Positions 1 to 64,000 of a stretch of DNA of 64,000 nt are shown piece by piece. Numbering within the stretch: position 1 is the stretch's first letter; each line of letters starts with the position of its first letter. Origin of the DNA: Neisseria sp. 83E34. GTDB lineage: Bacteria; Pseudomonadota; Gammaproteobacteria; Burkholderiales; Neisseriaceae. A program made the translations under genes and the position numbers. The stretch is from assembly GCF_001308015.1 (NCBI RefSeq), contig NZ_LGYH01000003.1:62001-126000 (forward strand), given 5' to 3'. Under the pieces are notes generated by a model, which saw only the letters and a program-made list of their open reading frames with translations, had not been told where the DNA came from and ran no database searches.

Positions 1-1505
1 TTTTTCAAGCGCGTGGGTTGCCCTAAGCCTGTGATTTCCAAGAATAAAGTGTTGACATCATCTGTGATGTCTTCATCGGCGGTCAGCAAACCGAAATCAG
101 TATAAATGCGCGATGTACCTTGATGGTAATTGCCCGTGCCCACATGCGCGTAGCGTTTGAGCTTGCCTTCTTCGCGGCGGATAACGAGAGCCATTTTGGC
201 GTGGACTTTATAACCGAACACGCCGTAAACCACTTGCGCACCGGCTTCTTCCAGCTTGCTGGCCCAGCTCACATTGTTCGCTTCATCGAAGCGTGCCATC
301 AATTCCACCACAACCGTAACCTGTTTACCCGCTAATGCCGCATCGAGCAGCGCGTCGGCCAGCTCGGAATTGGTTCCGGTGCGGTAAATGGTCATTTTCA
401 TGGAAACCACATCGGGATCGTAAGCTGCCTGACGGATAAACTGAACCACCGGATCGAATGATTGGTAGGGATGGTGCAGCAGAATGTCTTTTTTGCGGAT
501 GGCGTTGATTACAGATTCGCCTTTAGCCAAACGCTGCGGCACAACGGCAGATTTCGGCGGGAATTTTAAGTCCGGACGGTCAACCATATCGGGCACGGCC
601 ATCAGGCGCACCAAATTTACCGGGCCTTCCATTTGATAAAGCTCGTCTTCGGTCAGCTTAAACTGGTTGAGCAGAAAGGCGCTGATGTGTTCGGGGCAAT
701 TGTTGGCTACTTCAAGCCGTACGCCGTCGCCGTATTCGCGGTCGCGCAATTCGTTTTGGATGGCTTTGCGCAGGTTTTGCAGGTCGCTTTCATCCACAGT
801 GAGATCGCTGTCGCGCGTGAGGCGGTATTGGTAACAGCCTTTGATGGTCATGCCGGGGAAAAGTTTGTGTACATATTCATGCAAAATGGATGATAAGAAC
901 ACAAAGCCGCAGCGCTTGCCGCACAGGTTGTCCGGCATGCGTACGATGCGCGGCAGAATACGCGGTGCTTGTACGATTGCCATGCCTGAAGCGCGTCCGA
1001 AAGCATCTGTGCCTTCCAGTTCAACTGCAAAATTGAGCGATTTGTTTAACGGGCGTGGGAACGGGTGGGAAAGGTCAAGTCCGATGGGAGTCAGTATCGG
1101 CAGCAGCTCGCGGTCGAAATAGTCTTCAATCCATGCGCGTTGGGCGGCGCTCCATTCGCGGCGGCGGTAAAAGCTGATGCCTTCTTCGCGCAGCTGGGGC
1201 AACAGTTCGTCGTTGAGCAGCTGGTATTGCTCGCGGATAATGGCACGCGCTTCCTGCGTAGTGGCGGCAATGGTTTCCGCCGGTGTCAGACCGCTGTCAA
1301 GTAAAAGACCGGGTCGGGCTTTCTGCTCGCGTTTCAGATAGGCGATACGTACTTCGAAAAATTCGTCGAGATTAGAAGAAACGATGCACAAATAACGCAG
1401 CCGCTCCAAAAGCGGAACACGCGTATCCTGCGCTTGTGCCAGCACGCGGCGGTTGAAAGCCAAGAGGCTCATCTCGCGGCAAAGAATGCGGTTGGATTTT
1501 GGCAT
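1..1505 (-). CDS. ppk: Polyphosphate kinase Ppk1, 5' part (runs off the window edge)
   Basis: About 501 N-terminal residues of polyphosphate kinase, which reversibly polymerises the ATP gamma-phosphate into inorganic polyphosphate at the inner membrane face. Translating the minus strand gives MPKSNRILCREMSLLAFNRR, then NLDEFFEVRIA, the N-terminal domain of Ppk1. Further on are LLHHPYQSFDPVVQFIRQAA and KMTIYRTG, which belong to the first catalytic phospholipase-D-like domain, and KVHAKMALV, which contains the family's autophosphorylated histidine. The ATG at 1503-1505 has a GGAGA ribosome site just upstream on this strand. The 3' third lies outside the window. Frame is open throughout. Confidence 0.95.
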   Translation of the reverse strand, partial: MPKSNRILCREMSLLAFNRRVLAQAQDTRVPLLERLRYLCIVSSNLDEFFEVRIAYLKREQKARPGLLLDSGLTPAETIAATTQEARAIIREQYQLLNDELLPQLREEGISFYRRREWSAAQRAWIEDYFDRELLPILTPIGLDLSHPFPRPLNKSLNFAVELEGTDAFGRASGMAIVQAPRILPRIVRMPDNLCGKRCGFVFLSSILHEYVHKLFPGMTIKGCYQYRLTRDSDLTVDESDLQNLRKAIQNELRDREYGDGVRLEVANNCPEHISAFLLNQFKLTEDELYQMEGPVNLVRLMAVPDMVDRPDLKFPPKSAVVPQRLAKGESVINAIRKKDILLHHPYQSFDPVVQFIRQAAYDPDVVSMKMTIYRTGTNSELADALLDAALAGKQVTVVVELMARFDEANNVSWASKLEEAGAQVVYGVFGYKVHAKMALVIRREEGKLKRYAHVGTGNYHQGTSRIYTDFGLLTADEDITDDVNTLFLEITGLGQPTRLK

Positions 1506-1634
1506 GTATATCTCCGAAATGATTTTAATGTTGGAATTTTTAAATTATAGCGTGCTTTTAATATATTGTTTTGATAATAGAATGAAGAGTGCTTGATTTA
1601 AAATGAAAGGTTGGCTGTGTTTGAGGTATATCGT

Positions 1635-1665
1635 ATGCCTGTCTGAAACTTATTCAGACAGGCAT
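1635..1665. terminator. Inverted DUS pair, hairpin
   Basis: TGCCTGTCTGAA and its reverse complement separated by 5 nt. It lies upstream of the duplicated gene at 1717 and marks the exact left edge of a duplicated segment (see 3704-3734). With no gene ending here on either strand, a terminator role is doubtful; uptake signal is the safer reading. Confidence 0.75.
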
Positions 1666-1716
1666 TGTCGATTGATTTAATAAATAACAGATGCATAATT
1701 GATATGGAGAGAGAAT

Positions 1717-2625
1717 ATGCCTATTAAACCGGCAAAATTCTTGTTGGCCATTCTCATTGCGGGAGCAACCGTGTTTACGTTTGCCGCCTGTTACCATTAC
1801 ATTCAAAAACACCTGCATCCCAAACCTGATCGGGGGCCGGTTTATTTCAGGCCGGGGCAATTGATTCCGGCGGGTTATCCGAGAGACGAATATAAGCATC
1901 CTTACCAGATAGGCAATCTAGGCGGCAAGCCGGTAAAGCTGTCGGCTTTTGTTGCCGAGCTGTTGGAATACGATGATTCTCCCGGTTGGGATCCGGAGAA
2001 GAACAGAAACTACAAACCACCGATACGCACCTATCAATCGATAATCGAATCATTCGGTTTCGACATGCGTTATACAGACGGGTTGTTACGGCATTTGCGC
2101 AAAGATTCGGATAGGGCATACGAACGCGAACACAATATTCCGGGTAATGCTTGGGTAAGTGTTACTGTGTTGAGCGGTTCCCGTTACCCTGTTATGCCGG
2201 CAACAGTATTAAACAGATATGCCGATCCGGATACTTTTCCTCCCCGCGTCATGCTGCCGGAGAAGCAGTTTGGCTTAGAAGTGTATGTTTTACCAAAAGA
2301 TGTGGATCGTGAGCAAATTGCCCTGAGAAGCCACAATGACAGCGATATTTTTGTAGCGAGGAATCAAGCAGGAAATATTACTTCTTATATTGTATGTTTT
2401 AATGGAAAAGTAAGCCGACCTCCGTGCAAGCATAATATTGTGATGCTGGAAGATATGAAAGTGGAGCTTTCGCTAAGTTACAACCGCCAAGTTTTGAAAG
2501 ACTGGAAAAAAATCGAATCGGAAGCGGAAAAAGCCGTGCGCAGTTTTATTACCGAGCCGGAGGCCATTGATACGGAAACTGAGCAGGGAAACAGATTAAA
2601 AATCGATTTGAAGATGCCTGTCTGA
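1717..2625 (+). CDS. Unrecognised membrane-anchored or lipoprotein, copy 1 of a duplicated pair
   Basis: 302 residues. The N-terminus (MPIKPAKFLLAILIAGATVF) is a basic start plus a hydrophobic stretch, then FAAC. This could be a signal-anchor or a weak lipobox (Phe at -3 is unusual). The rest is soluble and has no motif I recognise. ATG 1717 is chosen because GGAGAG lies 4-9 nt upstream; a TTG at 1699 is in frame but has no ribosome site. The last residues (MPV-stop) are encoded by a DUS. Copy 2 is at 3786-4694. The nearby FrpC-like gene recalls FrpD, the lipoprotein partner of FrpC, but no clear sequence match to FrpD is seen, so that link is inference. Confidence 0.8.
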   Translation: MPIKPAKFLLAILIAGATVFTFAACYHYIQKHLHPKPDRGPVYFRPGQLIPAGYPRDEYKHPYQIGNLGGKPVKLSAFVAELLEYDDSPGWDPEKNRNYKPPIRTYQSIIESFGFDMRYTDGLLRHLRKDSDRAYEREHNIPGNAWVSVTVLSGSRYPVMPATVLNRYADPDTFPPRVMLPEKQFGLEVYVLPKDVDREQIALRSHNDSDIFVARNQAGNITSYIVCFNGKVSRPPCKHNIVMLEDMKVELSLSYNRQVLKDWKKIESEAEKAVRSFITEPEAIDTETEQGNRLKIDLKMPV

Positions 2626-2644
2626 AACCTTTTCAGACAGGCAT
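2614..2644. terminator. Inverted DUS pair overlapping the stop codon
   Basis: ATGCCTGTCTGAA and its reverse complement, spacing 5 nt. The first arm encodes the last three residues and the TGA stop of the upstream gene. It probably also acts as a weak terminator. Confidence 0.75.
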
Positions 2645-2695
2645 TGTCAATGAATTTAACCAAAATGACTAAATATAGTGGTAGCAGAATAAGAA

Positions 2696-3634
2696 ATGGA
2701 TTACCCGGCAAATAAAACTCCCACACAAAAGAAAAAGCGCCGCCACCATGTGTTGGCGGCATTGATATTTTTACTCTTGTGCATGGTGATGGCAGCGGTA
2801 GGCACTTATCTTTACGAAACCAAAGTGCCTGGCCTGTATCAACATTGGGAAGCACTGGTTGCGAAAGACCCGAAACCGTTATTTGTTTCCGAAGAAGAAT
2901 ACCGTGCAAAAAATAAAGCAGGTTATTGCTGGAAAGATAGGAAATTTTACACCCGGCAGGAATTACAGGAAAAAGCGATGGTAAGTTTTTCCAAATACCT
3001 AATGAATATCGCGGATGCCTACCGCAATGAAAGAGTAAAAACAATCAATGTAAATGACGAATGGGAAACATTGCTTACTCACGGTTTTTGCCACAGTGAT
3101 GACCTGAATTGCCGTGTTTGGTTTTTGCCGGTTGATTATAGCAATGCCCGCTGGGATGAAGAATTCCATTCCGGTATCCATCCTTCTGATCCATCCTTAT
3201 TGGCCGTATATCAGGCGAAAGCACTACATTCGGCGGATGATATGGTGCAATACATGAAGCAAAACGGGAATCAAGGATATAGCTTGGTTGGTAGGGATTT
3301 CGGGCAAGCAGTTTATGGCTCTGATTGTTGCCGCGTGATTACGGCAGAACAGATACAAAGCATACAACACAAAGAATTGTATGGTAGTGGTACTGCAATT
3401 TTTCCGTATGAAAATCGCATTCCTATTCACATGGATATAAGAGAGCAAGGTATAGGTAATTTCTACTTCCAAACCCGTGAATTGTCTACGGGGTTCGATA
3501 AAATCGCATATCAAAAAAATTATAGACAAAAGGAAACCTATAAATCCCGGTTTACCGATATTTATTTTTTAAACAATTGCGGGGATATGTTGGATTATCC
3601 GCATTATTATTACGAAGAATCAGATTTAAATTGA
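2696..3634 (+). CDS. Unrecognised single-pass membrane protein between the duplicated genes
   Basis: 312 residues. A short basic N-terminus (KKKRRHH, residues 12-18) precedes one hydrophobic segment (about 20-41), predicting an N-in anchor with the bulk in the periplasm. The remainder holds several cysteines (CWKD, CHSDDLNC, DCC, NNC) and many aromatic residues and has no recognised motif. It is not a sequence copy of its neighbours but has a similar architecture and size. No strong ribosome site precedes ATG 2696. Its place between two copies of the 302-residue gene and upstream of an RTX gene suggests an accessory role with that protein, as inference only. Confidence 0.75.
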   Translation: MDYPANKTPTQKKKRRHHVLAALIFLLLCMVMAAVGTYLYETKVPGLYQHWEALVAKDPKPLFVSEEEYRAKNKAGYCWKDRKFYTRQELQEKAMVSFSKYLMNIADAYRNERVKTINVNDEWETLLTHGFCHSDDLNCRVWFLPVDYSNARWDEEFHSGIHPSDPSLLAVYQAKALHSADDMVQYMKQNGNQGYSLVGRDFGQAVYGSDCCRVITAEQIQSIQHKELYGSGTAIFPYENRIPIHMDIREQGIGNFYFQTRELSTGFDKIAYQKNYRQKETYKSRFTDIYFLNNCGDMLDYPHYYYEESDLN

Positions 3635-3658
3635 TTGTTAAATTGGAGGAGGTTATCT

Positions 3659-3715
3659 ATGGCAGCAACTTCAAGCAGGATTGATGCTCTGCACCCCACT
3701 CCCATGCCTGTCTGA
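3659..3715 (+). pseudogene. 18-residue open frame with strong ribosome site, likely a truncated gene start
   Basis: GGAGGAGG at 3646-3653 is followed 5 nt later by ATG and the frame MAATSSRIDALHPTPMPV, ending at a TGA inside a DUS. The very good ribosome site and the abrupt end exactly where the duplicated segment begins suggest the 5' stub of a gene whose body was replaced by recombination at the DUS. A genuine short peptide cannot be excluded. The parent gene is not recognisable from 15 residues. Confidence 0.4.
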
Positions 3716-3734
3716 AACTTTTTCAGACAGGCAT
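3704..3734. terminator. Inverted DUS pair at the duplication junction
   Basis: ATGCCTGTCTGAA and its reverse complement, with a spacer differing by one base from the copy at 1635-1665. Sequence to its right repeats 1635 onward; sequence to its left is unrelated. It is therefore the left edge of the second repeat unit. Confidence 0.75.
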
Positions 3735-3785
3735 TGTCGATTGATTTAATAAATAACAGATGCATAATTGATATGGAGAGAGAAT

Positions 3786-4694
3786 ATGCCTATTAAACCG
3801 GCAAAATTCTTGTTGGCCATTCTCATTGCGGGAGCAACCGTGTTTACGTTTGCCGCCTGTTACCATTACATTCAAAAACACCTGCATCCCAAACCTGATC
3901 GGGGGCCGGTTTATTTCAGGCCGGGGCAATTGATTCCGGCGGGTTATCCGAGAGACGAATATAAGCATCCTTACCAGATAGGCAATCTAGGCGGCAAGCC
4001 GGTAAAGCTGTCGGCTTTTGTTGCCGAGCTGTTGGAATACGATGATTCTCCCGGTTGGGATCCGGAGAAGAACAGAAACTACAAACCACCGATACGCACC
4101 TATCAATCGATAATCGAATCATTCGGTTTCGACATGCGTTATACAGACGGGTTGTTACGGCATTTGCGCAAAGATTCGGATAGGGCATACGAACGCGAAC
4201 ACAATATTCCGGGTAATGCTTGGGTAAGTGTTACTGTGTTGAGCGGTTCCCGTTACCCTGTTATGCCGGCAACAGTATTAAACAGATATGCCGATCCGGA
4301 TACTTTTCCTCCCCGCGTCATGCTGCCGGAGAAGCAGTTTGGCTTAGAAGTGTATGTTTTACCAAAAGATGTGGATCGCGAGCAAATTGCCTTGAGAAGC
4401 CACAATGACAGCGATATTTTTGTAGCGAGGAATCAAGCAGGAAATATTACTTCTTATATCGTATGCTCGAATAGAAAAGTGCCGCAGCCTCCGTGCAAGC
4501 ATGATATTGTGATGCTGGAAGATATGAAAGTGGGGCTTTCCTTAAGCTATGATCGCCAAGTTTTGAAAGACTGGAAAAAAATCGAATCGGAAGCGGAAAA
4601 AGCCGTGCGCAGTTTTATTACCGAGCCGGAGGCTATTGATACGGAAACTGAGCAAGGAAACAGATTAAAAATCCATTTGAAGATGCCTGTCTGA
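3786..4694 (+). CDS. Unrecognised membrane-anchored or lipoprotein, copy 2 of a duplicated pair
   Basis: 302 residues, same length and start context as the gene at 1717, offset 2069 bases. The 5' two thirds are identical at DNA level. Differences begin near codon 200 and cluster in the last third, where several change the protein: Phe to Ser, Gly to Arg, Ser to Pro, Arg to Gln, two Asn to Asp and Glu to Gly between about residues 228 and 258. The stop codon again lies in a DUS. Function is unrecognised. The pattern fits duplication followed by gene conversion of the 5' part or diversification of the 3' part. Confidence 0.8.
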   Translation: MPIKPAKFLLAILIAGATVFTFAACYHYIQKHLHPKPDRGPVYFRPGQLIPAGYPRDEYKHPYQIGNLGGKPVKLSAFVAELLEYDDSPGWDPEKNRNYKPPIRTYQSIIESFGFDMRYTDGLLRHLRKDSDRAYEREHNIPGNAWVSVTVLSGSRYPVMPATVLNRYADPDTFPPRVMLPEKQFGLEVYVLPKDVDREQIALRSHNDSDIFVARNQAGNITSYIVCSNRKVPQPPCKHDIVMLEDMKVGLSLSYDRQVLKDWKKIESEAEKAVRSFITEPEAIDTETEQGNRLKIHLKMPV

Positions 4695-4761
4695 AGCGGT
4701 GTACACAAGCTGTTTCAGGCAGGCCTATTTAATGTGTAGTTTATTAATAGGAGAATGAATG

Positions 4762-7700
4762 ATGGCAGGAATAATTACCCAACAAGATATCAACAATTAT
4801 AAAGACCAAATAAATAAGAATGGTGTGGGCGGCGCGATTTCGGTTTATCAGTCGCTGCAAAACAAGGGTTACACCTATGCGGGCTGGGCGGGCGGTGTAG
4901 CCTCAGGTAAAACAGTTACCGGGCAGGCGGCATTGAACTTTATGGCCGCTTCTTCAGGTAAAACCTTTTCAGAGAGCCAATTAAACAATATACGGATCGA
5001 TATGGCGAACAGTTATTTGAATTCTTTGGAAAAAAAATTAATGATGGGGGTGGGAAAACTACAGAAGATGTTTCATTCAAAGATATGCGTGACTTTCATG
5101 AAAGTGTTTTTAAGGATCATGGCCTCAATATCAATAATTGGACTTTGGAGTATCCGATGAGTTTGGTTGGGAAATATGCAGGCAAAAAAGTGCAGGAAAA
5201 ATATTGGCAGGATCTTTCTAAAACCGAAGGCGACGGAGTGGATGGTTTATGGAACAGTCATTCATTACAAAATATTGTTACGGATGCGGGGCAAGGGTTT
5301 ATTGTGGTTGATGTTGATTCAGGCAAGCCGATACCTTCTTCCGACCTTAATTCATGGTTTGAAGCCGGTCATGATCCCGAGGGTGTTAAGGTCATTCCGA
5401 TTAGCGATGAGGATAAGAAAAAAGCAAAGGAATGGCTGGATAATGTTGATTTGGATGATACCTTTATCGACTGGGCGCGGGAGCTCATCATATCTGCCGA
5501 TGATGCGGCTCAAATGGTTTCACCGATCATTATCGATCTTAACGGTGATGGCGTGAAAACGCTCGGGCTCGGTAATAATATTCATTTTGACCATAATAAG
5601 AGCGGCTTTGCAAAACAAACCGGTTGGGTATCCAGAGAAGACGGGTTGTTGGCTTTGGATATGAATGCTAACGGTATGATTGATAATGGTGGTGAACTGT
5701 TTGGCAATAATTCACTGCTTACAGACGGAAAGTTTGCAGATAATGGTTTTGAAGCGCTGAAACAGTATGATTCTAACAATAATGGTTTGCTTGACGCGAA
5801 GGATACACGCTGGCAGGAATTTAAGGTTTGGCAGGATGCTGATTCTGATGGTGTGTCAGATGTAGGCGAATTAAAATCTTTGGATGATGCTGGAATTATT
5901 TCTTTAAATTTGAAATATACGGAAACAAACACGGTAGATGAAAACGGTAATGCGCATAAGCAGGCTTCTTCTGCTATTTGGAAAGATGGACACACATCTG
6001 ATGCGGTAGATGTATGGTTTAAAACAGATGGAGCTCGTACAACTTATATCAAGCAATTTCCACATACAGAAGAAATAGCTAAATTGCCCGAAATTATGCC
6101 GTTTGGCAAGGTTTACAGCTTACGTGATGCTGTATCGCAAGACCAAACCCTTTTGATTCAATTGAAAGAATATTTGGGAATAGATAATCCTTCTGCTGAC
6201 AAGCTGAATGCGTTGATATATCAATGGACCGGCGTGACCGATATTCTGCCCAATAGCAGAGGTGAGAATGTGGATGCCAGAAAGTTGGCTGTTTTGGAAA
6301 AACTTTCAGATAAGTCATTTGAGCAAAGTGGTTGGGGTAGTAATCCAGGGCCGAATGCAGGCCAAGCTTTAGAAAATGAATTTGTTAAATTTTCTGAGTA
6401 TGTGGCAGGTAGCATCAGGATGCAGAAAATTTATGCAGCTGCTTTAGGTGTGGAAATGGTTAAAACAGATGCAAATGGTAAGATGACGATAGATTGGGAT
6501 GGTATCAGTGGTTATATTTATCAGCAAATTCAAGCAAAAAATGCTAAAGGTGCAGCTTCAGCTATAGAAGCCGTATTAGATGCTCTTACTTTTAATCCTT
6601 CTGCTGCGGTAGAGTTTAGAAAAGAATGGGCGAGTTTTGCGCGCGCTGTATTTAGCACCAAAAATCTTGATGATTTGAAATTATTAGCTGAGTTAAACGG
6701 TTCTGTCGGCGATGCGGCCAACAACAGACTGGAAACGAAAGCGGTCGGTAATGTGTTGCTGGAAGGCGGGGTGCTGTTCGGCGAAGGCGGCGATGATACT
6801 TTGAATGGCCGGGGCAGCAACGATGTGTTGGTTGGCGGTGCGGGCAATGATCATTTATCGGGTGGCGAAGGCTCGGATATTTACGTGTTCGGCAAGAATT
6901 TCGGCAAGGATTCCATCAGCAATCACGACACTTCGGAAGGCCGCTCCGATACCATCCGCTTTACCGAAGGATTGAAACAGTCTGATTTCAGCTTTACCCG
7001 TTCAAACAGCAGTTTGGTTATTACCGCCAAAGACGGCACGGGAGAAATTTCAGTGGGCAATTTTTTCCGCACCGACGGTGTAGGCGGCGCAAAAATCGTA
7101 TTTGACGGCGGCGCTACTTTGAATGCTGAGGCTCTGAAAGATTTGGTTACCGTCGGCAGCGAGCAGAACGACAATCTCTATGCGTATGCGGAAGGCAGCA
7201 AACTTTCCGGTTTGGGCGGTGATGATTATCTGTATGGTGCTGCCGGAGCGGATACGCTGGAAGGCGGGAATGGAAACGATACGTTGGAGGGTAAAGGCGG
7301 GAACGATACCTTAATCGGCGGTATCGGCAATGATTCCCTTAACGGCGGCGAAGGAAACGACAGCTATATCTTCGGTAAAAATTTCGGTAAAGACGCGATC
7401 TATAACAACGATACCGAAGGCACCGATACCATCCGCTTTACAGAAGGATTAAAGCAGGAAGATTTCACTTTTTCACGTTCAAGCAATGATTTGATTATCG
7501 CTGCCAAAGATGGCACAGGTGTGGTTTCCGTCAGCGGTTATTTCACACAAGACGGTGTGGACAAACAAATCAACCGAATTGTTTTCGATGACGGCACGGA
7601 GCTGGACGGCGAAGCGGTAAGTGCTCAAGTTACTCAAGGTACGGAGCAAAACGATACGCTTTATGCCGTGGCAACAGGAGGCAAGCTTTCCGGTTTGGGG

Positions 7701-9622
7701 GGTAATGATTATTTGTATGGCGCTGCCGGTGATGACGAGCTGGATGGTGGCATTGGAAACGATACATTACAAGGTGCCGAAGGTAATGATGTTTTAACAG
7801 GCGGTTTGGGTGATGATGCTCTAACCGGAGGTGCGGGTTCGGACTCTTATGTGTTCGGCAAGAATTTCGGCAAGGATTCCATCAGCAATCACGACACTTC
7901 GGAAGGCCGCTCCGATACCATCCGCTTTACCGAAGGATTGAAACAGTCTGATTTCAGCTTTACCCGTTCATACGATAGTCTGATGATTTCAGCAAAAGAC
8001 GGCAGCGGAGAAATAACGGTAAACAGCTATTTCAACAAGGACGGTGCTGGCGGCTATCAGATCGACCAGATTCTTTTTGATGACGGTACGGTGTTGGATG
8101 TGGAGGCTGTTAAGCAGTTGGTTGTTAAAGGCACGGAACAAAACGATACGCTTTATGCTTATGCGGAAGGCAACACTCTGGCCGGTTTGGGCGGCAACGA
8201 TACTTTATACGGCGGTGCCGGAGATGATTTGTTATCCGGCGGTAACGGCAACGACACGCTGCAAGGCGGGGAAGGCAACGACAAACTGCACGGCGGCAGC
8301 GGTAATGATGCGTTGAACGGCGGCAAAGGCGAAGATATCTACATTTTTGATAAAGGTTTCGGCAAAGATAGCATTCAAAACGATTATCCCGAAGAAACCG
8401 ATACCATCCGCTTAACAGACGGTTGGACTCAGTCTGATTTGGTATTTACCCGTTCAAACAGCAGTTTGGTTATTACCGCCAAAGACGGCACGGGAGAAAT
8501 TTCAGTGGGCAATTTTTTCCGCACCGACGGCATAGGCGGCGCAAAAATCGTATTTGACGGCGGCGCTACTTTGAATGCTGAGGCGCTGAAAGATTTGGTT
8601 ACCGTCGGCAGCGAGCAGAACGACAATCTCTATGCGTATGCGGAAGGCAGCAAACTTGCCGGTTTGGGCGGTGATGATTATCTGTATGGTGCTGCCGGAG
8701 CGGATACGCTGGAAGGCGGGAATGGAAACGATACGTTGGAGGGTAAAGGCGGGAACGATACCTTAATCGGCGGTATCGGCAATGACTCCCTTAACGGCGG
8801 TGAAGGAAACGACAGCTATATCTTCGGTAAAAACTTTGGTAAAGATACTGTTTATAACCATGATGAGGCCGGCACCGATACCATTCACTTCACTGAGGGT
8901 TGGAAACAAGCTGATTTTGTTTTACCCGCTCATCTAATGATTTGCATATTACGGCTAAAGATGGCGCTGGAACGGTATGGGTTAATAATTACTTTAGTAA
9001 GGATGGAGATGGCGGTTATCAAGTGGATCAGATTCTCTTCGATGATGAAAGCAAACTGGATGTAGCCGCTATAAAAGAACTGGTGATTAAAGGTACGGAA
9101 CAAAATGACACTTTATATGCTTATGCAACAGGTAGTACGCTGTCGGGATTAGGTGGCAATGATACGTTAAACGGCTCTTCCGGAAAAGATAGTTTGGATG
9201 GAGGAAGTGGATCGGATAGCCTATCAGGAGACGACGGCAACGATGTCTTAACCGGTGGCATCGGCAATGACAGCCTGACAGGAGGCAACGGCGCTGATAC
9301 TTATGTATTCGGCAAAGGGCACGGTCAGGACTCCATCAACAATTATCAGTCTGACAATAGTACGGATACCATCCGTTTCGACGGCATCAAATCATCTGAA
9401 GTGAAATTTGTCAAATCCGGCAGCAGTTTGATATTTTCCGGTTATAACGCTGAAGATTCTATTGAATTACAGTCTTTCTTCAATCAAGGTTATGATTTGG
9501 AAAATTTTGTTTTTGCCGATAAGATTATTTCCAATCCTGATTTTTCCAAATATTCAGAAGGTACTTCCACACCCACACAGACAATGGCTGTATTTGAAGG
9601 TACGGCAATAGACATTGTATAA
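4762..9622 (+). pseudogene. FrpC-like RTX protein gene broken by two frameshifts
   Basis: Three consecutive frames make one protein of about 1620 residues. Part 1 starts at ATG 4762 (AGGAGA 7 nt upstream) with ITQQDINNYKDQINKNGVGG, matching the N-terminus of Neisseria FrpA/FrpC proteins. The frame is lost in an A8 run (5030-5037; nine A would restore it). Part 2 resumes with TTEDVSFKDMRDFH and holds a calcium-binding module (5520 to about 6030; LNGDG, MNANGMIDNGGELFG) like the FrpC self-processing module, an alpha-helical stretch, then RTX blocks of GGxGxDxLx nonapeptides from 6776. A second one-base loss at a T run (8920-8923) shifts to part 3, ending at 9622. RTX blocks alternate with units of about 120 residues starting YVFGKNFGKDS. 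Secretion would need a type I system not present here. As read it is a pseudogene; phase variation or a sequencing error is possible. Confidence 0.85.
6776..9312 (+). repeat. RTX nonapeptide blocks and near-identical internal DNA repeats
   Basis: Six blocks of glycine/aspartate nonapeptides lie around 6776-6880, 7195-7365, 7680-7850, 8180-8335, 8650-8815 and 9135-9300. Between them are repeated beta-rich units. Long exact DNA repeats occur: 6891-7003 matches 7857-7970, and about 6999-7330 nearly matches 8454-8785. These can drive unequal recombination and change the number of blocks. In RTX proteins the nonapeptides bind calcium and fold after secretion. Confidence 0.9.
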
Positions 9623-9751
9623 AGTAGCTCTTTTCTATAATTAAAGGGGTATTTCAAGCACTTGGTTTCGGTTTATGCCGGGATCAAGTGCTTTGTTTAA
9701 AGTGGTAAAATTAAAAATTGCCCTGTCTGAAAACACTTTTATAATGCAAAT

Positions 9752-9775
9752 TTTTCAGACAGGCCTGTCTGAAAA
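9752..9775. repeat. Perfect 24-base palindrome of two head-to-head DUS
   Basis: Two DUS fused without spacer (centre GGCC; arms TTTTCAGACAGG and CCTGTCTGAAAA). An isolated related DUS lies at 9722-9732. The palindrome ends 32 bases before the ubiD start codon, so it sits in the promoter or leader of ubiD, unlike most inverted DUS, which follow genes. Confidence 0.85.
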
Positions 9776-9807
9776 TGTTTCGACAGGTTTATTTATCAGT
9801 TAATTAT

Positions 9808-11286
9808 ATGAAATATAAAGACTTAAGAGAATTTATCAGCCAGCTTGAAGCGCAAGGGAAACTCAAGCGTATCGGCTTGCCGGTTTCTCCCCATTTGGAA
9901 ATGACCGAAATTGCCGACCGCGTATTGCGCTTCGGCGGGCCGGCTTTGTTGTTCGAGCATGCGGTGCGGCAAGATGGTTCGCGTTATGATTTTCCCGTGC
10001 TGGCCAATCTGTTCGGCACGCCCGAACGGGTGGCGATGGGCATGGGGGCGGATAGTGTGGACAAGCTGCGCGAAATCGGCAAAACGCTGGCTTATCTGAA
10101 AGAGCCGGAGCCGCCCAAAGGCATTAAAGACGCGTTTTCCAAACTGCCGCTGCTGAAAGATATTTGGAGCATGGCGCCGAATGTGGTGAAAAAAGCGCCG
10201 TGTCAGGAAATCGTGATTGAAGGCGGCGATGTCGATTTAAGCAAACTGCCGATCCAGCATTGTTGGCCGGAAGATGTTGCGCCGTTGGTAACATGGGGGC
10301 TTACCGTTACCCGCGGCCCGCATAAAAAACGCCAGAATTTAGGCATTTACCGCCAGCAGCTTATCGGCAAAAACAAGCTGATTATGCGTTGGTTGGCACA
10401 CCGCGGCGGCGCGTTGGATTTTCAGGCGCATAAAAAAGCCCACCCCGGCGTGCCGTACCCTGTGGCGGTGGTGTTGGGCTGCGATCCGGCCACCATTTTG
10501 GGCGCGGTAACGCCGGTGCCGGATACCTTGAGCGAATACCAGTTTGCCGGTTTGCTGCGCGGTTCGCGTACCGAATTGGTGAAATGTATCGGCAGCGATT
10601 TGCAAGTGCCCGCGCGTGCCGAAATCGTGCTCGAAGGTGTTATCCACCCTGATGAAACCGCGCTGGAAGGGCCTTACGGCGACCATACCGGCTATTATAA
10701 TGAGCAGGATTGGTTCCCCGTGTTTACGGTGGAACACATCACCATGCGCGAGAATCCGATTTACCACAGCACTTATACCGGCAAACCGCCCGACGAACCG
10801 GCCGTGCTGGGCGTGGCATTGAACGAAGTGTTCGTGCCGCTGTTGCAAAAGCAGTTTCCCGAAATCGTTGATTTCTATCTGCCGCCTGAAGGCTGTTCGT
10901 ACCGCATGGCCGTGGTCAGCATCAAAAAACAATATGCGGGGCACGCCAAGCGGGTGATGATGGGCTGCTGGAGTTTTCTGCGCCAGTTTATGTACACCAA
11001 ATTCATTGTGGTGGTGGACGACGATGTGGACTGCCGCGACTGGAAAGAAGTGATTTGGGCGATTACCACCCGCATGGACCCCGTGCGCGATACGGTGTTG
11101 GTGGAAAACACGCCGATCGATTACCTCGATTTCGCCAGCCCCGTTTCAGGTTTGGGCGGCAAAATGGGCTTGGATGCCACCAACAAATGGCAGGGGGAAA
11201 CCGATCGTGAGTGGGGAAGGGTGATTGAGCGTGATAAGGCAACCGTGGCTAAGGTTGATGCTTTATGGCATGAATTGGATTTGTAA
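9808..11286 (+). CDS. ubiD: UbiD, 3-octaprenyl-4-hydroxybenzoate carboxy-lyase
   Basis: 492 residues, the usual length of UbiD. It decarboxylates 3-polyprenyl-4-hydroxybenzoate in ubiquinone synthesis using the prenylated FMN made by UbiX. Visible family segments are [10 protein letters not shown] at the start, [39 protein letters not shown] and [18 protein letters not shown] (about residues 287-304), which includes the active-site glutamate region. ATG 9808 is preferred because it begins the conserved MKYKDLR; an in-frame ATG at 9775 lies inside the DUS palindrome and would add 11 unconserved residues. It is a single housekeeping gene between two RTX genes. Confidence 0.95.
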
Positions 11287-11344
11287 TATGATATGCGATA
11301 TGTATATATAAAATCTGGTTGGTTTTATTGGAATATAACAATAA

Positions 11345-11378
11345 ATGCCTGTCTGAAAATAAGTTTTCAGACAGGCAT
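11345..11378. terminator. Inverted DUS pair followed by T run, ubiD terminator
   Basis: TGCCTGTCTGAA arm, 8-nt loop region, then the reverse complement, followed by ATTATTTTTTT. It is a good rho-independent terminator for ubiD. Confidence 0.85.
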
Positions 11379-11551
11379 TATTTTTTTATTGTTAGGGTTT
11401 GCCTTTTTGTTACTGCTTTCAATTAGGTTGCTATATTTCTATTGACATAAATTAAACATTGTTCTGTAAAAATATAATCAACTTGAATAAAATGCAATTC
11501 AATTGAAAATGATGAAATTGTGTAGCTGTTTATTTTTAGAAAGGTATGAGG

Positions 11552-14094
11552 ATGAAGAACAATCATGTAGATGTAGAACGTCAAGTGGTACATGCTTCGG
11601 CGGCTGCATCTGGAAATAGCGGGCAAGTAAACACGGGGGCGGTTGTATTTAATAAAGCACAACCACTGCTGCAAGATGGCGATGAAAGCATCAAAATCGC
11701 GCTTGATGTAGGCGAAACGCGCTTGATAAAAGGAAATGTTTTACTGAATGTTGCCAACACTGCTAACAACCAAGTAAAGGTTTTGGATTTTACTTACGGA
11801 GGTAAAACTTATTCGGCAGGCGAATCAACCGGCAATTTCACCCTTAAGAGCGACGGTACTTATGTGCTCTATCACCAATATCAAGACAAAACACCGGGAG
11901 AGCCGGTTAATGTGGGCTACACGGTTGGAAGCGGCGGGCAAACAGACCAATCTACGCTGACAATCAGCTTTGCAGATACTTATCCGGCTTATCCGGATGC
12001 CGATGAAACGGTTAATGCCAAAGGCAGTGTAAGCGGCTCTGTGTTGGAGGGAAAGCTTTATCATTTGGGCAATCCGGTGCAGGAAGTGGCAGACTATGTG
12101 ATTAACGGGATGAAGTTCAGGCAGGCCAGAAAGCAGCGATTTTCGGTCTGGGAACTTTCGTGCTGAATAAAGACGGCAGCTACCATTTTTCTGTGGAAGG
12201 GCAGCGCGTTGCATCGGTGAAAATGCCGAAAGTGGAATACACCGTTAATATCCTGACTGAAGAGGGTCTGAAAGCCGACAAATCAACCCTAACCATCAAT
12301 CTGCCGGCAACCATTGCCGCCAACCATTATGCAGAAGCCAATACCAAAGCCAATGTGTTTGCCAATCTCAATCAAACCCATGCTTTGGAAAGCCGTATTG
12401 AAACCGGCAATTTGCTGGATAAATATGTAGGAAACAACAAGCCTTATATTTCGGGCTTTAGCGTGCGCGGTGTTTATTATGCGGCGGGTGAAACCGTAGA
12501 AGTGAAGAATTTGGGCTTGGTGACCATCAACCGTGACGGTTCATATTTTATCAACAGCAAAGACCTGCCAAACAACCGTTGGAAAATGCCTGAAATCGCA
12601 TTTACCGTGAGTAATGGTTATAAAGCGTCATCTTCGGTGCTGCGTTTGCAGATGGATGAGTTGCCCAAAGACCAAGATGAAAACCACAGGCTCGAAGGCG
12701 ATGGCGGGCGGGGCAATGTGTTGGAAAATGCCAATTATATCGTAACAGACTACAAGGTTGACGGCGTGGCTTACCGCGTGGGTCAAACCGCACAAATTAA
12801 AGACATCGGCAGCTTCGTGTTGAATGCAGACGGCAGTTACCATCTGGCGGCAAAAAATGCCCCGATCGGTGTGTGGCAGCTTCCTGAGATTACCTATACC
12901 GTAAGCGGAGGTAAACGGACTAAAGCTTCTAAGTTAAGCTTGGTATTGGATAATACTTCTAAAGCGGGAGAGTTGACTGATGAAAATGAATACGATCCTA
13001 TTTCTCATAATGTGTTGGAAAATGCCAGCAACAAACTGGATGGTAAAGAAGTAGGCAATATCTTTGTAACTGGTTTTGAAGTGAACGGTTTAACTTATCA
13101 GGCAGGTGATACAGCACAATTAAACGAAGGTGCATTCACATTAAATGCAGACGGTTCCTATGTGTTTAATAACCACCGCACGCTTTATGATGTGCCTGCT
13201 GTGAAATACACTATCAGCAACGGCGTGAAAAGCGTTACTTCTGAGCTTAAGCTTTCTCTTATTGACCTTGCACATTTAGATCCCTATGCGTATATGTATT
13301 ACGACAATGTGTCTGTATGGTCCGGCGACAACCGTAATGCCACGGTAACTAATGTGAAAGGGTATTTCACCGATTCCGGCCTGCTGGTTGGGGATGCTTA
13401 TAAAACCGCTCCTGCAACCGACAGTCATGTTGAGGCCGGCGTTGAGACCTTGAATACTTACAATAATTCCAATGTATTGGTTGGTGATCGGCTGAATATT
13501 GACAAGCTAACTTGGGAGTCGGGCGGCGTAACCATTAAAGGTAGTGATTTTGATAATTCGATTGACGGTTTGCGTGCCTATCTGAAATCGAATCATGATT
13601 ACGCTTCCGAAGCATTCAAACAGCAGTTGGATGGGATGTTTTATTTCTTTAGTGGAGAAAAAACGATAGAACAGAAAATCCAAATCATGAAAGATTGGGA
13701 TCTGTTCAATTATGTCAATAAACATTATGCAGACTTGATCGACACCAACCCGCAAGGCGGCAATGACACGTTAATCGGCAGCCATGAAGACGACATCATC
13801 ATCGGCAATGCAGGCAATGACACGCTTACCGGTAATCGGGGTAAAGACACTTTTGTGTTCACATTCAACAGCAATAGCGGTCATGATGTGATTACCGATT
13901 TCGTGAAAGGCTACGACAAAATCAGTTTCAGCGATGTAGTGGATACGTCCAAATTGATTTGGGAGCCGGAAATTAGAACACTGAAATTTACCGGTGTGCA
14001 GGACGGGCATGTGTATGAAAACAGTATTTATATCAAAGACGGATCCATTGATTTGAAACTGGAAGATTTGTTGGGCACAACTGCAACGGTTTAA
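11552..14094 (+). pseudogene. Type I-secreted repeat adhesin (BapA/LapA-like) with one frameshift
   Basis: Two frames, 11552 to about 12115 and about 12116 to 14094, join into one protein of about 847 residues if one T is added near 12113-12115 (MKF-QAGQKAAIFGLGTFVLNKDGSY would then be continuous). It has at least four repeats of about 90 residues, each with a pattern like VDGVAYRVGQTAQI, FVLNADGSY and a TYTVSGG strand, resembling cadherin/VCBS-like beta domains of giant adhesins. The C-terminus has RTX nonapeptides (GGNDTLIG, GNAGNDTLTGN) and the DTFVF...GHDVITDF element typical of T1SS substrates. ATG 11552 has AGAAAGG 8 nt upstream; ATG 11546 is an alternative. No transporter genes are nearby. 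Confidence 0.8.
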
Positions 14095-14112
14095 ATAATG
14101 AAGGACGCAACT

Positions 14113-14775
14113 ATGAGACAAATCGCCGCAATGCTCAGCACCGTATTATTGTTGGGCGCATGTAGCAGCATGCAGCACGAGCAAGCAATGAACCGCATTG
14201 CCCGGCCGCAGATTTTGCCGCCTTTCGGGTTTATGAATGATGCACAAGGGGCGCCACGAGTGGGTGAGGGCCGGGTAGGTTATCGTTTTGTTTTGTTTGA
14301 ACCGAACACCGGCATACTGGCCGTAAACAAACCCTTTATGCTGGCGCACAAAGCAGGGAATCTGCCCTTTGCCAACGCCGACGAAGGCGTGTATCTGGGC
14401 ATAACTGACGCCCAAGGCATGACACCATTGTTTTTATTTGACACCCAAGTGCCGGAAGACGGTTTCGTGCTACTTGAACGGATCGGAAAAGGTAACAGTG
14501 GCGCGTGGCTGAATTTAACCGATAACGGCAAGCCGCTGATCGGAGTGCGTTATACATTGAATGTATGTGATGAGCAACCCTATCAATACCACGGCGTGAC
14601 CAATACACGGGGGCAAACAGTATATGTAGCTGCTGATAAAGGTACCAATGTTCATATCTCTCCTTATGCAGAGGACGAGGCTGCTCAGAAAGCGGCACTG
14701 GCGCATTATTGCCCGACCAAGAAAGCTATGCCGAAGCAAACGGTAAAAACCAAAAAAGCAAACAGGCAGCGTTAA
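14113..14775 (+). CDS. Predicted lipoprotein of unknown function
   Basis: 220 residues with a lipoprotein signal peptide, MRQIAAMLSTVLLLGAC, so Cys17 would be lipidated. ATG 14113 is chosen because AAGGA lies 7 nt upstream. The body has two similar beta-rich segments, around GVYLGITDAQGMTPLFLFDT and YQYHGVTNTRGQTVYVAAD, each with a glycine-x-T-[DN]-x-x-G core of the kind seen in small carboxypeptidase-regulatory or VgrG-tail-like repeats. The C-terminus is basic. It starts 18 bases after the adhesin frame and is probably co-transcribed with it, which hints at a surface role linked to the adhesin. Function is unknown. Confidence 0.8.
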   Translation: MRQIAAMLSTVLLLGACSSMQHEQAMNRIARPQILPPFGFMNDAQGAPRVGEGRVGYRFVLFEPNTGILAVNKPFMLAHKAGNLPFANADEGVYLGITDAQGMTPLFLFDTQVPEDGFVLLERIGKGNSGAWLNLTDNGKPLIGVRYTLNVCDEQPYQYHGVTNTRGQTVYVAADKGTNVHISPYAEDEAAQKAALAHYCPTKKAMPKQTVKTKKANRQR

Positions 14776-14793
14776 ATTTTTTTAACTTGTTTG

Positions 14794-14834
14794 AAAAGCA
14801 ATAGGCCGGATTGAATGCCCGGCCTATTGCTTTT
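14794..14834 (+). terminator. Rho-independent terminator
   Basis: A 16-bp perfect stem, AAAAGCAATAGGCCGG pairing with CCGGCCTATTGCTTTT, around a 9-nt loop and running into T7. It ends the adhesin/lipoprotein unit. It is one of few terminators here not built from a DUS. Confidence 0.95.
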
Positions 14835-14914
14835 TTTATATATGTGGTTAAGCCATTTACTCGGTAACAAGTCATGCTTAATTGGGTCAAACCAGAATTA
14901 TGAGGGATGGGGGA

Positions 14915-14950
14915 ATGCCTATCTGAAAAGTGGTTTTTCAGGTAGGCATG
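14915..14950. repeat. Degenerate inverted DUS
   Basis: TGCCTATCTGAA and TTCAGGTAGGCA, each one base away from the local DUS with the changes compensating, so the hairpin is kept. It is isolated in an AT-rich gene-less stretch. Confidence 0.6.
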
Positions 14951-15214
14951 GCACTATGCGCGCTTTTAGGAATTTCAATAAAAAATTCATATCTATTAAG
15001 ATGTTGTCTTTTATTGGGCTTTAAGGGAGCGGTTTCGTAAGTTGCTAAGGTAGCAATAGGATCGGTTTCTGCCGCCCATAAAGTGTGATGCTTTGTATGA
15101 AAATTCAATTTTTACAGCTATATTATGCTCAATAAATATGAAAAAGTAGTTATTTTTCATAAATGAATATTTATAAATAAAAATAAATATAACGCAAAAA
15201 AACGAGATGATTGT

Positions 15215-15256
15215 TTGATATGAATCAAGGCTGTTATTTTAGACAGCAAATATGTA
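15215..15256 (+). promoter_or_regulatory. FNR-dependent class II promoter (perfect FNR box plus -10)
   Basis: TTGATATGAATCAA at 15215-15228 matches the FNR consensus TTGAT-N4-ATCAA at all ten positions. A -10-like TATGTA lies at 15251-15256, which places the box at -41.5 from a start near 15263, the classical spacing for FNR activation. No gene starts within 400 bases downstream, so a small RNA is a possible product. Neisseria are known to make FNR-induced small RNAs (AniS/FnrS); identity with those is not shown. Confidence 0.65.
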
Positions 15257-15576
15257 GGAAATATCATACATAAAGCATTTTATATTGAGTAATCAATTGT
15301 AAAAAAATGTACGATTTTGTTTGAGGTGTTTTTATTGAATTCGCATAATTTCAGTATTGGCAAAGGATTGGCAAGTTAATTTTATGATGTTTGTACGCTT
15401 TGTTTTAGTTTTATAAGTTATTGTTTCTTATGGTTGTTGAACTGTTCTGGCGGATTCAAGTCTTAACTGCATGTAAATAAAATAAATAATCACACGGATT
15501 ATAAAATTTAACAAAAAATTATCTAATGTGTGATATTGCTGATCAGTTTTTATTGGTATAGTTACGACTTCCACAT

Positions 15577-15613
15577 GCGGTAGTTTTATTTCACTTAGCG
15601 GTAGTTTTGTTTC
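15577..15613 (+). repeat. Two 16-base direct repeats spaced two helical turns
   Basis: GCGGTAGTTTTATTTC at 15577 and GCGGTAGTTTTGTTTC at 15598, period 21 bases, one mismatch. They lie 60-100 bases upstream of ATG 15675. The spacing fits side-by-side binding of an activator on one DNA face. Confidence 0.55.
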
Positions 15614-15674
15614 TGTCATGCAATTCAAAAACTGTGAAGCAAACAAACCATAATTCTAAAAGAAAGGAAGCAGT

Positions 15675-15857
15675 ATGAATTATCAAAATTTTGATATTGA
15701 TCAAGAATTTTTTGATGAGGAGCAAATTCTTGATGCGGCCGGTTTCTCTGCTGACGACACGCAGGGAGCAAGCATGTCTTGGGACATCATGGGCGGTAAC
15801 GGATCGATCAGCCAAAATTATTTCGGTGATTTTTTCCCGATGCAAGCTGCCGGTTAA
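15675..15857 (+). CDS. Small acidic 60-residue protein, unrecognised
   Basis: ATG 15675 follows AGAAAGGAAGC, a good ribosome site. The protein is strongly acidic in its first half (FDIDQEFFDEEQILDAAGF), then SMSWDIMGG and a short aromatic tail with NYFGDFFPM. It has no transmembrane segment or signal peptide. The acidic leader, the Gly-Gly pair and the short hydrophobic tail recall a double-glycine peptide precursor, but no peptidase-transporter or modification gene is nearby, so this is speculation. An inverted DUS follows as terminator, and a direct-repeat operator candidate lies upstream. It is likely a real gene of unknown role. Confidence 0.6.
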   Translation: MNYQNFDIDQEFFDEEQILDAAGFSADDTQGASMSWDIMGGNGSISQNYFGDFFPMQAAG

Positions 15858-15883
15858 CTAAACATAGCAGTTTGCTGAAAACA

Positions 15884-15912
15884 ATGCCTGTCTGAATATT
15901 TCAGACAGGCAT
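15884..15912. terminator. Inverted DUS pair, convergent terminator
   Basis: ATGCCTGTCTGAA and its reverse complement with 3-nt spacing, between the small gene at 15675 (plus) and ubiM (minus). It could serve both. Confidence 0.8.
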
Positions 15913-15930
15913 TTGCGTTGCGTAAACCGT

Positions 15931-17115
15931 TTATCCTGTGAGCTGCCGGGTAATCAGCTTTTTCAGCGGCGGCAGGTTATTACTCACGCGCAGCACAATG
16001 TCGCGCAAAAGTTTGGCAGGCGGCGTTTCGTTGGTAAACAAGCGTACCATGGCGTTGGTGCCGTGATAGAGCGGGCGGGTGTTGAGCTGGTGCTTGGTGT
16101 TATAGCTTTCCAATAGAGAGGCTGCGCCAATATCTTGCCCTTTTTGGGCGGCGTCGTTGATCAGCTTACCCAAAATATCGGCACTTTCCAGGCCAAGATT
16201 GAAGCCGTGGGCGGTAACGGGATGCATACCGACGGCGGCGTCGCCGATGAGAGCGGCGCGGGTAGTGCAAAATTTATTGGCATGCACGCCGACCAGCGGA
16301 TAAGTGTGGGTTGTGCCTGCTACTTCCATTTTGCCGAGTTTGCCGTTGAGCTGCCGTTCGATATCGGCGGCAAAGGCTTCGGGGGAGAGAGAAAGAATGC
16401 TGTCTGCGAGGTCGTTGTCGATGGTGATCACGCAATTGGTCAGCTGTGTTTCCAGCGGCAATAGGGCGAGTGTGCGACCGTATTGGAAATATTCCACGGC
16501 GGTATGTTCATTGGAATGTTCGTGTTTGAAGCGGCATACAATCACACTTCTGCCAAAATCGTGCATATCGCATGAAATACCGAGCTGGCGGCGGGTTTGC
16601 GAAAAGCGGCTGTCGGCAGCAACTAAAAGGCGTGCGGTTAGGGTTTGGCCGTTATCCAGCAGAATGCGCGCTTCTTCTGCTGTAGTTTTAGCTTCTTTAA
16701 CGCCCACGCCGCAGATTAACTCTATGTTTTCCTGCTCTACCACGGCTTCATAGGCAGCTTTGCGGATGTTGTGGTTGGAAATCAGGTTGCCGAGGCGGTC
16801 GGTTTTACCGCCACGTGCTTGCGAGGGTTGTGGAAAATAGAGCTGGTAGGTGGAATCGCCGTTCCAAACTTTGGCGTCTTTTAACCGGTATATTTCGTTT
16901 TCGGGGATGCGTTGCCATATGCCGAGCTTTTCCAGAATTTCTTTGGATAAATGGGTTAGCGCGATTTCCCTGCCGTCGTAAGCGGGATTTTGTATGCTTT
17001 CAAGCGGGCTTTTTTCGACGATGGTAATGCGCAAACCACTGTCGGCCAGAGTGCGGGCGAAGCTTAAACCGGCAGGGCCGGCGCCGACGATAATGATGTC
17101 GCTGGAGGGCGTCAT
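15931..17115 (-). CDS. ubiM: UbiM-type FAD-dependent ubiquinone hydroxylase
   Basis: 394 residues, UbiH/UbiF/VisC family of class A flavin monooxygenases, which hydroxylate the ubiquinone ring. The Rossmann motif GAGPAG is at residues 11-16, followed by an acidic strand end (VEK). The second FAD motif GDAAVGMHPVTAHGFNLGL is near residues 290-310. In Neisseria this family member is the broad-specificity UbiM; assignment rests on taxon and family rather than a diagnostic residue. ATG 17115 is chosen because AAGGA lies 7 nt upstream; an in-frame ATG at 17136 has no ribosome site. Confidence 0.85.
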   Translation of the reverse strand: MTPSSDIIIVGAGPAGLSFARTLADSGLRITIVEKSPLESIQNPAYDGREIALTHLSKEILEKLGIWQRIPENEIYRLKDAKVWNGDSTYQLYFPQPSQARGGKTDRLGNLISNHNIRKAAYEAVVEQENIELICGVGVKEAKTTAEEARILLDNGQTLTARLLVAADSRFSQTRRQLGISCDMHDFGRSVIVCRFKHEHSNEHTAVEYFQYGRTLALLPLETQLTNCVITIDNDLADSILSLSPEAFAADIERQLNGKLGKMEVAGTTHTYPLVGVHANKFCTTRAALIGDAAVGMHPVTAHGFNLGLESADILGKLINDAAQKGQDIGAASLLESYNTKHQLNTRPLYHGTNAMVRLFTNETPPAKLLRDIVLRVSNNLPPLKKLITRQLTG

Positions 17116-17254
17116 GGCGTGATCCTTGTATTTCATTCAGGTATTGGATTAAAGATAGTTTAAGGATAGCAAAAAGTTGCAGCCGGTGCGAATATTTAAA
17201 ATAGGCAGAGCGGAATTTAAGTACGGACCGGGTTTCTGCCTTTAACATTTAGAC

Positions 17255-17284
17255 ATGCCTGTCTGAAAGTTTTCAGACAGGCAT
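17255..17284. repeat. Inverted DUS pair between divergent genes
   Basis: ATGCCTGTCTGAA and its reverse complement, spacing 4 nt, in the 366-base gap between the starts of ubiM (minus) and the Nudix gene (plus). Neither gene ends here, so it is not an obvious terminator. Confidence 0.75.
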
Positions 17285-17421
17285 TTTGAATGATTTGTTT
17301 TCTGATTGTGAAACATATATTTCATAATAAGGCGCTGGGTTTCAGGCAGTATAGGTAATCCGGCTGAGGTAAGGCGGGGCGGGAAATGTTCAGTTTCATA
17401 CTGATTTGATGATTTTGATTT

Positions 17422-17430
17422 TGCTACAAT
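17422..17430 (+). promoter_or_regulatory. Candidate extended -10 promoter for the Nudix gene
   Basis: TGCTACAAT is an extended -10 element (TGnTAnAAT) 52 bases upstream of ATG 17482. No good -35 is present, as is common for extended -10 promoters. Confidence 0.4.
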
Positions 17431-17481
17431 GGCGGAAATCAACGTTAAGTGAAGTTTTAATAAGGAATATTGAAGTATTTT

Positions 17482-18381
17482 ATGAATACGTTTCGTTTTT
17501 CCCGCCCATTTACAGGGGTAGAGCAGGATAAGCTGTTGCAGCAGATAAGTGGCAGATTTACTTTTGAGCGTGATGCGTGGCATGTTTTGAAGCTCAACGG
17601 CCTGCCTTTAGGTTTTATCAGTCAGCGCTGGCGTGCATTGCTGGAGCGTGACTGGCCGGGTGGAATGGAACGGGAAACCGATGCGCTTAATCTCCTGAGT
17701 CAGGATTGGCTGATGATGGGCGATGCTTTGCAAAGCATCACGCAAAGCTGGCATGCTCAGGGTGAGTTTTATGGTTGGCGCAATGAGCAATTCGGTGTGT
17801 ACGATAGCAAAGGGCAGTTTCTGTTTGCGCTGGAGCGTTCTGCATTCCGACCGTTGGGTTTGCTTAGCCAAGCGGTGCATATCAACGGGCTGGCGGAGCG
17901 AAACAGTGAAACCTGCTTCTGGATCGGGCGCAGAAGTCCGCTGAAAGCGGTAGATCCGGATAAGTTTGATAACGTGGTGGGCGGCGGCATTTCTTGTGGC
18001 GAGTCGGTTAACGAGGCGATGTTGCGCGAGGGCTGGGAGGAAGCCGGGCTGGAGGAGCATGTGCTGCACAATGCGGTTTTCAGGAACCGTTTGCTGAGTT
18101 TGCGCAGTGTGCCGCGCGGGCTGCACCGCGAATGGCTGCATATTTTTGATGTGGTGTTGGAAGAGGGTGTGCAACCTGAAAATCAAGACGGCGAAGTGGC
18201 CGAGTTCAGATTGATGGGCATTGATGAACTGATGGAAGCAATGGCTGCCGGCTTGTTCATGAATGATGCCATGGTGGCAACGCTGGATTGCTGCAAACGG
18301 CACGGCTTGATTGATGCGGCGCATCCGTTGGGCGGGCTTTTGGCGCGTATGGAAGTGGCGGATATAGTTGGGATGGATTAA
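17482..18381 (+). CDS. Nudix hydrolase with N-terminal DUF4743-like domain
   Basis: 299 residues. The C-terminal half holds a complete Nudix box near residues 167-189 (G-x5-E-x7-REGWEEAGL), which binds metal and hydrolyses nucleoside diphosphates linked to another moiety. The N-terminal 120-residue domain is like that found with Nudix domains in thiamine-pyrophosphokinase-related plant and bacterial proteins. Substrate is unknown. The start is uncertain: ATG 17482 gives FRFSRPFTGVEQ; a TTG at 17470 lies nearer to AAGGA (17462-17466) but only 3 nt from it. Confidence 0.85.
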   Translation: MNTFRFSRPFTGVEQDKLLQQISGRFTFERDAWHVLKLNGLPLGFISQRWRALLERDWPGGMERETDALNLLSQDWLMMGDALQSITQSWHAQGEFYGWRNEQFGVYDSKGQFLFALERSAFRPLGLLSQAVHINGLAERNSETCFWIGRRSPLKAVDPDKFDNVVGGGISCGESVNEAMLREGWEEAGLEEHVLHNAVFRNRLLSLRSVPRGLHREWLHIFDVVLEEGVQPENQDGEVAEFRLMGIDELMEAMAAGLFMNDAMVATLDCCKRHGLIDAAHPLGGLLARMEVADIVGMD

Positions 18382-18638
18382 GGTATAGCCAAAACTGAAT
18401 ACTCAGTTCAAGGCGAGCCGGAGTTGCATCAATAAAAAATCCTTTTCAGACAGGCATGGTATTTAAGGATTGTGTAAAATTATGCCCGAAGCTTGTCTGA
18501 AAAAAACGTATATATTTAAATGGCCGGTTGCGTGTATACGATATCATTGTGCTATCGTGCATTGAATGAATAGCCGCGGGTACACATAACACCGCTGCGG
18601 AACACTTTAAATGAAGAAGCTCAAAGCAGCATTACCAG
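18382..18638. other. Intergenic stretch with DUS remnants
   Basis: Contains an inverted-orientation DUS (TTCAGACAGGCA, about 18445) and a related GCTTGTCTGAA near 18492. No terminator-like T run and no credible gene are seen. Confidence 0.5.
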
Positions 18639-18796
18639 CATGGTCAATCAACTTAACTTTTGCTACGGCGTTGCCGCGCTTTAGCTCAAGCAGAACAATT
18701 TTGTAAGCTGCTCAAGCAGCAACAAAATCAGTCACGTACTAGCTGTACTGTCTTTGGCTTGCTGCCTTGTATCAAAAATTAAGTTGATTGACTATA
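18639..18796. mobile_element. Correia-type miniature inverted-repeat element with variant ends
   Basis: About 158 bases bounded by GGTCAATCAACTTAA on the left and TTAAGTTGATTGACTATA on the right. The interior (TACGGCGTTGCC, TTAGCTCAAGCAGAAC, GTACTGTCTTTGGCTT, GCTGCCTTGT) closely follows the order of the Correia repeat enclosed element of pathogenic Neisseria. The terminal repeats are TATAGTCAATCAACTT instead of the known TATAGTGGATTAAATT. It ends 12 bases before the acetyltransferase start, so it forms that gene's promoter region and leader. Confidence 0.75.
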
Positions 18797-18808
18797 TCAG
18801 GGGCCAAC

Positions 18809-19279
18809 ATGAATTATACAATAAGAGAATTAAAGCAATATGAAACCAAACTGCTGGATACATTTCTGTATGAGGCGATTTTTATTCCTGACGGAGTGCA
18901 GGCACCGCCCAAAAGCATTATAAAACATCCCGATTTACAAATATATATTGCAGATTTCGGCAAGAAAAATGATGTCTGTTATGTTGCAGAAGTTGAGGGA
19001 AAAGTCGTGGGCGCGATATGGACCCGTATCTTAAATGATTGCGGGCATATTAATGATGAAACACCATCTCTTTCGATTTCACTTCTCAGAGAATATAGAA
19101 ATCTGGGTATTGGTACAGAACTTATGAAACAAATGCTTTTGACTTTGAAAGCGCAAGAATATAAGCAAGTGTCATTGTCGGTTCAAAAGGCGAACTATGC
19201 AGTGCGCATGTATAAAAAAGCAGGTTTTGAAATTGCTCATGAACACGAAGAAGACTATATCATGACTCGTAAACTTTAA
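18809..19279 (+). CDS. GNAT family N-acetyltransferase
   Basis: 156 residues with the GNAT fold pattern: a strand ending in GAIWTRI, then SISLLREYRNLGIGTELMKQML (about residues 88-110), whose R-x-x-G-x-G core binds acetyl-CoA, and the final NYAVRMYKKAGFE motif. Acceptor substrate is unknown. ATG 18809 has AGGGG 6-7 nt upstream. The gene starts directly after the Correia-like element, which may control its transcription. A longer frame from 18788 would read into the element and is not used. Confidence 0.85.
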   Translation: MNYTIRELKQYETKLLDTFLYEAIFIPDGVQAPPKSIIKHPDLQIYIADFGKKNDVCYVAEVEGKVVGAIWTRILNDCGHINDETPSLSISLLREYRNLGIGTELMKQMLLTLKAQEYKQVSLSVQKANYAVRMYKKAGFEIAHEHEEDYIMTRKL

Positions 19280-19395
19280 TTTCTTGCTTAAAATTTCAGT
19301 TTGCCAAACGGAATAGCATTGAATAGAGCCTGCAATACAGTCATTTGCAGAACCGTACATCCAAAAACAAATGAGCAAATAAGGAAGCCGGATTT

Positions 19396-19848
19396 ATGAA
19401 CACTTCTTCAAAACATGCGTCTATCAGTATCAGCCTGGTTCAGGCGCGCGAAGCGCTGATGACCCAATTCCGCCCGATTCTGAATGCGGCGGGCGTAACC
19501 GACCAGCAATGGCGCATTATCCGCTTGCTGGCCGAACAAGGCACGTTGGATTTCCAAGACCTGGCCGAGCAGGCTTGCATTCTTCGGCCGAGCCTCACCG
19601 GCATTTTGTCGCGTTTGGAAAAAGTGGGGTTGGTGATCCGTTTGAAGCCTTTAAACGACCAGCGCCGTGTGTTTTTAAAGCTGACCGAAGAAGGTGAGCA
19701 GCTTTACCATAAAACCCGGGCAAAAGTCGATGAACGCTACGATCTTATCGAAACCATGATTTCGCGCGAGAAATTGCAACAGCTGCAAGCATTGCTTGGA
19801 GAGCTCAAAGGTATCGGCCAAAAGAATGCAGACGAACCTGAGAGTTGA
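19396..19848 (+). CDS. farR: FarR/NadR (HpaR-type) MarR regulator
   Basis: 150 residues, MarR-family winged helix. Strong similarity in pattern to meningococcal FarR/NadR: SKHASISISLVQAREALMTQ, then TDQQWRIIRLLAEQGTLDFQDLAEQACILRPSLTGIL (recognition helix) and the wing DQRRVFLKLT. In pathogenic Neisseria this repressor controls nadA and farAB and is released by 4-hydroxyphenylacetate; the HpaR subfamily controls aromatic catabolism. It is adjacent to a flavin reductase gene, as in meningococcus. TAAGGA lies upstream of ATG 19396. Targets in this organism are not evident from the window. Confidence 0.88.
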   Translation: MNTSSKHASISISLVQAREALMTQFRPILNAAGVTDQQWRIIRLLAEQGTLDFQDLAEQACILRPSLTGILSRLEKVGLVIRLKPLNDQRRVFLKLTEEGEQLYHKTRAKVDERYDLIETMISREKLQQLQALLGELKGIGQKNADEPES

Positions 19849-19858
19849 TGCATTAGCC

Positions 19859-20368
19859 ATGAGCAAAGAAGAACCAATATTGCAGCAGGATTTCAGAAAC
19901 GCCATGTCGGTGTGTGCCGCCGGAGTGCATGTGATTACCACGGATGGCGCGGCCGGCCGATACGGCATTACCATGACGGCCGTTTCTTCGGTAACCGACA
20001 TGCCGCCTACCGTGATTCTCTGTATTAACCGGCGGTCGGTTATCCTGCCGGTTTTACTGGAAAACGGCAGGTTGTGTATCAATGTGTTGGCTGCCGATCA
20101 GCAGGATGTGGCCGAACATTTTGCCGGCATGACCAAGTTGTCGCCGGAAGAACGTTTCGAATACCATATTTGGCACCGCGGCAGCACCGGCCAGCTTCAG
20201 GTTGAGGGCGCGTTGGCGCATCTGCACGGCAAAGTGGTGCAGCATCAAACCGTGGGCACGCACGAAGTGTTTTTTGTCGAGATAGAAGAAATCCGAGTGC
20301 ATCAGAAAGAATTGGATAATGCACCCGCACTGGTGTATTTCCGCCGCAATTTCGGCGGTTTGAGCTGA
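19859..20368 (+). CDS. Flavin reductase (HpaC-like)
   Basis: 169 residues, flavin reductase-like FMN-binding split-barrel: FRNAMSVCAAGVHVITT, then GRYGITMTAVSSVTDMPPTVILCINRRS (flavin contact region) and the GR(L)CINVLAADQQ strand. It supplies reduced flavin to a monooxygenase; in HpaBC systems this is 4-hydroxyphenylacetate 3-hydroxylase, but no HpaB gene is in the window. The start is uncertain: ATG 19859 lies 10 bases after the farR stop and has only a weak ribosome site; an in-frame ATG near 19829 overlaps farR. Likely co-transcribed with farR. Confidence 0.82.
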   Translation: MSKEEPILQQDFRNAMSVCAAGVHVITTDGAAGRYGITMTAVSSVTDMPPTVILCINRRSVILPVLLENGRLCINVLAADQQDVAEHFAGMTKLSPEERFEYHIWHRGSTGQLQVEGALAHLHGKVVQHQTVGTHEVFFVEIEEIRVHQKELDNAPALVYFRRNFGGLS

Positions 20369-20486
20369 GATTACCTTTTGAAAGACCGCATATGCGGTTT
20401 TTTTTATTTTGTGAAGGTTAGGGCTCATGTTTTAAAGCCGTTTAACTATATAATGCCTGTCTGAAAACCGATAAAGGATTCTGAAC

Positions 20487-21092
20487 ATGAAAAAACTCGG
20501 CCTGTTCGGCGGTACTTTCGATCCCATACACAACGGCCATCTCCACATCGCCCGCGCGTTTGCCGACGAGCTGGGTTTGGATACCGTGATTTTTCTGCCG
20601 GCAGGCGATCCTTACCACAAAGACACCGGCCGCACGCTTGCAAAACACCGTTTGGCGATGACCGAGCTGGCTGTTGCGGATGACGAACGTTTTGCTGTGA
20701 GCGATTGCGACATCGTGCGCGAAGGGGCGACTTACACGTTTGACACCATTCAGATTTTTCGCCAGCAATTTCCACAAACCAAGCTTTACTGGCTGATGGG
20801 GATGGACAGCTTATTGCAGCTGCATACATGGAGCCGCTGGCAATCATTGGTAAAAATGGTTGATATTGCCGTGGCAGCGCGCGAAGGCGAGCAGCTCAAT
20901 CATGCGCCGAAAGCCTTGCACGAATGGCTGGGGCAGGCCTTGCAAGACGGCAGCCTGCATTTGCTTCAGGCGCCTTTGAGCAATATCAGTTCTACCGAAA
21001 TCCGTGAGAAAGTCCGCGCAGGTGCCGGCCTGGAAGGTTTGGTTGACCGCAGGGTCGAGCGTTATATCGAGCAGCACGGGCTATACCGCTGA
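20487..21092 (+). CDS. nadD: NadD, nicotinate-nucleotide adenylyltransferase
   Basis: 201 residues. It adenylates nicotinate mononucleotide to deamido-NAD in NAD synthesis. Nucleotidyltransferase motif GGTFDPIHNGH at residues 8-18 and the SSTEIR motif near residue 168 are both intact. AAAGGA lies upstream of ATG 20487. A DUS lies about 22 bases before the start. Confidence 0.95.
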   Translation: MKKLGLFGGTFDPIHNGHLHIARAFADELGLDTVIFLPAGDPYHKDTGRTLAKHRLAMTELAVADDERFAVSDCDIVREGATYTFDTIQIFRQQFPQTKLYWLMGMDSLLQLHTWSRWQSLVKMVDIAVAAREGEQLNHAPKALHEWLGQALQDGSLHLLQAPLSNISSTEIREKVRAGAGLEGLVDRRVERYIEQHGLYR

Positions 21093-21161
21093 CGGGTATT
21101 ACACAAAGGCTGATTGCCATCAATGATGCCTGTCTGAAAACATAATAATAGAAGAAAACTG

Positions 21162-21848
21162 ATGAATTTAATCACACGGCAATTGGCCTGGATAACAGAC
21201 CAAGCTTTATGTCTTTTCGTTTCCTTTTTAACCGGTGTCCGCCCAAAATCTTCGCGCGAACTTAATTTCAGCCAACAGCAGAAAGTTTATTATGCCAACC
21301 ACGGCAGCCATGGCGATTTTGTGCTGGTGTGGATTTCCCTGCCGCGCCGCTGGCGCATGAACACGCGCCCCGTTGCCGGGGAGGATTACTGGCTGGGCAG
21401 CCGCTTCAAGCGTTTTATGATTCAAAATGTGTTCAACGCCTTGCTGATTCCGCGCAACAGCGACAACCCGCAAGCGGTTACCGAGCAGATGAGCCGGGCG
21501 CTGCATAGCGGCGATTCGCTGATTATTTTTCCCGAAGGTACGCGCAACACGGATGACAACACGGTTTTGCTGCCTTTCAAAACCGGCATCTACCATTTGG
21601 CCAAAGCCAAGCCCGACACCGAATTCGTGCCTTTATGGATTAACAATATCAGCCGTGTGCTGCCCAAAGGCAAAATCCTGCCCGTACCGCTTTTGTGTGA
21701 TGTGAACATCGGCAGCCCGCTGCGGCTGGAGAACGGGGAAGACAAACAGGCTTTTCTCGACCGCACACGCAACGCCTTGCTGGCGCTGGCGCCCAAAAAT
21801 GTGCAGGAGGCGGCGGTGAAATGCCGGGAAAAAGGGGAAAATGTATGA
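21162..21848 (+). CDS. PlsC-family 1-acylglycerol-3-phosphate acyltransferase
   Basis: 228 residues. Acyltransferase motifs are NHGSHGDFV (NHx4D, about residues 46-54) and FPEGTR (about 123-128). It transfers an acyl chain to lysophosphatidate or a related lysophospholipid at the inner membrane. Its stop overlaps the start of the CDP-diglyceride synthase-like gene (ATGA), so the two form a translationally coupled lipid pair. Neisseria have several PlsC paralogues; which one this is cannot be told. Confidence 0.88.
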   Translation: MNLITRQLAWITDQALCLFVSFLTGVRPKSSRELNFSQQQKVYYANHGSHGDFVLVWISLPRRWRMNTRPVAGEDYWLGSRFKRFMIQNVFNALLIPRNSDNPQAVTEQMSRALHSGDSLIIFPEGTRNTDDNTVLLPFKTGIYHLAKAKPDTEFVPLWINNISRVLPKGKILPVPLLCDVNIGSPLRLENGEDKQAFLDRTRNALLALAPKNVQEAAVKCREKGENV

Positions 21849-22786
21849 TAATGGTTCCGCAAGCCGGCTGGATTTTTGCCGGCGTGTTTATGGTGTTGGT
21901 ATTTGCCAGCGCAATCGGGCAATGGCTTAAGCGCAAACATGGTGCGGAAAATGCCACCATTACCAACCTCAATGCGCGTATTTATGCCTGGTGGATTATG
22001 ACGCTGGTGTTGCTTGCGGCATTCTTGTTCGGCAGAGCGGGCACGACCATTTTGTTTTTCCTGATTTCTTTTGCCGCGCTGCGTGAGTTTATGACCTTGG
22101 TTTACCGCCGTCGCAGCGATTATTACAGCATGGCTGCCTGTTTTTATGTTTTGCTGCCTGTGCAATATTATTTTGTATTCGATCAATGGTACGGCATGTT
22201 TTCCGTTTTTATCCCGATTTACGGGTTTCTTTTGCTGCCGATTATCGCCAGCATGAGCGGCAACACGGAAAACTTTCTTGAGCGCACGGCGAAAACGCAA
22301 TGGATGGCAATGATCTGTATTTTCTGCCTCTCGCATGTGCCCGCGCTTTTGTTTCTCAATCTCGACGGCTTTGCCAACCAAAACAATATCCTGCTGCTGA
22401 TTTTTATGATTGGTGTAGTGCAGGTCAGCGACGTGTTGCAATATGTTTGGGGCAAGCTGGTTGGCGGCCCGAAAATCATGCCTGCGCTCTCGCCCTCCAA
22501 AACCGTTTCCGGCACTGTAGGCGGCATTGCCTCCGCTACTGCGTTGGCCGCGCTGATGGCGCCGATTACCCCGTTTACCGCCTGGCAGGCCGCCGGAATC
22601 GGCTTGATGGTGTGCTTGATGGGCTTTTTCGGCGGCTTGGTGATGTCGGCCATCAAACGCGATCACGGCGTAAAAGATTGGGGCAATATGATTCAGGGGC
22701 ACGGCGGCATGCTTGACCGCGTAGATTCCATCTGCTTTGCCGCACCGGTGTTTTTCCATATCGTGCGTTATTTCTGGCATGGCTAG
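21845..22786 (+). CDS. CdsA-like phosphatidate cytidylyltransferase (YnbB type)
   Basis: 313 residues, about eight hydrophobic segments. The CdsA family signature is complete near residues 268-294 (SAIKRDHGVKDW...GHGGMLDRVD). The reaction makes CDP-diacylglycerol from phosphatidate and CTP. The gene is coupled to the upstream plsC-like gene by an ATGA overlap, like the plsC/ynbB-type pairs that exist besides the main cdsA. A longer frame from 21821 lies within plsC and is not used. Confidence 0.88.
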   Translation: MIMVPQAGWIFAGVFMVLVFASAIGQWLKRKHGAENATITNLNARIYAWWIMTLVLLAAFLFGRAGTTILFFLISFAALREFMTLVYRRRSDYYSMAACFYVLLPVQYYFVFDQWYGMFSVFIPIYGFLLLPIIASMSGNTENFLERTAKTQWMAMICIFCLSHVPALLFLNLDGFANQNNILLLIFMIGVVQVSDVLQYVWGKLVGGPKIMPALSPSKTVSGTVGGIASATALAALMAPITPFTAWQAAGIGLMVCLMGFFGGLVMSAIKRDHGVKDWGNMIQGHGGMLDRVDSICFAAPVFFHIVRYFWHG

Positions 22787-22798
22787 ATGAATGCGGAA

Positions 22799-22831
22799 AT
22801 GCCTGTCTGAAATCATTTTTCAGACAGGCAT
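22799..22831. terminator. Inverted DUS pair, bidirectional terminator
   Basis: TGCCTGTCTGAA and its reverse complement with 7-nt spacing, T-rich on the right. It lies between the convergent cdsA-like gene and cydB. Confidence 0.85.
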
Positions 22832-22849
22832 TTTTAATAATATGGCGGT

Positions 22850-23845
22850 TTAGCCGTAAGTTAAATTCGTGGCTTTGCCGCGGAACGCCCAATAGGCAAA
22901 AATGCTGTATCCGATGATAAACGGCACGGTAATACACACACCGATCAGTGTAATCACCAAAGTCGGCACGCTGGCGGCGGCTTCCCACACAGTAAGCTGA
23001 CCGATTACGGCGTAAGGGTAAAGGCTGATGCCCAAGCCGATGGCGCACAATACCAAAGCGAGCACGGTAAGTATAAAAGGCTGCCACACGCGGCTGTGCA
23101 ACACGGCTTCGCTTTGCAGCAGCCGTTTGGCGCGCAACAGGCAGAATGCGCTCAGAATCGGTACGGGCGCGAGCCAGAGCATATTGGGGAAAGTAAACCA
23201 GCGCTCGAAAATGCTGTGGCGGATATAAGGCGTGGCCAGCGAAATCAGCAGCAGGCAGCCAACAACCGGCCACCACGCCTGATTTGCCCAGCGGCGCGCT
23301 TTTTCTTGTAGCGCGCCTTCGGTTTTCGGCACCAGCCAGCAGGCGGCGAGCAACACGTAAACAGCGGGCACGGTTGCCATAATGGCGAGCGAAAACAGAT
23401 AATCCCCGATTTCCGTGCCGAACGCGGTTACATAGCGCCCCAGCATCCAGCCCTGCGTGAGCGCCATGCCGGCCGAACCGAGCATAAAGGCAATGTTCCA
23501 CAGCTCTTTGTGGTTGTCATCGGCTTTTACACGGAAGTCGAATGCGGCGCCGCGCACAATCAGTGCAAACAGCATAAACGTGGCCGGCAGGTAAAGATTG
23601 CCCAAAACGATGGTGTTGGCTTTGGGAAAGGCAATAAACAACACGCCGGCGCCGAGAACCAGCCAAGTTTCGTTGGCATCCCAAAACGGGCCGATGGAGC
23701 CGACCATTACGTTTTGCTCGTCGGCTTTGGCACGCGGTAGCAGCATGCCCACGCCCAAGTCGAAGCCGTCCAAGACTACATACACGGTCATCACAAAACC
23801 GAGTAAGCCCAGAAAAATCAAAGGCAGCCAATAATTCCAGTCCAT
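22850..23845 (-). CDS. cydB: CydB, cytochrome bd-type quinol oxidase subunit II
   Basis: 331 residues, many membrane helices, starting MDWNYWLPLIFLGLLGFVMTVYVVLDGFDLGVGMLLP, the classical CydB N-terminus with the conserved GFDLGVG. With CydA it forms a quinol oxidase that reduces oxygen without pumping protons. It begins one base after the cydA stop, so it is translationally coupled. No CydX-like small gene follows before the terminator. Confidence 0.93.
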   Translation of the reverse strand: MDWNYWLPLIFLGLLGFVMTVYVVLDGFDLGVGMLLPRAKADEQNVMVGSIGPFWDANETWLVLGAGVLFIAFPKANTIVLGNLYLPATFMLFALIVRGAAFDFRVKADDNHKELWNIAFMLGSAGMALTQGWMLGRYVTAFGTEIGDYLFSLAIMATVPAVYVLLAACWLVPKTEGALQEKARRWANQAWWPVVGCLLLISLATPYIRHSIFERWFTFPNMLWLAPVPILSAFCLLRAKRLLQSEAVLHSRVWQPFILTVLALVLCAIGLGISLYPYAVIGQLTVWEAAASVPTLVITLIGVCITVPFIIGYSIFAYWAFRGKATNLTYG

Positions 23846-23846
23846 A

Positions 23847-25196
23847 TCATTGCTCCGCTTGTTTCAATTGTTTCACGCCCGGCGGTTCATGCTCGGGATG
23901 CTCCGCCATATATTTGAGCACCATCAGGTAGGAAAGCAGCATAGCGGCATAAAGCACCAGATACATCACCAGCGTCAATCCTACGTTGCCTGAAGGCACG
24001 ATTCGGGTAACCGCATCGGAGGTGCGCAGCACGCCTTGCACCAAAAACGGCTGGCGGCCGATTTCGGTAACGTACCAACCGGCCAGCGTGGCCACCCAGC
24101 CGGAAAACGTCATGCCTGCAAAGGTGTAAAGCAGCCAGCGCGGCAGGTTGTGCGGCTGCCAGCGGTTTTTACGCAGCTTGAACCAGCCGTACCAGCTTAC
24201 CAGCAGCATCAACACGCCCACGCCCACCATAATGCGGAAGCCGAAAAACACAGGTGCAACGGGCGGTTTGTCGGCAAACTCGTTCAAGCCTTTGATTTCG
24301 CCTTCCAGCTCGTGCGTGAGAATCAGCGAGCCGAGATACGGCACTTTTAACGCATAATCCGTGCGCTGTTCCGCTTCGTTCGGCCAGCCGATTAAGGTGA
24401 GCGGCACGGGTTTTTCAGTGTGCCACACTCCCTCGATGGCGGCCAGTTTGGCGGGCTGGTATTCTTTCGTATTCAAACCGTGCGCATCGCCGGCCAATAT
24501 TTGCAACACAATCGCCACCGCAGCAACCGCCAAGCCGGTTTTCATCACTTTGGGCGTGGCTGTGTTGGCTGATTTTTTCAATATTTGCCAAGCAGACAGG
24601 CCGACCAGCAGGAAAGAGGCGGTTAATACGGATGCAAGGATTTTGTGTGAAAAGCGGTAAGGCAGGGAAGGGCTGAAAATCACGTCCAGCCAGCTTTTTA
24701 CATGAACCACGCCTTCAGCGTCCACCCAATGGCCTTGCGGTGTCTGCATCCAAGAGTTCAAAGCCAGAATCCAAAAAGCCGATAATAAGGTGCCTACGGC
24801 CACCACAATCGAGGCCGTCATATGCACGCGCTGGCTCACGCGCTCACGCCCGAACAGCATAATGCCGAGAAAACCGGCTTCCAGAAAAAATGCCGTCAGC
24901 ACTTCATAACCGAGCAGCGGCCCCGCCACGTTGCCTGCGCGCTCCATAAAGCCCGGCCAGTTGGTGCCGAACTGGAAACTCATGGTCACGCCGGAAACCA
25001 CGCCCATTGCGAAAGTAACGGCAAACACTTTGGTCCAGAAGCGGTAAGCTTGCAGCCAGGCCTCATCACCTGTTTTGCCGACTTTATAGCGGAAATAAAC
25101 CACAAACCACGATAAGGCAATGCTGATAACGGGAAAAAGAATGTGAAAGCTGATATTCACCGCAAATTGAATGCGGCTGAGCAGGGAAACGTCCAT
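23847..25196 (-). CDS. cydA: CydA, cytochrome bd-type quinol oxidase subunit I (short Q-loop, CIO-like)
   Basis: 449 residues. His18 in NISFHILFP is the expected haem ligand of the first helix; a second histidine lies in FSHKILAS; the quinol and haem region GWYVTEIGRQPFLVQGVLRT is intact. The length is shorter than E. coli CydA (about 520), placing it in the short Q-loop, cyanide-insensitive oxidase group. AGGAGAA precedes ATG. Pathogenic Neisseria are known for relying on cbb3 oxidase alone, so this pair is a notable extra branch. Confidence 0.93.
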   Translation of the reverse strand: MDVSLLSRIQFAVNISFHILFPVISIALSWFVVYFRYKVGKTGDEAWLQAYRFWTKVFAVTFAMGVVSGVTMSFQFGTNWPGFMERAGNVAGPLLGYEVLTAFFLEAGFLGIMLFGRERVSQRVHMTASIVVAVGTLLSAFWILALNSWMQTPQGHWVDAEGVVHVKSWLDVIFSPSLPYRFSHKILASVLTASFLLVGLSAWQILKKSANTATPKVMKTGLAVAAVAIVLQILAGDAHGLNTKEYQPAKLAAIEGVWHTEKPVPLTLIGWPNEAEQRTDYALKVPYLGSLILTHELEGEIKGLNEFADKPPVAPVFFGFRIMVGVGVLMLLVSWYGWFKLRKNRWQPHNLPRWLLYTFAGMTFSGWVATLAGWYVTEIGRQPFLVQGVLRTSDAVTRIVPSGNVGLTLVMYLVLYAAMLLSYLMVLKYMAEHPEHEPPGVKQLKQAEQ

Positions 25197-25248
25197 AACC
25201 GGATTCTCCTGTTTTGATTCCTTAAATTAAAGAATGGGGATTGAAAGC

Positions 25249-25262
25249 TTGATTCAGATTAA
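25249..25262 (-). promoter_or_regulatory. Candidate FNR site upstream of cydAB
   Basis: TTGATTCAGATTAA matches the FNR consensus at 9 of 10 positions. On the minus strand a -10-like TAATTT (25224-25229) would put the site near -39 from transcription start. Control of cydAB by oxygen would make biological sense; evidence is positional only. Confidence 0.4.
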
Positions 25263-25567
25263 GCTGCTAATTTTTCAGACAGGCATTATATCAAATAAAT
25301 TTAATATGGTAATGAAAAATTGAGTTATAGCTATTATTGAATTATTTTATAGGCTTTGTGGAATTGTTATTGTTTTAATGATTTCATTTTAAAACTGCGT
25401 AACATTAATTCGCAGATGATGTTGATTGCTTAGCAGTATACGCCATCCGGTGCTAATAAAGTGTTAAAGAAAGCAAGTAATTTTTTCAGACAGGCATCCG
25501 CATCTGCGGCCGGCGGCTAAAAAATGCTATCATCTACATCCGGATAAACATCAAAAAGGAACCCGCA
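25263..25567. other. AT-rich intergenic stretch between cydA and luxS
   Basis: Two single inverted-orientation DUS (about 25269 and 25484). No gene. It should hold the divergent promoters of cydAB and luxS; no clear sigma-70 pair is picked out for luxS. Confidence 0.5.
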
Positions 25568-26074
25568 ATGCCCTTGTTGGACAGCTTCAAAGTCGACCAT
25601 ACCCGCATGCACGCGCCTGCCGTGCGGATTGCCAAAACCATGCGCACCCCAAAAGGCGACGACATTACCGTTTACGACTTGCGCTTTTGCGTGCCGAATC
25701 AGGAAATCCTGTCTGAAAAAGGTATTCACACGCTGGAGCACTTGTTTGCCGGCTTTATGCGCGACCATTTAAACGGCGCAGACGTTGAAATCATTGATAT
25801 TTCACCGATGGGCTGCCGCACCGGTTTTTATATGAGCCTGATCGGCACGCCCGATGAGCAAAAAGTGGCCGACGCATGGCTTGCTTCCATGCAGGATGTG
25901 TTGAAAGTGCAAGATCAAAGCAAAATCCCCGAGCTAAACGAATACCAGTGCGGCACTTACCAAATGCACTCGCTGCTCGAAGCGCAAGATATCGCGCGTG
26001 ATGTGCTGGCGCGTAAAATCGAAGTGAACAAAAACGAAGACCTCACTTTGGACGAAAGCCTGCTGAAAGAGTAA
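25568..26074 (+). CDS. luxS: LuxS, S-ribosylhomocysteine lyase
   Basis: 168 residues. It cleaves S-ribosylhomocysteine to homocysteine and the AI-2 precursor in the activated methyl cycle. Metal ligands are in HTLEH (His54, His58); the catalytic cysteine is in MGCRTGFYM (about residue 83). AAAGGA lies upstream of ATG. A DUS core is embedded in the coding sequence near 25709. Confidence 0.97.
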
Positions 26075-26096
26075 TAATTCTTAATTAATCAAACAA

Positions 26097-26127
26097 ATGC
26101 CTGTCTGAAACATTTTCAGACAGGCAT
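26097..26127. terminator. Inverted DUS pair, luxS terminator
   Basis: TGCCTGTCTGAA and its reverse complement with 5-nt spacing, followed by a short T run. Confidence 0.85.
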
Positions 26128-26161
26128 TTGTTTATATCGAAACAAAAAACTGAGGTTTTGA

Positions 26162-26175
26162 TTGAGATAAGTCAA
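26162..26175 (+). promoter_or_regulatory. Weak candidate FNR site upstream of the cytochrome operon
   Basis: TTGAGATAAGTCAA is symmetric and matches the FNR consensus at 8 of 10 positions. A -10-like GATAGC lies near 26202. Position fits a regulated promoter for the tsd operon. Confidence 0.3.
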
Positions 26176-26336
26176 ACGATATGGATTTACCGACAGATTG
26201 CGATAGCATCGGGCATGGATAAGTTATATATTGAATGTATGATATAAATATCTATTGAGGCGAATTTGTCTTAAAGCAGCCTGAAAACAAAAGTAATAAC
26301 AACATCAAAAAACAAGAGAAATAGTGAAGGAACACC

Positions 26337-27689
26337 ATGAACACGTTCAGCAAAACCGTTTTGCTTGCGGTTGTATTGCTGGGTGGAGCCTATGGCGGCA
26401 GTAAATGGCTTACCCGGCAGCACGGCGAAGCGGGTCAAACTGCCGTCGAATTCAATGAAGAAACCATCCGGCGCGGCGAATATGTGGCGAGGCTTTCCGA
26501 TTGCTTCGCATGCCACACTGCGCCTTCCGGCCAGCCTTATGCGGGCGGCTTGGCGATGCAGACGCCTTTGGGTGCAATTTACAGCACCAACATCACGCCC
26601 GATAAAGAAACCGGTATCGGTTCATATAATTACGCTCAGTTTAAAGCCGCAGTGCAACACGGCATCCGTGCCGACGGTACGCCGCTTTATCCCGCCATGC
26701 CTTATGTGTCTTACGCGATTATGCCTGATGACGAAATACAGGCGCTTTATGCTTATTTCATGAAAGGCGTCCAGCCCGTTAAACAGGAAAATGCCGCCAG
26801 CACCATCCCGCCCGTTCTGAACTGGCGCTGGCCGCTGGCTTACTGGCAGGCATGGTTTGCACCCCAGCGTGATTTTGTGGCAGACAAACGCTACAACGCA
26901 CAAATCAACCGCGGCAAATATCTGGTGGAAGGCCCCGGCCACTGCGGCGCCTGCCACACACCGCGCGGCGTGGCTTATCAGGAAAAAGCCTTAAGCGAAG
27001 ACGGGCAACATTTCCTCAGCGGAGCCGTGATTGACGGCTGGCGCGCCAAAAGCCTGCGTGGCGATGCACGCGGTTTGGCATCTTGGAAAGCCGAAGAGTT
27101 GGCTGACTTTTTCGCCAGCGGCCGCACCGAACGCAGCGCCGCATTCGGCGCGATGGCCGAAGTGGTGGAACACAGCACGCGCTACTGGCTGCCGGAGGAT
27201 ATTCAAGCCATGGCAGCCTATCTGAAAACCTTGTCGCCTGCCCCGCATCAGGAAGCCAAGCTTCCCGCGAAGCTGGATACCACCACCGCCATGCTGCGCA
27301 GCGGCAAATACAGCAGCCGCGGTGCGCTGCTCTATGCCGAACACTGCATGGCCTGCCACCGTGCAGACGGCAACGGTGTGGCACGCATTTTCCCTGCATT
27401 AAACCAAAACAGTGCGGTTTATTCCAAGCATCCCCAATCGGTGATTCAAGTTACGCTGGAAGGCGGGCGCACACCCGGCAGCCAGCATGACGCGATGACA
27501 TTCAGCATGCCTGCCTTCAAGCATTTGAGTGATGAAGACATTACCGATTTGGTGAATTTTGTACGCAACAGCTGGAGCAATCAGGCACCTGAAGTGAGCC
27601 GGAAAGAAGTGACTGAAATCCGTGATTTCGTCAACGGCAAAGCACCGAATTTTGTTCCACAAGCCGCAGCAGGAGCGCATCATGAATAA
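26337..27689 (+). CDS. Triheme c-type cytochrome, membrane-anchored (AdhB-like)
   Basis: 450 residues with an N-terminal signal or anchor (TVLLAVVLLGGAYGG). Three CxxCH haem sites: CFACH near residue 56, CGACH near 203 and CMACH near 337, the layout of the triheme subunit of alcohol, gluconate and related dehydrogenases. Here no such dehydrogenase is present; the gene overlaps tsdA by 8 bases, so it most likely passes electrons between TsdA and the respiratory chain, replacing the diheme TsdB seen elsewhere. That partnership is inference. Confidence 0.88.
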   Translation: MNTFSKTVLLAVVLLGGAYGGSKWLTRQHGEAGQTAVEFNEETIRRGEYVARLSDCFACHTAPSGQPYAGGLAMQTPLGAIYSTNITPDKETGIGSYNYAQFKAAVQHGIRADGTPLYPAMPYVSYAIMPDDEIQALYAYFMKGVQPVKQENAASTIPPVLNWRWPLAYWQAWFAPQRDFVADKRYNAQINRGKYLVEGPGHCGACHTPRGVAYQEKALSEDGQHFLSGAVIDGWRAKSLRGDARGLASWKAEELADFFASGRTERSAAFGAMAEVVEHSTRYWLPEDIQAMAAYLKTLSPAPHQEAKLPAKLDTTTAMLRSGKYSSRGALLYAEHCMACHRADGNGVARIFPALNQNSAVYSKHPQSVIQVTLEGGRTPGSQHDAMTFSMPAFKHLSDEDITDLVNFVRNSWSNQAPEVSRKEVTEIRDFVNGKAPNFVPQAAAGAHHE

Positions 27690-28593
27690 ATACGCCATAC
27701 TGACCGCCGTGTTTTTCGGGCTGGGCTTAACCGCATGCAGCGAACCGGCAAGCCGGCAAGCAGAAGCAACGCGGCAACCCGGCCGCTATCCCATTGTTAC
27801 CGGAGAGGGCGAGCATAAAAAAGTGGTCGGCGAATACATTGTGCCGCCTGACAGCGATATCGACAAACAGCCCAACGCCGAGCAAATCCGCCTCGGCCAG
27901 AGGCTGATGAACGACACCAAACGCCTGTTGCCCGAACATGTTGGCAGTCACATGAATTGCAGCAGCTGCCACATCGCGCAGGGTAAAGTGCCCGGCGGCA
28001 ATCCTTATATCAATACTTACAACCGCTATCCGCGCGTAATGCCGCGGCCCGGCAAGGAAATCGATTTGGCCGGCCGCATCAACGGCTGCTTCCAGCGCTC
28101 TATGAACGGCAAGCCGTTGGCGAAAGACAGCGAAGCCATGCAGGCCATGCTCGCCTACATCAAATGGGTGGGACAAGATGTGCCTAAAGGGCAGCGTGTC
28201 GATATCGTGAACGCCGTGCCCATCGACACCAAACTGGTGCCCAACCCGGAGCGCGGCAAACAACTCTACGCCCAACACTGCGCCACCTGCCACGGCAGCA
28301 ACGGCGAAGGCAAACGCGACGGCACCGGCAGCTATGCCTTCCCACCTTTGTGGGGCGACGAATCGTTTAACATAGGTGCAGGCATGGCACGCACTTACAA
28401 AGCCGCCGCCTTTATCAAAGCCGCTATGCCGATGGGCGCACAAATGCACGGCATGTGGGGCGAAGGCGGCGTGTTGAGCGACCAAGACGCGGTGGACATT
28501 GCCGAATATTTCACCCACCAACCCCGCCCGGATTTTGCCGGCAAGGTGAATGACTGGCCTAAGGGCGATAAGCCGAAAGATGCACGTTATTGA
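27682..28593 (+). CDS. tsdA: TsdA, thiosulfate dehydrogenase / tetrathionate reductase
   Basis: 303 residues, a predicted lipoprotein (LGLTAC, Cys18 or so). Two haem sites: CSSCH near residues 93-97 and CATCH near 200-204. INGCFQRSMNGKPL near residue 134 carries the cysteine that in TsdA is the unusual axial ligand of haem 1. TsdA interconverts thiosulfate and tetrathionate in the periplasm; in Campylobacter it serves tetrathionate respiration. ATG 27682 has AGGAG 7 nt upstream and overlaps the previous gene; a longer frame from 27622 is not used. Direction of reaction here is unknown. Confidence 0.85.
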   Translation: MNKYAILTAVFFGLGLTACSEPASRQAEATRQPGRYPIVTGEGEHKKVVGEYIVPPDSDIDKQPNAEQIRLGQRLMNDTKRLLPEHVGSHMNCSSCHIAQGKVPGGNPYINTYNRYPRVMPRPGKEIDLAGRINGCFQRSMNGKPLAKDSEAMQAMLAYIKWVGQDVPKGQRVDIVNAVPIDTKLVPNPERGKQLYAQHCATCHGSNGEGKRDGTGSYAFPPLWGDESFNIGAGMARTYKAAAFIKAAMPMGAQMHGMWGEGGVLSDQDAVDIAEYFTHQPRPDFAGKVNDWPKGDKPKDARY

Positions 28594-28620
28594 GTGCGGA
28601 AATGTTTGATAAATAAAAGA

Positions 28621-28650
28621 ATGCCTGTCTGAAAGTTTTCAGACAGGCAT
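28621..28650. terminator. Inverted DUS pair, convergent terminator
   Basis: ATGCCTGTCTGAA and its reverse complement with 4-nt spacing, between tsdA (plus) and gloA (minus). Confidence 0.85.
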
Positions 28651-28675
28651 CTTTCAATTGGTCATCCGGCCAAGT

Positions 28676-29086
28676 TTATCCGTATTTCACCGTATCTGAG
28701 CCGCTGCCTTTTTGGATAAACTCGATTTTGTAGCCGTCCGGGTCTTCCACAAAAGCAATCACGGTGGAACCGTGTTTCATCGGGCCGGCTTCGCGCACGA
28801 CGTTGCCGCCTTTGGCACGCACGGCGTCGCAGGCAGCGTAGGCGTCGGGCACTTCGATGGCAATGTGGCCGTAGCCCGTGCCTAAATCATAGGCATCCGT
28901 GTCCCAGTTGTGGGTCAGCTCGATAACGGTATGGTCTTTTTCGTCGCCGTAGCCGACAAATGCCAGCGTGAATTTGCCTTCGGGGTAATCTTTCTTGCGC
29001 AGAAGCTTCATGCCCAAAACGTCTTGGTAAAAAGCGAGTGATTTTTCGAGGTTGCCCACGCGCAGCATGGTGTGCAGCATTCGCAT
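28676..29086 (-). CDS. gloA: GloA, lactoylglutathione lyase (glyoxalase I)
   Basis: 136 residues, the usual length for nickel-type glyoxalase I. It converts the hemithioacetal of methylglyoxal and glutathione to lactoylglutathione. His5 ([10 protein letters not shown]), Glu in VIELTHNW, His in GYGHIAIEV and Glu in YKIEFIQK are the four expected metal ligands. AAGGAA precedes ATG 29086. Confidence 0.96.
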
Positions 29087-29112
29087 AGTGTGTTCCTTGT
29101 TAGCAGAAAATG

Positions 29113-29388
29113 TTATTTGTTGCAGCGGAGAAACGAGCGGTAAACCCAGCCGCTGTTTGCATTGTTTAATGCGGGTTTGTCCCAGGAAATATACACCCAG
29201 CCGCCCACGCTGGAAAGGTCGGATTGCACGCGCGTGCCGTTTTTTAATTGGCCGATGAGCTGGCCGTCGGGATCGGAGCGCACGTTTACCGGCATACCGG
29301 ATGTGTCGTTAATTTGGCAAGACGCTGCGTGGGCGGATGAAAATGCAAGCATGGCCATGCCCGCAATGATGTGAAAAGCGGATTTCAT
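29113..29388 (-). CDS. Periplasmic bacterial SH3-domain protein
   Basis: 91 residues with a signal peptide ([21 protein letters not shown], cleavage likely after AHA) and one SH3b domain: [20 protein letters not shown] then GWVYISW and SGWVYRSFL. Such domains often bind peptidoglycan or peptides. ATG 29388 is chosen because GAGAG lies 7 nt upstream; an in-frame ATG at 29406 would spoil the signal peptide. It lies 26 bases upstream of gloA on the same strand. Confidence 0.8.
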
Positions 29389-29582
29389 GATGATTCTCTC
29401 GTTCAAATTAAACTACTGAGTTTATTATTGTGATTATGGGTTTTGAGTAAGCCCGGAAGTTTTTATACTTTGATGGCTGATGCCTGTCTGAAAAGAAGCG
29501 GAAGAATCGCTTCGTTACCCGTAGGTGCAAGGTGTACAATCTTACCATAAATAATTGATACGCATAAAAAGAGGTTAAGAAA

Positions 29583-30665
29583 ATGGCAGATAATCAAGCA
29601 TTGCGCGCCGTTCTGGAAGCGGTTGCCGTTCCTGGCAGCGGCTTAACTTTGGGCGGCTGCAAAGCGCTGGAAAAAATGGAAGAAAAGGCCGACGGTTTGG
29701 ATGTGCTGTTGAAATTCGATTTTCCGGCGGCGCATGTGGAGCAGGCGCTGAAGGAAGCTATGGGGCAGGCATTGTCGTGCGCGGGCTTCACACAAGATGT
29801 GCATGTGTGGATAAATGTGGATATTGCCACCCACAAAGTGCAGCCGGGTGTGGCAACCATCAAAGGTGTGAAAAACATCATTGCGATTGCTTCGGGCAAG
29901 GGCGGCGTGGGCAAATCTACCACCACGGCCAACTTGGCCATCGCCATGGCAAACATGGGTGCGCGCGTGGGCGTGCTGGATGCCGATTTATACGGTCCGA
30001 GCCAGCCCACCATGCTGGGTGTGGCCGACGGCAAACCGGATCAAGCCAATAAAAAGCTGATACCCGTGGTGGCCGACGGCGGCGTGCAGGTTATGTCGAT
30101 AGGTTTTCTGGTGGATACGGATCAGGCGGTGGTGTGGCGAGGGCCCATGCTTTCACAGGCTTTGCAGCAACTTTTGTTTCAAAGCGAATGGGATGATGTG
30201 GACTATCTCTTTATCGACCTGCCTCCGGGCACGGGCGATATACAGCTCACTTTGTCGCAGAAAATTCCGGTAACCGGTTCGGTGGTGGTGACCACGCCGC
30301 AGGATATTGCGCTGATTGATGCGCGAAAAGCAGTGGATATGTTCCAAAAAGTGAATATCCCGATTTTCGGCGTGTTGGAGAATATGTCGGTGCATGTGTG
30401 CAGCAATTGCGGCCACAGCGAGGCGGTGTTCGGCAGCGACGGCGGCAAAATGCTGGCGGAAAAACTCGGTGTGCCGCTGCTCGGCCAGCTGCCACTGGCA
30501 TTGCCGGTGCGCGAGGCGATGGACGAAGGCCGCGCCAAAGCTTTGCAGGAAAACCATGCCCAAATTGCCAAAATCTATACCGACGCTGCTTGGCAGATTG
30601 CTTTGGCCATCGCCGGAAAAGGCCGGGATTTCAGTAGCCGCTTCCCGAAAATTGTTGTGGAATAA
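29583..30665 (+). CDS. mrp: Mrp/ApbC iron-sulfur cluster carrier ATPase
   Basis: 360 residues. An N-terminal DUF59-type domain (residues 1-90) precedes the P-loop GKGGVGKST near residues 106-114; DADLYGPSQPTMLG, DLPPGTGDIQLT and the CSNC cluster-binding pair near 273-276 are all present. It carries Fe-S clusters to apo-proteins, relevant to the complex I genes in this window. GAGG lies upstream of ATG. Confidence 0.95.
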   Translation: MADNQALRAVLEAVAVPGSGLTLGGCKALEKMEEKADGLDVLLKFDFPAAHVEQALKEAMGQALSCAGFTQDVHVWINVDIATHKVQPGVATIKGVKNIIAIASGKGGVGKSTTTANLAIAMANMGARVGVLDADLYGPSQPTMLGVADGKPDQANKKLIPVVADGGVQVMSIGFLVDTDQAVVWRGPMLSQALQQLLFQSEWDDVDYLFIDLPPGTGDIQLTLSQKIPVTGSVVVTTPQDIALIDARKAVDMFQKVNIPIFGVLENMSVHVCSNCGHSEAVFGSDGGKMLAEKLGVPLLGQLPLALPVREAMDEGRAKALQENHAQIAKIYTDAAWQIALAIAGKGRDFSSRFPKIVVE

Positions 30666-30682
30666 GGTTGGAAAATGATTGA

Positions 30683-30714
30683 ATGCCTGTCTGAAAAAGT
30701 GTTCAGACAGGCAT
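30683..30714. terminator. Inverted DUS pair, convergent terminator
   Basis: ATGCCTGTCTGAA and its reverse complement, between mrp (plus) and the metallophosphatase (minus). Confidence 0.85.
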
Positions 30715-30717
30715 TCT

Positions 30718-31761
30718 TTATAAGGAAATCATTTGGGCAACTTCACCATCATCAAACATCAATATGTTTTCCGGCCAGCGCAAAGCGGCAAGCCTAAAGC
30801 CGGATTGGTCGGGCGGAACGGGCGGTTCGGCCTGCCGGTCGCGCCAGCGGGCGCCTACGGAATAATCAATGCAGAACACATTGCGCTTGGCGCCGAACCA
30901 TGCATTGGGCGGCTCGGGCAGTAGGCCGGAACGTTTCGGTTGCCAGCTACGCCAGTAATGTCCGATCACAACGGGAATGTCATCGGTATATTCATCCCAC
31001 CAGGCGAAGCGTGTGGTAAAGCGCCAGCGCGCACCTGAGAAAAACGGCTTGTCCACAAATACTTCAACGCCACTGGTCAGCGCCCGAACCGGATGCAGGC
31101 GGCTGCGGCGGTATTCAAATTCGGCCAGCGCCTGCTGCATCGGCGGCATATTGTGCGGGTTGTCAAGTAAGGCGGAGTCGGCTTGTTGCCGTTCATAATC
31201 CGTATACCATTCTGCTTGCTTCAAAGAATGTTTTAAATCGGCGTCCCATTGGCGGTATGCGGTGATTAAATCTTGATTGGCCATGCCTGTCTGAATTTGC
31301 CGGATAGATTCCGGCAGCCAAGCGGCGTGAATAATGCGGATATCGTCTCGATGCAAAACCAGCGGCATTTGCGCCAGCCAGCCGGTAAGCGCCGGTTTTT
31401 CGTGGTCGGACATTTTCTGCCACGGTGCATAAAGGTGGCTTTCTTTGAGGTCGCGCTCGGGAAAAAACCAGCCTGATCCGTCTTTTGGATCTTCCATCAG
31501 CAGGTTTAATTCGTGGTTGCCCAATACCATCAAAGCATTACCTGCTTCATAGGCCTGTCTGAACCAATATAAAACGGCCGGGCTGTCGGGGCCGCGGTCA
31601 CATAAATCGCCCACAAACACGAGCTTGCGCCCTGCGGGATGGTTGCCGTAAGAGTCATAACCTAAGCGTGTAATCAGCGTTTGCAACGCATCAAATTCGC
31701 CGTGAACATCACCGATAATGTCTAAAGAGCCTTCCGGCAACGTTTGAATGGGTTGGTACAT
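30718..31761 (-). CDS. Metallophosphatase of the PrpE/diadenosine tetraphosphatase type
   Basis: 347 residues. The calcineurin-like metal site is complete: GDVHG (residues 17-21), GDLCDRGPD and GNHELN. These define bis(5'-nucleosyl)-tetraphosphatase or protein-phosphatase relatives; the C-terminal GHYWRSW supplies a further histidine. Substrate is unknown. Two DUS copies lie inside the coding sequence (about 31283 and 31553), one encoding IQTGMANQ. No promoter was picked. Confidence 0.85.
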   Translation of the reverse strand: MYQPIQTLPEGSLDIIGDVHGEFDALQTLITRLGYDSYGNHPAGRKLVFVGDLCDRGPDSPAVLYWFRQAYEAGNALMVLGNHELNLLMEDPKDGSGWFFPERDLKESHLYAPWQKMSDHEKPALTGWLAQMPLVLHRDDIRIIHAAWLPESIRQIQTGMANQDLITAYRQWDADLKHSLKQAEWYTDYERQQADSALLDNPHNMPPMQQALAEFEYRRSRLHPVRALTSGVEVFVDKPFFSGARWRFTTRFAWWDEYTDDIPVVIGHYWRSWQPKRSGLLPEPPNAWFGAKRNVFCIDYSVGARWRDRQAEPPVPPDQSGFRLAALRWPENILMFDDGEVAQMISL

Positions 31762-31984
31762 GGCAGGCTTTCGGAAAATTTAGCTTTTGTAGCCAAAAGT
31801 TAAAGTAATATTTTTTAACTTAAATCATTTGTTAGGATATTATAACAATTTAAAATATGCGCGGAACCAACAAACCAATTTGAAAAAATAAACTTAGGGT
31901 TGTTAAGTTCAGCAAAGAAAGGCGATTTGCATTACAATAGACACCAATTTTGCCTTTAAAAACGTGATTAAGCTTAATTAAAAC

Positions 31985-34291
31985 ATGAATGACCAGCCAA
32001 ACGCCACAACCTTAGCCGACGACGACTCTTTATTGTTGGGTCAGTATGCCGAACGCGCATATCTTGAGTATGCAATGAGCGTGGTAAAAGGCAGGGCGTT
32101 GCCGGACGTGGGCGACGGGCAGAAGCCCGTGCAGCGGCGCATTCTTTATGCAATGAAAGATATGGGTTTGGTGCATGGTGCCAAGCCGGTTAAGTCTGCA
32201 CGAGTGGTGGGGGAAATTCTCGGTAAATACCATCCCCACGGCGACAGCTCAGCCTATGACGCAATGGTGCGTATGGCGCAGGACTTTACCTTGCGCTACC
32301 CTTTGATTGACGGCATCGGCAATTTCGGTTCGCGCGACGGAGACGGAGCGGCAGCCATGCGCTATACGGAAGCGCGGCTGACACCGATAGCCGAATTGCT
32401 GCTTTCCGAAATCAATATGGGCACGGTCGATTTCGTACCGAATTATGATGGTGCTTTTGAAGAGCCGGTTATCCTGCCTTCGCGCCTGCCGTTTGTATTG
32501 CTCAACGGCGCATCCGGTATTGCGGTGGGTATGGCAACCGAGATACCGCCGCATAATTTGTGTGAAGTGACCGAAGCGGCCATTGCGCTTTTGAAAAAGC
32601 CCGCTATGGATACGGCGGAGCTGATGGCATACATCAAAGGCCCCGATTTCGCCGGCGGCGGGCAGATTATTACGCCGCAAAGCGATTTGCTGCACATTTA
32701 TGAAACCGGTAAAGGCAGCGTGCGCGTGCGTGCGCGTTATGAAATAGAAAAACTGGCGCGCGGCCAATGGCGTGCCATCGTTACCCAGCTGCCGCCGGGA
32801 ACGAGTGCGCAGAAAATCTTGGCCGAAATCGAAGAACAAACCAATCCCAAGCCCAAAACCGGTAAGAAGCAGCTTAATCAGGAGCAGCTCAATACGAAAA
32901 AGCTAATGCTGGATTTGCTGGAAAAAGTGCGTGACGAAAGCGACGGCGAAAATCCCGTGCGGCTGGTGTTCGAGCCTAAGTCAGGCAAAATCAATCCTGA
33001 AAGTTTTATGAACACGCTGATGGCGCGTACCGGCTTAGAAAGCAACGCGCCGATGAATCTGGTAATGATGGGCATGGATAACCGCCCCGCCCAAAAAAAT
33101 CTGAAAACCATTCTTCAAGAGTGGCTTGATTTCCGCGTGAAAACAGTTACGCGCCGTTTGCAGCACCGTTTGGGTCAGGTGGAAAAACGCATCCACATTC
33201 TTGAAGGGCGCATGATTGCGTTTCTGCATATTGATGAGGTCATTCGCGTTATCCGCGAATCAGACGAACCGAAAACAGATTTGATGGCTGTTTTCGGCCT
33301 GTCTGAAATTCAGGCGGAAGATATCCTGGAAATCCGTCTGCGCCAATTGGCTCGGCTGGAAGGGTTTAAGCTTGAAAAAGAGCTGGCCGAATTGAAAGAA
33401 GAGCAAGATAAACTGAATCATTTGCTGGGTGATGAATCAGCGAAGCGCAAACACATCATTCAGGAAATGCGTGCCGATATGAAGCAATTCGGTGATGAAC
33501 GCAGAACGCTGATAGAGGAAGCCGAACGTGCATCTTCAACACAAACTACTGCCGATGAACCGATTACGCTGATTTTGTCGGAAAAAGGTTGGATCAGAAG
33601 CCGCGCAGGCCATAATCTCGATTTAAGCCAGACCGTGTTCAAAGAAGGCGACGGCTTAAAGCAAGTGCTGGAAAGCAGAACAGTTTGGCCGGTAGTGGTG
33701 CTTGATTCGCAAGGCCGATCCTATACGTTGGATGCGGCAGAGATTCCCGGCGGACGGGGGGACGGTATTCCGGTCAGCTCATTGATTGAATTGCAAAACG
33801 GAGCCAAAGTCGTAGCTATGCTCACAGGCCTGCCTGAACAGCATTACTTGTTAAGCAACAGCGGCGGATACGGTTTCATTACCAAGTTGGCGGATATGGT
33901 CAGCCGGATTAAAGCCGGTAAAGTGGTCATGACGTTGGAGCCAGGTGAAACTACCCTGCAACCTATCCCTATTTTTGCAGTATCGTTGATTAATCCGGAT
34001 TGCAAAGTAGTGCTTGTATCCGAAGATAACCGTTTGCTGGCATTCGAATTAGGCGAATTGAAAGTTATGGCCAAAGGCAGAGGGCTGCAATTGATAAGCC
34101 TGTCTGAAAATATGAAGCTCAACTTGATTGCCGTTGTCAATCAGCCTGAATTTACCGTTCAGATTAAAGGCAGAAGGGGCGGCGATAAAAACGAGCGTTT
34201 GCGTACTTTGGATATTCAAAACAAGCGCGGACGTAAAGGCAAAGTTTTAGATGTGTCGGGCAGCATAACCGGCATCACGGAAAAATGTTAA
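31985..34291 (+). CDS. parC: ParC, DNA topoisomerase IV subunit A
   Basis: 768 residues, the length and pattern of neisserial ParC rather than GyrA ([37 protein letters not shown]). The quinolone-resistance region [12 protein letters not shown] has serine at residues 88 and 89 and aspartate at 92 (gonococcal 87, 88, 91), so no known resistance change is seen at the serines. The catalytic tyrosine is about residue 127 (MRYTEARL). The C-terminal domain has the beta-pinwheel blades. DUS cores at about 33298 and 34098 encode GLSE and SLSE. Confidence 0.96.
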
Positions 34292-34353
34292 CAGATGTGG
34301 AAAAACAACGCGGTTGAGCAACCGTGATAATAAATTAATAGAGAATACTAAAT

Positions 34354-35982
34354 ATGAGTTACGCAAAAGCGCAGCTGTATTCCCGCAGAGACTGGGAGCA
34401 ACAGATGGGACGCTTGCCGGTGTTAATCAATCTGGCAAGGGTAACCATCATTATTTCTTTGCTGGTTTTCCAGATAGGTTCGGATTACCTTTATATGGAT
34501 ACCGGCAAAATAGGTAGTTTGTTTAAGCCGGTCGAGTTTTATACATGGGCGGCCATCTATGGCGGCATTGTGATTCTCACATTATTCAAGCCGGAGTGGC
34601 AGCGCCAGAACATGACCTTGCCTAATGCGGCGGCAGTAGCGGATATTTCCATGATTATGCTGCTGGTGTACATGACGGGCGGTATCGGAATGGGCTTTGG
34701 CGCCTTAGTGCTCCCGTTTGTGGCAACGTCCTGTTTGCTCAGCTATGGTCGCTATCCAATGCTTTACGCCTCTTATGCTACGCTGCTGATTATTTTCTGC
34801 CTGCTTTTGAGCGACCATATGATTTTCAACATCATAGACAAAAAATGGAACGGAACGGATTTTCGCCCGTTTATCATAGGTTTGTTTTTGATAGGTGCAA
34901 GTTATCTGGTAGCCGGATTAACTTCTCTCTCGGTCAACCGGCTTAAAGCGGCAACCGATTCCGCAGATAAACACAAACAGGCGTTTAACCGGGTAAGCGG
35001 ATTGAATAAATTAGTGTTGAACCGAGTGCAGGAAGCTGTTGTGGTGCTGGACATGGAACAACGCATCTGGCTGTTCAATGCACAAGCAAAAACTTACTTT
35101 CCGAGCTTGGCAATCGATAACCAAGAAACCATTTTCAGCGATCTGATTCGCCAATGGCAGCATGCTCCCGAAAAAAGTTTTGAAACCGATATCCACTTGC
35201 ATCAGCACTCTATGCGTGTGCGTGCGGTTCCTTTGGTGCAGAGTGATGAAAAAACCGAATTGCTGATGTTGTTTATCCGTTCATTGCGGGAAGTGGCGGC
35301 AGAAGCAATGGCAACAAAGCTCGCGTCGTTAGGGCAGCTTACCGCCAATCTGGCACATGAGATTCGCAATCCGATGTCGGCCATCCGTCATGCCAACGAT
35401 TTGCTGCAAGAAAGCATGCAGGATCCTACCAATGCTAAATTGCATGATATTATAGACAGTAATATTCGCCGCATCGATAAGATGCTGGAAGATGTTACTT
35501 CGTTGAATAAGAAAGACAATATCAGCCGGGAAAAAATCAATTTGATGAAGTTCTGGTTGGCGTTTAAACAGGAATTCACATTAAATAACCCGGATGCCAT
35601 TGGTAGCGTACGCATGACGATGGAAGGCAATAATCTGGCTGTGGTAGCCGATTCAATGCATTTGCAGCAAATTATGTGGAATTTGTGTAACAACGCGTGG
35701 CGCCACAGTAGAAAAGACAACCAAGCGATTACAGTATTGATCCGTCCTAGCGGGAAGATGCATATTTCAATTGTGGTGGCTGACAATGGTTCCGGAGTGG
35801 CGCCTGAAGTGCGCAACCGTTTGTTTGAGCCTTTCTTTACCACAGAGAAAACGGGTACCGGTTTAGGTCTTTATGTAGCGCGCGAGTTGGCCCATGCCAA
35901 TTTGGGGCAATTGCATTACCATCCGGAAATGAACGGTTTTGAACTGATTTTACCGAGGGACGAGAGCAATGACGAAGCATAA
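34354..35982 (+). CDS. pilS: PilS-type membrane sensor histidine kinase
   Basis: 542 residues. About six membrane helices in residues 20-200, a PAS-like region (about 225-300), the phospho-acceptor histidine in LAHEIRNPMSAIRHA (near residue 334) and an ATPase domain with NLCNNAWRHS, DNGSGV and GTGLGLYVA. This is the layout of PilS, which with PilR controls sigma-54-dependent pilin transcription. It overlaps pilR by 14 bases. NtrY-type kinases are the main alternative, but the helix number and partner favour PilS. Confidence 0.85.
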   Translation: MSYAKAQLYSRRDWEQQMGRLPVLINLARVTIIISLLVFQIGSDYLYMDTGKIGSLFKPVEFYTWAAIYGGIVILTLFKPEWQRQNMTLPNAAAVADISMIMLLVYMTGGIGMGFGALVLPFVATSCLLSYGRYPMLYASYATLLIIFCLLLSDHMIFNIIDKKWNGTDFRPFIIGLFLIGASYLVAGLTSLSVNRLKAATDSADKHKQAFNRVSGLNKLVLNRVQEAVVVLDMEQRIWLFNAQAKTYFPSLAIDNQETIFSDLIRQWQHAPEKSFETDIHLHQHSMRVRAVPLVQSDEKTELLMLFIRSLREVAAEAMATKLASLGQLTANLAHEIRNPMSAIRHANDLLQESMQDPTNAKLHDIIDSNIRRIDKMLEDVTSLNKKDNISREKINLMKFWLAFKQEFTLNNPDAIGSVRMTMEGNNLAVVADSMHLQQIMWNLCNNAWRHSRKDNQAITVLIRPSGKMHISIVVADNGSGVAPEVRNRLFEPFFTTEKTGTGLGLYVARELAHANLGQLHYHPEMNGFELILPRDESNDEA

Positions 35983-37744
35983 TTTGCAACAGCCTGTATT
36001 GGTTGTAGACGATGAAGCCGATATCCGTGATTTGATGGAAATGACCTTAATGAAAATGGGTTTGTCTGTCGATACCGCAGTCGGCGTGGTCGATGCTAAA
36101 TCGAAACTGGATGATAAAGATTATTCGCTGGTGTTGACCGATATGCGTATGCCGGATGGCTCAGGTTTGGAAGTGGTGCAATACATCAATGAATTGATGT
36201 TGGATACCCCGGTGGCGGTCATCACTGCTTTTGGTAATGCCGATCAGGCTGTTGAGGCTTTAAAAGCAGGTGCGTTTGATTATCTGCAAAAACCGATTAC
36301 ATTGTCGCAACTTCGCTCATTGGTAAAATCGGCGGTAAAGGTAAATGAGCCGGTTGCCGCTGTTGCAGCACCGGCTCCTGCCTCCGCTCCCGCTCAGCCT
36401 GTTCCCCAACCTACCGCGCCGCAAGCAGCAAAACCAGCTCCGGCGGCTGCACGGCCTTTGTCACGCAATACGGATTTACCCGGCAGTCTGCCACGTACAT
36501 CCGCGCCTTCTTCTGCAGGCCGCAAAGGCGTTTCCGGTGGGATAGATAAGCCTTCCGAGGTAACGCAGGGCATGAAATCGTTGCGTCAGCGCTTATTCAG
36601 CACCACTGAAACCAGAGCCGTTCAGCGTGAACGTGAAATGCAGCAAATCAGTGAGTTAAGCGGCGATCCAGATATGCCGCGCTTGTTGGGCGCCTCTCCG
36701 CAAATGGTGGAAGTTCGCCATTTAATCCGCAGATTGGCCGGCAGTGTTGTACCGGTTTATATTTCCGGTGAGTCCGGTAGCGGTAAAGAGCAAGCTGCTC
36801 GGAGCATTCATGAATTGTCGGCGCGTAGGGAACAGCCGTTTATTGCAGTGAACTGCGGTGCGATTCCTGAAAATCTTATGGAAAGTGAATTCTTCGGCTA
36901 TAAAAAAGGCAGTTTCACCGGAGCAGACTCTGACCGTATGGGTTTTTTCCAGCATGCAAACGGAGGCACGCTTTTCTTGGATGAAGTGGCCGATTTGCCG
37001 CTGGGTATGCAAGTGAAGCTCCTACGTGCGATTCAGGAAAAAGCCGTCCGCCGGATTGGCGATGCGCAAGAAACAAAAGTGGATGTACGCATCATATGTG
37101 CTACCCACAAAAATCTGGAAACTTTAGTTGAAACAGGAGCTTTCAGACAGGACTTATACTACCGCTTGAATGTGGTTACTCTGCATATGCCGCCTTTGCG
37201 TGAAATGCGTGAAGACTTAGGCCCTTTGATTTTCCGATTGCTTAATAAATACCGGGTAGGGGAAACCGCTTATAAACTCAGCCCTAAAGCGCAGGATGCC
37301 TTGCTTTCATACAGTTATCCGGGTAATTTCCGTGAGTTGGAAAATATTTTGGAAAGAGCGGTGGCGCTGACTGTGGGCAACATCATCCAAGTAGATGATT
37401 TGCAGATTCATGCTCCCAGCGTGCGGCAGGAGTTGCCCGTACAAGAGGACAATAGTGAAGAGGCTGCTATTTTTAAATCTTTTTCCGGCGGAGATGTATC
37501 ATCGGGTAGCCTGGGTTCGCAAGCAGGCGGTATGGCGGGTGCTTCGACGCATGAAATACGGCCCGAAATCCCTCTTTTTGTTACCGGGCAAACACAAATT
37601 CAGGATTACCTCGACGAAGTAGAACGCAGTATCATATTGCAGGCCTTGCAGGAAACGCGTTTCAACCGAACACAGGCTGCTAAACTTTTAGGTATCAGCT
37701 TCCGTTCGATGCGCTACCGTATGGAGCGATTGGCTATTGAATGA
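35969..37744 (+). CDS. pilR: PilR-type sigma-54-dependent response regulator with long linkers
   Basis: 591 residues, much longer than the usual 445. Receiver domain with the phospho-acceptor aspartate in LVLTDMRMPDG (about residue 58); an alanine/proline-rich linker (about 130-175); a basic spacer; an AAA+ domain with Walker A GESGSGKEQ (about 268-276) and the sigma-54 contact loop GSFTGA (about 315-320, usually GAFTGA); a second low-complexity linker (about 490-535); and a Fis-type HTH whose end (NRTQAAKLLGISFRSMRYRMERL) matches PilR. It is the partner of PilS. Confidence 0.88.
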   Translation: MTKHNLQQPVLVVDDEADIRDLMEMTLMKMGLSVDTAVGVVDAKSKLDDKDYSLVLTDMRMPDGSGLEVVQYINELMLDTPVAVITAFGNADQAVEALKAGAFDYLQKPITLSQLRSLVKSAVKVNEPVAAVAAPAPASAPAQPVPQPTAPQAAKPAPAAARPLSRNTDLPGSLPRTSAPSSAGRKGVSGGIDKPSEVTQGMKSLRQRLFSTTETRAVQREREMQQISELSGDPDMPRLLGASPQMVEVRHLIRRLAGSVVPVYISGESGSGKEQAARSIHELSARREQPFIAVNCGAIPENLMESEFFGYKKGSFTGADSDRMGFFQHANGGTLFLDEVADLPLGMQVKLLRAIQEKAVRRIGDAQETKVDVRIICATHKNLETLVETGAFRQDLYYRLNVVTLHMPPLREMREDLGPLIFRLLNKYRVGETAYKLSPKAQDALLSYSYPGNFRELENILERAVALTVGNIIQVDDLQIHAPSVRQELPVQEDNSEEAAIFKSFSGGDVSSGSLGSQAGGMAGASTHEIRPEIPLFVTGQTQIQDYLDEVERSIILQALQETRFNRTQAAKLLGISFRSMRYRMERLAIE

Positions 37745-37758
37745 AATAAGATTGTGAG

Positions 37759-37782
37759 CGGCTATGCTGTAAAGCATAGCCG
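37759..37782 (+). terminator. Terminator after pilR
   Basis: Perfect 10-bp stem CGGCTATGCT/AGCATAGCCG with a GTAA loop, followed by TTTGATTT. It is 15 bases after the pilR stop. Confidence 0.7.
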
Positions 37783-37954
37783 TTTGATTTATCTGCTTTT
37801 GAATTTTCACAGCACATATGCAAAGACAGGTAATGCTGCGGCATGATGAAGCTGCACGGTTATGTTGGGATTAAATGGTTTGATCATATTTTTCAGACAG
37901 GCATTTATTGATGCCTGTCTGAAAAGCTTTGATATTGAAAAAGGAAATAAAAGA

Positions 37955-38713
37955 ATGATACCGGTGGTGTTTCGGGATGATGCCAGCGAATTACTGAGAT
38001 TGCGGGTTGCCGATTTTGGATTGCAAAACTGCAGCGAGCCGCCGCAGGCAGGTCTGTATTTGTTGGGTGATGTAGATGGTATATCTTTGTGCAAGGTTGG
38101 TGAAAAAGGGTGGGTTAAAGTTGATTTCGTCAGTGGCGCAGCCCAATACAGGCGTACTAAAGGTGGTGGAGAGTTGATTGCAAAAGCGGTTAATCACACG
38201 GCTAAACCGATTGTGTGGGATGGTACGGGCGGTTTGGGACGGGATGCATTCGTGTTGGCGGCGTTGGGCTTGCAGGTTAGGGTATTTGAACAGAATCCGG
38301 TGGTTGCCTGCCTATTGGCCGACGGTTTGGCAAGAGCGGCCGAATCGGAAGAAATGGCGGAGATTACCGGGCGGATTACTTTATGCTTCGGTAATGCCAT
38401 TGCGTTAATGCCCGAATTAGTCAAGCATCAAGGCAAGCCGGATGTGGTTTATCTTGACCCGATGTATCCGGAGCGTCAGAAATCTGCTGCCGTGAAAAAA
38501 GAAATGGCTTATTTTCATGATTTGGTCGGAATGGCAGATGATGAAGCGGCGTTACTTCGAGTTGCCCGAGAAACGGCTAAAAAACGTGTGGTGGTAAAGC
38601 GGCCGCGTTTGGGTAATTTTTTGAATCATGAAAAACCGGCCTACCAATATTCGGGAAAGAGTACACGCTTTGATGTATATTTGCCTTTTCAACCGGTTAA
38701 CCAGCAGGAATAA
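37955..38713 (+). CDS. rsmJ: RsmJ, 16S rRNA (guanine-1516-N2) methyltransferase
   Basis: 252 residues, SAM-dependent. DGTGGLGRDAFVLA forms the SAM loop; LDPMYPER is the catalytic N6/N2-methyltransferase motif typical of RsmJ. ATG 37955 is chosen because AAGGAA lies 9 nt upstream; a longer frame starting at 37862 would translate through a DUS and lacks a ribosome site. It overlaps the next frame's first ATG by one base. Confidence 0.92.
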   Translation: MIPVVFRDDASELLRLRVADFGLQNCSEPPQAGLYLLGDVDGISLCKVGEKGWVKVDFVSGAAQYRRTKGGGELIAKAVNHTAKPIVWDGTGGLGRDAFVLAALGLQVRVFEQNPVVACLLADGLARAAESEEMAEITGRITLCFGNAIALMPELVKHQGKPDVVYLDPMYPERQKSAAVKKEMAYFHDLVGMADDEAALLRVARETAKKRVVVKRPRLGNFLNHEKPAYQYSGKSTRFDVYLPFQPVNQQE

Positions 38714-38718
38714 TGATT

Positions 38719-38997
38719 ATGCCGAACCTTTATTTTTACAGCAGCTTATGCCCCGATACGCCGCCGTTTGATGCCGTTTTACAAGAATTGGGCTTAGAGT
38801 GTGAAGCTATTGATATTACGGAAAGCATGGCCAATTTGAAACGCTTTTTGCAAGTGCGCGACACAGCGGATGCTTATGCATCGCTCAGGGGAACTTTGTC
38901 GGTAGGTGTGCCGATGTTGATTACGGATGAGGGCGATTATGTGTTTACGCCTGATGAGCTGAAGGCTTGTTTTAGTAAGTATAGTCAATCAACTTGA
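38719..38997 (+). CDS. Glutaredoxin-like protein, single active-site cysteine
   Basis: 92 residues with a thioredoxin fold pattern: LYFYSSLCPDT near the N-terminus (a CxxT monothiol site), AIDITES, and the cis-proline segment GVPMLITDEGDYVFTPDELKACF. ATG 38719 has AGGA 9 nt upstream; an ATG at 38713 is also possible. The last residues (KYSQST) and the TGA stop lie inside the terminal repeat of a Correia-like element, so the original C-terminus has been replaced. Function in thiol redox is inferred from the fold. Confidence 0.8.
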   Translation: MPNLYFYSSLCPDTPPFDAVLQELGLECEAIDITESMANLKRFLQVRDTADAYASLRGTLSVGVPMLITDEGDYVFTPDELKACFSKYSQST

Positions 38998-39067
38998 TTT
39001 TGATACAGAGCAAACAGTGCAGGTAGTACGGCGTTGTTGTGCCTCGCCTATTACCTGCACTGTTTGC
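38980..39067. mobile_element. Second Correia-like element, apparently partial
   Basis: Starts TATAGTCAATCAACTTGA, the same terminal repeat as the element at 18639-18796, then carries GTAGTACGGCG and TGCCTCGCC, Correia-type core words. A 19-base inverted repeat (GCAAACAGTGCAGGTAGTA with its near complement ending at 39067) forms a strong hairpin. No opposite terminal repeat is found, so the right end is lost or rearranged. Confidence 0.6.
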
Positions 39068-39483
39068 AGCCGGCTGCCTTATTCGAAAAGTAACTTCCAT
39101 AGCTATGGAATTCATTTAAACATTCATAAAATCAAATGTTTCTGAGTAATTGGTAAGTGCAAAAACAAGTACAAAATGCCTGTCTGAAAAAAGCATTTTT
39201 TCTTAAATTGCTAGCTATATTTCCAGATGGCGATAATTGAAACATTTAGCTAATTATTTTTTAGCTAAATTAAGCATAAAATTCCAAAAAATGAAAAAAT
39301 AAGACTTTCTGGGCTTTAAGCTGGAAAGTTGCATATTTTTTACTCAAGTAATAAAGCAATGAAAGTTGGCGATGTGCTATGCATATTGAAAATATTAAGA
39401 AAAGTTAAATTGAATTAAATACAGTTTAAAATAAACACGCTTAAAAACGCTTAAAAAATAAGCAAAATAATTTCAGAAAAATA
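39068..39483. other. AT-rich intergenic stretch upstream of nuoA
   Basis: About 400 bases with one DUS (about 39178) and no credible gene. It includes A-rich tracts and runs into the Fur-box and promoter area of the nuo cluster. Confidence 0.55.
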
Positions 39484-39502
39484 TTTAATGAGAATCGTTA
39501 TC
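39484..39502. promoter_or_regulatory. Fur box upstream of nuoA
   Basis: TTTAATGAGAATCGTTATC matches the 19-base Fur consensus (GATAATGATAATCATTATC) at 15 positions. It lies 134 bases upstream of nuoA. Fur is known to activate nuo genes in meningococcus, which supports a functional site. Confidence 0.6.
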
Positions 39503-39577
39503 ATAAAGGTATTGAAATTATTGAACTTTTTCAAAAAAATCGGGAGTGTTTAACTTTTAATCACAAGCAAATTTGGC

Positions 39578-39583
39578 TACAAT
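39578..39583 (+). promoter_or_regulatory. Candidate -10 of the nuo promoter
   Basis: TACAAT 52 bases upstream of nuoA, preceded by TTGGC and without a good -35. The upstream Fur box (centre near -97) is in a position suited to activation. Confidence 0.35.
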
Positions 39584-39635
39584 AACCTACATTTATTTTA
39601 TCTATTTGTGCTTAACAAAACAGGTGTAAAAAACC

Positions 39636-40004
39636 ATGTTAGCTAACTATTTTCCCGTTTTAATCTTTTTGATTGTTGGTTTGGCAGCGGGCATTTTGTT
39701 TTTGGTGCTGGGCAACGTGCTCGGCCCGAAACGCCATTACCATGAAAAAGATACGCCGTTTGAGTGTGGTTTCGAAGCATTTGAGAACGCCCGTATGAAA
39801 TTTGACGTGCGTTATTACTTGGTGGCGATTCTGTTTATTTTGTTTGATTTGGAAGTGGCATTCATGATTCCGTGGGCCGTGGTGTTTAAAGACTTGATGG
39901 CGTCGCACGGGCAGTTTGCTTTCTGGTCGATGTTTGTGTTCATCGTGGTGCTCACGGTGGGCTTTATCTATGAATGGAAAAAAGGTGCGCTGGAATGGGA
40001 ATAG
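39636..40004 (+). CDS. nuoA: NuoA, NADH-quinone oxidoreductase subunit A
   Basis: 122 residues, three membrane helices, with the conserved ECGFEAF and [23 protein letters not shown] segments of NuoA. It is part of the membrane arm of complex I, next to the quinone site. First gene of the nuo cluster; overlaps nuoB by 10 bases. Confidence 0.96.
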
Positions 40005-40474
40005 AAGGCGTTTTGAATAAAGGCTTCGTAACCGCCAGCGCGGATACGGTGTTGAATTATGTGCGCACAGGTTCGTTGTGGCCGGTAACGTTCGGTTTGG
40101 CCTGCTGTGCGGTAGAAATGATGCAGGCGGGTGCTTCCCGTTATGATCTTGACCGCTTCGGTATTATTTTCCGTCCGTCTCCGCGCCAGTCCGACTTGAT
40201 GATTGTGGCCGGTACGCTGTGCAACAAAATGGCACCCGCTTTGCGCCGCGTGTACGACCAAATGGCCGAGCCGCGCTGGGTGTTGTCGATGGGTTCTTGT
40301 GCCAACGGCGGCGGCTATTACCATTATTCCTATTCCGTGGTGCGCGGTTGCGACCGTATCGTACCTGTCGACGTGTATGTGCCGGGTTGCCCGCCGACTG
40401 CCGAAGCCCTGATTTACGGTTTGATTCAGCTGCAAGGCAAAATCAAACGCACTTACACCATTGCCCGCAACTAG
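39995..40474 (+). CDS. nuoB: NuoB, complex I subunit with cluster N2
   Basis: 159 residues. Cysteines for the terminal [4Fe-4S] cluster N2 are in [16 protein letters not shown] and [10 protein letters not shown] 39995 is chosen because [11 protein letters not shown] is the usual start; the frame extends back to 39974 inside nuoA without conserved residues. It receives electrons for ubiquinone reduction. Confidence 0.96.
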
Positions 40475-40483
40475 GAGAACAAG

Positions 40484-41071
40484 ATGCATGTAAACGATTT
40501 GTATCCGGTTGTCCAAAATGTGTTGGGCGACAAAGCAAGCAAGGTCATTCTCGCATTGGGCGAGATTACCGTTGAATGCCTGCCTGAAAATTATCTGAAC
40601 GTAATGACTACGTTGCGCGACCATGCCGATCTGCATTTTGAATCGTTGGTGGATTTGTGCGGCGTGGATTACAGCACTTACAAAAACGAACCGTGGGAAG
40701 GCAAGCGCTTTGCCGTGGTCAGCCAACTGGTTTCCGTAAAAAACAACCAGCGCATCCGTGTGCGCGTATGGGCGGCCGAGGACGATTTCCCTGTGGTCGA
40801 TTCCGTGGTGGACATTTACAACAGCGCCGATTGGTACGAGCGTGAAGCATTCGACCTGTTCGGTATCCTGTTCAACAACCACCCCGATTTGCGCCGTATC
40901 CTCACGGATTACGGTTTTGTCGGCCATCCGTTCCGCAAAGATTTCCCGATTTCCGGCTATGTTGAAATGCGTTACGACGAAGCCGAGAAACGCGTGATTT
41001 ACCAACCTGTAACCATCGAGCCGCGCGAAATTACCCCGCGCATCGTCCGCGAGGAGAACTACGGTGGCTAA
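40484..41071 (+). CDS. nuoC: NuoC, complex I 30-kDa subunit
   Basis: 195 residues with the 30-kDa subunit signature in [15 protein letters not shown] and [23 protein letters not shown]. It belongs to the peripheral arm, bound to NuoD. AGGAGAA lies upstream of ATG. Separate from nuoD, unlike the fused NuoCD of E. coli. Confidence 0.96.
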
Positions 41072-42320
41072 TAAATTAAGAAACTACACCATCAACTTCG
41101 GCCCGCAGCACCCTGCCGCGCACGGCGTATTGCGTATGATTCTGGAGCTGGAAGGCGAAACCATCGTTCGCGCCGACCCGCATATCGGCCTACTTCACCG
41201 CGGTACTGAGAAACTGGCCGAAACCCGTACCTATCTGCAAGCCCTGCCTTATATGGACCGCTTGGACTACGTTTCCATGATGGTCAACGAACAAGCCTAT
41301 TGTTTGGCGGTAGAAAAACTGACCGGTGTCGAAGTACCGATCCGCGCCCAATACATCCGCGTGATGTTTGCCGAAGTTACCCGCATTCTGAACCATCTGA
41401 TGGGTATCGGTTCGCACGCGCTCGATATCGGCGCGATGACCGTATTCCTGTATGCCTTCCGCGAACGTGAAGAGCTGATGGACTTATACGAAGCCGTATC
41501 CGGTGCGCGTATGCACGCGGCCTACTTCCGTCCGGGCGGCGTGTACCGCGATTTGCCCGATTTCATGCCTAAGTATGAATCCAGCAAATTCCGCAATGCC
41601 AAAGTGTTGAAAAAGCTGAACGAATCGCGCGAAGGCACGATGCTCGACTTTATCGAAGCCTTTACCGAACGCTTCCCCTCTTGCGTGGATGAATACGAAA
41701 GCCTGCTTACCGACAACCGTATTTGGAAGCAGCGTACCGTCGGCATCGGCGTGGTTTCTCCCGAGCGCGCGCTGCAAAAAGGCTTTACCGGCGTGATGCT
41801 TCGCGGTTCAGGCGTGGAGTGGGATATCCGCAAAAAAGCACCGTACGATGCCTATGCCAATGTTGATTTCGACATTCCCGTCGGCGTAAACGGCGACTGT
41901 TACGATCGTTACCTCTGCCGTATCAACGAAATGCGCGAATCCAACCGCATCATCAAGCAATGCGTGCAATGGCTCAAAGCCAACCCCGGCCCCGTGATTG
42001 TCGAAAACCACAAAGTCGCGCCGCCCAAACGCACTGAAATGAAAATAGGCATGGAAGACTTGATCCACCATTTCAAACTGTTTACCGAAGGCATGCACGT
42101 GCCCGAAGGTGAAACCTATACTGCCGTCGAGCACCCCAAAGGCGAGTTCGGCATTTACATGATTTCAGACGGCGCCAACAAACCCTACCGCCTGAAAATC
42201 CGCGCACCCGGCTTCGCCCATCTGCAAGGCATGGACGAAATGGCACGCGGCCACATGTTGGCCGACGTGGTGGCCATCATCGGTACGCAAGACATCGTAT
42301 TCGGGGAGGTAGACCGATAA
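41064..42320 (+). CDS. nuoD: NuoD, complex I 49-kDa subunit
   Basis: 418 residues. Contains [13 protein letters not shown] and [10 protein letters not shown], the 49-kDa subunit signature lining the quinone cavity, and the C-terminal [29 protein letters not shown]. It uses a GTG start at 41064 with GAGGAG 7 nt upstream, overlapping the nuoC stop by 8 bases. Confidence 0.96.
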
Positions 42321-42793
42321 TGTTATCCGCAGAATCTTTAAAACAAATCGACGTCGAGCTGGCGAAATATCCGGCCGACCAACGCCGTTCCGCCATCATG
42401 GGTGCATTGCGTATCGCCCAAGTAGAAAAACGCTGGCTGACGCCCGAACTCATTGAATTCGTTGCCAATTATGTCGGCATCGCACCGGCTGCCGCCTACG
42501 AAGTGGCCACTTTCTACAATATGTACGACCTGCATCCGGTAGGCAAATACAAGCTGACCGTCTGCACCAACCTGCCTTGCGCCCTGCGCGGCGGAGTGAA
42601 TGCCGCCGAATACCTGAAACAGAAACTCGGCATCGGCTTTGGCGAAACCACTTCAGACGGCCTCTATACCTTAATGGAAGGCGAGTGCATGGGCGCATGC
42701 GGCGATGCCCCCGTGATGCTGGTGAACAACCACAAAATGTGCAGCTTTATGACCGAAGAAGCGATTGAGCAAAAATTGGCGGAATTGCAGTAA
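42320..42793 (+). CDS. nuoE: NuoE, complex I 24-kDa subunit
   Basis: 157 residues. Ligands of the [2Fe-2S] cluster N1a are in CTNLPCALRGG and GECMGACGDAP. Its ATG shares one base with the nuoD stop. It works with NuoF in the NADH-oxidising module. Unlike most operons, nuoF does not follow at once: about 1.57 kb with three unrelated genes intervenes. Confidence 0.95.
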   Translation: MLSAESLKQIDVELAKYPADQRRSAIMGALRIAQVEKRWLTPELIEFVANYVGIAPAAAYEVATFYNMYDLHPVGKYKLTVCTNLPCALRGGVNAAEYLKQKLGIGFGETTSDGLYTLMEGECMGACGDAPVMLVNNHKMCSFMTEEAIEQKLAELQ

Positions 42794-42858
42794 GGGCTGC
42801 TGTAAATCGGGTTTTTAAAATTAATAATTAATCTTTGCCGTGAATCAAGGAGTTAAAA

Positions 42859-43089
42859 ATGAGTCAGTATTGTGCTCAATGCCAAGAAGAAATTGAAGAT
42901 GATGAATTTGATTTTGAGCAAAATATTTGTAATGACTGTATGGATATAAATGAAGAATATCCTCCCATACCACAAGGAACGAAATGTGATAATTGTGGTA
43001 GCCCAACTGCAGAATATTATGGTGGAGATGATGTCCTGTGTGAGACATGTCATGACGATTATGTTGATGGTTATCGTGAGCGAGATTAG
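42859..43089 (+). CDS. Small zinc-ribbon-like protein between nuoE and nuoF
   Basis: 76 residues, very acidic, with four CxxC pairs (CAQC, CNDC, CDNC, CETC), which probably bind two zinc ions. AAGGAG lies 7 nt upstream of ATG 42859. Function is unknown. Base composition is AT-richer than the nuo genes around it, in line with insertion. Confidence 0.75.
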   Translation: MSQYCAQCQEEIEDDEFDFEQNICNDCMDINEEYPPIPQGTKCDNCGSPTAEYYGGDDVLCETCHDDYVDGYRERD

Positions 43090-43110
43090 CAAGAGTAAGC
43101 CGTAGTAAAC

Positions 43111-43139
43111 ATAGGTTGGGTCTTAATCCAATAAAATCG
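43111..43139. repeat. GGTTGGGTC-type short repeat
   Basis: TAGGTTGGGTCTTAATCCAATAAAATCG; an almost identical word occurs at 43674-43701. It is a weak palindrome around TTGGGTC. Such words recur in intergenic DNA of AG-DUS Neisseria species. Confidence 0.45.
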
Positions 43140-43222
43140 TTACAGCCCGTCTTAAACGTTTGTAAATCCAAACGGCAAAATTTCAGTGGATAGCTTGGCT
43201 TGAAAACCCAACAAAGAATGAA

Positions 43223-43246
43223 AGGCTACCTGAAAGGCCGTCTGAA
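43223..43246 (+). repeat. Adjacent foreign DUS: eikenella-type and AG-type
   Basis: AGGCTACCTGAA at 43223-43234 directly followed by AGGCCGTCTGAA at 43235-43246. Neither is the dialect of the rest of the window. Confidence 0.85.
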
Positions 43247-43266
43247 AACAAAGAAAGGAAGCAAAA

Positions 43267-43662
43267 ATGGAAGCCAAATGTTTGTGTGGTGCCGTATCCA
43301 TAAAAGTTGAAGCTGACCGCAAGCTGCACGCCTGCCATTGCGGCAAATGCCGTACTTGGGGTAGTGGTGCAAGTTTTACCTTAACGGCCAAAAAACCTGA
43401 AATCAGTGGCAGCGAACATATCGGCCGCTACCGCTCGTCCGAATGGGCGGAACGCTGCTTCTGTAATCAATGCGGTACGCATTTGTTCGTGCAGGTGGGC
43501 GACGATTATTACATCAATGCGGGATTATTTGCCGATAACGCCGGTTTTGAGTTGGAAAGCCAAATTTTTATCGACTGCAAGGCACCTTATTACGAGTTGG
43601 CTGACGATACGCCCAAACTGACCGAGCATGAGTTTTTGGCCATGATTGGCGCGGAAAAATAA
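43267..43662 (+). CDS. GFA-family (glutathione-dependent formaldehyde-activating-like) protein
   Basis: 131 residues. The zinc-binding cysteines of the GFA/CENP-V fold are present: CLCGAV near the N-terminus, CHCGKCR near residue 24 and CFCNQCGTHLF near residue 60. AGAAAGGA precedes ATG. Biochemical role is uncertain; many family members are not formaldehyde enzymes. It lies between nuoE and nuoF with foreign DUS on both sides. Confidence 0.85.
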   Translation: MEAKCLCGAVSIKVEADRKLHACHCGKCRTWGSGASFTLTAKKPEISGSEHIGRYRSSEWAERCFCNQCGTHLFVQVGDDYYINAGLFADNAGFELESQIFIDCKAPYYELADDTPKLTEHEFLAMIGAEK

Positions 43663-43735
43663 CGAGCAGTTGTAGGTTGGGTCTTGACCCAACAAAATCG
43701 TTAAAAGCCGTCTGAAAACACCAAAAGGAAAACGC

Positions 43736-44053
43736 ATGAGCCACCAAATTATCCGCAGTGCCGAATTTACCGCCGAACGCGCATGGAGTGCTTTGGATAT
43801 TGCCAATATGAACGGCACAACCGTGCGCCTGCATTGGACCGACCGACCCTACAAATGGCACATTAACGACGGCGAAGAAGTGTTTGCCGTGATGAGCGGC
43901 ACGGTGGATATGCACTACCGCGAACACGGGCAGGAGCAAGTGGTGTGCTTGCAGGCCGGCGATATTTTCTTTGCCGGCATTGGCACGGAGCACGTTGCCC
44001 ACCCGCAAGGAGAGGCACGGATTTTAGTGGTGGAAAAAGAGGGTAGTGTATAA
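43736..44053 (+). CDS. Small cupin-domain protein
   Basis: 105 residues, one cupin barrel: WHINDGEEVFAVMSGTVDMHY (motif 1) and GDIFFAGIGTEHVAHP (motif 2). Histidine and glutamate ligands for a metal are present in motif 1 and histidines in motif 2. AAAAGGA precedes ATG. Substrate is unknown. It is a third insert gene between nuoE and nuoF. Confidence 0.85.
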   Translation: MSHQIIRSAEFTAERAWSALDIANMNGTTVRLHWTDRPYKWHINDGEEVFAVMSGTVDMHYREHGQEQVVCLQAGDIFFAGIGTEHVAHPQGEARILVVEKEGSV

Positions 44054-44075
44054 GCAGGCCGTCTGAAAAAACAGG

Positions 44076-44155
44076 TTGTAGGTCGGATTCTTGAGTCCGA
44101 CATCAACAAGGTTTTAACTCGGACAAACTGTCGGATTCAAGAATCCGACCTACAA
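44076..44155. repeat. 80-base palindromic element (GTAGGTCGGATTC type)
   Basis: Arms of 25 bases, TTGTAGGTCGGATTCTTGAG and its complement, with one mismatch, around a 30-base centre. It resembles REP-like palindromes common between genes in Neisseria. It could form a strong hairpin after the cupin gene. Confidence 0.7.
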
Positions 44156-44215
44156 AACGTTAAAGGTGTTCGAATCCAATACGGCGAAGCATTTTAAACA
44201 CTTTAAAAAACGCTT

Positions 44216-44271
44216 TTCAGACGGCCTCAAGGCTACCTGAAAGGCCGTCTGAAAAATTTTTCAGACAGGCA
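44216..44271. repeat. Four DUS of three dialects within 56 bases
   Basis: In order: TTCAGACGGCCT (AG-DUS, reverse), AGGCTACCTGAA (eikenella type), AGGCCGTCTGAA (AG-DUS), TTCAGACAGGCA (local type, reverse). The AG pair forms a hairpin enclosing the eikenella type. Confidence 0.9.
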
Positions 44272-44361
44272 TAACAAAACAAACAATAAGTACATACGCA
44301 CAACAGCAGTTGGGCGGTAAAGTAAAAAGATTGAAGAAGTTAACCGATTAGGGCTAAGCAA

Positions 44362-45657
44362 ATGGCTATTTTCCAATCAGGCGTGATTTTTGAGAACGTC
44401 GATACCCATAATCCGAGCTGCTGGAAGCTGGACGAATACGTTAAGCGCGGCGGTTATCAGGCTTTGCGCAAAATCCTGACTGAAAACATGTCGCAAGACG
44501 ATGTGATTTCAGAAGTAAAAACTTCGGGTTTGCGCGGCCGTGGCGGTGCGGGCTTTCCCACCGGTTTGAAATGGAGCTTTATGCCCCGTTCTTTCCCTGG
44601 TGCGAAATACGTTGTCTGCAACACCGACGAAGGCGAACCCGGCACATTCAAAGACCGCGACATTATCAACTTCAACCCGCATTCTTTGATTGAGGGCATG
44701 ATTATTGCCGGTTACGCGATGGGTGCCGAAGCGGGTTACAACTATATCCACGGCGAAATCTTCGAAGGTTATCAACGCTTTGAAGCCGCTTTGCAGGAAG
44801 CACGCGATGCGGGCTTTTTAGGCAAAAACATCATGGGCACGGACTTTTCATTCGAGCTGTTTGCCCATCATGGTTACGGCGCATATATCTGCGGCGAAGA
44901 AACCGCCTTGCTGGAATCGCTGGAAGGCAAAAAAGGCCAACCGCGCTTCAAACCGCCTTTCCCCGCTTCATACGGCCTGTACGGAAAACCCACCACCATC
45001 AACAACACCGAAACCTTTGCTTCGGTGCCGTTCATTATCCGTGACGGCGGACAGACTTTTGCCGACAAAGGCATCGAAAACGCAGGCGGCACCAAGCTGT
45101 TTTCTATTTCCGGCCACGTTGAACGCCCCGGCAACTACGAAGTGCCGTTAGGCACGCCGTTTGCCAAACTGCTGGAAATGGCCGGCGGCATGAAAGACGG
45201 CAAAAAACTCAAAGCCGTGATTCCCGGCGGTTCGTCTGCGCCCGTACTGCCCGGCGAAGTAATGATGACCTTGAACATGGACTACGATTCCATCGCCAAA
45301 GCAGGCTCCATGCTCGGTTCGGGCGCGGTGATTGTGATGGACGAAGACGTATGTATGGTGAAAGCGCTGGAGCGTTTGAGCTATTTCTACTACGAAGAAT
45401 CATGCGGCCAATGTACCCCGTGCCGCGAAGGTACCGGCTGGCTGTACCGTGTAGTCCACCGCATTGCCGAAGGAAAAGGCCGCCCCGAAGATTTGGATTT
45501 GCTGGATTCGGTCGGCAACAATATGGCAGGCCGCACCATTTGCGCCTTGGCCGATGCCGCCGTGTTCCCCGTGCGCAGCTTCACCAAGCACTTCCGCCAT
45601 GAGTTTGAACACTATATCGAGCATGGCAAACCGGCTAAAGAGCATAAGTGGTGTTAG
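44362..45657 (+). CDS. nuoF: NuoF, complex I 51-kDa subunit (NADH and FMN site)
   Basis: 431 residues. [18 protein letters not shown] is the NADH site; [14 protein letters not shown] the FMN region; [15 protein letters not shown] supplies ligands of cluster N3, with a further cysteine near [10 protein letters not shown]. It oxidises NADH and passes electrons to NuoG through FMN. Confidence 0.96.
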
Positions 45658-45763
45658 TAAAAGCCGGCTGGTTGGAAAGTAGTGCCTTTTCAATAATAAG
45701 GTTGGTTTTTTTCATTGATTGATTCAGTTTGGTTTTTATAAAACTTCAATGTGAAAATGTTGG

Positions 45764-45777
45764 TTGATTATAGTCAA
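45764..45777 (+). promoter_or_regulatory. Candidate FNR site upstream of the DUF411 gene
   Basis: TTGATTATAGTCAA matches the FNR consensus at 9 of 10 positions. TCTAAT at 45797-45802 is a plausible -10, which puts the site near -39. The DUF411 gene would then have its own oxygen-responsive promoter within the nuo cluster. Confidence 0.4.
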
Positions 45778-45835
45778 AATATTTCTCTCGAATTGGTCTA
45801 ATTGGCTGCTTAAATTTTAATTTGAGGATGAGATT

Positions 45836-46366
45836 GTGAAAAAAATAAAATTCTTTTCTAAGCAAACAGCTTGGGTTTTTACTGTATCTGTTGCTGTTTC
45901 AGCAGTGGTATTTGGCTTGGTGTCCGAGTCTAATCATCGGCAACAAATGGATTACGCAGATTTGGCGGATAAGGATTTGCTTTCACATCAACATAAAGTG
46001 GAGGTGTGGAAGGATCCCAATTGCGGTTGTTGTACTGAATGGGTTAAGCATATGGAGGATAACGGCTTCCAAGTGGTTGTACACAATACTGGTAATCGTG
46101 AAGCGAGAGATGAGTTAGGGATGCCGCAAAAATATGGGGCGTGCCATACAGCCAAAGTAGATGGTTATGTTATAGAAGGACATACACCTGCAACGGATAT
46201 TCGCCGTTTGCTCAAAGAAAAACCAGAGGCTTTGGGTTTGGCAACACCTGGTATGCCGTTGGGTTCTCCTGGTATGGATGGAGAAATGTATCAAAATCGG
46301 AAGCATCCTTATGATGTGTTATTGGTCGCTAAAAACGGGAGTAATCAAATTTATCAATCTTACTAA
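45836..46366 (+). CDS. DUF411 family protein, membrane-anchored, putative metal binding
   Basis: 176 residues. One N-terminal hydrophobic segment (about 12-30) is followed by a periplasmic domain starting VEVWKDPNCGCCTEWVKHME, the DUF411 hallmark CxCC, and ending with a conserved GMPLGSPGM. DUF411 proteins are often encoded near copper resistance genes; a copper role here is a guess. It uses a GTG start with GAGG 8 nt upstream. It lies between nuoF and nuoG. Confidence 0.85.
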   Translation: MKKIKFFSKQTAWVFTVSVAVSAVVFGLVSESNHRQQMDYADLADKDLLSHQHKVEVWKDPNCGCCTEWVKHMEDNGFQVVVHNTGNREARDELGMPQKYGACHTAKVDGYVIEGHTPATDIRRLLKEKPEALGLATPGMPLGSPGMDGEMYQNRKHPYDVLLVAKNGSNQIYQSY

Positions 46367-46688
46367 TATGTAAGAGAAGGTTGGGTTATTAATTCCAGTA
46401 AGAGTAGGTTGGGTTGTAAAACCCAACACAAATATCAGGCCGTCTGAAACATTGGGTTTAAAACCCAATCTACTTACATGATTGATTCCCTTTCAATCAG
46501 GCAGAATTTGCCTTGAAGCTTTAAAAAACTAATTAATGAAGTCGGAATTGAAAAACAGGCTACCTGAAACACAGTCAAAAATAAAATGCCTGTCTGAAAA
46601 CTTGGTAAACGTATACAACAAATAAAAAAACAGTATTTCAGACGGCCTTATTTAAATTTTTAATAAAACCGTAACTAGGAAACACACC
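46367..46688. other. Intergenic stretch with mixed DUS dialects
   Basis: Contains a small palindrome GTTGGGTTGTAAAACCCAAC (46408-46427), AG-DUS at 46437-46448, eikenella-type DUS at 46557-46568, local-type DUS at 46587-46598 and reverse AG-DUS at 46637-46648. No gene is seen. nuoG starts at 46689. Confidence 0.75.
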
Positions 46689-48947
46689 ATGTTACAAATT
46701 GAAATCGACGGTAAACAGATTGCAGTCAAGCAGGGTGCGACCGTGATGGAAGCGGCGCACGAGCTGGGCACTTATATCCCGCATTTCTGCTACCACAAAA
46801 AATTGTCTATTGCTGCCAACTGCCGCATGTGCTTGGTAGAGGTGGAGAAAGCGCCCAAACCGCTGCCTGCCTGCGCTACGCCGGTAACGGACGGTATGGT
46901 AGTGCACACAAATTCTGCAAAGGCGAAGCAAGCGCAAGAAGGGGTGATGGAGTTTCTGCTCATCAACCACCCCTTGGATTGCCCGATTTGCGACCAAGGC
47001 GGTGAGTGCCAGCTTCAGGATTTGGCCGTGGGTTACGGCAAATCGTCCAGCCGCTATAAAGAAGAGAAGCGTTCGGTTGTCGGCAAAGATATGGGGCCGT
47101 TGGTGTCTGCGGAAGAAATGAGCCGCTGTATTCACTGTACCCGTTGCGTGCGTTTTACCGAAGAAATCGCCGGTATGCAGGAAATTGCCATGGCAAACCG
47201 CGGCGAGTTTTCCGAAATCATGCCGTTTATCGGCAAAGCGGTGGAAACCGAACTGTCCGGTAACGTGATTGATTTGTGTCCGGTGGGTGCATTAACCAGC
47301 AAACCGTTCCGCTACGATGCCCGTTCTTGGGAATTGAGCCGCCGTAAAACCATTTCTGCGCATGATGCTTTGGGCAGCAATTTAATCGTGCAAACCAAAG
47401 ACCATACCGTGCGCCGTGTGTTGCCGTTGGAAAACGAAGCCGTTAACGAATGCTGGATTTCCGACCGCGACCGTTTCGCTTATGAAGGCCTGTATCACGA
47501 AAGCCGTCTGAAAACGCCGAAAATCAAGCATGGCGGCGAATGGCATGAAGTGGATTGGCAAACTGCGCTGGAATATGTGCGCAAAACTTTAGACTGTATC
47601 GCCAAAGAAGACGGCAAAGAGCAAATCGGTATTTGGGCGAACCCAATGAATACCGTAGAAGAGCTGTATCTGGCGAAAAAACTGGCCAACGGCTTGGGCA
47701 TCAAACATTTCGATACCCGCCTGCAACAGCAAGACAACCGTCTTTCAGGTAGCCTGAAAGGCGCGCAATGGCTGGGCCAAGGCATTGAAGATTTAGGTAA
47801 TAGTGATGCTGTGCTGGTCGTTGGTGCCAACCTGCGTAAAGAACAGCCGCTGTTAACCGCCCGTTTGCGCCGTGCCGCCAAGTCTTATATGGCGTTGAGC
47901 ATCATGGCGAGCAGCAAAGAAGAATTGCACATGCCGTTGCTGTCGCAAGAAGCGGTACACCCGAACGAATGGGCAGGCCGTCTGAAAAATATGGCGCAAG
48001 ACCTTGAAAACGCTGTTTCAGGTAGCCTGAAAAATGCTGAGAAAGCGGCAATTGTGTTGGGTGCCGAAGTGCAAAACCATCCTGATTATGCGGCGATTTA
48101 TTCTGCCGCTCAGGAATTGGCGGCGGCTACCGGAGCGGTGCTGGGCATCTTGCCACAGGCTGCCAATAGCGTGGGCGCGGATATCTTGGGCGTGAACAGC
48201 GGCAACAGCATTCAAGAAATGTTGGCGCAACCGAAAAAGGCCGTATTGTTGTTGAATGTGGAGCCTGAAATCGATGTAGCAAACGGCGGTAAAGCAGTGG
48301 CTGCATTGAAGCAAGCTCAAAGCGTAATGGCGTTTACTCCGTTTGAAAGCGAAACCCTGCGTGAAGTGTGCGATGTGATGTTGCCGATTGCGCCGTTTAC
48401 CGAAACTTCAGGTAGCCTCATCAGCATGGAAGGCCGTCTGCAATCGTTCCACGGTGTGGTGAAAGGCTTTGCCGATTCACGCCCGTTGTGGAAAGTGCTG
48501 CGTGTGTTGGGCAATGTGTTCGAGCTGGAAGGCTTTGAGTTTGACAGCAGCGAGCAAGTTTTGAAAGAGGCGGTGAATAAAGAAAGCCTGTCTGAAAAAC
48601 TGAATAACGCTGCCGATATTCAAGTGCAGGCGAATCAGGCTGCCGGCCAATTGGTGCGTGTGGGCGGTGTCGGTATTTACCATACCGATCCGATTGTGCG
48701 CCGTTCTGCTCCGCTGCAGGCAACAAGCCATGCGCAAGTGCCGGCAGCGCGTGTGCACCCCAACACATTGGCTGCGTTGGGTTTGCAAGATGGTGCAACC
48801 GTGCAAGCAGGGCAGGGCGCGGAGCGTATCAACGTAACAGTTGTTGCCGATAAAGGCCTGTCTGAAAATGTGGTGTATCTGCCGCTGCATTCTGAAAATG
48901 CCGCGTTGGGTGCGTTGATGAACACGATTGAATTGGCGGGAGCTTAA
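46689..48947 (+). CDS. nuoG: NuoG, complex I 75-kDa iron-sulfur subunit
   Basis: 752 residues. N-terminal [2Fe-2S] domain (CRMCLVEVE...CATPV), [26 protein letters not shown] and [17 protein letters not shown] for the [4Fe-4S] clusters, then a molybdopterin-oxidoreductase-like body. Several foreign DUS lie inside the coding sequence (47501, 47744, 47975, 48017, 48407), in places where they encode short surface-like stretches such as SGSLK; local-type cores occur near 48588 and 48857. The frame is intact. Confidence 0.96.
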
Positions 48948-49999
48948 TGATGCAAGAGTGGTTCCAATCCTTATTGGGGAATGATATCGGCTTGGTTGTG
49001 TCGATTCTGGTCAAAATCGTTTTGATTTTGGCACCGCTGATTCTGACCGTGGCTTATCTGACTTACTTTGAACGCAAAGTGATCGGCTATATGCAATTGC
49101 GTGTCGGCCCCAACGTTACCGGCCCGTTTGGTTTGATCCAGCCGTTTGCCGACGTGTTGAAGCTTCTGTTTAAAGAAGTTACCCGTCCGAAATTGTCGAA
49201 CAAAGCTTTGTTTTATATCGGCCCGATGATGTCGCTGATGCCTGCGTTTGCAGCTTGGGCGGTGATTCCGTTTTCTGACGAATGGCTGCTGACCAATGTC
49301 GATGCGGGCTTGCTGTATATTTTGATGATTACCTCTTTGTCTGTATACGGTGTGATCATTGCAGGTTGGGCGTCCAACTCCAAATATTCGTTTTTGGGCG
49401 CGATGCGTTCGTCTGCACAAACTATTTCCTATGAAATTGCCATGGGCGCGGCTTTGGTATGCGTGGTTATGGTTTCGGGAAGTATGAACTTCAACGAAAT
49501 TGTGGCCAGCCAAGCCAAAGGGATTGCGGGCGGTTCGATTTTCTCTTGGAACTGGTTTGCATTGTTCCCGGTGTTTATCGTGTATCTGATTTCCGCCGTA
49601 GCCGAAACCAACCGTGCACCGTTTGACGTGGCAGAGGGTGAGTCTGAGATTGTGGCCGGTTTCCATGTGGAATATTCCGGTTTCGCCTTCGCCTTATTCT
49701 TCTTGGCCGAATACATTTTCATGATTTTGATCGGTGCGCTTACCGCCATCATGTTCTTAGGCGGTTGGCTGTCTCCGTTCCCGCAAAGCTGGGGCATTAT
49801 CGGCACGCCGAGTGCGTTTTGGATGTTCCTGAAAATGGCCTTTATTTTGTACGGCTATCTGTGGATTCGCGCCACTTTCCCGCGTTACCGCTATGACCAA
49901 ATCATGCGTTTGGGTTGGAAAGTGCTGATTCCGGTAACGTTCGTATGTATTGTGCTGCTCGGTTTGTGGATGATTTCACCCTTGTCGCTGTGGAAATAA
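48947..49999 (+). CDS. nuoH: NuoH, complex I membrane subunit
   Basis: 350 residues, eight or more helices. Contains [23 protein letters not shown], the conserved loop near the quinone site, and [23 protein letters not shown]. The ATG shares one base with the nuoG stop; a second ATG follows at once. Confidence 0.96.
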
Positions 50000-50013
50000 G
50001 GGGAGAGTGAATT

Positions 50014-50493
50014 ATGGCTAATATAGTAAAAACCTTTTTGTTGGGTGAGCTGGTAAAAGGTATGGGTGTTACGCTCAAAAACTTTTTCGCCCGCAAAGAA
50101 ACGATTATGTTCCCCGAAGAGAAAACGCCCCAATCCGTGCGTTTCCGCGGTTTGCATGCGCAACGCCGCTATCCGAACGGGGAAGAACGCTGCATTGCCT
50201 GTAAATTGTGCGAAGCAGTATGCCCGGCAATGGCAATCAACATCGAATCTGAGCAGCGTGAAGACGGCAGCCGCCGCACCACGCGCTACGATATTGATTT
50301 GACCAAATGCATTTTCTGCGGCTTCTGTGAAGAAGCCTGCCCCACCGATGCCATTGTGGAAACCCATATTTTGGAATACCACGGCGAAAAACGCGGTGAT
50401 CTGCATTACACCAAACCGATGCTGCTGGCCATTGGCGATAAATACGAAGCTGAGATTGCCAAACGCAAAGCGGCCGACGCGCCTTACCGTTAA
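50014..50493 (+). CDS. nuoI: NuoI, complex I subunit with two [4Fe-4S] clusters
   Basis: 159 residues with two ferredoxin motifs, [16 protein letters not shown] and [16 protein letters not shown] (clusters N6a and N6b). It bridges NuoG and NuoB. GGGGAGAG precedes the ATG. Confidence 0.96.
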
Positions 50494-50505
50494 AGGAGCA
50501 GAACC

Positions 50506-51165
50506 ATGACTTTTTCACTGATTATGTTCTATGTTCTGGCGGCGGTTATTCTGTTTGGTGCGGTAAAAACCGTTACCGCTAAAAACCCTGTACACGCTTC
50601 TTTATATTTGGTACTGACCTTCTGTATGTCGGCCATGATGTGGATGCTGATGCAGGCAGAGTTTCTCGGTATTACGCTGGTGGTCGTGTATGTGGGTGCC
50701 GTGATGGTGCTGTTCCTGTTCGTCGTAATGATGCTGAACATCGACATCGAAGAAATGCGTGCCGGTTTCTGGCGTAATGCGCCCGTGGCGTTTACTGTGG
50801 GTGTGTTAATGGCTGTGGTGTTAATCATGATTCTGATGGCTCCGGATACCAATTTGGCGGCATTCGGCTCTATGAAAGACATCCCTGCCGATTACAGCAA
50901 CGTACGTGACTTGGGTAGCCAAATTTATACTACTTATCTGTTACCGTTTGAATTGGCTGCAGTATTGTTGGTACTCGGTATGGTGGCTGCAATTGCTTTG
51001 GTGCACCGTAAAACGGTTAATCCGAAATACATTAATCCTGCCGATCAAGTAAAAGTAAATGCAAAAGAAGGCCGTATGCGCATGGTGAAAATGGAAGCTG
51101 TGGTGCTGCAACCTACTCAACCTGAAAACGATTCAGACGGCCAAGCAGAGGAGGGCAAAGCATGA
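50506..51165 (+). CDS. nuoJ: NuoJ, complex I membrane subunit
   Basis: 219 residues, five helices, with [19 protein letters not shown], the typical third helix of NuoJ. The C-terminal tail is soluble and contains a near AG-DUS (TTCAGACGGCCA, 51132-51143) encoding SDGQ. AAAGGAG precedes ATG; it overlaps nuoK by 4 bases (ATGA). Confidence 0.95.
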
Positions 51166-51467
51166 TTACGATTACGCATTATTTGGTGCTTGCCGCCCTA
51201 TTGTTCGGTATCAGTGCCATGGGCATCTTCATGAACCGCAAAAACGTATTGGTGCTGTTGATGTCGATAGAGCTGATGCTGCTGGCCGTGAATTTCAATT
51301 TCATCGCTTTTTCGCAATATTTAGGCGATACCGCCGGCCAGATTTTCGTGTTTTTCGTATTGACTGTGGCTGCTGCCGAATCGGCAATCGGTTTGGCGAT
51401 TATGGTTTTGGTGTTCCGTAACCGTAGTACGATTAATGTTGCAGATTTGAACAGTTTGAAGGGCTAA
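51162..51467 (+). CDS. nuoK: NuoK, complex I membrane subunit
   Basis: 101 residues, three helices, with the conserved buried glutamates in [13 protein letters not shown] and [11 protein letters not shown]. Coupled to nuoJ by an ATGA overlap. Confidence 0.96.
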
Positions 51468-51485
51468 TCGGGAGAATAAGAAAAA

Positions 51486-53504
51486 ATGAACGATATGACT
51501 TTATATCTGGCGATTGCCCTGATTCCTTTGGCCGGTTCGCTTTTGGCCGGTTTGTTCGGCAACAAAATCGGCCGTGCAGGCGCTCATTCGGTAACGATTC
51601 TCGGCGTGGCAATCTCTGCCGTACTGTCCGGCTATGTGTTGTGGGGCTTTATTGACGGCACGCGCACCAAATTTGATGAGAATGTGTACACATGGTTAAC
51701 CATGGGTGGCGTTGATTTCTCTGTCGGTTTCTTGGTAGATACCTTAACCGCCATGATGATGGTGGTGGTTACCAGCGTTTCTTTAATGGTACATATCTAT
51801 ACCATTGGGTATATGCACGATGAGAAAGTAGGCTATCAACGCTTCTTCAGCTATATCTCGCTGTTTACTTTTTCCATGCTGATGTTGGTGATGAGCAATA
51901 ACTTTGTTCAATTGTTCTTCGGCTGGGAGGCAGTGGGTTTGGTGTCTTATCTGCTGATCGGTTTTTACTTCAAGCGTGAAAGTGCTATTTTCGCCAACTT
52001 GAAAGCCTTTTTGGTCAACCGTGTCGGTGACTTCGGTTTTATCTTAGGCATCGGTTTGGTGCTGGCTTATTTCGGCGGCAGCTTGCGCTATCAAGATGTG
52101 TTTGCTTACTTGCCCAATGTGGTCGGCATGCAGATTTTCGGTTGGGATTTAATTACCGTAACTTGTTTATTGCTGTTTGTTGGTGCAATGGGTAAATCGG
52201 CACAATTTCCGCTGCATGTGTGGCTTCCTGATTCTATGGAAGGCCCTACGCCGATTTCTGCATTGATTCACGCGGCAACCATGGTAACGGCAGGTTTGTT
52301 TATGGTGTCCCGCATGTCGCCGATTTATGAGCTTTCTACTACTGCGTTAAGTGTGATTATGGTGGTAGGTGCGATCACTGCGCTGTTTATGGGCTTTTTG
52401 GGCACTATTCAAAACGATATCAAACGTGTGGTGGCTTATTCGACTTTGTCGCAATTGGGCTATATGACCGTGGCTTTGGGTGTGTCTGCTTACTCAATCG
52501 CCATGTTCCATGTGATGACCCATGCTTTCTTTAAAGCCTTGCTGTTCTTGGCAGCAGGTAGCGCGATTATCGGTATGCATCACGATCAAGATATGCGCCA
52601 TATGGGTAATTTGAAAAAATATATGCCCATTACATGGATTACAATGCTTATTGGTAATTTGTCGCTGATTGGTACTCCGCTGTTTGCCGGCTTCTATTCA
52701 AAAGATTCGATTATCGAAGCCGTACATTTCAGCAACTTGCCGGGCAGCGGTTTTGCTTACTTTGCCGTGTTGGCCAGCGTATTTGTTACCGCTTTCTACG
52801 CTTTCCGCCAATATTTCATGGTATTCCATGGCAAAGAAAAATGGCGTGAAATCCATCACGATCACCATTCAGACGGCCACGATGACGAACACCACCACGG
52901 CTTGGGCAAAAACGATAATCCGCATGAAAGCCCTTGGGTTGTCACCCTGCCTTTGGTTTTGTTGGCGATTCCCTCAGTGATGATCGGTTATGTAGCCATT
53001 GAGCCGATGCTGTATGGCGACTTCTTTAAAGATGTAATTCATGTGAATCATGAAGCGCATCCGGTTATGACTCAAATGAAAGAAGCCTTCCACGGCCCGT
53101 TGGCAATGGTTTCACATAGCCTGCATACCCCGGTTCTGTATTTGGCAATCGGCGGTGTTGTAGCGGCGTGGTTCCTGTATGTGAAAGCGCCTCATCTGCC
53201 GGCCAAGATTGCTTCTGCATTCAGCCCGATTTACAAACTGCTGGACAACAAATACTACCTTGATGTGATTTATTTCAATGTATTTGCCAAAGGCAGCCGC
53301 GCATTGGGTAACTTCTTCTGGAAAGCGATTGATACGGCCATTATTGATAATGGCTTGGTTAATGGCAGTGCGAAGTTGGTTGGCGGCATTGCTGCTCAGG
53401 TTCGTAAATTTCAGACAGGCTTTATCTACACTTATGCCGCATTTATGGTATTCGGTGTGTTGGTTCTGATTGTGACCTTCTTTTGGGGTCTGTTTGTGAA
53501 GTAA
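51486..53504 (+). CDS. nuoL: NuoL, antiporter-like proton-pumping subunit
   Basis: 672 residues, about 16 helices including the long lateral helix at the C-terminus. Contains GWEAVGLVSYLLIGF with the key glutamate, HVWLPDSMEGPTPISALIHAATMV and the lysine-bearing helices. Between helices there is a histidine- and aspartate-rich loop (about residues 457-485, EIHHDHHSDGHDDEHHHG), in which a near AG-DUS encodes SDGH. A local-type DUS core near 53413 encodes FQTGF. Confidence 0.96.
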   Translation: MNDMTLYLAIALIPLAGSLLAGLFGNKIGRAGAHSVTILGVAISAVLSGYVLWGFIDGTRTKFDENVYTWLTMGGVDFSVGFLVDTLTAMMMVVVTSVSLMVHIYTIGYMHDEKVGYQRFFSYISLFTFSMLMLVMSNNFVQLFFGWEAVGLVSYLLIGFYFKRESAIFANLKAFLVNRVGDFGFILGIGLVLAYFGGSLRYQDVFAYLPNVVGMQIFGWDLITVTCLLLFVGAMGKSAQFPLHVWLPDSMEGPTPISALIHAATMVTAGLFMVSRMSPIYELSTTALSVIMVVGAITALFMGFLGTIQNDIKRVVAYSTLSQLGYMTVALGVSAYSIAMFHVMTHAFFKALLFLAAGSAIIGMHHDQDMRHMGNLKKYMPITWITMLIGNLSLIGTPLFAGFYSKDSIIEAVHFSNLPGSGFAYFAVLASVFVTAFYAFRQYFMVFHGKEKWREIHHDHHSDGHDDEHHHGLGKNDNPHESPWVVTLPLVLLAIPSVMIGYVAIEPMLYGDFFKDVIHVNHEAHPVMTQMKEAFHGPLAMVSHSLHTPVLYLAIGGVVAAWFLYVKAPHLPAKIASAFSPIYKLLDNKYYLDVIYFNVFAKGSRALGNFFWKAIDTAIIDNGLVNGSAKLVGGIAAQVRKFQTGFIYTYAAFMVFGVLVLIVTFFWGLFVK

Positions 53505-53541
53505 TGGTACGAATTCAATTTTAGAATAACAGGTTACGAAT

Positions 53542-55059
53542 ATGTTTGATAACTTACTCAGCTTGGCAATTTGGGTGCCGATAATTGCCGGTGTGCTGGT
53601 CTTGGCGACAGGATCAGACCAGCGTGCGGGCTTGGCGCGTATTCTTGCTTTGGTAGGTTCGCTGGCAGGTTTTTTGGTAACACTCCCGCTGTTCACGCAA
53701 TTTGATCGGTTGAGCGGCGGTTACCAGTTTACCGAATTCCATAGTTGGATTCCTATCTTGAACATTAATTATGCCTTGGGTGTCGACGGCATTTCCGTTC
53801 TGTTTATTATCCTAAATGCTTTTATTACTTTGATGGTGGTATTGGCGGGTTGGGAAGTGATTCAGAAGCGCCCGGCACAGTATATGGCGGCATTCTTAAT
53901 CATGTCAGGGCTGATTAACGGTGCTTTTGCTGCGCAAGATGCCATTCTCTTTTACGTGTTCTTTGAAGGCATGTTGATCCCTCTTTACCTGATTATCGGT
54001 ATGTGGGGTGGCCCGCGTCGGGTGTATGCTTCCGTAAAGTTGTTTTTATATACTTTGCTGGGTTCGCTGCTGATGCTGGTTGCTTTGGTTTACCTGTCAT
54101 ATCAAGCGGGTGGCAGCTTCTTAATTGTAGAATTTCAAAATCTGAAGCATATTCCTTTGGGTATTCAGCAACTTTTGTTTATTGCTTTCTTCTTGTCGTT
54201 TGCAGTAAAAGTGCCGATGTGGCCGGTACATACATGGCTGCCTGATGCGCACGTTGAGGCGCCTACCGGCGGTTCTATGGTGTTGGCAGCGATTACCCTG
54301 AAAGTAGGTGCATACGGTTTCTTGCGCTTTATCCTGCCGATTCTGCCAGACGCTTCGCGTTATTTTGCACCGGTAATTATTGTGCTCAGCCTGATTGCGG
54401 TGATCTATATCGGTATGGTGGCTTTGGTGCAAACCGATATGAAAAAACTGGTGGCGTATTCATCCATTAGCCACATGGGCTTTGTAACATTAGGTATTTT
54501 TCTGTTCAGCGGCATGTTTTCCGGCGCTAATTTGGGTGAATTGAACGACTGGGGCCTGAAAGGTGCGATTGTGCAGATGATTTCCCACGGTTTTGTATCG
54601 GCTGCTATGTTTATGTGTATCGGTGTAATGTATGACCGTTTGCACAGCCGCAATATCGCCGATTACGGCGGTGTGGTAAACGTGATGCCTAAGTTTGCTG
54701 CTTTTATGATGCTCTTCGGCATGGCCAATGCCGGCCTGCCTGCTACTTCGGGCTTCGTAGGTGAGTTTATGGTAATCATGGGTGCTGTGGAAGTGAATTT
54801 CTGGGTGGGAGCGTTGGCTGCCATTACCTTGATTTACGGTGCATCTTATACCTTATGGATGTATAAACGGGTGATTTTCGGTGAAATCAAGAACCCGGAA
54901 GTCAAAGAGATGAAAGACATCAATTGCCGAGAGTTCGCTATTTTGGCGATTTTGGCAGTAGCCGTGCTGGGTATGGGTTTGTGGCCGCAACCTTTTATTG
55001 AAGTCGTACATCAAGCTGCGAATGATTTGATTGTACAAGTAGCGCAAAGTAAGATTTGA
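53542..55059 (+). CDS. nuoM: NuoM, antiporter-like proton-pumping subunit
   Basis: 505 residues, about 14 helices. NYALGVDGISVLFI, FYVFFEGMLIPLYLIIGMWGG (with the pump glutamate) and PVHTWLPDAHVEAPTGGSMVLAAITLKVG are the NuoM hallmarks. It follows nuoL after 37 bases. Confidence 0.96.
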   Translation: MFDNLLSLAIWVPIIAGVLVLATGSDQRAGLARILALVGSLAGFLVTLPLFTQFDRLSGGYQFTEFHSWIPILNINYALGVDGISVLFIILNAFITLMVVLAGWEVIQKRPAQYMAAFLIMSGLINGAFAAQDAILFYVFFEGMLIPLYLIIGMWGGPRRVYASVKLFLYTLLGSLLMLVALVYLSYQAGGSFLIVEFQNLKHIPLGIQQLLFIAFFLSFAVKVPMWPVHTWLPDAHVEAPTGGSMVLAAITLKVGAYGFLRFILPILPDASRYFAPVIIVLSLIAVIYIGMVALVQTDMKKLVAYSSISHMGFVTLGIFLFSGMFSGANLGELNDWGLKGAIVQMISHGFVSAAMFMCIGVMYDRLHSRNIADYGGVVNVMPKFAAFMMLFGMANAGLPATSGFVGEFMVIMGAVEVNFWVGALAAITLIYGASYTLWMYKRVIFGEIKNPEVKEMKDINCREFAILAILAVAVLGMGLWPQPFIEVVHQAANDLIVQVAQSKI

Positions 55060-55068
55060 GGTGTGTGA

Positions 55069-56520
55069 ATGAACTGGACTGATTTAAATTTAAATATCGC
55101 CATGCCTGAAATTGTGCTGCTTTCGGCATTATTTATCGTGTTGCTGGCGGATTTATGGATTAGTGATGCTAATCGTAAAATCACACATTATCTGAGTTTG
55201 CTGACTTTAGTATTGACTGCCGGTGCACAATATATGGTATGGTCGCCTGCAAGCACATTGGCATTCAATGGCTTTTATGTTGCAGACAGCATGTCGCAAC
55301 TGGCAAAAATGGTAATGTATGCCACTGTGTTTGCAATATTTGTGTATGCAAAGCCTTATAACCAAGCGCGCGGTATTTTTAAAGGTGAATTCTATACCTT
55401 GTCGCTGTTTGCGCTTGCCGGTACCAGCATTATGGTGAGCTCGGCTCATTTCTTGACTGCTTATCTCGGTTTGGAGCTTCTTTCGCTTGCACTTTATGCT
55501 TTGATTGCTTTGCGTCGCCATTCTGCCAATGCTGCCGAGGCTGCCTTGAAATACTTTGTATTGGGTGCCTTAGGTTCGGGCTTGCTGCTTTATGGTATTT
55601 CTATGGTTTATGGTGCGACAGGTTCGCTCGCGTTTACAGATATTTTGGCGCAAACCCATATGGTGGGCGGTTCACCATGGTTGTTGAAGCTCGGCTTGGT
55701 GTTCGTCGTGGTCGCAGTTGCGTTTAAACTGGGCGCAGTTCCTTTCCATATGTGGGTGCCTGATGTTTACCAAGGTGCGCCAACTTCTGTTGCCGCGTTG
55801 GTGGGTACTGCACCAAAGATTGCAGCTGTGCTGTTTGCATTCCGTATTTTGGTGGGCGGTTTGGATACCATGTCTGCCGACTGGAGCAAAATGCTGATTA
55901 TTTTGGCTGTGGCTTCGTTGGTTATTGGTAATTTGGCTGCCATTATGCAAACCAACATCAAACGCATGCTGGCTTATTCAACCGTTTCACATATGGGTTT
56001 TATCTTGCTGGCGTTTACTGCAGGAATGGTAGGATTCGCTTCCGCGCTTTATTACGCACTGGCTTATATAGTGATGAGCTTGGTAGCGTTTGGCGTGTTG
56101 ATGCTGCTTTCTAACGAAGAGCATGAATGTGAGGAAATCAATGATTTGGCAGGTCTGAACCAGCGTAATGCTTGGTATGCTTTTCTGATGTTGTTGACCA
56201 TGTTCTCAATGGCCGGTATCCCGCCGCTGATGGGCTTCTATGCGAAGTTCACAGTAATTAATGCCATGCTTGGTGTGGGTCATGTCTGGTTGGCTGTATT
56301 TGCTGTGGTGATGTCGCTGATTGGTGCATTCTACTATCTGCGTGTTGTGAAAGTGATGTATTTTGAGAAAGCGGAAATTGAGCGTCCTGTTGAAGGTGGT
56401 TTGTCGGTAAAAGCTTTGTTATCCGTTAATGCATTTTTATTGTTGTTGTGGGGCGTGTTGCCGGACAGCGTGATGCAATGGTGTATTGCTGCTGTTCGTC
56501 AGGCTGTGTCCATGCAGTAA
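55069..56520 (+). CDS. nuoN: NuoN, antiporter-like proton-pumping subunit
   Basis: 483 residues, about 14 helices, with YLGLELLSLALYALIALRR and PFHMWVPDVYQGAPTSVAALVGT. Last complex I gene of the cluster, 9 bases after nuoM. Confidence 0.96.
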   Translation: MNWTDLNLNIAMPEIVLLSALFIVLLADLWISDANRKITHYLSLLTLVLTAGAQYMVWSPASTLAFNGFYVADSMSQLAKMVMYATVFAIFVYAKPYNQARGIFKGEFYTLSLFALAGTSIMVSSAHFLTAYLGLELLSLALYALIALRRHSANAAEAALKYFVLGALGSGLLLYGISMVYGATGSLAFTDILAQTHMVGGSPWLLKLGLVFVVVAVAFKLGAVPFHMWVPDVYQGAPTSVAALVGTAPKIAAVLFAFRILVGGLDTMSADWSKMLIILAVASLVIGNLAAIMQTNIKRMLAYSTVSHMGFILLAFTAGMVGFASALYYALAYIVMSLVAFGVLMLLSNEEHECEEINDLAGLNQRNAWYAFLMLLTMFSMAGIPPLMGFYAKFTVINAMLGVGHVWLAVFAVVMSLIGAFYYLRVVKVMYFEKAEIERPVEGGLSVKALLSVNAFLLLLWGVLPDSVMQWCIAAVRQAVSMQ

Positions 56521-56542
56521 AAAATAATGCCTGTCTGAAAAT

Positions 56543-56570
56543 AAAACGGCAACCATTAGGTTGCCGTTTT
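56543..56570 (+). terminator. Rho-independent terminator after nuoN
   Basis: Perfect 12-bp stem AAAACGGCAACC/GGTTGCCGTTTT with an ATTA loop and a T-rich tail, 23 bases after the nuoN stop. A DUS lies just upstream (56528-56539) and a reverse DUS at about 56600. Confidence 0.92.
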
Positions 56571-56672
56571 TGTTAATATAACGTCTTATTTAAGATATTT
56601 CAGACAGGCATTGTATTGTTTGGGCGGTTAACTTGAACAATGCCTGCCTGAACACGCAAAGCACACGGATCT

Positions 56673-56972
56673 ATGAACGCATCTATGTATATTCTTTTGG
56701 TATTGGCGCTGATTTTTGCCAATGCTCCGTTTTTAACCCAACGCTGGTTTGGTGTGATCAAACTGAAGCGCAAATATTTTGGCCATCACCTGTTGGAGCT
56801 CGCAGCAGGCTTTGGCCTCACTGCTTTTCTGGCATTTTTTCTGGAAAACCGTTCAGGAACGGTGCATCCACAGGGCTGGGAGTTTTACGCGGTTGTGGTG
56901 TGTTTATATCTTGTGTTTGCCTTTCCCTGTTTTGTGTGGCGCTATTTCTGGCATGCAAAAAATCAGGACTAA
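56673..56972 (+). CDS. DUF2818 family membrane protein
   Basis: 99 residues, three hydrophobic segments; begins MYILLVLALIFANAPFLTQR, with GWEFYAVVVCLYLVFAFPCFVWRYFW near the end. DUF2818 genes commonly follow nuoN in betaproteobacteria, so a link with complex I is likely but unproven. Here it is separated from nuoN by a terminator, so it has its own promoter or depends on read-through. Confidence 0.85.
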   Translation: MNASMYILLVLALIFANAPFLTQRWFGVIKLKRKYFGHHLLELAAGFGLTAFLAFFLENRSGTVHPQGWEFYAVVVCLYLVFAFPCFVWRYFWHAKNQD

Positions 56973-57027
56973 AAGCGCAAATACAGTTTGTTTGTGAATT
57001 GTGTCTTTCTTGAAAAGAGATAACACT

Positions 57028-58158
57028 ATGCAAAAAATAACCCATAATCTGGCTGATGCCAAAACGATTGTTGTAAAAGCAGGTTCCAGTTTGGTTACGG
57101 CAGAAGGCCGAGGAATTGACCAGGCTGCGCTGGATAACTGGGCAGCGCAAATTGCAGCACTTCGAAATCAGGGTGTCGATGTGGTTTTTGTATCCAGCGG
57201 TGCCATTGCAGAAGGTATTAAAAGATTGGGCTGGCCTAAGCGGCCTAAAGCGGTAAACGAATTGCAAGCGGCCGCGGCAGTAGGGCAGATGGGTATTGCT
57301 CAGGCATATGAAACAGCGTTTTCACCCCATAATATACACACGGCGCAAATTCTGCTGACCCACGATGATTTGAGCAACAGAACCCGCTATCTGAATGCGC
57401 GCAGTACATTGAAAACTTTGCTGGCAAAGGGCATAGTTCCCATTATTAATGAAAACGACACTGTAACCACTGATGAAATCAAACTGGGTGATAATGATAC
57501 GCTCGGTGCATTGGTTGCCAACTTAATCGAAGCAGATGCCCTGATTATTCTGACTGACCAGCAAGGGCTTTATGAGAGTGACCCGCGTAAGAATTCGCAA
57601 GCCAAGTTTATTCGGCAGATTTCTGCCGCACATCCTGATTTGGAAAGCATGGCCGGAGGTGTGGGCAGCAGCGTAGGTACCGGGGGTATGTACACCAAAG
57701 TGCTGGCTGCCAAACGTGCCGCCTTGAGCGGTGCTGCCACTGTGATCGCATCCGGCAGAGAGCAAAACGCGTTGTTGCGTTTGCTGCAAGGCGAAAGCAT
57801 CGGCACATTGTTTACCAGTGAGCAAAGCCGCATTAATGCACGCAAACAATGGTTGCTCGGCCATGTGCAGATGGTAGGCAGCGTTGTGGTTGATCAAGGC
57901 GCGGAAAAGGCGGTTGCCGAGCAGCATACCAGTTTGCTGCCGGTGGGCTGCATTCGAGTAAACGGTCATTTTTACCGCGGCGAATTGGTTGCGGTGTTGA
58001 ATAAAGAGGGTAAAGAAATTGCCCGCGGCTTGGTTAATTACAGCAGCGAGGAAACCGCCAAAATTTTGCAGACACCATCCAACAAAATTGCCGAACGGCT
58101 TGGTTATGCACATGAAGATGAGCTGATTCATCGAGATAATATGGCGCTTCATCGGTAA
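57028..58158 (+). CDS. proB: ProB, glutamate 5-kinase
   Basis: 376 residues. Amino-acid kinase domain ([40 protein letters not shown], then [15 protein letters not shown]) followed by a C-terminal PUA domain (about 285-360). First step of proline synthesis from glutamate. ATG 57028 with AGAGA 7 nt upstream is preferred over an upstream non-ATG start at 57001. No proA is adjacent. Confidence 0.95.
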
Positions 58159-58173
58159 TTGGAAAAACGGAAA

Positions 58174-58233
58174 ATGCCTGTCTGAAACTTTTAGCTTCGC
58201 AGAAACTCGCGTTGCTCGTTTTCAGACAGGCAT
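58174..58233. terminator. Inverted DUS pair with long loop, convergent
   Basis: TGCCTGTCTGAA and its reverse complement 34 bases apart, between proB (plus) and carA (minus); the loop holds a second small inverted match (AGCTTCGCAGAAACTCGCG region). Confidence 0.75.
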
Positions 58234-58254
58234 TTTCTATTCTTGCTAAAAAGA

Positions 58255-59385
58255 TTAAGCTTTTGCAGCGCGCATATTTTCAATAAATTTATCAAACAGA
58301 TAAGCTACATCATGCGGGCCGGGGCTGGCCTCGGGATGGCCTTGGAAGCTGAATACCGCGCGGTCGGTAAGCTCGATGCCCTGCAGCGAGCCGTCAAACA
58401 GTGAGCGGTGGGTCACTTTAACATGTGCAGGCAGGCTGTCTGCATCCACCTCAAAACCGTGGTTTTGACTGGTAATCGCAACTTTGCCGCTTTCCAAATC
58501 TTGCACCGGATGGTTGCCGCCGTGGTGGCCGAAAGCCATTTTTCGGGTTTTGCCGCCAACAGCCAAACCTAATAATTGATGGCCTAAGCAAATGCCAAAA
58601 ACAGGTTTTTTGCTCTCCAACAATTCTCTCACAGCAGCAATTGCATAATCGCACGGTTCGGGATCGCCGGGGCCGTTGGAAAGGAATACACCATCGGGAT
58701 TCATAGCTAAAACATCTTTGGCCGGTGTTTGAGCGGGCACTACAGTTAAGCGGCAACCGCGCTCGGCGAGCATGCGCAGAATGTTGATTTTTACACCGAA
58801 ATCATAAGCGACCACATGATAAGGCTGCTCCTCCGGGGTCTGGAAACCTTTGCCCAATTTCCATTCGCCTTCGGTCCATTCGTAAGGTTCGGTGCAGCTT
58901 ACTTCTTTTGCCAAGTCTTTGCCGACCATGCTGCCGAATGCAGCAATCAGTTCGCGTGCTTTTTCTTCAGTGGCATCTGCACCGGTCAGGATGGCGCCGG
59001 CTTGGGCGCCTTTGTCGCGCAGAATGCGGGTTAGACGGCGGGTGTCGATGTCGGCAATGGCTACGGTTTTATTGCGCACCAAATATTCCTGCAAACTTTC
59101 TTTGCTGCGGAAATTGCTGTGTAAAAGCGGTAGGTCGCGGATAATCAGGCCTGCCGCATATACGGAGCGGCTTTCCACATCCTCTTCATTGGTACCGATG
59201 TTGCCAATGTGCGGGTAGGTAAGGGTAACGATTTGTTTGCAGTAAGAAGGGTCGGTAAGGATTTCCTGATAACCGGTCATGGACGTGTTGAACACGACCT
59301 CGCCGGAAGTCGAACCCTGATGGCCGATTGAAGTACCGTGAAATACGCTGCCGTCTGCGAGAACCAAGATTGCGGGGGTTGTCAT
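58255..59385 (-). CDS. carA: CarA, carbamoyl-phosphate synthase small subunit
   Basis: 376 residues. The N-terminal CarA domain ([36 protein letters not shown]) is followed by a class I glutamine amidotransferase with the nucleophile in [13 protein letters not shown] and the later [13 protein letters not shown] histidine. It supplies ammonia for carbamoyl phosphate in arginine and pyrimidine synthesis. ATG 59385 with AGGAA 6 nt upstream is preferred to a longer frame from 59445. carB is not in the window. Confidence 0.95.
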
Positions 59386-59838
59386 GATGGATTCCTGTTT
59401 AATCTTTAATGAATCTGATGCGGCTTGGCCGAGAAGGTTTGCCAAGCGGCTCGATAACGGCTGAAAAAAAACACGTTTCGCAACCCGTAATCAAGTTGTG
59501 TGACGTGCTTTAGCTAAAACGGTTTAAATGTTTTAGAAGCGGTTTATTTTAGAATAAATCATGCTTCCACTCAAGGCGCAAAAGTAAAATATGGGCGTGA
59601 ATGCTCAAAAAATAAACGAGGTGCTGTTGAATAAACGTATGTAAATTGAATTTGAACGGTAGGAGTTTCGATATAAACAACAGAAAAAGCTTGTTGTGCT
59701 TTGGATTTGGAAACCTTTTTGCTAGAATCGGGTCGGTGTTATATAAGCTGAAGTGCCGATATAACACAAAGTAACCAGTTTCAATTAAGCCCAAATTTCA
59801 TGATCGGGCAAGAATTTAATTAAAGAGAGAGAAAGTTT
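59386..59838. other. Divergent intergenic region between carA and a lipoprotein gene
   Basis: About 450 bases, no gene. It contains a perfect 9-base inverted repeat GTGTTATAT (59736-59744) with ATATAACAC (59759-59767), possibly an operator or attenuator stem. The carA promoter should lie here; no clear sigma-70 pair was picked. Confidence 0.55.
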
Positions 59839-60159
59839 ATGAATATGACTAAATCATTATTAGCTGTTATGACTATGGCGTTTGCATTGACCGCATGTGG
59901 TGAAAAGAAGGCGGATGCTCCTGCTGCCTCCGGTGCGGTAACTGAAAGCACGGCAAATCTGGCGCCTGAGTGCCAAGCTTATTTTGAGCGTATGGAAAAA
60001 TGCTTTGCTAAAGGCGGCGCCGGAATTGAGGCTGTAAAAGCCGGTTTGGAAGAATCTAAAAAAGGCTTGCTTGAGTTGCCGGCTGACCAACAGGCTCAAG
60101 CGTGTAAAATGGGTAATGATCAGTTTGCCCAAGTTGCACAAACAGCAAAATGTGAATAG
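59839..60159 (+). CDS. Small lipoprotein, DUF5339-like
   Basis: 106 residues. Signal peptide MNMTKSLLAVMTMAFALTAC, so Cys20 is lipidated. The mature part has three cysteines (PECQAYF, EKCFAK, QACKMG, plus a terminal CE), which suggests disulfide-linked helices, as in small DUF5339-type proteins of Neisseria and Pasteurellaceae. GAGAGAGAAAG precedes ATG. Function is unknown. Confidence 0.85.
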   Translation: MNMTKSLLAVMTMAFALTACGEKKADAPAASGAVTESTANLAPECQAYFERMEKCFAKGGAGIEAVKAGLEESKKGLLELPADQQAQACKMGNDQFAQVAQTAKCE

Positions 60160-60281
60160 GGAATCGGGTTGATCATACTTAGAAGAGCAATATTGTGAAT
60201 AAGCGAGAAACAATTATCGTATAGTTTGGTTTTTAATTATATGGTTAATGCTTTTTAACTATTGGCTTTTCGAATACTAAA

Positions 60282-60311
60282 ATGCCTGTCTGAAAATTTT
60301 CAGACAGGCAT
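60282..60311. terminator. Inverted DUS pair, terminator
   Basis: TGCCTGTCTGAA and its reverse complement with 4-nt spacing and a TTTT tail, after the small lipoprotein gene. Confidence 0.85.
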
Positions 60312-60561
60312 TTTAAAATTAAGCAGTTAACATGTTTTAACGGTGTGGTTGGGTTTAGCCCCTAATTAAAGGGATCAACGAAGTTGGCATTAAGAGCGGC
60401 CAACTCCCATTTTGTTAACCGCCTTGTATGATATTCAGCGTAACGTCCTAACTGAATAAATCGATGAATTGACGGTACATTAATGAGATAAAGGGGTTTT
60501 TTCCAGAAAACAATGAAAATAATTTGCAAATAGAAATGGTTGCTATTAATATCCATTTCCT
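60312..60561. other. Intergenic stretch upstream of tonB
   Basis: No convincing gene. A minus-strand 64-codon frame (60362-60556) has no ribosome site and unremarkable composition. The stretch holds a moderate Fur-like site near 60509. Confidence 0.5.
60509..60527. promoter_or_regulatory. Candidate Fur box upstream of tonB
   Basis: AACAATGAAAATAATTTGC matches the 19-base Fur consensus at 13 positions. It is 34 bases before the tonB ATG, where binding would block transcription. tonB-exbB-exbD operons are typical Fur targets. Confidence 0.4.
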
Positions 60562-61485
60562 ATGGAAAATGAACGAATTTTAATACCCTCAGCTTTGACG
60601 GTTATCACACTTTTACATGTGGGTTTGATTGCTGCATTATGGGAAATGGTGCCGCCTAAGCCAATGGAAATTATGGAGATCGAATTTGTCGATTTGGGCG
60701 GTTTGGGCGGTGGAGAAGGTGAAGCTGCTGTTGTGGAAAAGGTGTCGCCGGAATCTAAGCCCGTACTGCCTCCGCCGGTGCAGAAGCCTAAACCGGAACC
60801 TAAGCGGGCGGAGAAAAAAGTAGAAGCGCCCAAGCCTAAAGTTGCTACGGTGAAAACGCAAAATAACGATGCAGATTTTCAAGTGAAACCGAAGCCTGAA
60901 ACAAAGCCTAAACCTCAACCGAAGTCGGAACCTAAGCAAGAGGTAAAACCAGAGCCAAAATTTGAGCCGGAAAAAACAATAGAGCCTCAGCCGAGTAAAC
61001 GTGAGGTATTTAAGCCGAGTGCCAGCGAATATCAACAAAAACCGAGCGGAAGTTCTTCCGGTAGAGGGAGTAAATCTGAGGCCGGCAGCGGCTCAGGTTC
61101 CGGTTTTGGAAGCGGTCAAGGTTCGGGCAGTGGGTCGGGTAGCGGTTCAGGCTCCGGCAGTGGAAAAGGTTCCGGCAGCGGCTCCGGCTCAGGTAGTGGA
61201 AAAGGAGATGGAGGCGGTGGCGGCGGTAGCGGAGCGGGCGGCGTGAGAAACGTGGGCTCGTTCGGTGTGCCGAATTATCCGAGTATTTCGAAAGAAAACG
61301 GAGAAGAAGGAACGGTGCGCCTGAAAGCTACGGTCAGCCCGGGCGGCGGTGTAACAGTTGAAGTCGTTAAGAGCAGCGGTTATTCGCGTTTGGATAATGA
61401 AGCGAAACGCACTGTGCGCGGGAGTAGTAAATTCAGCGGTCCGGGTGTGTATATCGGTAATGTTACTTTCCGGCTGAGCCGGTAA
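60562..61485 (+). CDS. tonB: TonB energy transducer with glycine-serine linker
   Basis: 307 residues. One N-terminal helix (about 10-29), a Pro/Lys/Glu-rich periplasmic spacer (about 65-150), then an unusual Gly-Ser-rich stretch (about 162-222), then the TonB C-terminal domain (NYPSISKENGEEGTVRLKATVSPGGGVTVEVVKSSG). It couples the proton gradient through ExbB-ExbD to outer-membrane receptors for iron. The Gly-Ser stretch replaces part of the usual stiff Pro-rich spacer. No strong ribosome site; start chosen by the anchor position. Confidence 0.93.
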   Translation: MENERILIPSALTVITLLHVGLIAALWEMVPPKPMEIMEIEFVDLGGLGGGEGEAAVVEKVSPESKPVLPPPVQKPKPEPKRAEKKVEAPKPKVATVKTQNNDADFQVKPKPETKPKPQPKSEPKQEVKPEPKFEPEKTIEPQPSKREVFKPSASEYQQKPSGSSSGRGSKSEAGSGSGSGFGSGQGSGSGSGSGSGSGSGKGSGSGSGSGSGKGDGGGGGGSGAGGVRNVGSFGVPNYPSISKENGEEGTVRLKATVSPGGGVTVEVVKSSGYSRLDNEAKRTVRGSSKFSGPGVYIGNVTFRLSR

Positions 61486-61579
61486 GCAGGCATCGAACGG
61501 AGCAGGCTGAAATGCCTGTCTGAACATCCCAAATTAAGTTGAAACAGTATTTGGTTTATTTTTTAGCAACGGAAATATT

Positions 61580-62239
61580 ATGAATTTATCTTTAGTTTTT
61601 CAATCGGGCGATGCCGTTTTGATTTCGGTGTTTATGATTCTGGTGTTGATGAGTATCGCAACGTGGACCATTATCATTGTGCGTGCCGTTAAATTGATGA
61701 AAGCGAAATCTGCGAATGCACAGATTCATGATGCGGTTTGGTCCAACAAATCGTGGCAGGATGCGGAAAACATGGCGGCGCAAAACGGCTCGCCAATGGG
61801 TGAATTGCTTCAGGATGCCGTGCGTGCGAATAAGCTTTATCACAGCGGCAATTCGCAGGATTTGTCTACCCACTTGCCGTTTAACCAATTTATGTTGCGC
61901 CAGATTCACCATAAGATGGGCATGATTATGCGCAAGTTTGAAGGCGGCATGACGGCTTTGGCTTCGATTGGTGCAACTGCACCGTTTATCGGCCTGTTTG
62001 GTACCGTTTGGGGTATTTACCATGCCTTGATTAACATCAGCCACAGCGGGCAGATGAGTATTGCTGCGGTGGCCGGCCCGATTGGCGAGGCGTTGGTGGC
62101 TACGGCGTTTGGTTTGTTTGTGGCGATTCCTGCGGTTTTGGCGTATAACTTTTTGGTTCGCAGCAATAAAAAATTGGGCCAAGACATGCACGCTTTTGCG
62201 CACGAATTGCATGTTCAGATTTTGAATAGCAAGGAGTAA
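61580..62239 (+). CDS. exbB: ExbB, TonB-system proton channel subunit
   Basis: 219 residues, three helices, with the MotA/TolQ/ExbB domain: MTALASIGATAPFIGLFGTVWGIYHALINI and GPIGEALVATAFGLFVAIPAVLAYN. It forms the pentameric channel around ExbD. It lies 3 bases before exbD. A DUS lies between tonB and exbB. Confidence 0.95.
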   Translation: MNLSLVFQSGDAVLISVFMILVLMSIATWTIIIVRAVKLMKAKSANAQIHDAVWSNKSWQDAENMAAQNGSPMGELLQDAVRANKLYHSGNSQDLSTHLPFNQFMLRQIHHKMGMIMRKFEGGMTALASIGATAPFIGLFGTVWGIYHALINISHSGQMSIAAVAGPIGEALVATAFGLFVAIPAVLAYNFLVRSNKKLGQDMHAFAHELHVQILNSKE

Positions 62240-62242
62240 ACG

Positions 62243-62668
62243 GTGAAAGATTTTGGACACGGTTACGGCCAAGATGAATCGCCGATGGCCGATATGAACG
62301 TTACCCCGCTGGTTGACGTGATGCTGGTGCTGTTGATTGTGTTTATGATTACCATGCCGGTGTTAACCCACTCGATTCCGATTCAGTTGCCTACGGCTTC
62401 AGAAGCGGCCAAACCTAAAGATGAATCGAAAGAGCCTTTACGCTTGGCGATTGATGTGAATGGCAAGTATTTCTTGGGAGAAAAAGAAACGGCTCTTGCT
62501 GATTTGGATGATGTTTTGAAAGAAGCCAAAGCTAAAAATACCGATGTGGTTTTAGCGGTTGATGCGGATAAAGATGTGTCTTATGATGCGGTGGTTCAGG
62601 CTTTGAATGCCGCTAAAGATGCCGGTGTATCGAAGGTAGGGTTTATTACGGAAGAAAAAGCCAAATAA
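62243..62668 (+). CDS. exbD: ExbD, TonB-system subunit
   Basis: 141 residues, one N-terminal helix carrying the proton-handling aspartate (MNVTPLVDVMLVLLIVFMI), then a periplasmic domain ending VGFITEE. It begins with GTG or the nearby reading MKDFGHGYGQ; AAGGAG of the exbB end lies 4-9 nt upstream of the start at 62243. Confidence 0.94.
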   Translation: MKDFGHGYGQDESPMADMNVTPLVDVMLVLLIVFMITMPVLTHSIPIQLPTASEAAKPKDESKEPLRLAIDVNGKYFLGEKETALADLDDVLKEAKAKNTDVVLAVDADKDVSYDAVVQALNAAKDAGVSKVGFITEEKAK

Positions 62669-62690
62669 AAGCTTGCCTGAGAGATTAACA

Positions 62691-62720
62691 ATGCCTGTCT
62701 GAAACTTTTCAGACAGGCAT
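62691..62720. terminator. Inverted DUS pair, convergent terminator
   Basis: ATGCCTGTCTGAA and its reverse complement, between exbD (plus) and fxsA (minus). Confidence 0.85.
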
Positions 62721-62742
62721 TAGTGTTGAGAGGCATAGAATC

Positions 62743-63228
62743 TTATTTCGATTTATCTTCCAAATAATCAACCGAATTTTTTTTCTCAGGGCCGTCGGTT
62801 ACTGTGTATTCGCCTTCAATCACATCATCTTGATTACCGTGGCGGCTGTGTGCGGTATAAGTAAATCCTTCGTCCATATTGCTGTTGCTGCCGCCCAGAT
62901 CGGTCACGGGCTTGCCTTTAAAAGGAAGCATCAGAATGACCGCTGCCAACATCGAAACAAAACCCGGGCTGAGCAGCAAAACCCCGGCCACGGCATAGCG
63001 AATCGGCCAAAGCAGCTGGTAAAGCGAAACTTTGCCGCCGGTGCGCATCGCAGCCGCCGCCAGCAACACGCCCGACGTGCCCATGCGGCGGAGCATGAAA
63101 ATTCCGAGCGCAAAGCTGGCAACCATCAGCAAAAGGGTTATGCCGCCGCCCAGCCAATCAGCCACCCAAACGATGGACATGATTTCCAAAAACAGCATCA
63201 CCAAAAATACGATACCGAAATAGTGCAT
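62743..63228 (-). CDS. fxsA: FxsA-family membrane protein
   Basis: 161 residues, with three to four helices in residues 1-110 (MHYFGIVFLVMLFLEIMSIVWVADWLGG; LLLSPGFVSMLAAVILMLP) and a charged cytoplasmic tail. FxsA proteins (suppressors of F exclusion of phage T7 in E. coli) have no firm biochemical role. ATG 63228 has AAGGAA 8 nt upstream; the frame runs back to 63276 without a ribosome site. Confidence 0.85.
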   Translation of the reverse strand: MHYFGIVFLVMLFLEIMSIVWVADWLGGGITLLLMVASFALGIFMLRRMGTSGVLLAAAAMRTGGKVSLYQLLWPIRYAVAGVLLLSPGFVSMLAAVILMLPFKGKPVTDLGGSNSNMDEGFTYTAHSRHGNQDDVIEGEYTVTDGPEKKNSVDYLEDKSK

Positions 63229-63367
63229 GTAATATTTCCTTGTTTGCATGAACCCGTAACATAACGCCAAAACCATTTGTTTTCAAGAAACAGTTTTGCA
63301 TTATTTTGCCGTAAAAAAAAGTAAAGCAAGCACCAAAAGCGACGAATTTGTTTATCCTTTGCGCACT

Positions 63368-64000
63368 ATGAAAAAGAATGCCATTTTTATACGATTTTTG
63401 AATACCGCCTTAGCAGGCGTTGTTTTATTAACCGCAGCCTGTGTGGGCGCGCCCAATACCAAAGGCCCGGTGCCGCCCGGCTATTACCGCGTACAAAGCG
63501 GTGATAACCTTTACCGTATCGGCCTGCGTTTTGGTCAGAGCGCCGCCACTTTGGCTAAATGGAATAACCTGGTTGACCCAACCCGCATAGAAGTGGGGCA
63601 AGTGCTGAAAGTCAGCGATAAAGCCGACCAGAGTGGCAGCAGTGTGGTACCTGCCGCTAAAGAAGTGAAGCCCACCAATACGGTTATGCCCATGAAATGG
63701 CCGGTGGATAACCGCCAAATCATTGCCAACTACAACGGCACCACCAACAAAGGCATTGATTTTGCAGGCGAACGCGGCACGCCGGTGCGTGCGGCCGAAG
63801 CAGGCAAAGTATTGTTTGCAGGAGAGGGCGTGCGCGGCTACGGCAAACTGATTTTAATCAGCCACAACCGCAGCACCTTAACGGCCTATGCCCACAACGA
63901 TCAGATTCTGGTTAAGAAAGACCAAACTGTAAAAGCCGGCGAGCAAATCGCCACCATGGGCGACAGCGAAACCGACCGCGTGAAGCTGCATTTTGAAGTG
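63368..64000 (+). CDS. nlpD: NlpD-like lipoprotein with LysM and LytM domains, 5' part
   Basis: 211 residues to the window end. Lipoprotein signal (LTAAC), a LysM domain (about 39-83; YYRVQSGDNLYRIGLRFGQS) that binds peptidoglycan, and most of an M23/LytM domain (GIDFAGERGTPVRAAEAGKVLFAG, YAHNDQ, KLHFEV). The first catalytic histidine of active M23 enzymes (HxGxD) is asparagine here (NKGID), so this is probably a non-enzymatic activator of amidases, as E. coli NlpD. The C-terminus is outside the window. Promoter not assigned. Confidence 0.9.
   Translation, partial: MKKNAIFIRFLNTALAGVVLLTAACVGAPNTKGPVPPGYYRVQSGDNLYRIGLRFGQSAATLAKWNNLVDPTRIEVGQVLKVSDKADQSGSSVVPAAKEVKPTNTVMPMKWPVDNRQIIANYNGTTNKGIDFAGERGTPVRAAEAGKVLFAGEGVRGYGKLILISHNRSTLTAYAHNDQILVKKDQTVKAGEQIATMGDSETDRVKLHFEV

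Follow-up and report, generated by a model that had tools for sequence, protein, structure and literature searches.

A nuo operon with DUS of two dialects in Neisseria sp. 83E34 suggests repeated exchange between dialect groups

DUS and genes of the nuo region

The window analyzed here is the whole stretch of 64,000 nucleotides from Neisseria sp. 83E34 (genome G000), in which exact 12-mers were counted on both strands. It holds 42 copies of TGCCTGTCTGAA (wad), eight of AGGCCGTCTGAA (AG) and six of AGGCTACCTGAA (eik-type). The dialect of the genome is wad (2119 TG-wadDUS, 263 AG and 12 eik), and the 14 exact foreign-type sites (AG or eik) span 42652–48418; the rest of the window has no exact AG or eik 12-mer on either strand. 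With limits of 42.6–48.5 kb, set after the sites were known, foreign and wad sites number 14 and 2 inside vs. 0 and 40 outside (Fisher p = 2e-11), and none of 100 dinucleotide shuffles matched the one-mismatch counts.

A preliminary description had placed a dense foreign-type block at 43.2–52.9 kb. Thirteen of its 14 foreign-type positions are exact; the other, 47501, reads AAGCCGTCTGAA, has one mismatch to AG-DUS and recurs as the same string in 11 of 14 compared genomes. An exact AG-DUS at 42652 in nuoE was absent from that list. Its three local-type positions comprise two exact sites, 44260 and 46587, and one near match, 48588 (AGCCTGTCTGAA, with one mismatch and a few bases off). The dense part of the block is at 42652–48418; the right end given for it falls outside, with nothing closer to a foreign DUS than TGGCCGTCTGAA (one mismatch) at 51132 and 52868, and nuoJ and nuoL, which had been counted in, both lie outside as well. 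A range up to 52.9 kb is ruled out by the trees, the identity limits and the absence of exact foreign DUS there. The features are as follows:

41000..42790, + strand: nuoD–nuoE segment, including the nuoC 3' end; recombinant by trees and identity, 98% identical to AG-dialect G027
42652..42663, − strand: AG-DUS in nuoE; old site, intact in 10 of the 13 genomes that cover it
43223..43246, + strand: 24-bp tandem of eik-type and AG-DUS that precedes the GFA gene
43267..43662, + strand: GFA family gene (glutathione-dependent formaldehyde-activating enzyme-like); cargo, nuoE–F gap
43736..44053, + strand: cupin-like gene (match below the Pfam cut-off); cargo, nuoE–F gap
44056..44067, + strand: AG-DUS after the cupin gene
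44216..44271, both strands: mixed DUS array before nuoF; AG (−) 44216, eik-type (+) 44230, AG (+) 44242, wad (−) 44260
44362..45657, + strand: nuoF; recombinant mosaic, about 99% identical to MAG G030 over its first few hundred bp
45836..46366, + strand: DUF411 protein gene; cargo, nuoF–G gap
46437..46648, both strands: mixed DUS group before nuoG; AG (+) 46437, eik-type (+) 46557, wad (+) 46587, AG (−) 46637
46689..48947, + strand: nuoG; recombinant mosaic, with 96% identity to G027 in the 5' part and, in the 3' part, 93% (G040) and 90% (G027)
47744..47755, − strand: eik-type string in nuoG; site is AG-DUS in G021, AGGCTGCCTGAA in G082, G066 and G054, eik-type in G065
47975..47986, + strand: AG-DUS in nuoG, common to G006, G027, G045, G002 and G044
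48017..48028, − strand: eik-type string in nuoG, common to G006, G045 and G002
48407..48418, − strand: eik-type match in nuoG that arises by coincidence from the codons of a conserved TSGSL motif; left out of the DUS count
48947..50493, + strand: nuoH–nuoI; weaker recombinant signal, right end of the mosaic near 50.4 kb

The AG-DUS of the block have orthologous positions that are occupied in AG genomes, and the array at 44216..44271 has full equivalents in G040 and G027 and partial ones (with one-off members) in G006, G045 and G002. The eik-type strings had been taken as import from an Eikenella-type lineage, which our comparison does not support: the match at 48407 is a coincidence, and 47744 and 48017 are AG-DUS or AGGCTGCCTGAA elsewhere (for 48017, AG in G012, G011, G021 and G028, and AGGCTGCCTGAA in five genomes of other genera as well as in G029). 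Around these sites no raised identity was found to G048, the one eik-dialect genome in the nuoG comparison (G049 gave no match): its 67–77% over 47651–48650 is within the range of other genera. On the orthologous sites and this low identity to one eik-dialect genome, we reject an Eikenella-type source.

Trees and identity across the nuo operon

We compared one genome per species: the TG-wadDUS clade of G000, G040 and G006, and the AG-DUS species G027, G045 and G002 with their relatives. The species tree is based on one 7.6-kb ribosomal stretch and on identities over window 18–38 kb. In the ribosomal operon the wad clade is 79–81% identical to the three AG-dialect genomes and both clades are supported at 100/100; among the matches listed of at least 1 kb at 18–38 kb, G000 is 93–94% identical to G040, 84–91% to G006 and 72–82% to G027, G045 and G002. 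The wad clade is likewise recovered at 100/100 by nuoM, but is rejected by the trees of nuoD–E (AU p = 5e-4), nuoF (4e-7), both halves of nuoG (4.5e-6 and 2.6e-5) and nuoH–I (2.7e-4); the nuoJ–L tree does not reject it (AU p = 0.23). We therefore take about 41.0–50.4 kb to be a recombinant mosaic, which bears out the proposal of interspecies recombination that was to be checked by nuo gene trees. Identity to G027 rises abruptly near 40.95 kb and is 90–98% over nuoD–I; in nuoD–E it is 98%, as it is between G006 and G002. The nuoA–C tree gives a borderline rejection (p = 0.046), grouping AG genome G045 with wad genome G006 (95% identical there), and exchange therefore also touched DNA outside 41.0–50.4 kb.

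The mosaic character proposed earlier holds as well, as the region is a patchwork with several partners and has wad-DUS 44260 and 46587 within it. A single import block, in contrast, does not fit: the patchwork is common to sister wad genomes, in line with repeated exchange. Wad genome G028 is 97–99% identical in nuoF and 96–98% in nuoG to the AG lineage G012/G011, vs. 84% in the ribosomal stretch, and would have acquired its nuoF–G independently from that lineage.

Our preferred reading, with a probability of roughly 0.86, is that the mosaic arose by natural transformation and homologous recombination between the TG-wadDUS clade and AG-DUS species, repeatedly and probably in both directions. 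Donor DNA would have entered through competence pili, the conserved nuo genes would have supplied the homology, and the cassettes and their DUS would have been carried along with it; AG-DUS would have flowed mainly from AG to wad genomes. Since wad-DUS 44260 is present in AG genomes G027, G045 and G002 as well, and 46587 in G045, DNA probably went both ways, and for each single piece the direction is short of proof. These shared wad-DUS, and the likeness of G045 to G006 in nuoA–C, would also fit a block native to the wad clade and acquired by AG genomes. We consider this reverse direction unlikely: the block has eight AG-DUS vs. two wad-DUS, and in the nuoD–E tree the wad trio falls among six AG-dialect genomes, with wad genome G029 elsewhere (support of the branch joining these nine genomes, 65/76).

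Another route to AG-DUS in a wad genome is vertical descent, the wad lineage stemming from an AG-dialect ancestor and retaining old sites in nuo. The old site at 42652 may be of this kind, and such descent could explain why wad genomes have 235–327 AG-DUS each (G029 only 23) vs. 27–78 wad-DUS in six related AG genomes. It predicts neither the high nuoD–I identity to G027 beside 79–81% in the ribosomal stretch, nor rejected trees beside an accepted one, nor the clustering of AG-DUS described below, and we regard it as very unlikely. Identity and trees contradict relics as the sole cause for the whole block; single old AG sites may be relics.

Cassettes, AG-DUS clusters and mixed-dialect arrays

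Across 41 genomes (across species only; nuoE–F in all but G028), the nuoE–F gap ranges from −1 to 2029 and the nuoF–G gap from 29 to 2425, with mostly different cargo. Both gaps have conserved flanking genes with differing cassettes between them. By gene content, they carry changing cassettes and resemble minimal mobile elements; none of the window's three cargo genes has a mobility family, and the flanking genes are recombinant. Selection for the cassettes (GFA, cupin, DUF411) could itself drive the exchange, with nuo as homologous handles and DUS as bystanders. The DUF411 piece was exchanged most recently, its gene DNA being 100% identical in G000, G040, G006 and AG genome G045, and the wide variation of cargo is also consistent with this idea; however, nuoD–E and nuoG are common to G027 too, a genome whose nuo stretch yielded no GFA or DUF411 gene. 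We hold such selection to be possible, at clearly less than even odds.

The nuo stretch of about 20 kb has eight AG-DUS vs. 2.2 expected from even spread, and AG-DUS exceed this expectation there in four of five wad genomes (p = 0.001–0.008; G028, p = 0.09; genome lengths partly rounded). The earlier account had noticed only isolated possible foreign-type DUS elsewhere, but the block is not unique in the genome: contig C1 alone has about six AG clusters, judged by eye, and the genome many others. The 24 merged AG sites of C1 have a median nearest neighbor of 882 bp vs. 7030 bp at random (smallest median in 10000 draws, 1068 bp). Of two other clusters compared, one is clearly and one partly like AG genomes, among the matches listed. 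Five further 20-kb stretches contain 0 AG and 86 wad sites, a zero that is by choice because four of the five were picked where no AG site was listed; of our 18 stretches, 11 were picked for their AG-DUS and four for having none listed, and AG counts from this set do not represent the genome average. AG-DUS also abound on several short contigs. These contigs could point to contamination or a chimeric assembly, which we judge extremely improbable: the same mosaic DUS occur in the independent assemblies of G040 and of single-contig G006, and the contamination estimate is 0.05.

Close DUS pairs were defined as lying within 40 bp, a limit chosen, like the split into same-strand and inverted pairs, after the first arrays had been seen. 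What is new here is that close same-strand pairs in our 19 pieces are always of mixed dialect (9/9), with none of 76 same-dialect close pairs on the same strand. Of these nine, the single 20-kb stretch L221 accounts for five, the window for three and L220 for one. Same-strand pairs are also mixed in G002 (5/5) and G008 (6/6), which were read only around wad sites (27/27 and 27/63, respectively); three of the five G002 pairs are at equivalents of L221 arrays, and many pairs are orthologous. The wad member is 3' in 17 of 18 wad-containing pairs. G006 has one wad-then-AG pair.

AG-DUS and wad-DUS lie within 60 bp of each other in 15 of 107 cases in our own pieces (expected, 5.1; the highest count in 2000 draws was 14) and in 13 of 94, orthologous, in the nuo stretches of nine relatives (1.4 expected). 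Wad-DUS are near AG-DUS in G002 (13/27, p = 8e-6) and not above chance in G008 (6/27, p = 0.16); the chance level assumes even spread and is too low because DUS gather between genes. When arrays are compared with AG relatives, their wad member has 3 of 120 letters changed vs. 339 of 1310 in the flanks, and lone wad-DUS have 10 of 96 vs. 165 of 1148 (the array alignments leave out the fifth L221 array at 13973, with broken alignments, the other G006 piece and any row shorter than 90 columns). Another mosaic region keeps its mixed arrays mostly whole in the clades of both dialects, with flanks that diverge by 10–28%. Lone AG-DUS in wad relatives have 2 of 180 letters changed vs. 239 of 2800 in the flanks, so an AG signal can persist outside an array.

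A putative ComP gene on contig C2 of G000 matches solved ComP (2M3K, E = 6.5e-30; 5HZ7, E = 4.1e-29) and groups with ComP of G040, G006 and G029, apart from that of five AG genomes. Bilingual arrays (AG or king/sim/eik-type, followed by wad within 40 bp on the same strand) might serve as passports for both ComP types, an idea drawn from sequence patterns that we consider rather doubtful. Uptake of arrays by both would make such segments lasting exchange corridors, namely the nuoF flanks and G000 C12:134–154 kb, with both signals kept in both clades; it would shed light on which genes pass from one dialect group to another and provide a simple marker for tracing gene flow among Neisseria. A search of the open-access literature with few terms found no report of tandem arrays that mix dialects and occur in two dialect clades, and none of nuo recombination was found in that literature.

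Comparison with known systems

DUS dialects are described as gene-flow barriers between Neisseriaceae. The swapped nuo DNA still has both dialects, which suggests that one and the same place has let DNA through the species barrier again and again; because the barrier was crossed repeatedly with different partners, the nuo operon is a natural test of how strict that barrier is.

The repeats and the receptor family are those of the wad, AG and eik dialects and their ComP receptors, as described in the relevant parts of PMC3630211 and PMC3868556. A close parallel is the folP region of Neisseria subflava ATCC 19243, which carries mucDUS at the locus (PMC1431543; Frye et al. 2013, PMC3630211): in both, the DUS dialect is off the species norm, with several DUS variants and possible import from another dialect group. 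The folP region involves mucDUS vs. AG-DUS, one base apart, whereas nuo involves AG vs. wad; and, going by the passages on folP, nuo differs in its trees, repeated events, both directions and cassettes. As in the definition of minimal mobile elements given in PMC3898611, citing Saunders and Snyder 2002, different whole-gene cassettes lie between conserved flanks and would be moved by homologous recombination; unlike the elements as defined there, the nuo sites are inside one respiratory operon and extend across species and dialects. Local dialect anomalies have also revealed foreign DNA in ICE detection from the distribution of DUS dialects (PMC7371117). Compared with the case outlined in that report, nuo appears to represent homologous replacement within a core operon, with three cargo genes that have no mobility family.

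Dialects of uptake sequences in and around the nuo block

TG-wadDUS (TGCCTGTCTGAA; "wad" below), one dialect of the DNA uptake sequence (DUS), occurs in 42 exact copies in the window, with eight exact copies of AG-DUS (AGGCCGTCTGAA) and six of the Eikenella-type string (AGGCTACCTGAA; "eik"). All 14 of these foreign-type strings are confined to 42652-48418: the ratio of foreign-type to wad strings is 14/2 within 42.6-48.5 kb vs. 0/40 outside (Fisher p = 2e-11), and with one mismatch allowed shuffled sequence gave a mean of 0.2 AG-like and 0.1 eik-like matches. The preliminary description of foreign-type DUS in this region is therefore sound as an observation: 13 of its 14 foreign-type positions are exact matches, 47501 being one base off and thus no exact site; its local-type site at 48588 is a near match only, displaced by a few bases, and the AG-DUS at 42652 was absent from its list. 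The whole source genome, G000 (2.42 Mb), contains 2119 wad, 263 AG and 12 eik strings, so half of its eik strings lie in the window. The window also holds a 300-bp direct repeat with identical copies (1635-1934 and 3704-4003, spacing 2069 bp) extending into two 308-aa ORFs.

The wad dialect is found in five of 46 genus genomes (G000, G006, G028, G029 and G040; 1322-2119 wad copies each), which carry 23-327 AG-DUS; wad-DUS number 27-78 in six AG-dialect genomes (G002, G011, G012, G027, G041 and G045), 63 in G008 and 0-7 in the remaining 34. Seven AG-DUS of the block (42652, 43235, 44216, 44242, 46437, 46637 and 47975) are each present in at least two AG genomes too; 44056, among orthologous sites of the compared genomes, is found in G000 only. 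Since the wad-DUS at 44260 has exact equivalents in AG genomes G027, G045 and G002, and that at 46587 in G045, the mosaic was probably exchanged in both directions.

The eik-type sites do not look like traces of an Eikenella donor. Site 48407 is a codon-level coincidence within a conserved TSGSL motif; site 48017 reads as AG in G012, G011, G021 and G028 and as AGGCTGCCTGAA in G029 and five other-genus genomes; site 47744 reads as AG in G021, AGGCTGCCTGAA in three other-genus genomes and eik-type in one (G065); and the eik-dialect genome G048 shows 67-77% identity around the nuoG sites. The strings at 48017 and 47744 look like DUS positions with varying letters, and the intergenic ones form tandem arrays with AG-DUS.

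Recombination between dialect groups

In a ribosomal operon tree (7.6 kb, 19 genomes), the wad genomes G000, G040 and G006 and the AG genomes G027, G045 and G002 form separate clades (each 100/100), with 79-81% identity between the trios. The nuo genes depart from this pattern.

Table. Identity and AU-test p for the wad clade across nuo
nuoA-C: weak rejection (0.046)
nuoD-E: G000-G027 98%, G006-G002 98%, G006-G045 96%; rejected (5e-4)
nuoF: G006, G045 and G002 97-99%; rejected (4e-7)
nuoG: 5' part, G000-G027 96%, G040 to G006/G045/G002 97-98%; 3' part, G000, G040 and G027 90-94%; rejected (4.5e-6 and 2.6e-5)
nuoH-I: G006, G045 and G002 96-98%, G000-G027 90%; rejected (2.7e-4)
nuoJ-L: G027-G002 97%, each 80-81% to G000; no rejection (0.23)
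nuoM (14 genomes): wad clade restored (100/100)

Identity of G000 to G027 rises at ~40.95 kb and drops at ~50.4 kb of the window. The nuoD-E, nuoF, nuoG and nuoH-I trees bear out the interspecies recombination proposed earlier, and there is good support for exchange across dialect groups. In G000 the start of nuoF is 99% identical to the MAG G030, which implies more than one exchange partner. In the wad genome G028, nuoF and nuoG are 96-99% identical to AG genomes G012/G011 whereas the ribosomal operon is 84% identical, an independent case. Over 50506-55059 of the window, nuoJ-L is nearly 100% identical between G000 and G040 (ribosomal operon, 94%), and nuoM of G000 is 98% identical to G006 (ribosomal operon, 86%). 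These values point to recent exchange inside the wad clade as well.

AG-DUS are clustered on G000 contig C1 (24 merged sites; median nearest neighbour 882 bp vs. 7030 bp for random). Two further clusters were compared with ten genomes. Among the matches listed of at least 1 kb, C12:134-154 kb is 79-95% identical to G027, G002 and G045, and C1:429-448 kb is 68-89% identical to G027 and G002, with short matches only to G045 among those listed; a comparison stretch, window 18-38 kb, gave 72-82% to all three among its listed matches. Exchange with AG species is clearly suggested for the C12 cluster and partly for the C1 cluster; the nuo block is therefore not the sole such region. The C1 stretch (429000-448500; 19.5 kb, 43% G+C), with 11 AG-DUS but none of the wad type and with numerous short ORFs, is an AG-dialect island. 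Short contigs C9, C10 and C11 (8.7-9.1 kb) are rich in AG-DUS, with 4-11 of these and 2-6 wad-DUS each; they may be import blocks, a plasmid or contamination.

The ComP receptor and mixed-dialect arrays

The DUS receptor gene comP of G000 lies on contig C2 (match to 2M3K, E = 6.5e-30). The ComP tree unites G000, G040, G006 and G029 in one clade (99/99), separate from five AG genomes. The receptor of G000 thus differs in type from that of these AG genomes, and cells whose receptor belongs to the wad lineage seem to have taken in DNA bearing AG-DUS. ComP of G028 lies outside this clade on a long branch; G028 shares the wad dialect yet has another receptor lineage. A passage in Frye et al. (PMC3630211) gives binding of AG-DUS in N. 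meningitidis MC58 as only 1.7-fold below that of AT-DUS and mentions unpublished evidence that wadDUS is functional in N. wadsworthii; an excerpt of another study (PMC3868556) reports poor transformation of N. meningitidis by natural DUS variants.

Neighbouring DUS at most 40 bp apart were surveyed in 19 stretches of G000 (228 wad, 107 AG, 9 eik). All 76 same-dialect pairs (66 wad, 10 AG) are inverted, vs. 9 of 15 mixed pairs on the same strand (Fisher 6e-9, under a post hoc definition, with one region dominant, genomes related and stretches chosen). In relatives' nuo and ribosomal stretches, 33/33 same-dialect pairs are inverted and 4 of 17 mixed pairs are same-strand; same-strand pairs are all mixed around the 27 wad-DUS of G002 (5/5) and around 27 of the 63 in G008 (6/6). 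The wad member lies on the 3' side in 17/18 pairs. A nested palindrome at G008 C1:1227850-1228200 has a king/sim-type DUS hairpin inside and outward flanking wad-DUS.

G000 C12:134000-153900 holds five AG-then-wad tandems at or near the ends of different genes. Four were aligned with equivalents in G040, G006, G045, G027 and G002; they are mostly retained in both dialect clades with flanks 10-28% divergent, and over 18 rows 18/432 DUS letters changed vs. 555/2970 in flanks. In AG relatives, wad members of arrays changed at 3/120 letters (flank 339/1310) and lone wad-DUS at 10/96 (flank 165/1148). Lone AG-DUS, however, are retained everywhere, with 0/252 letters changed among the AG relatives and 2/180 among the wad ones. 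We take the mixed arrays to be a genuine structural pattern. They could be read as nested terminator hairpins or as leftovers of dialect change; the boldest reading is that of a putative passport, by which one segment would be taken up through both receptor types.

Gene cassettes in the nuo gaps

Three genomes show a one-base overlap of nuoE with nuoF; elsewhere gaps reach 2.0 kb (E-F), 2.4 kb (F-G) and 3.6 kb (H-I). A mechanical search (55 aa or more; some hits surely non-genes) of eight gaps in 41 genomes gave 149 ORFs in an implied 99 clusters, 29 with at least two members. The cargo in the window comprises GFA-like, cupin-like (score under cut-off) and DUF411 genes. The DUF411 gene is 100% identical across G000, G040, G006 and the AG genome G045, and is the most recent trace of exchange. 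Recombination between dialect groups is a kind of event already known in Neisseria; worth following here are the mixed arrays and the fact that the dialect boundary was crossed repeatedly at a single core operon. The cassettes in the nuo gaps match the idea of the minimal mobile element, as outlined in a part of PMC3898611.
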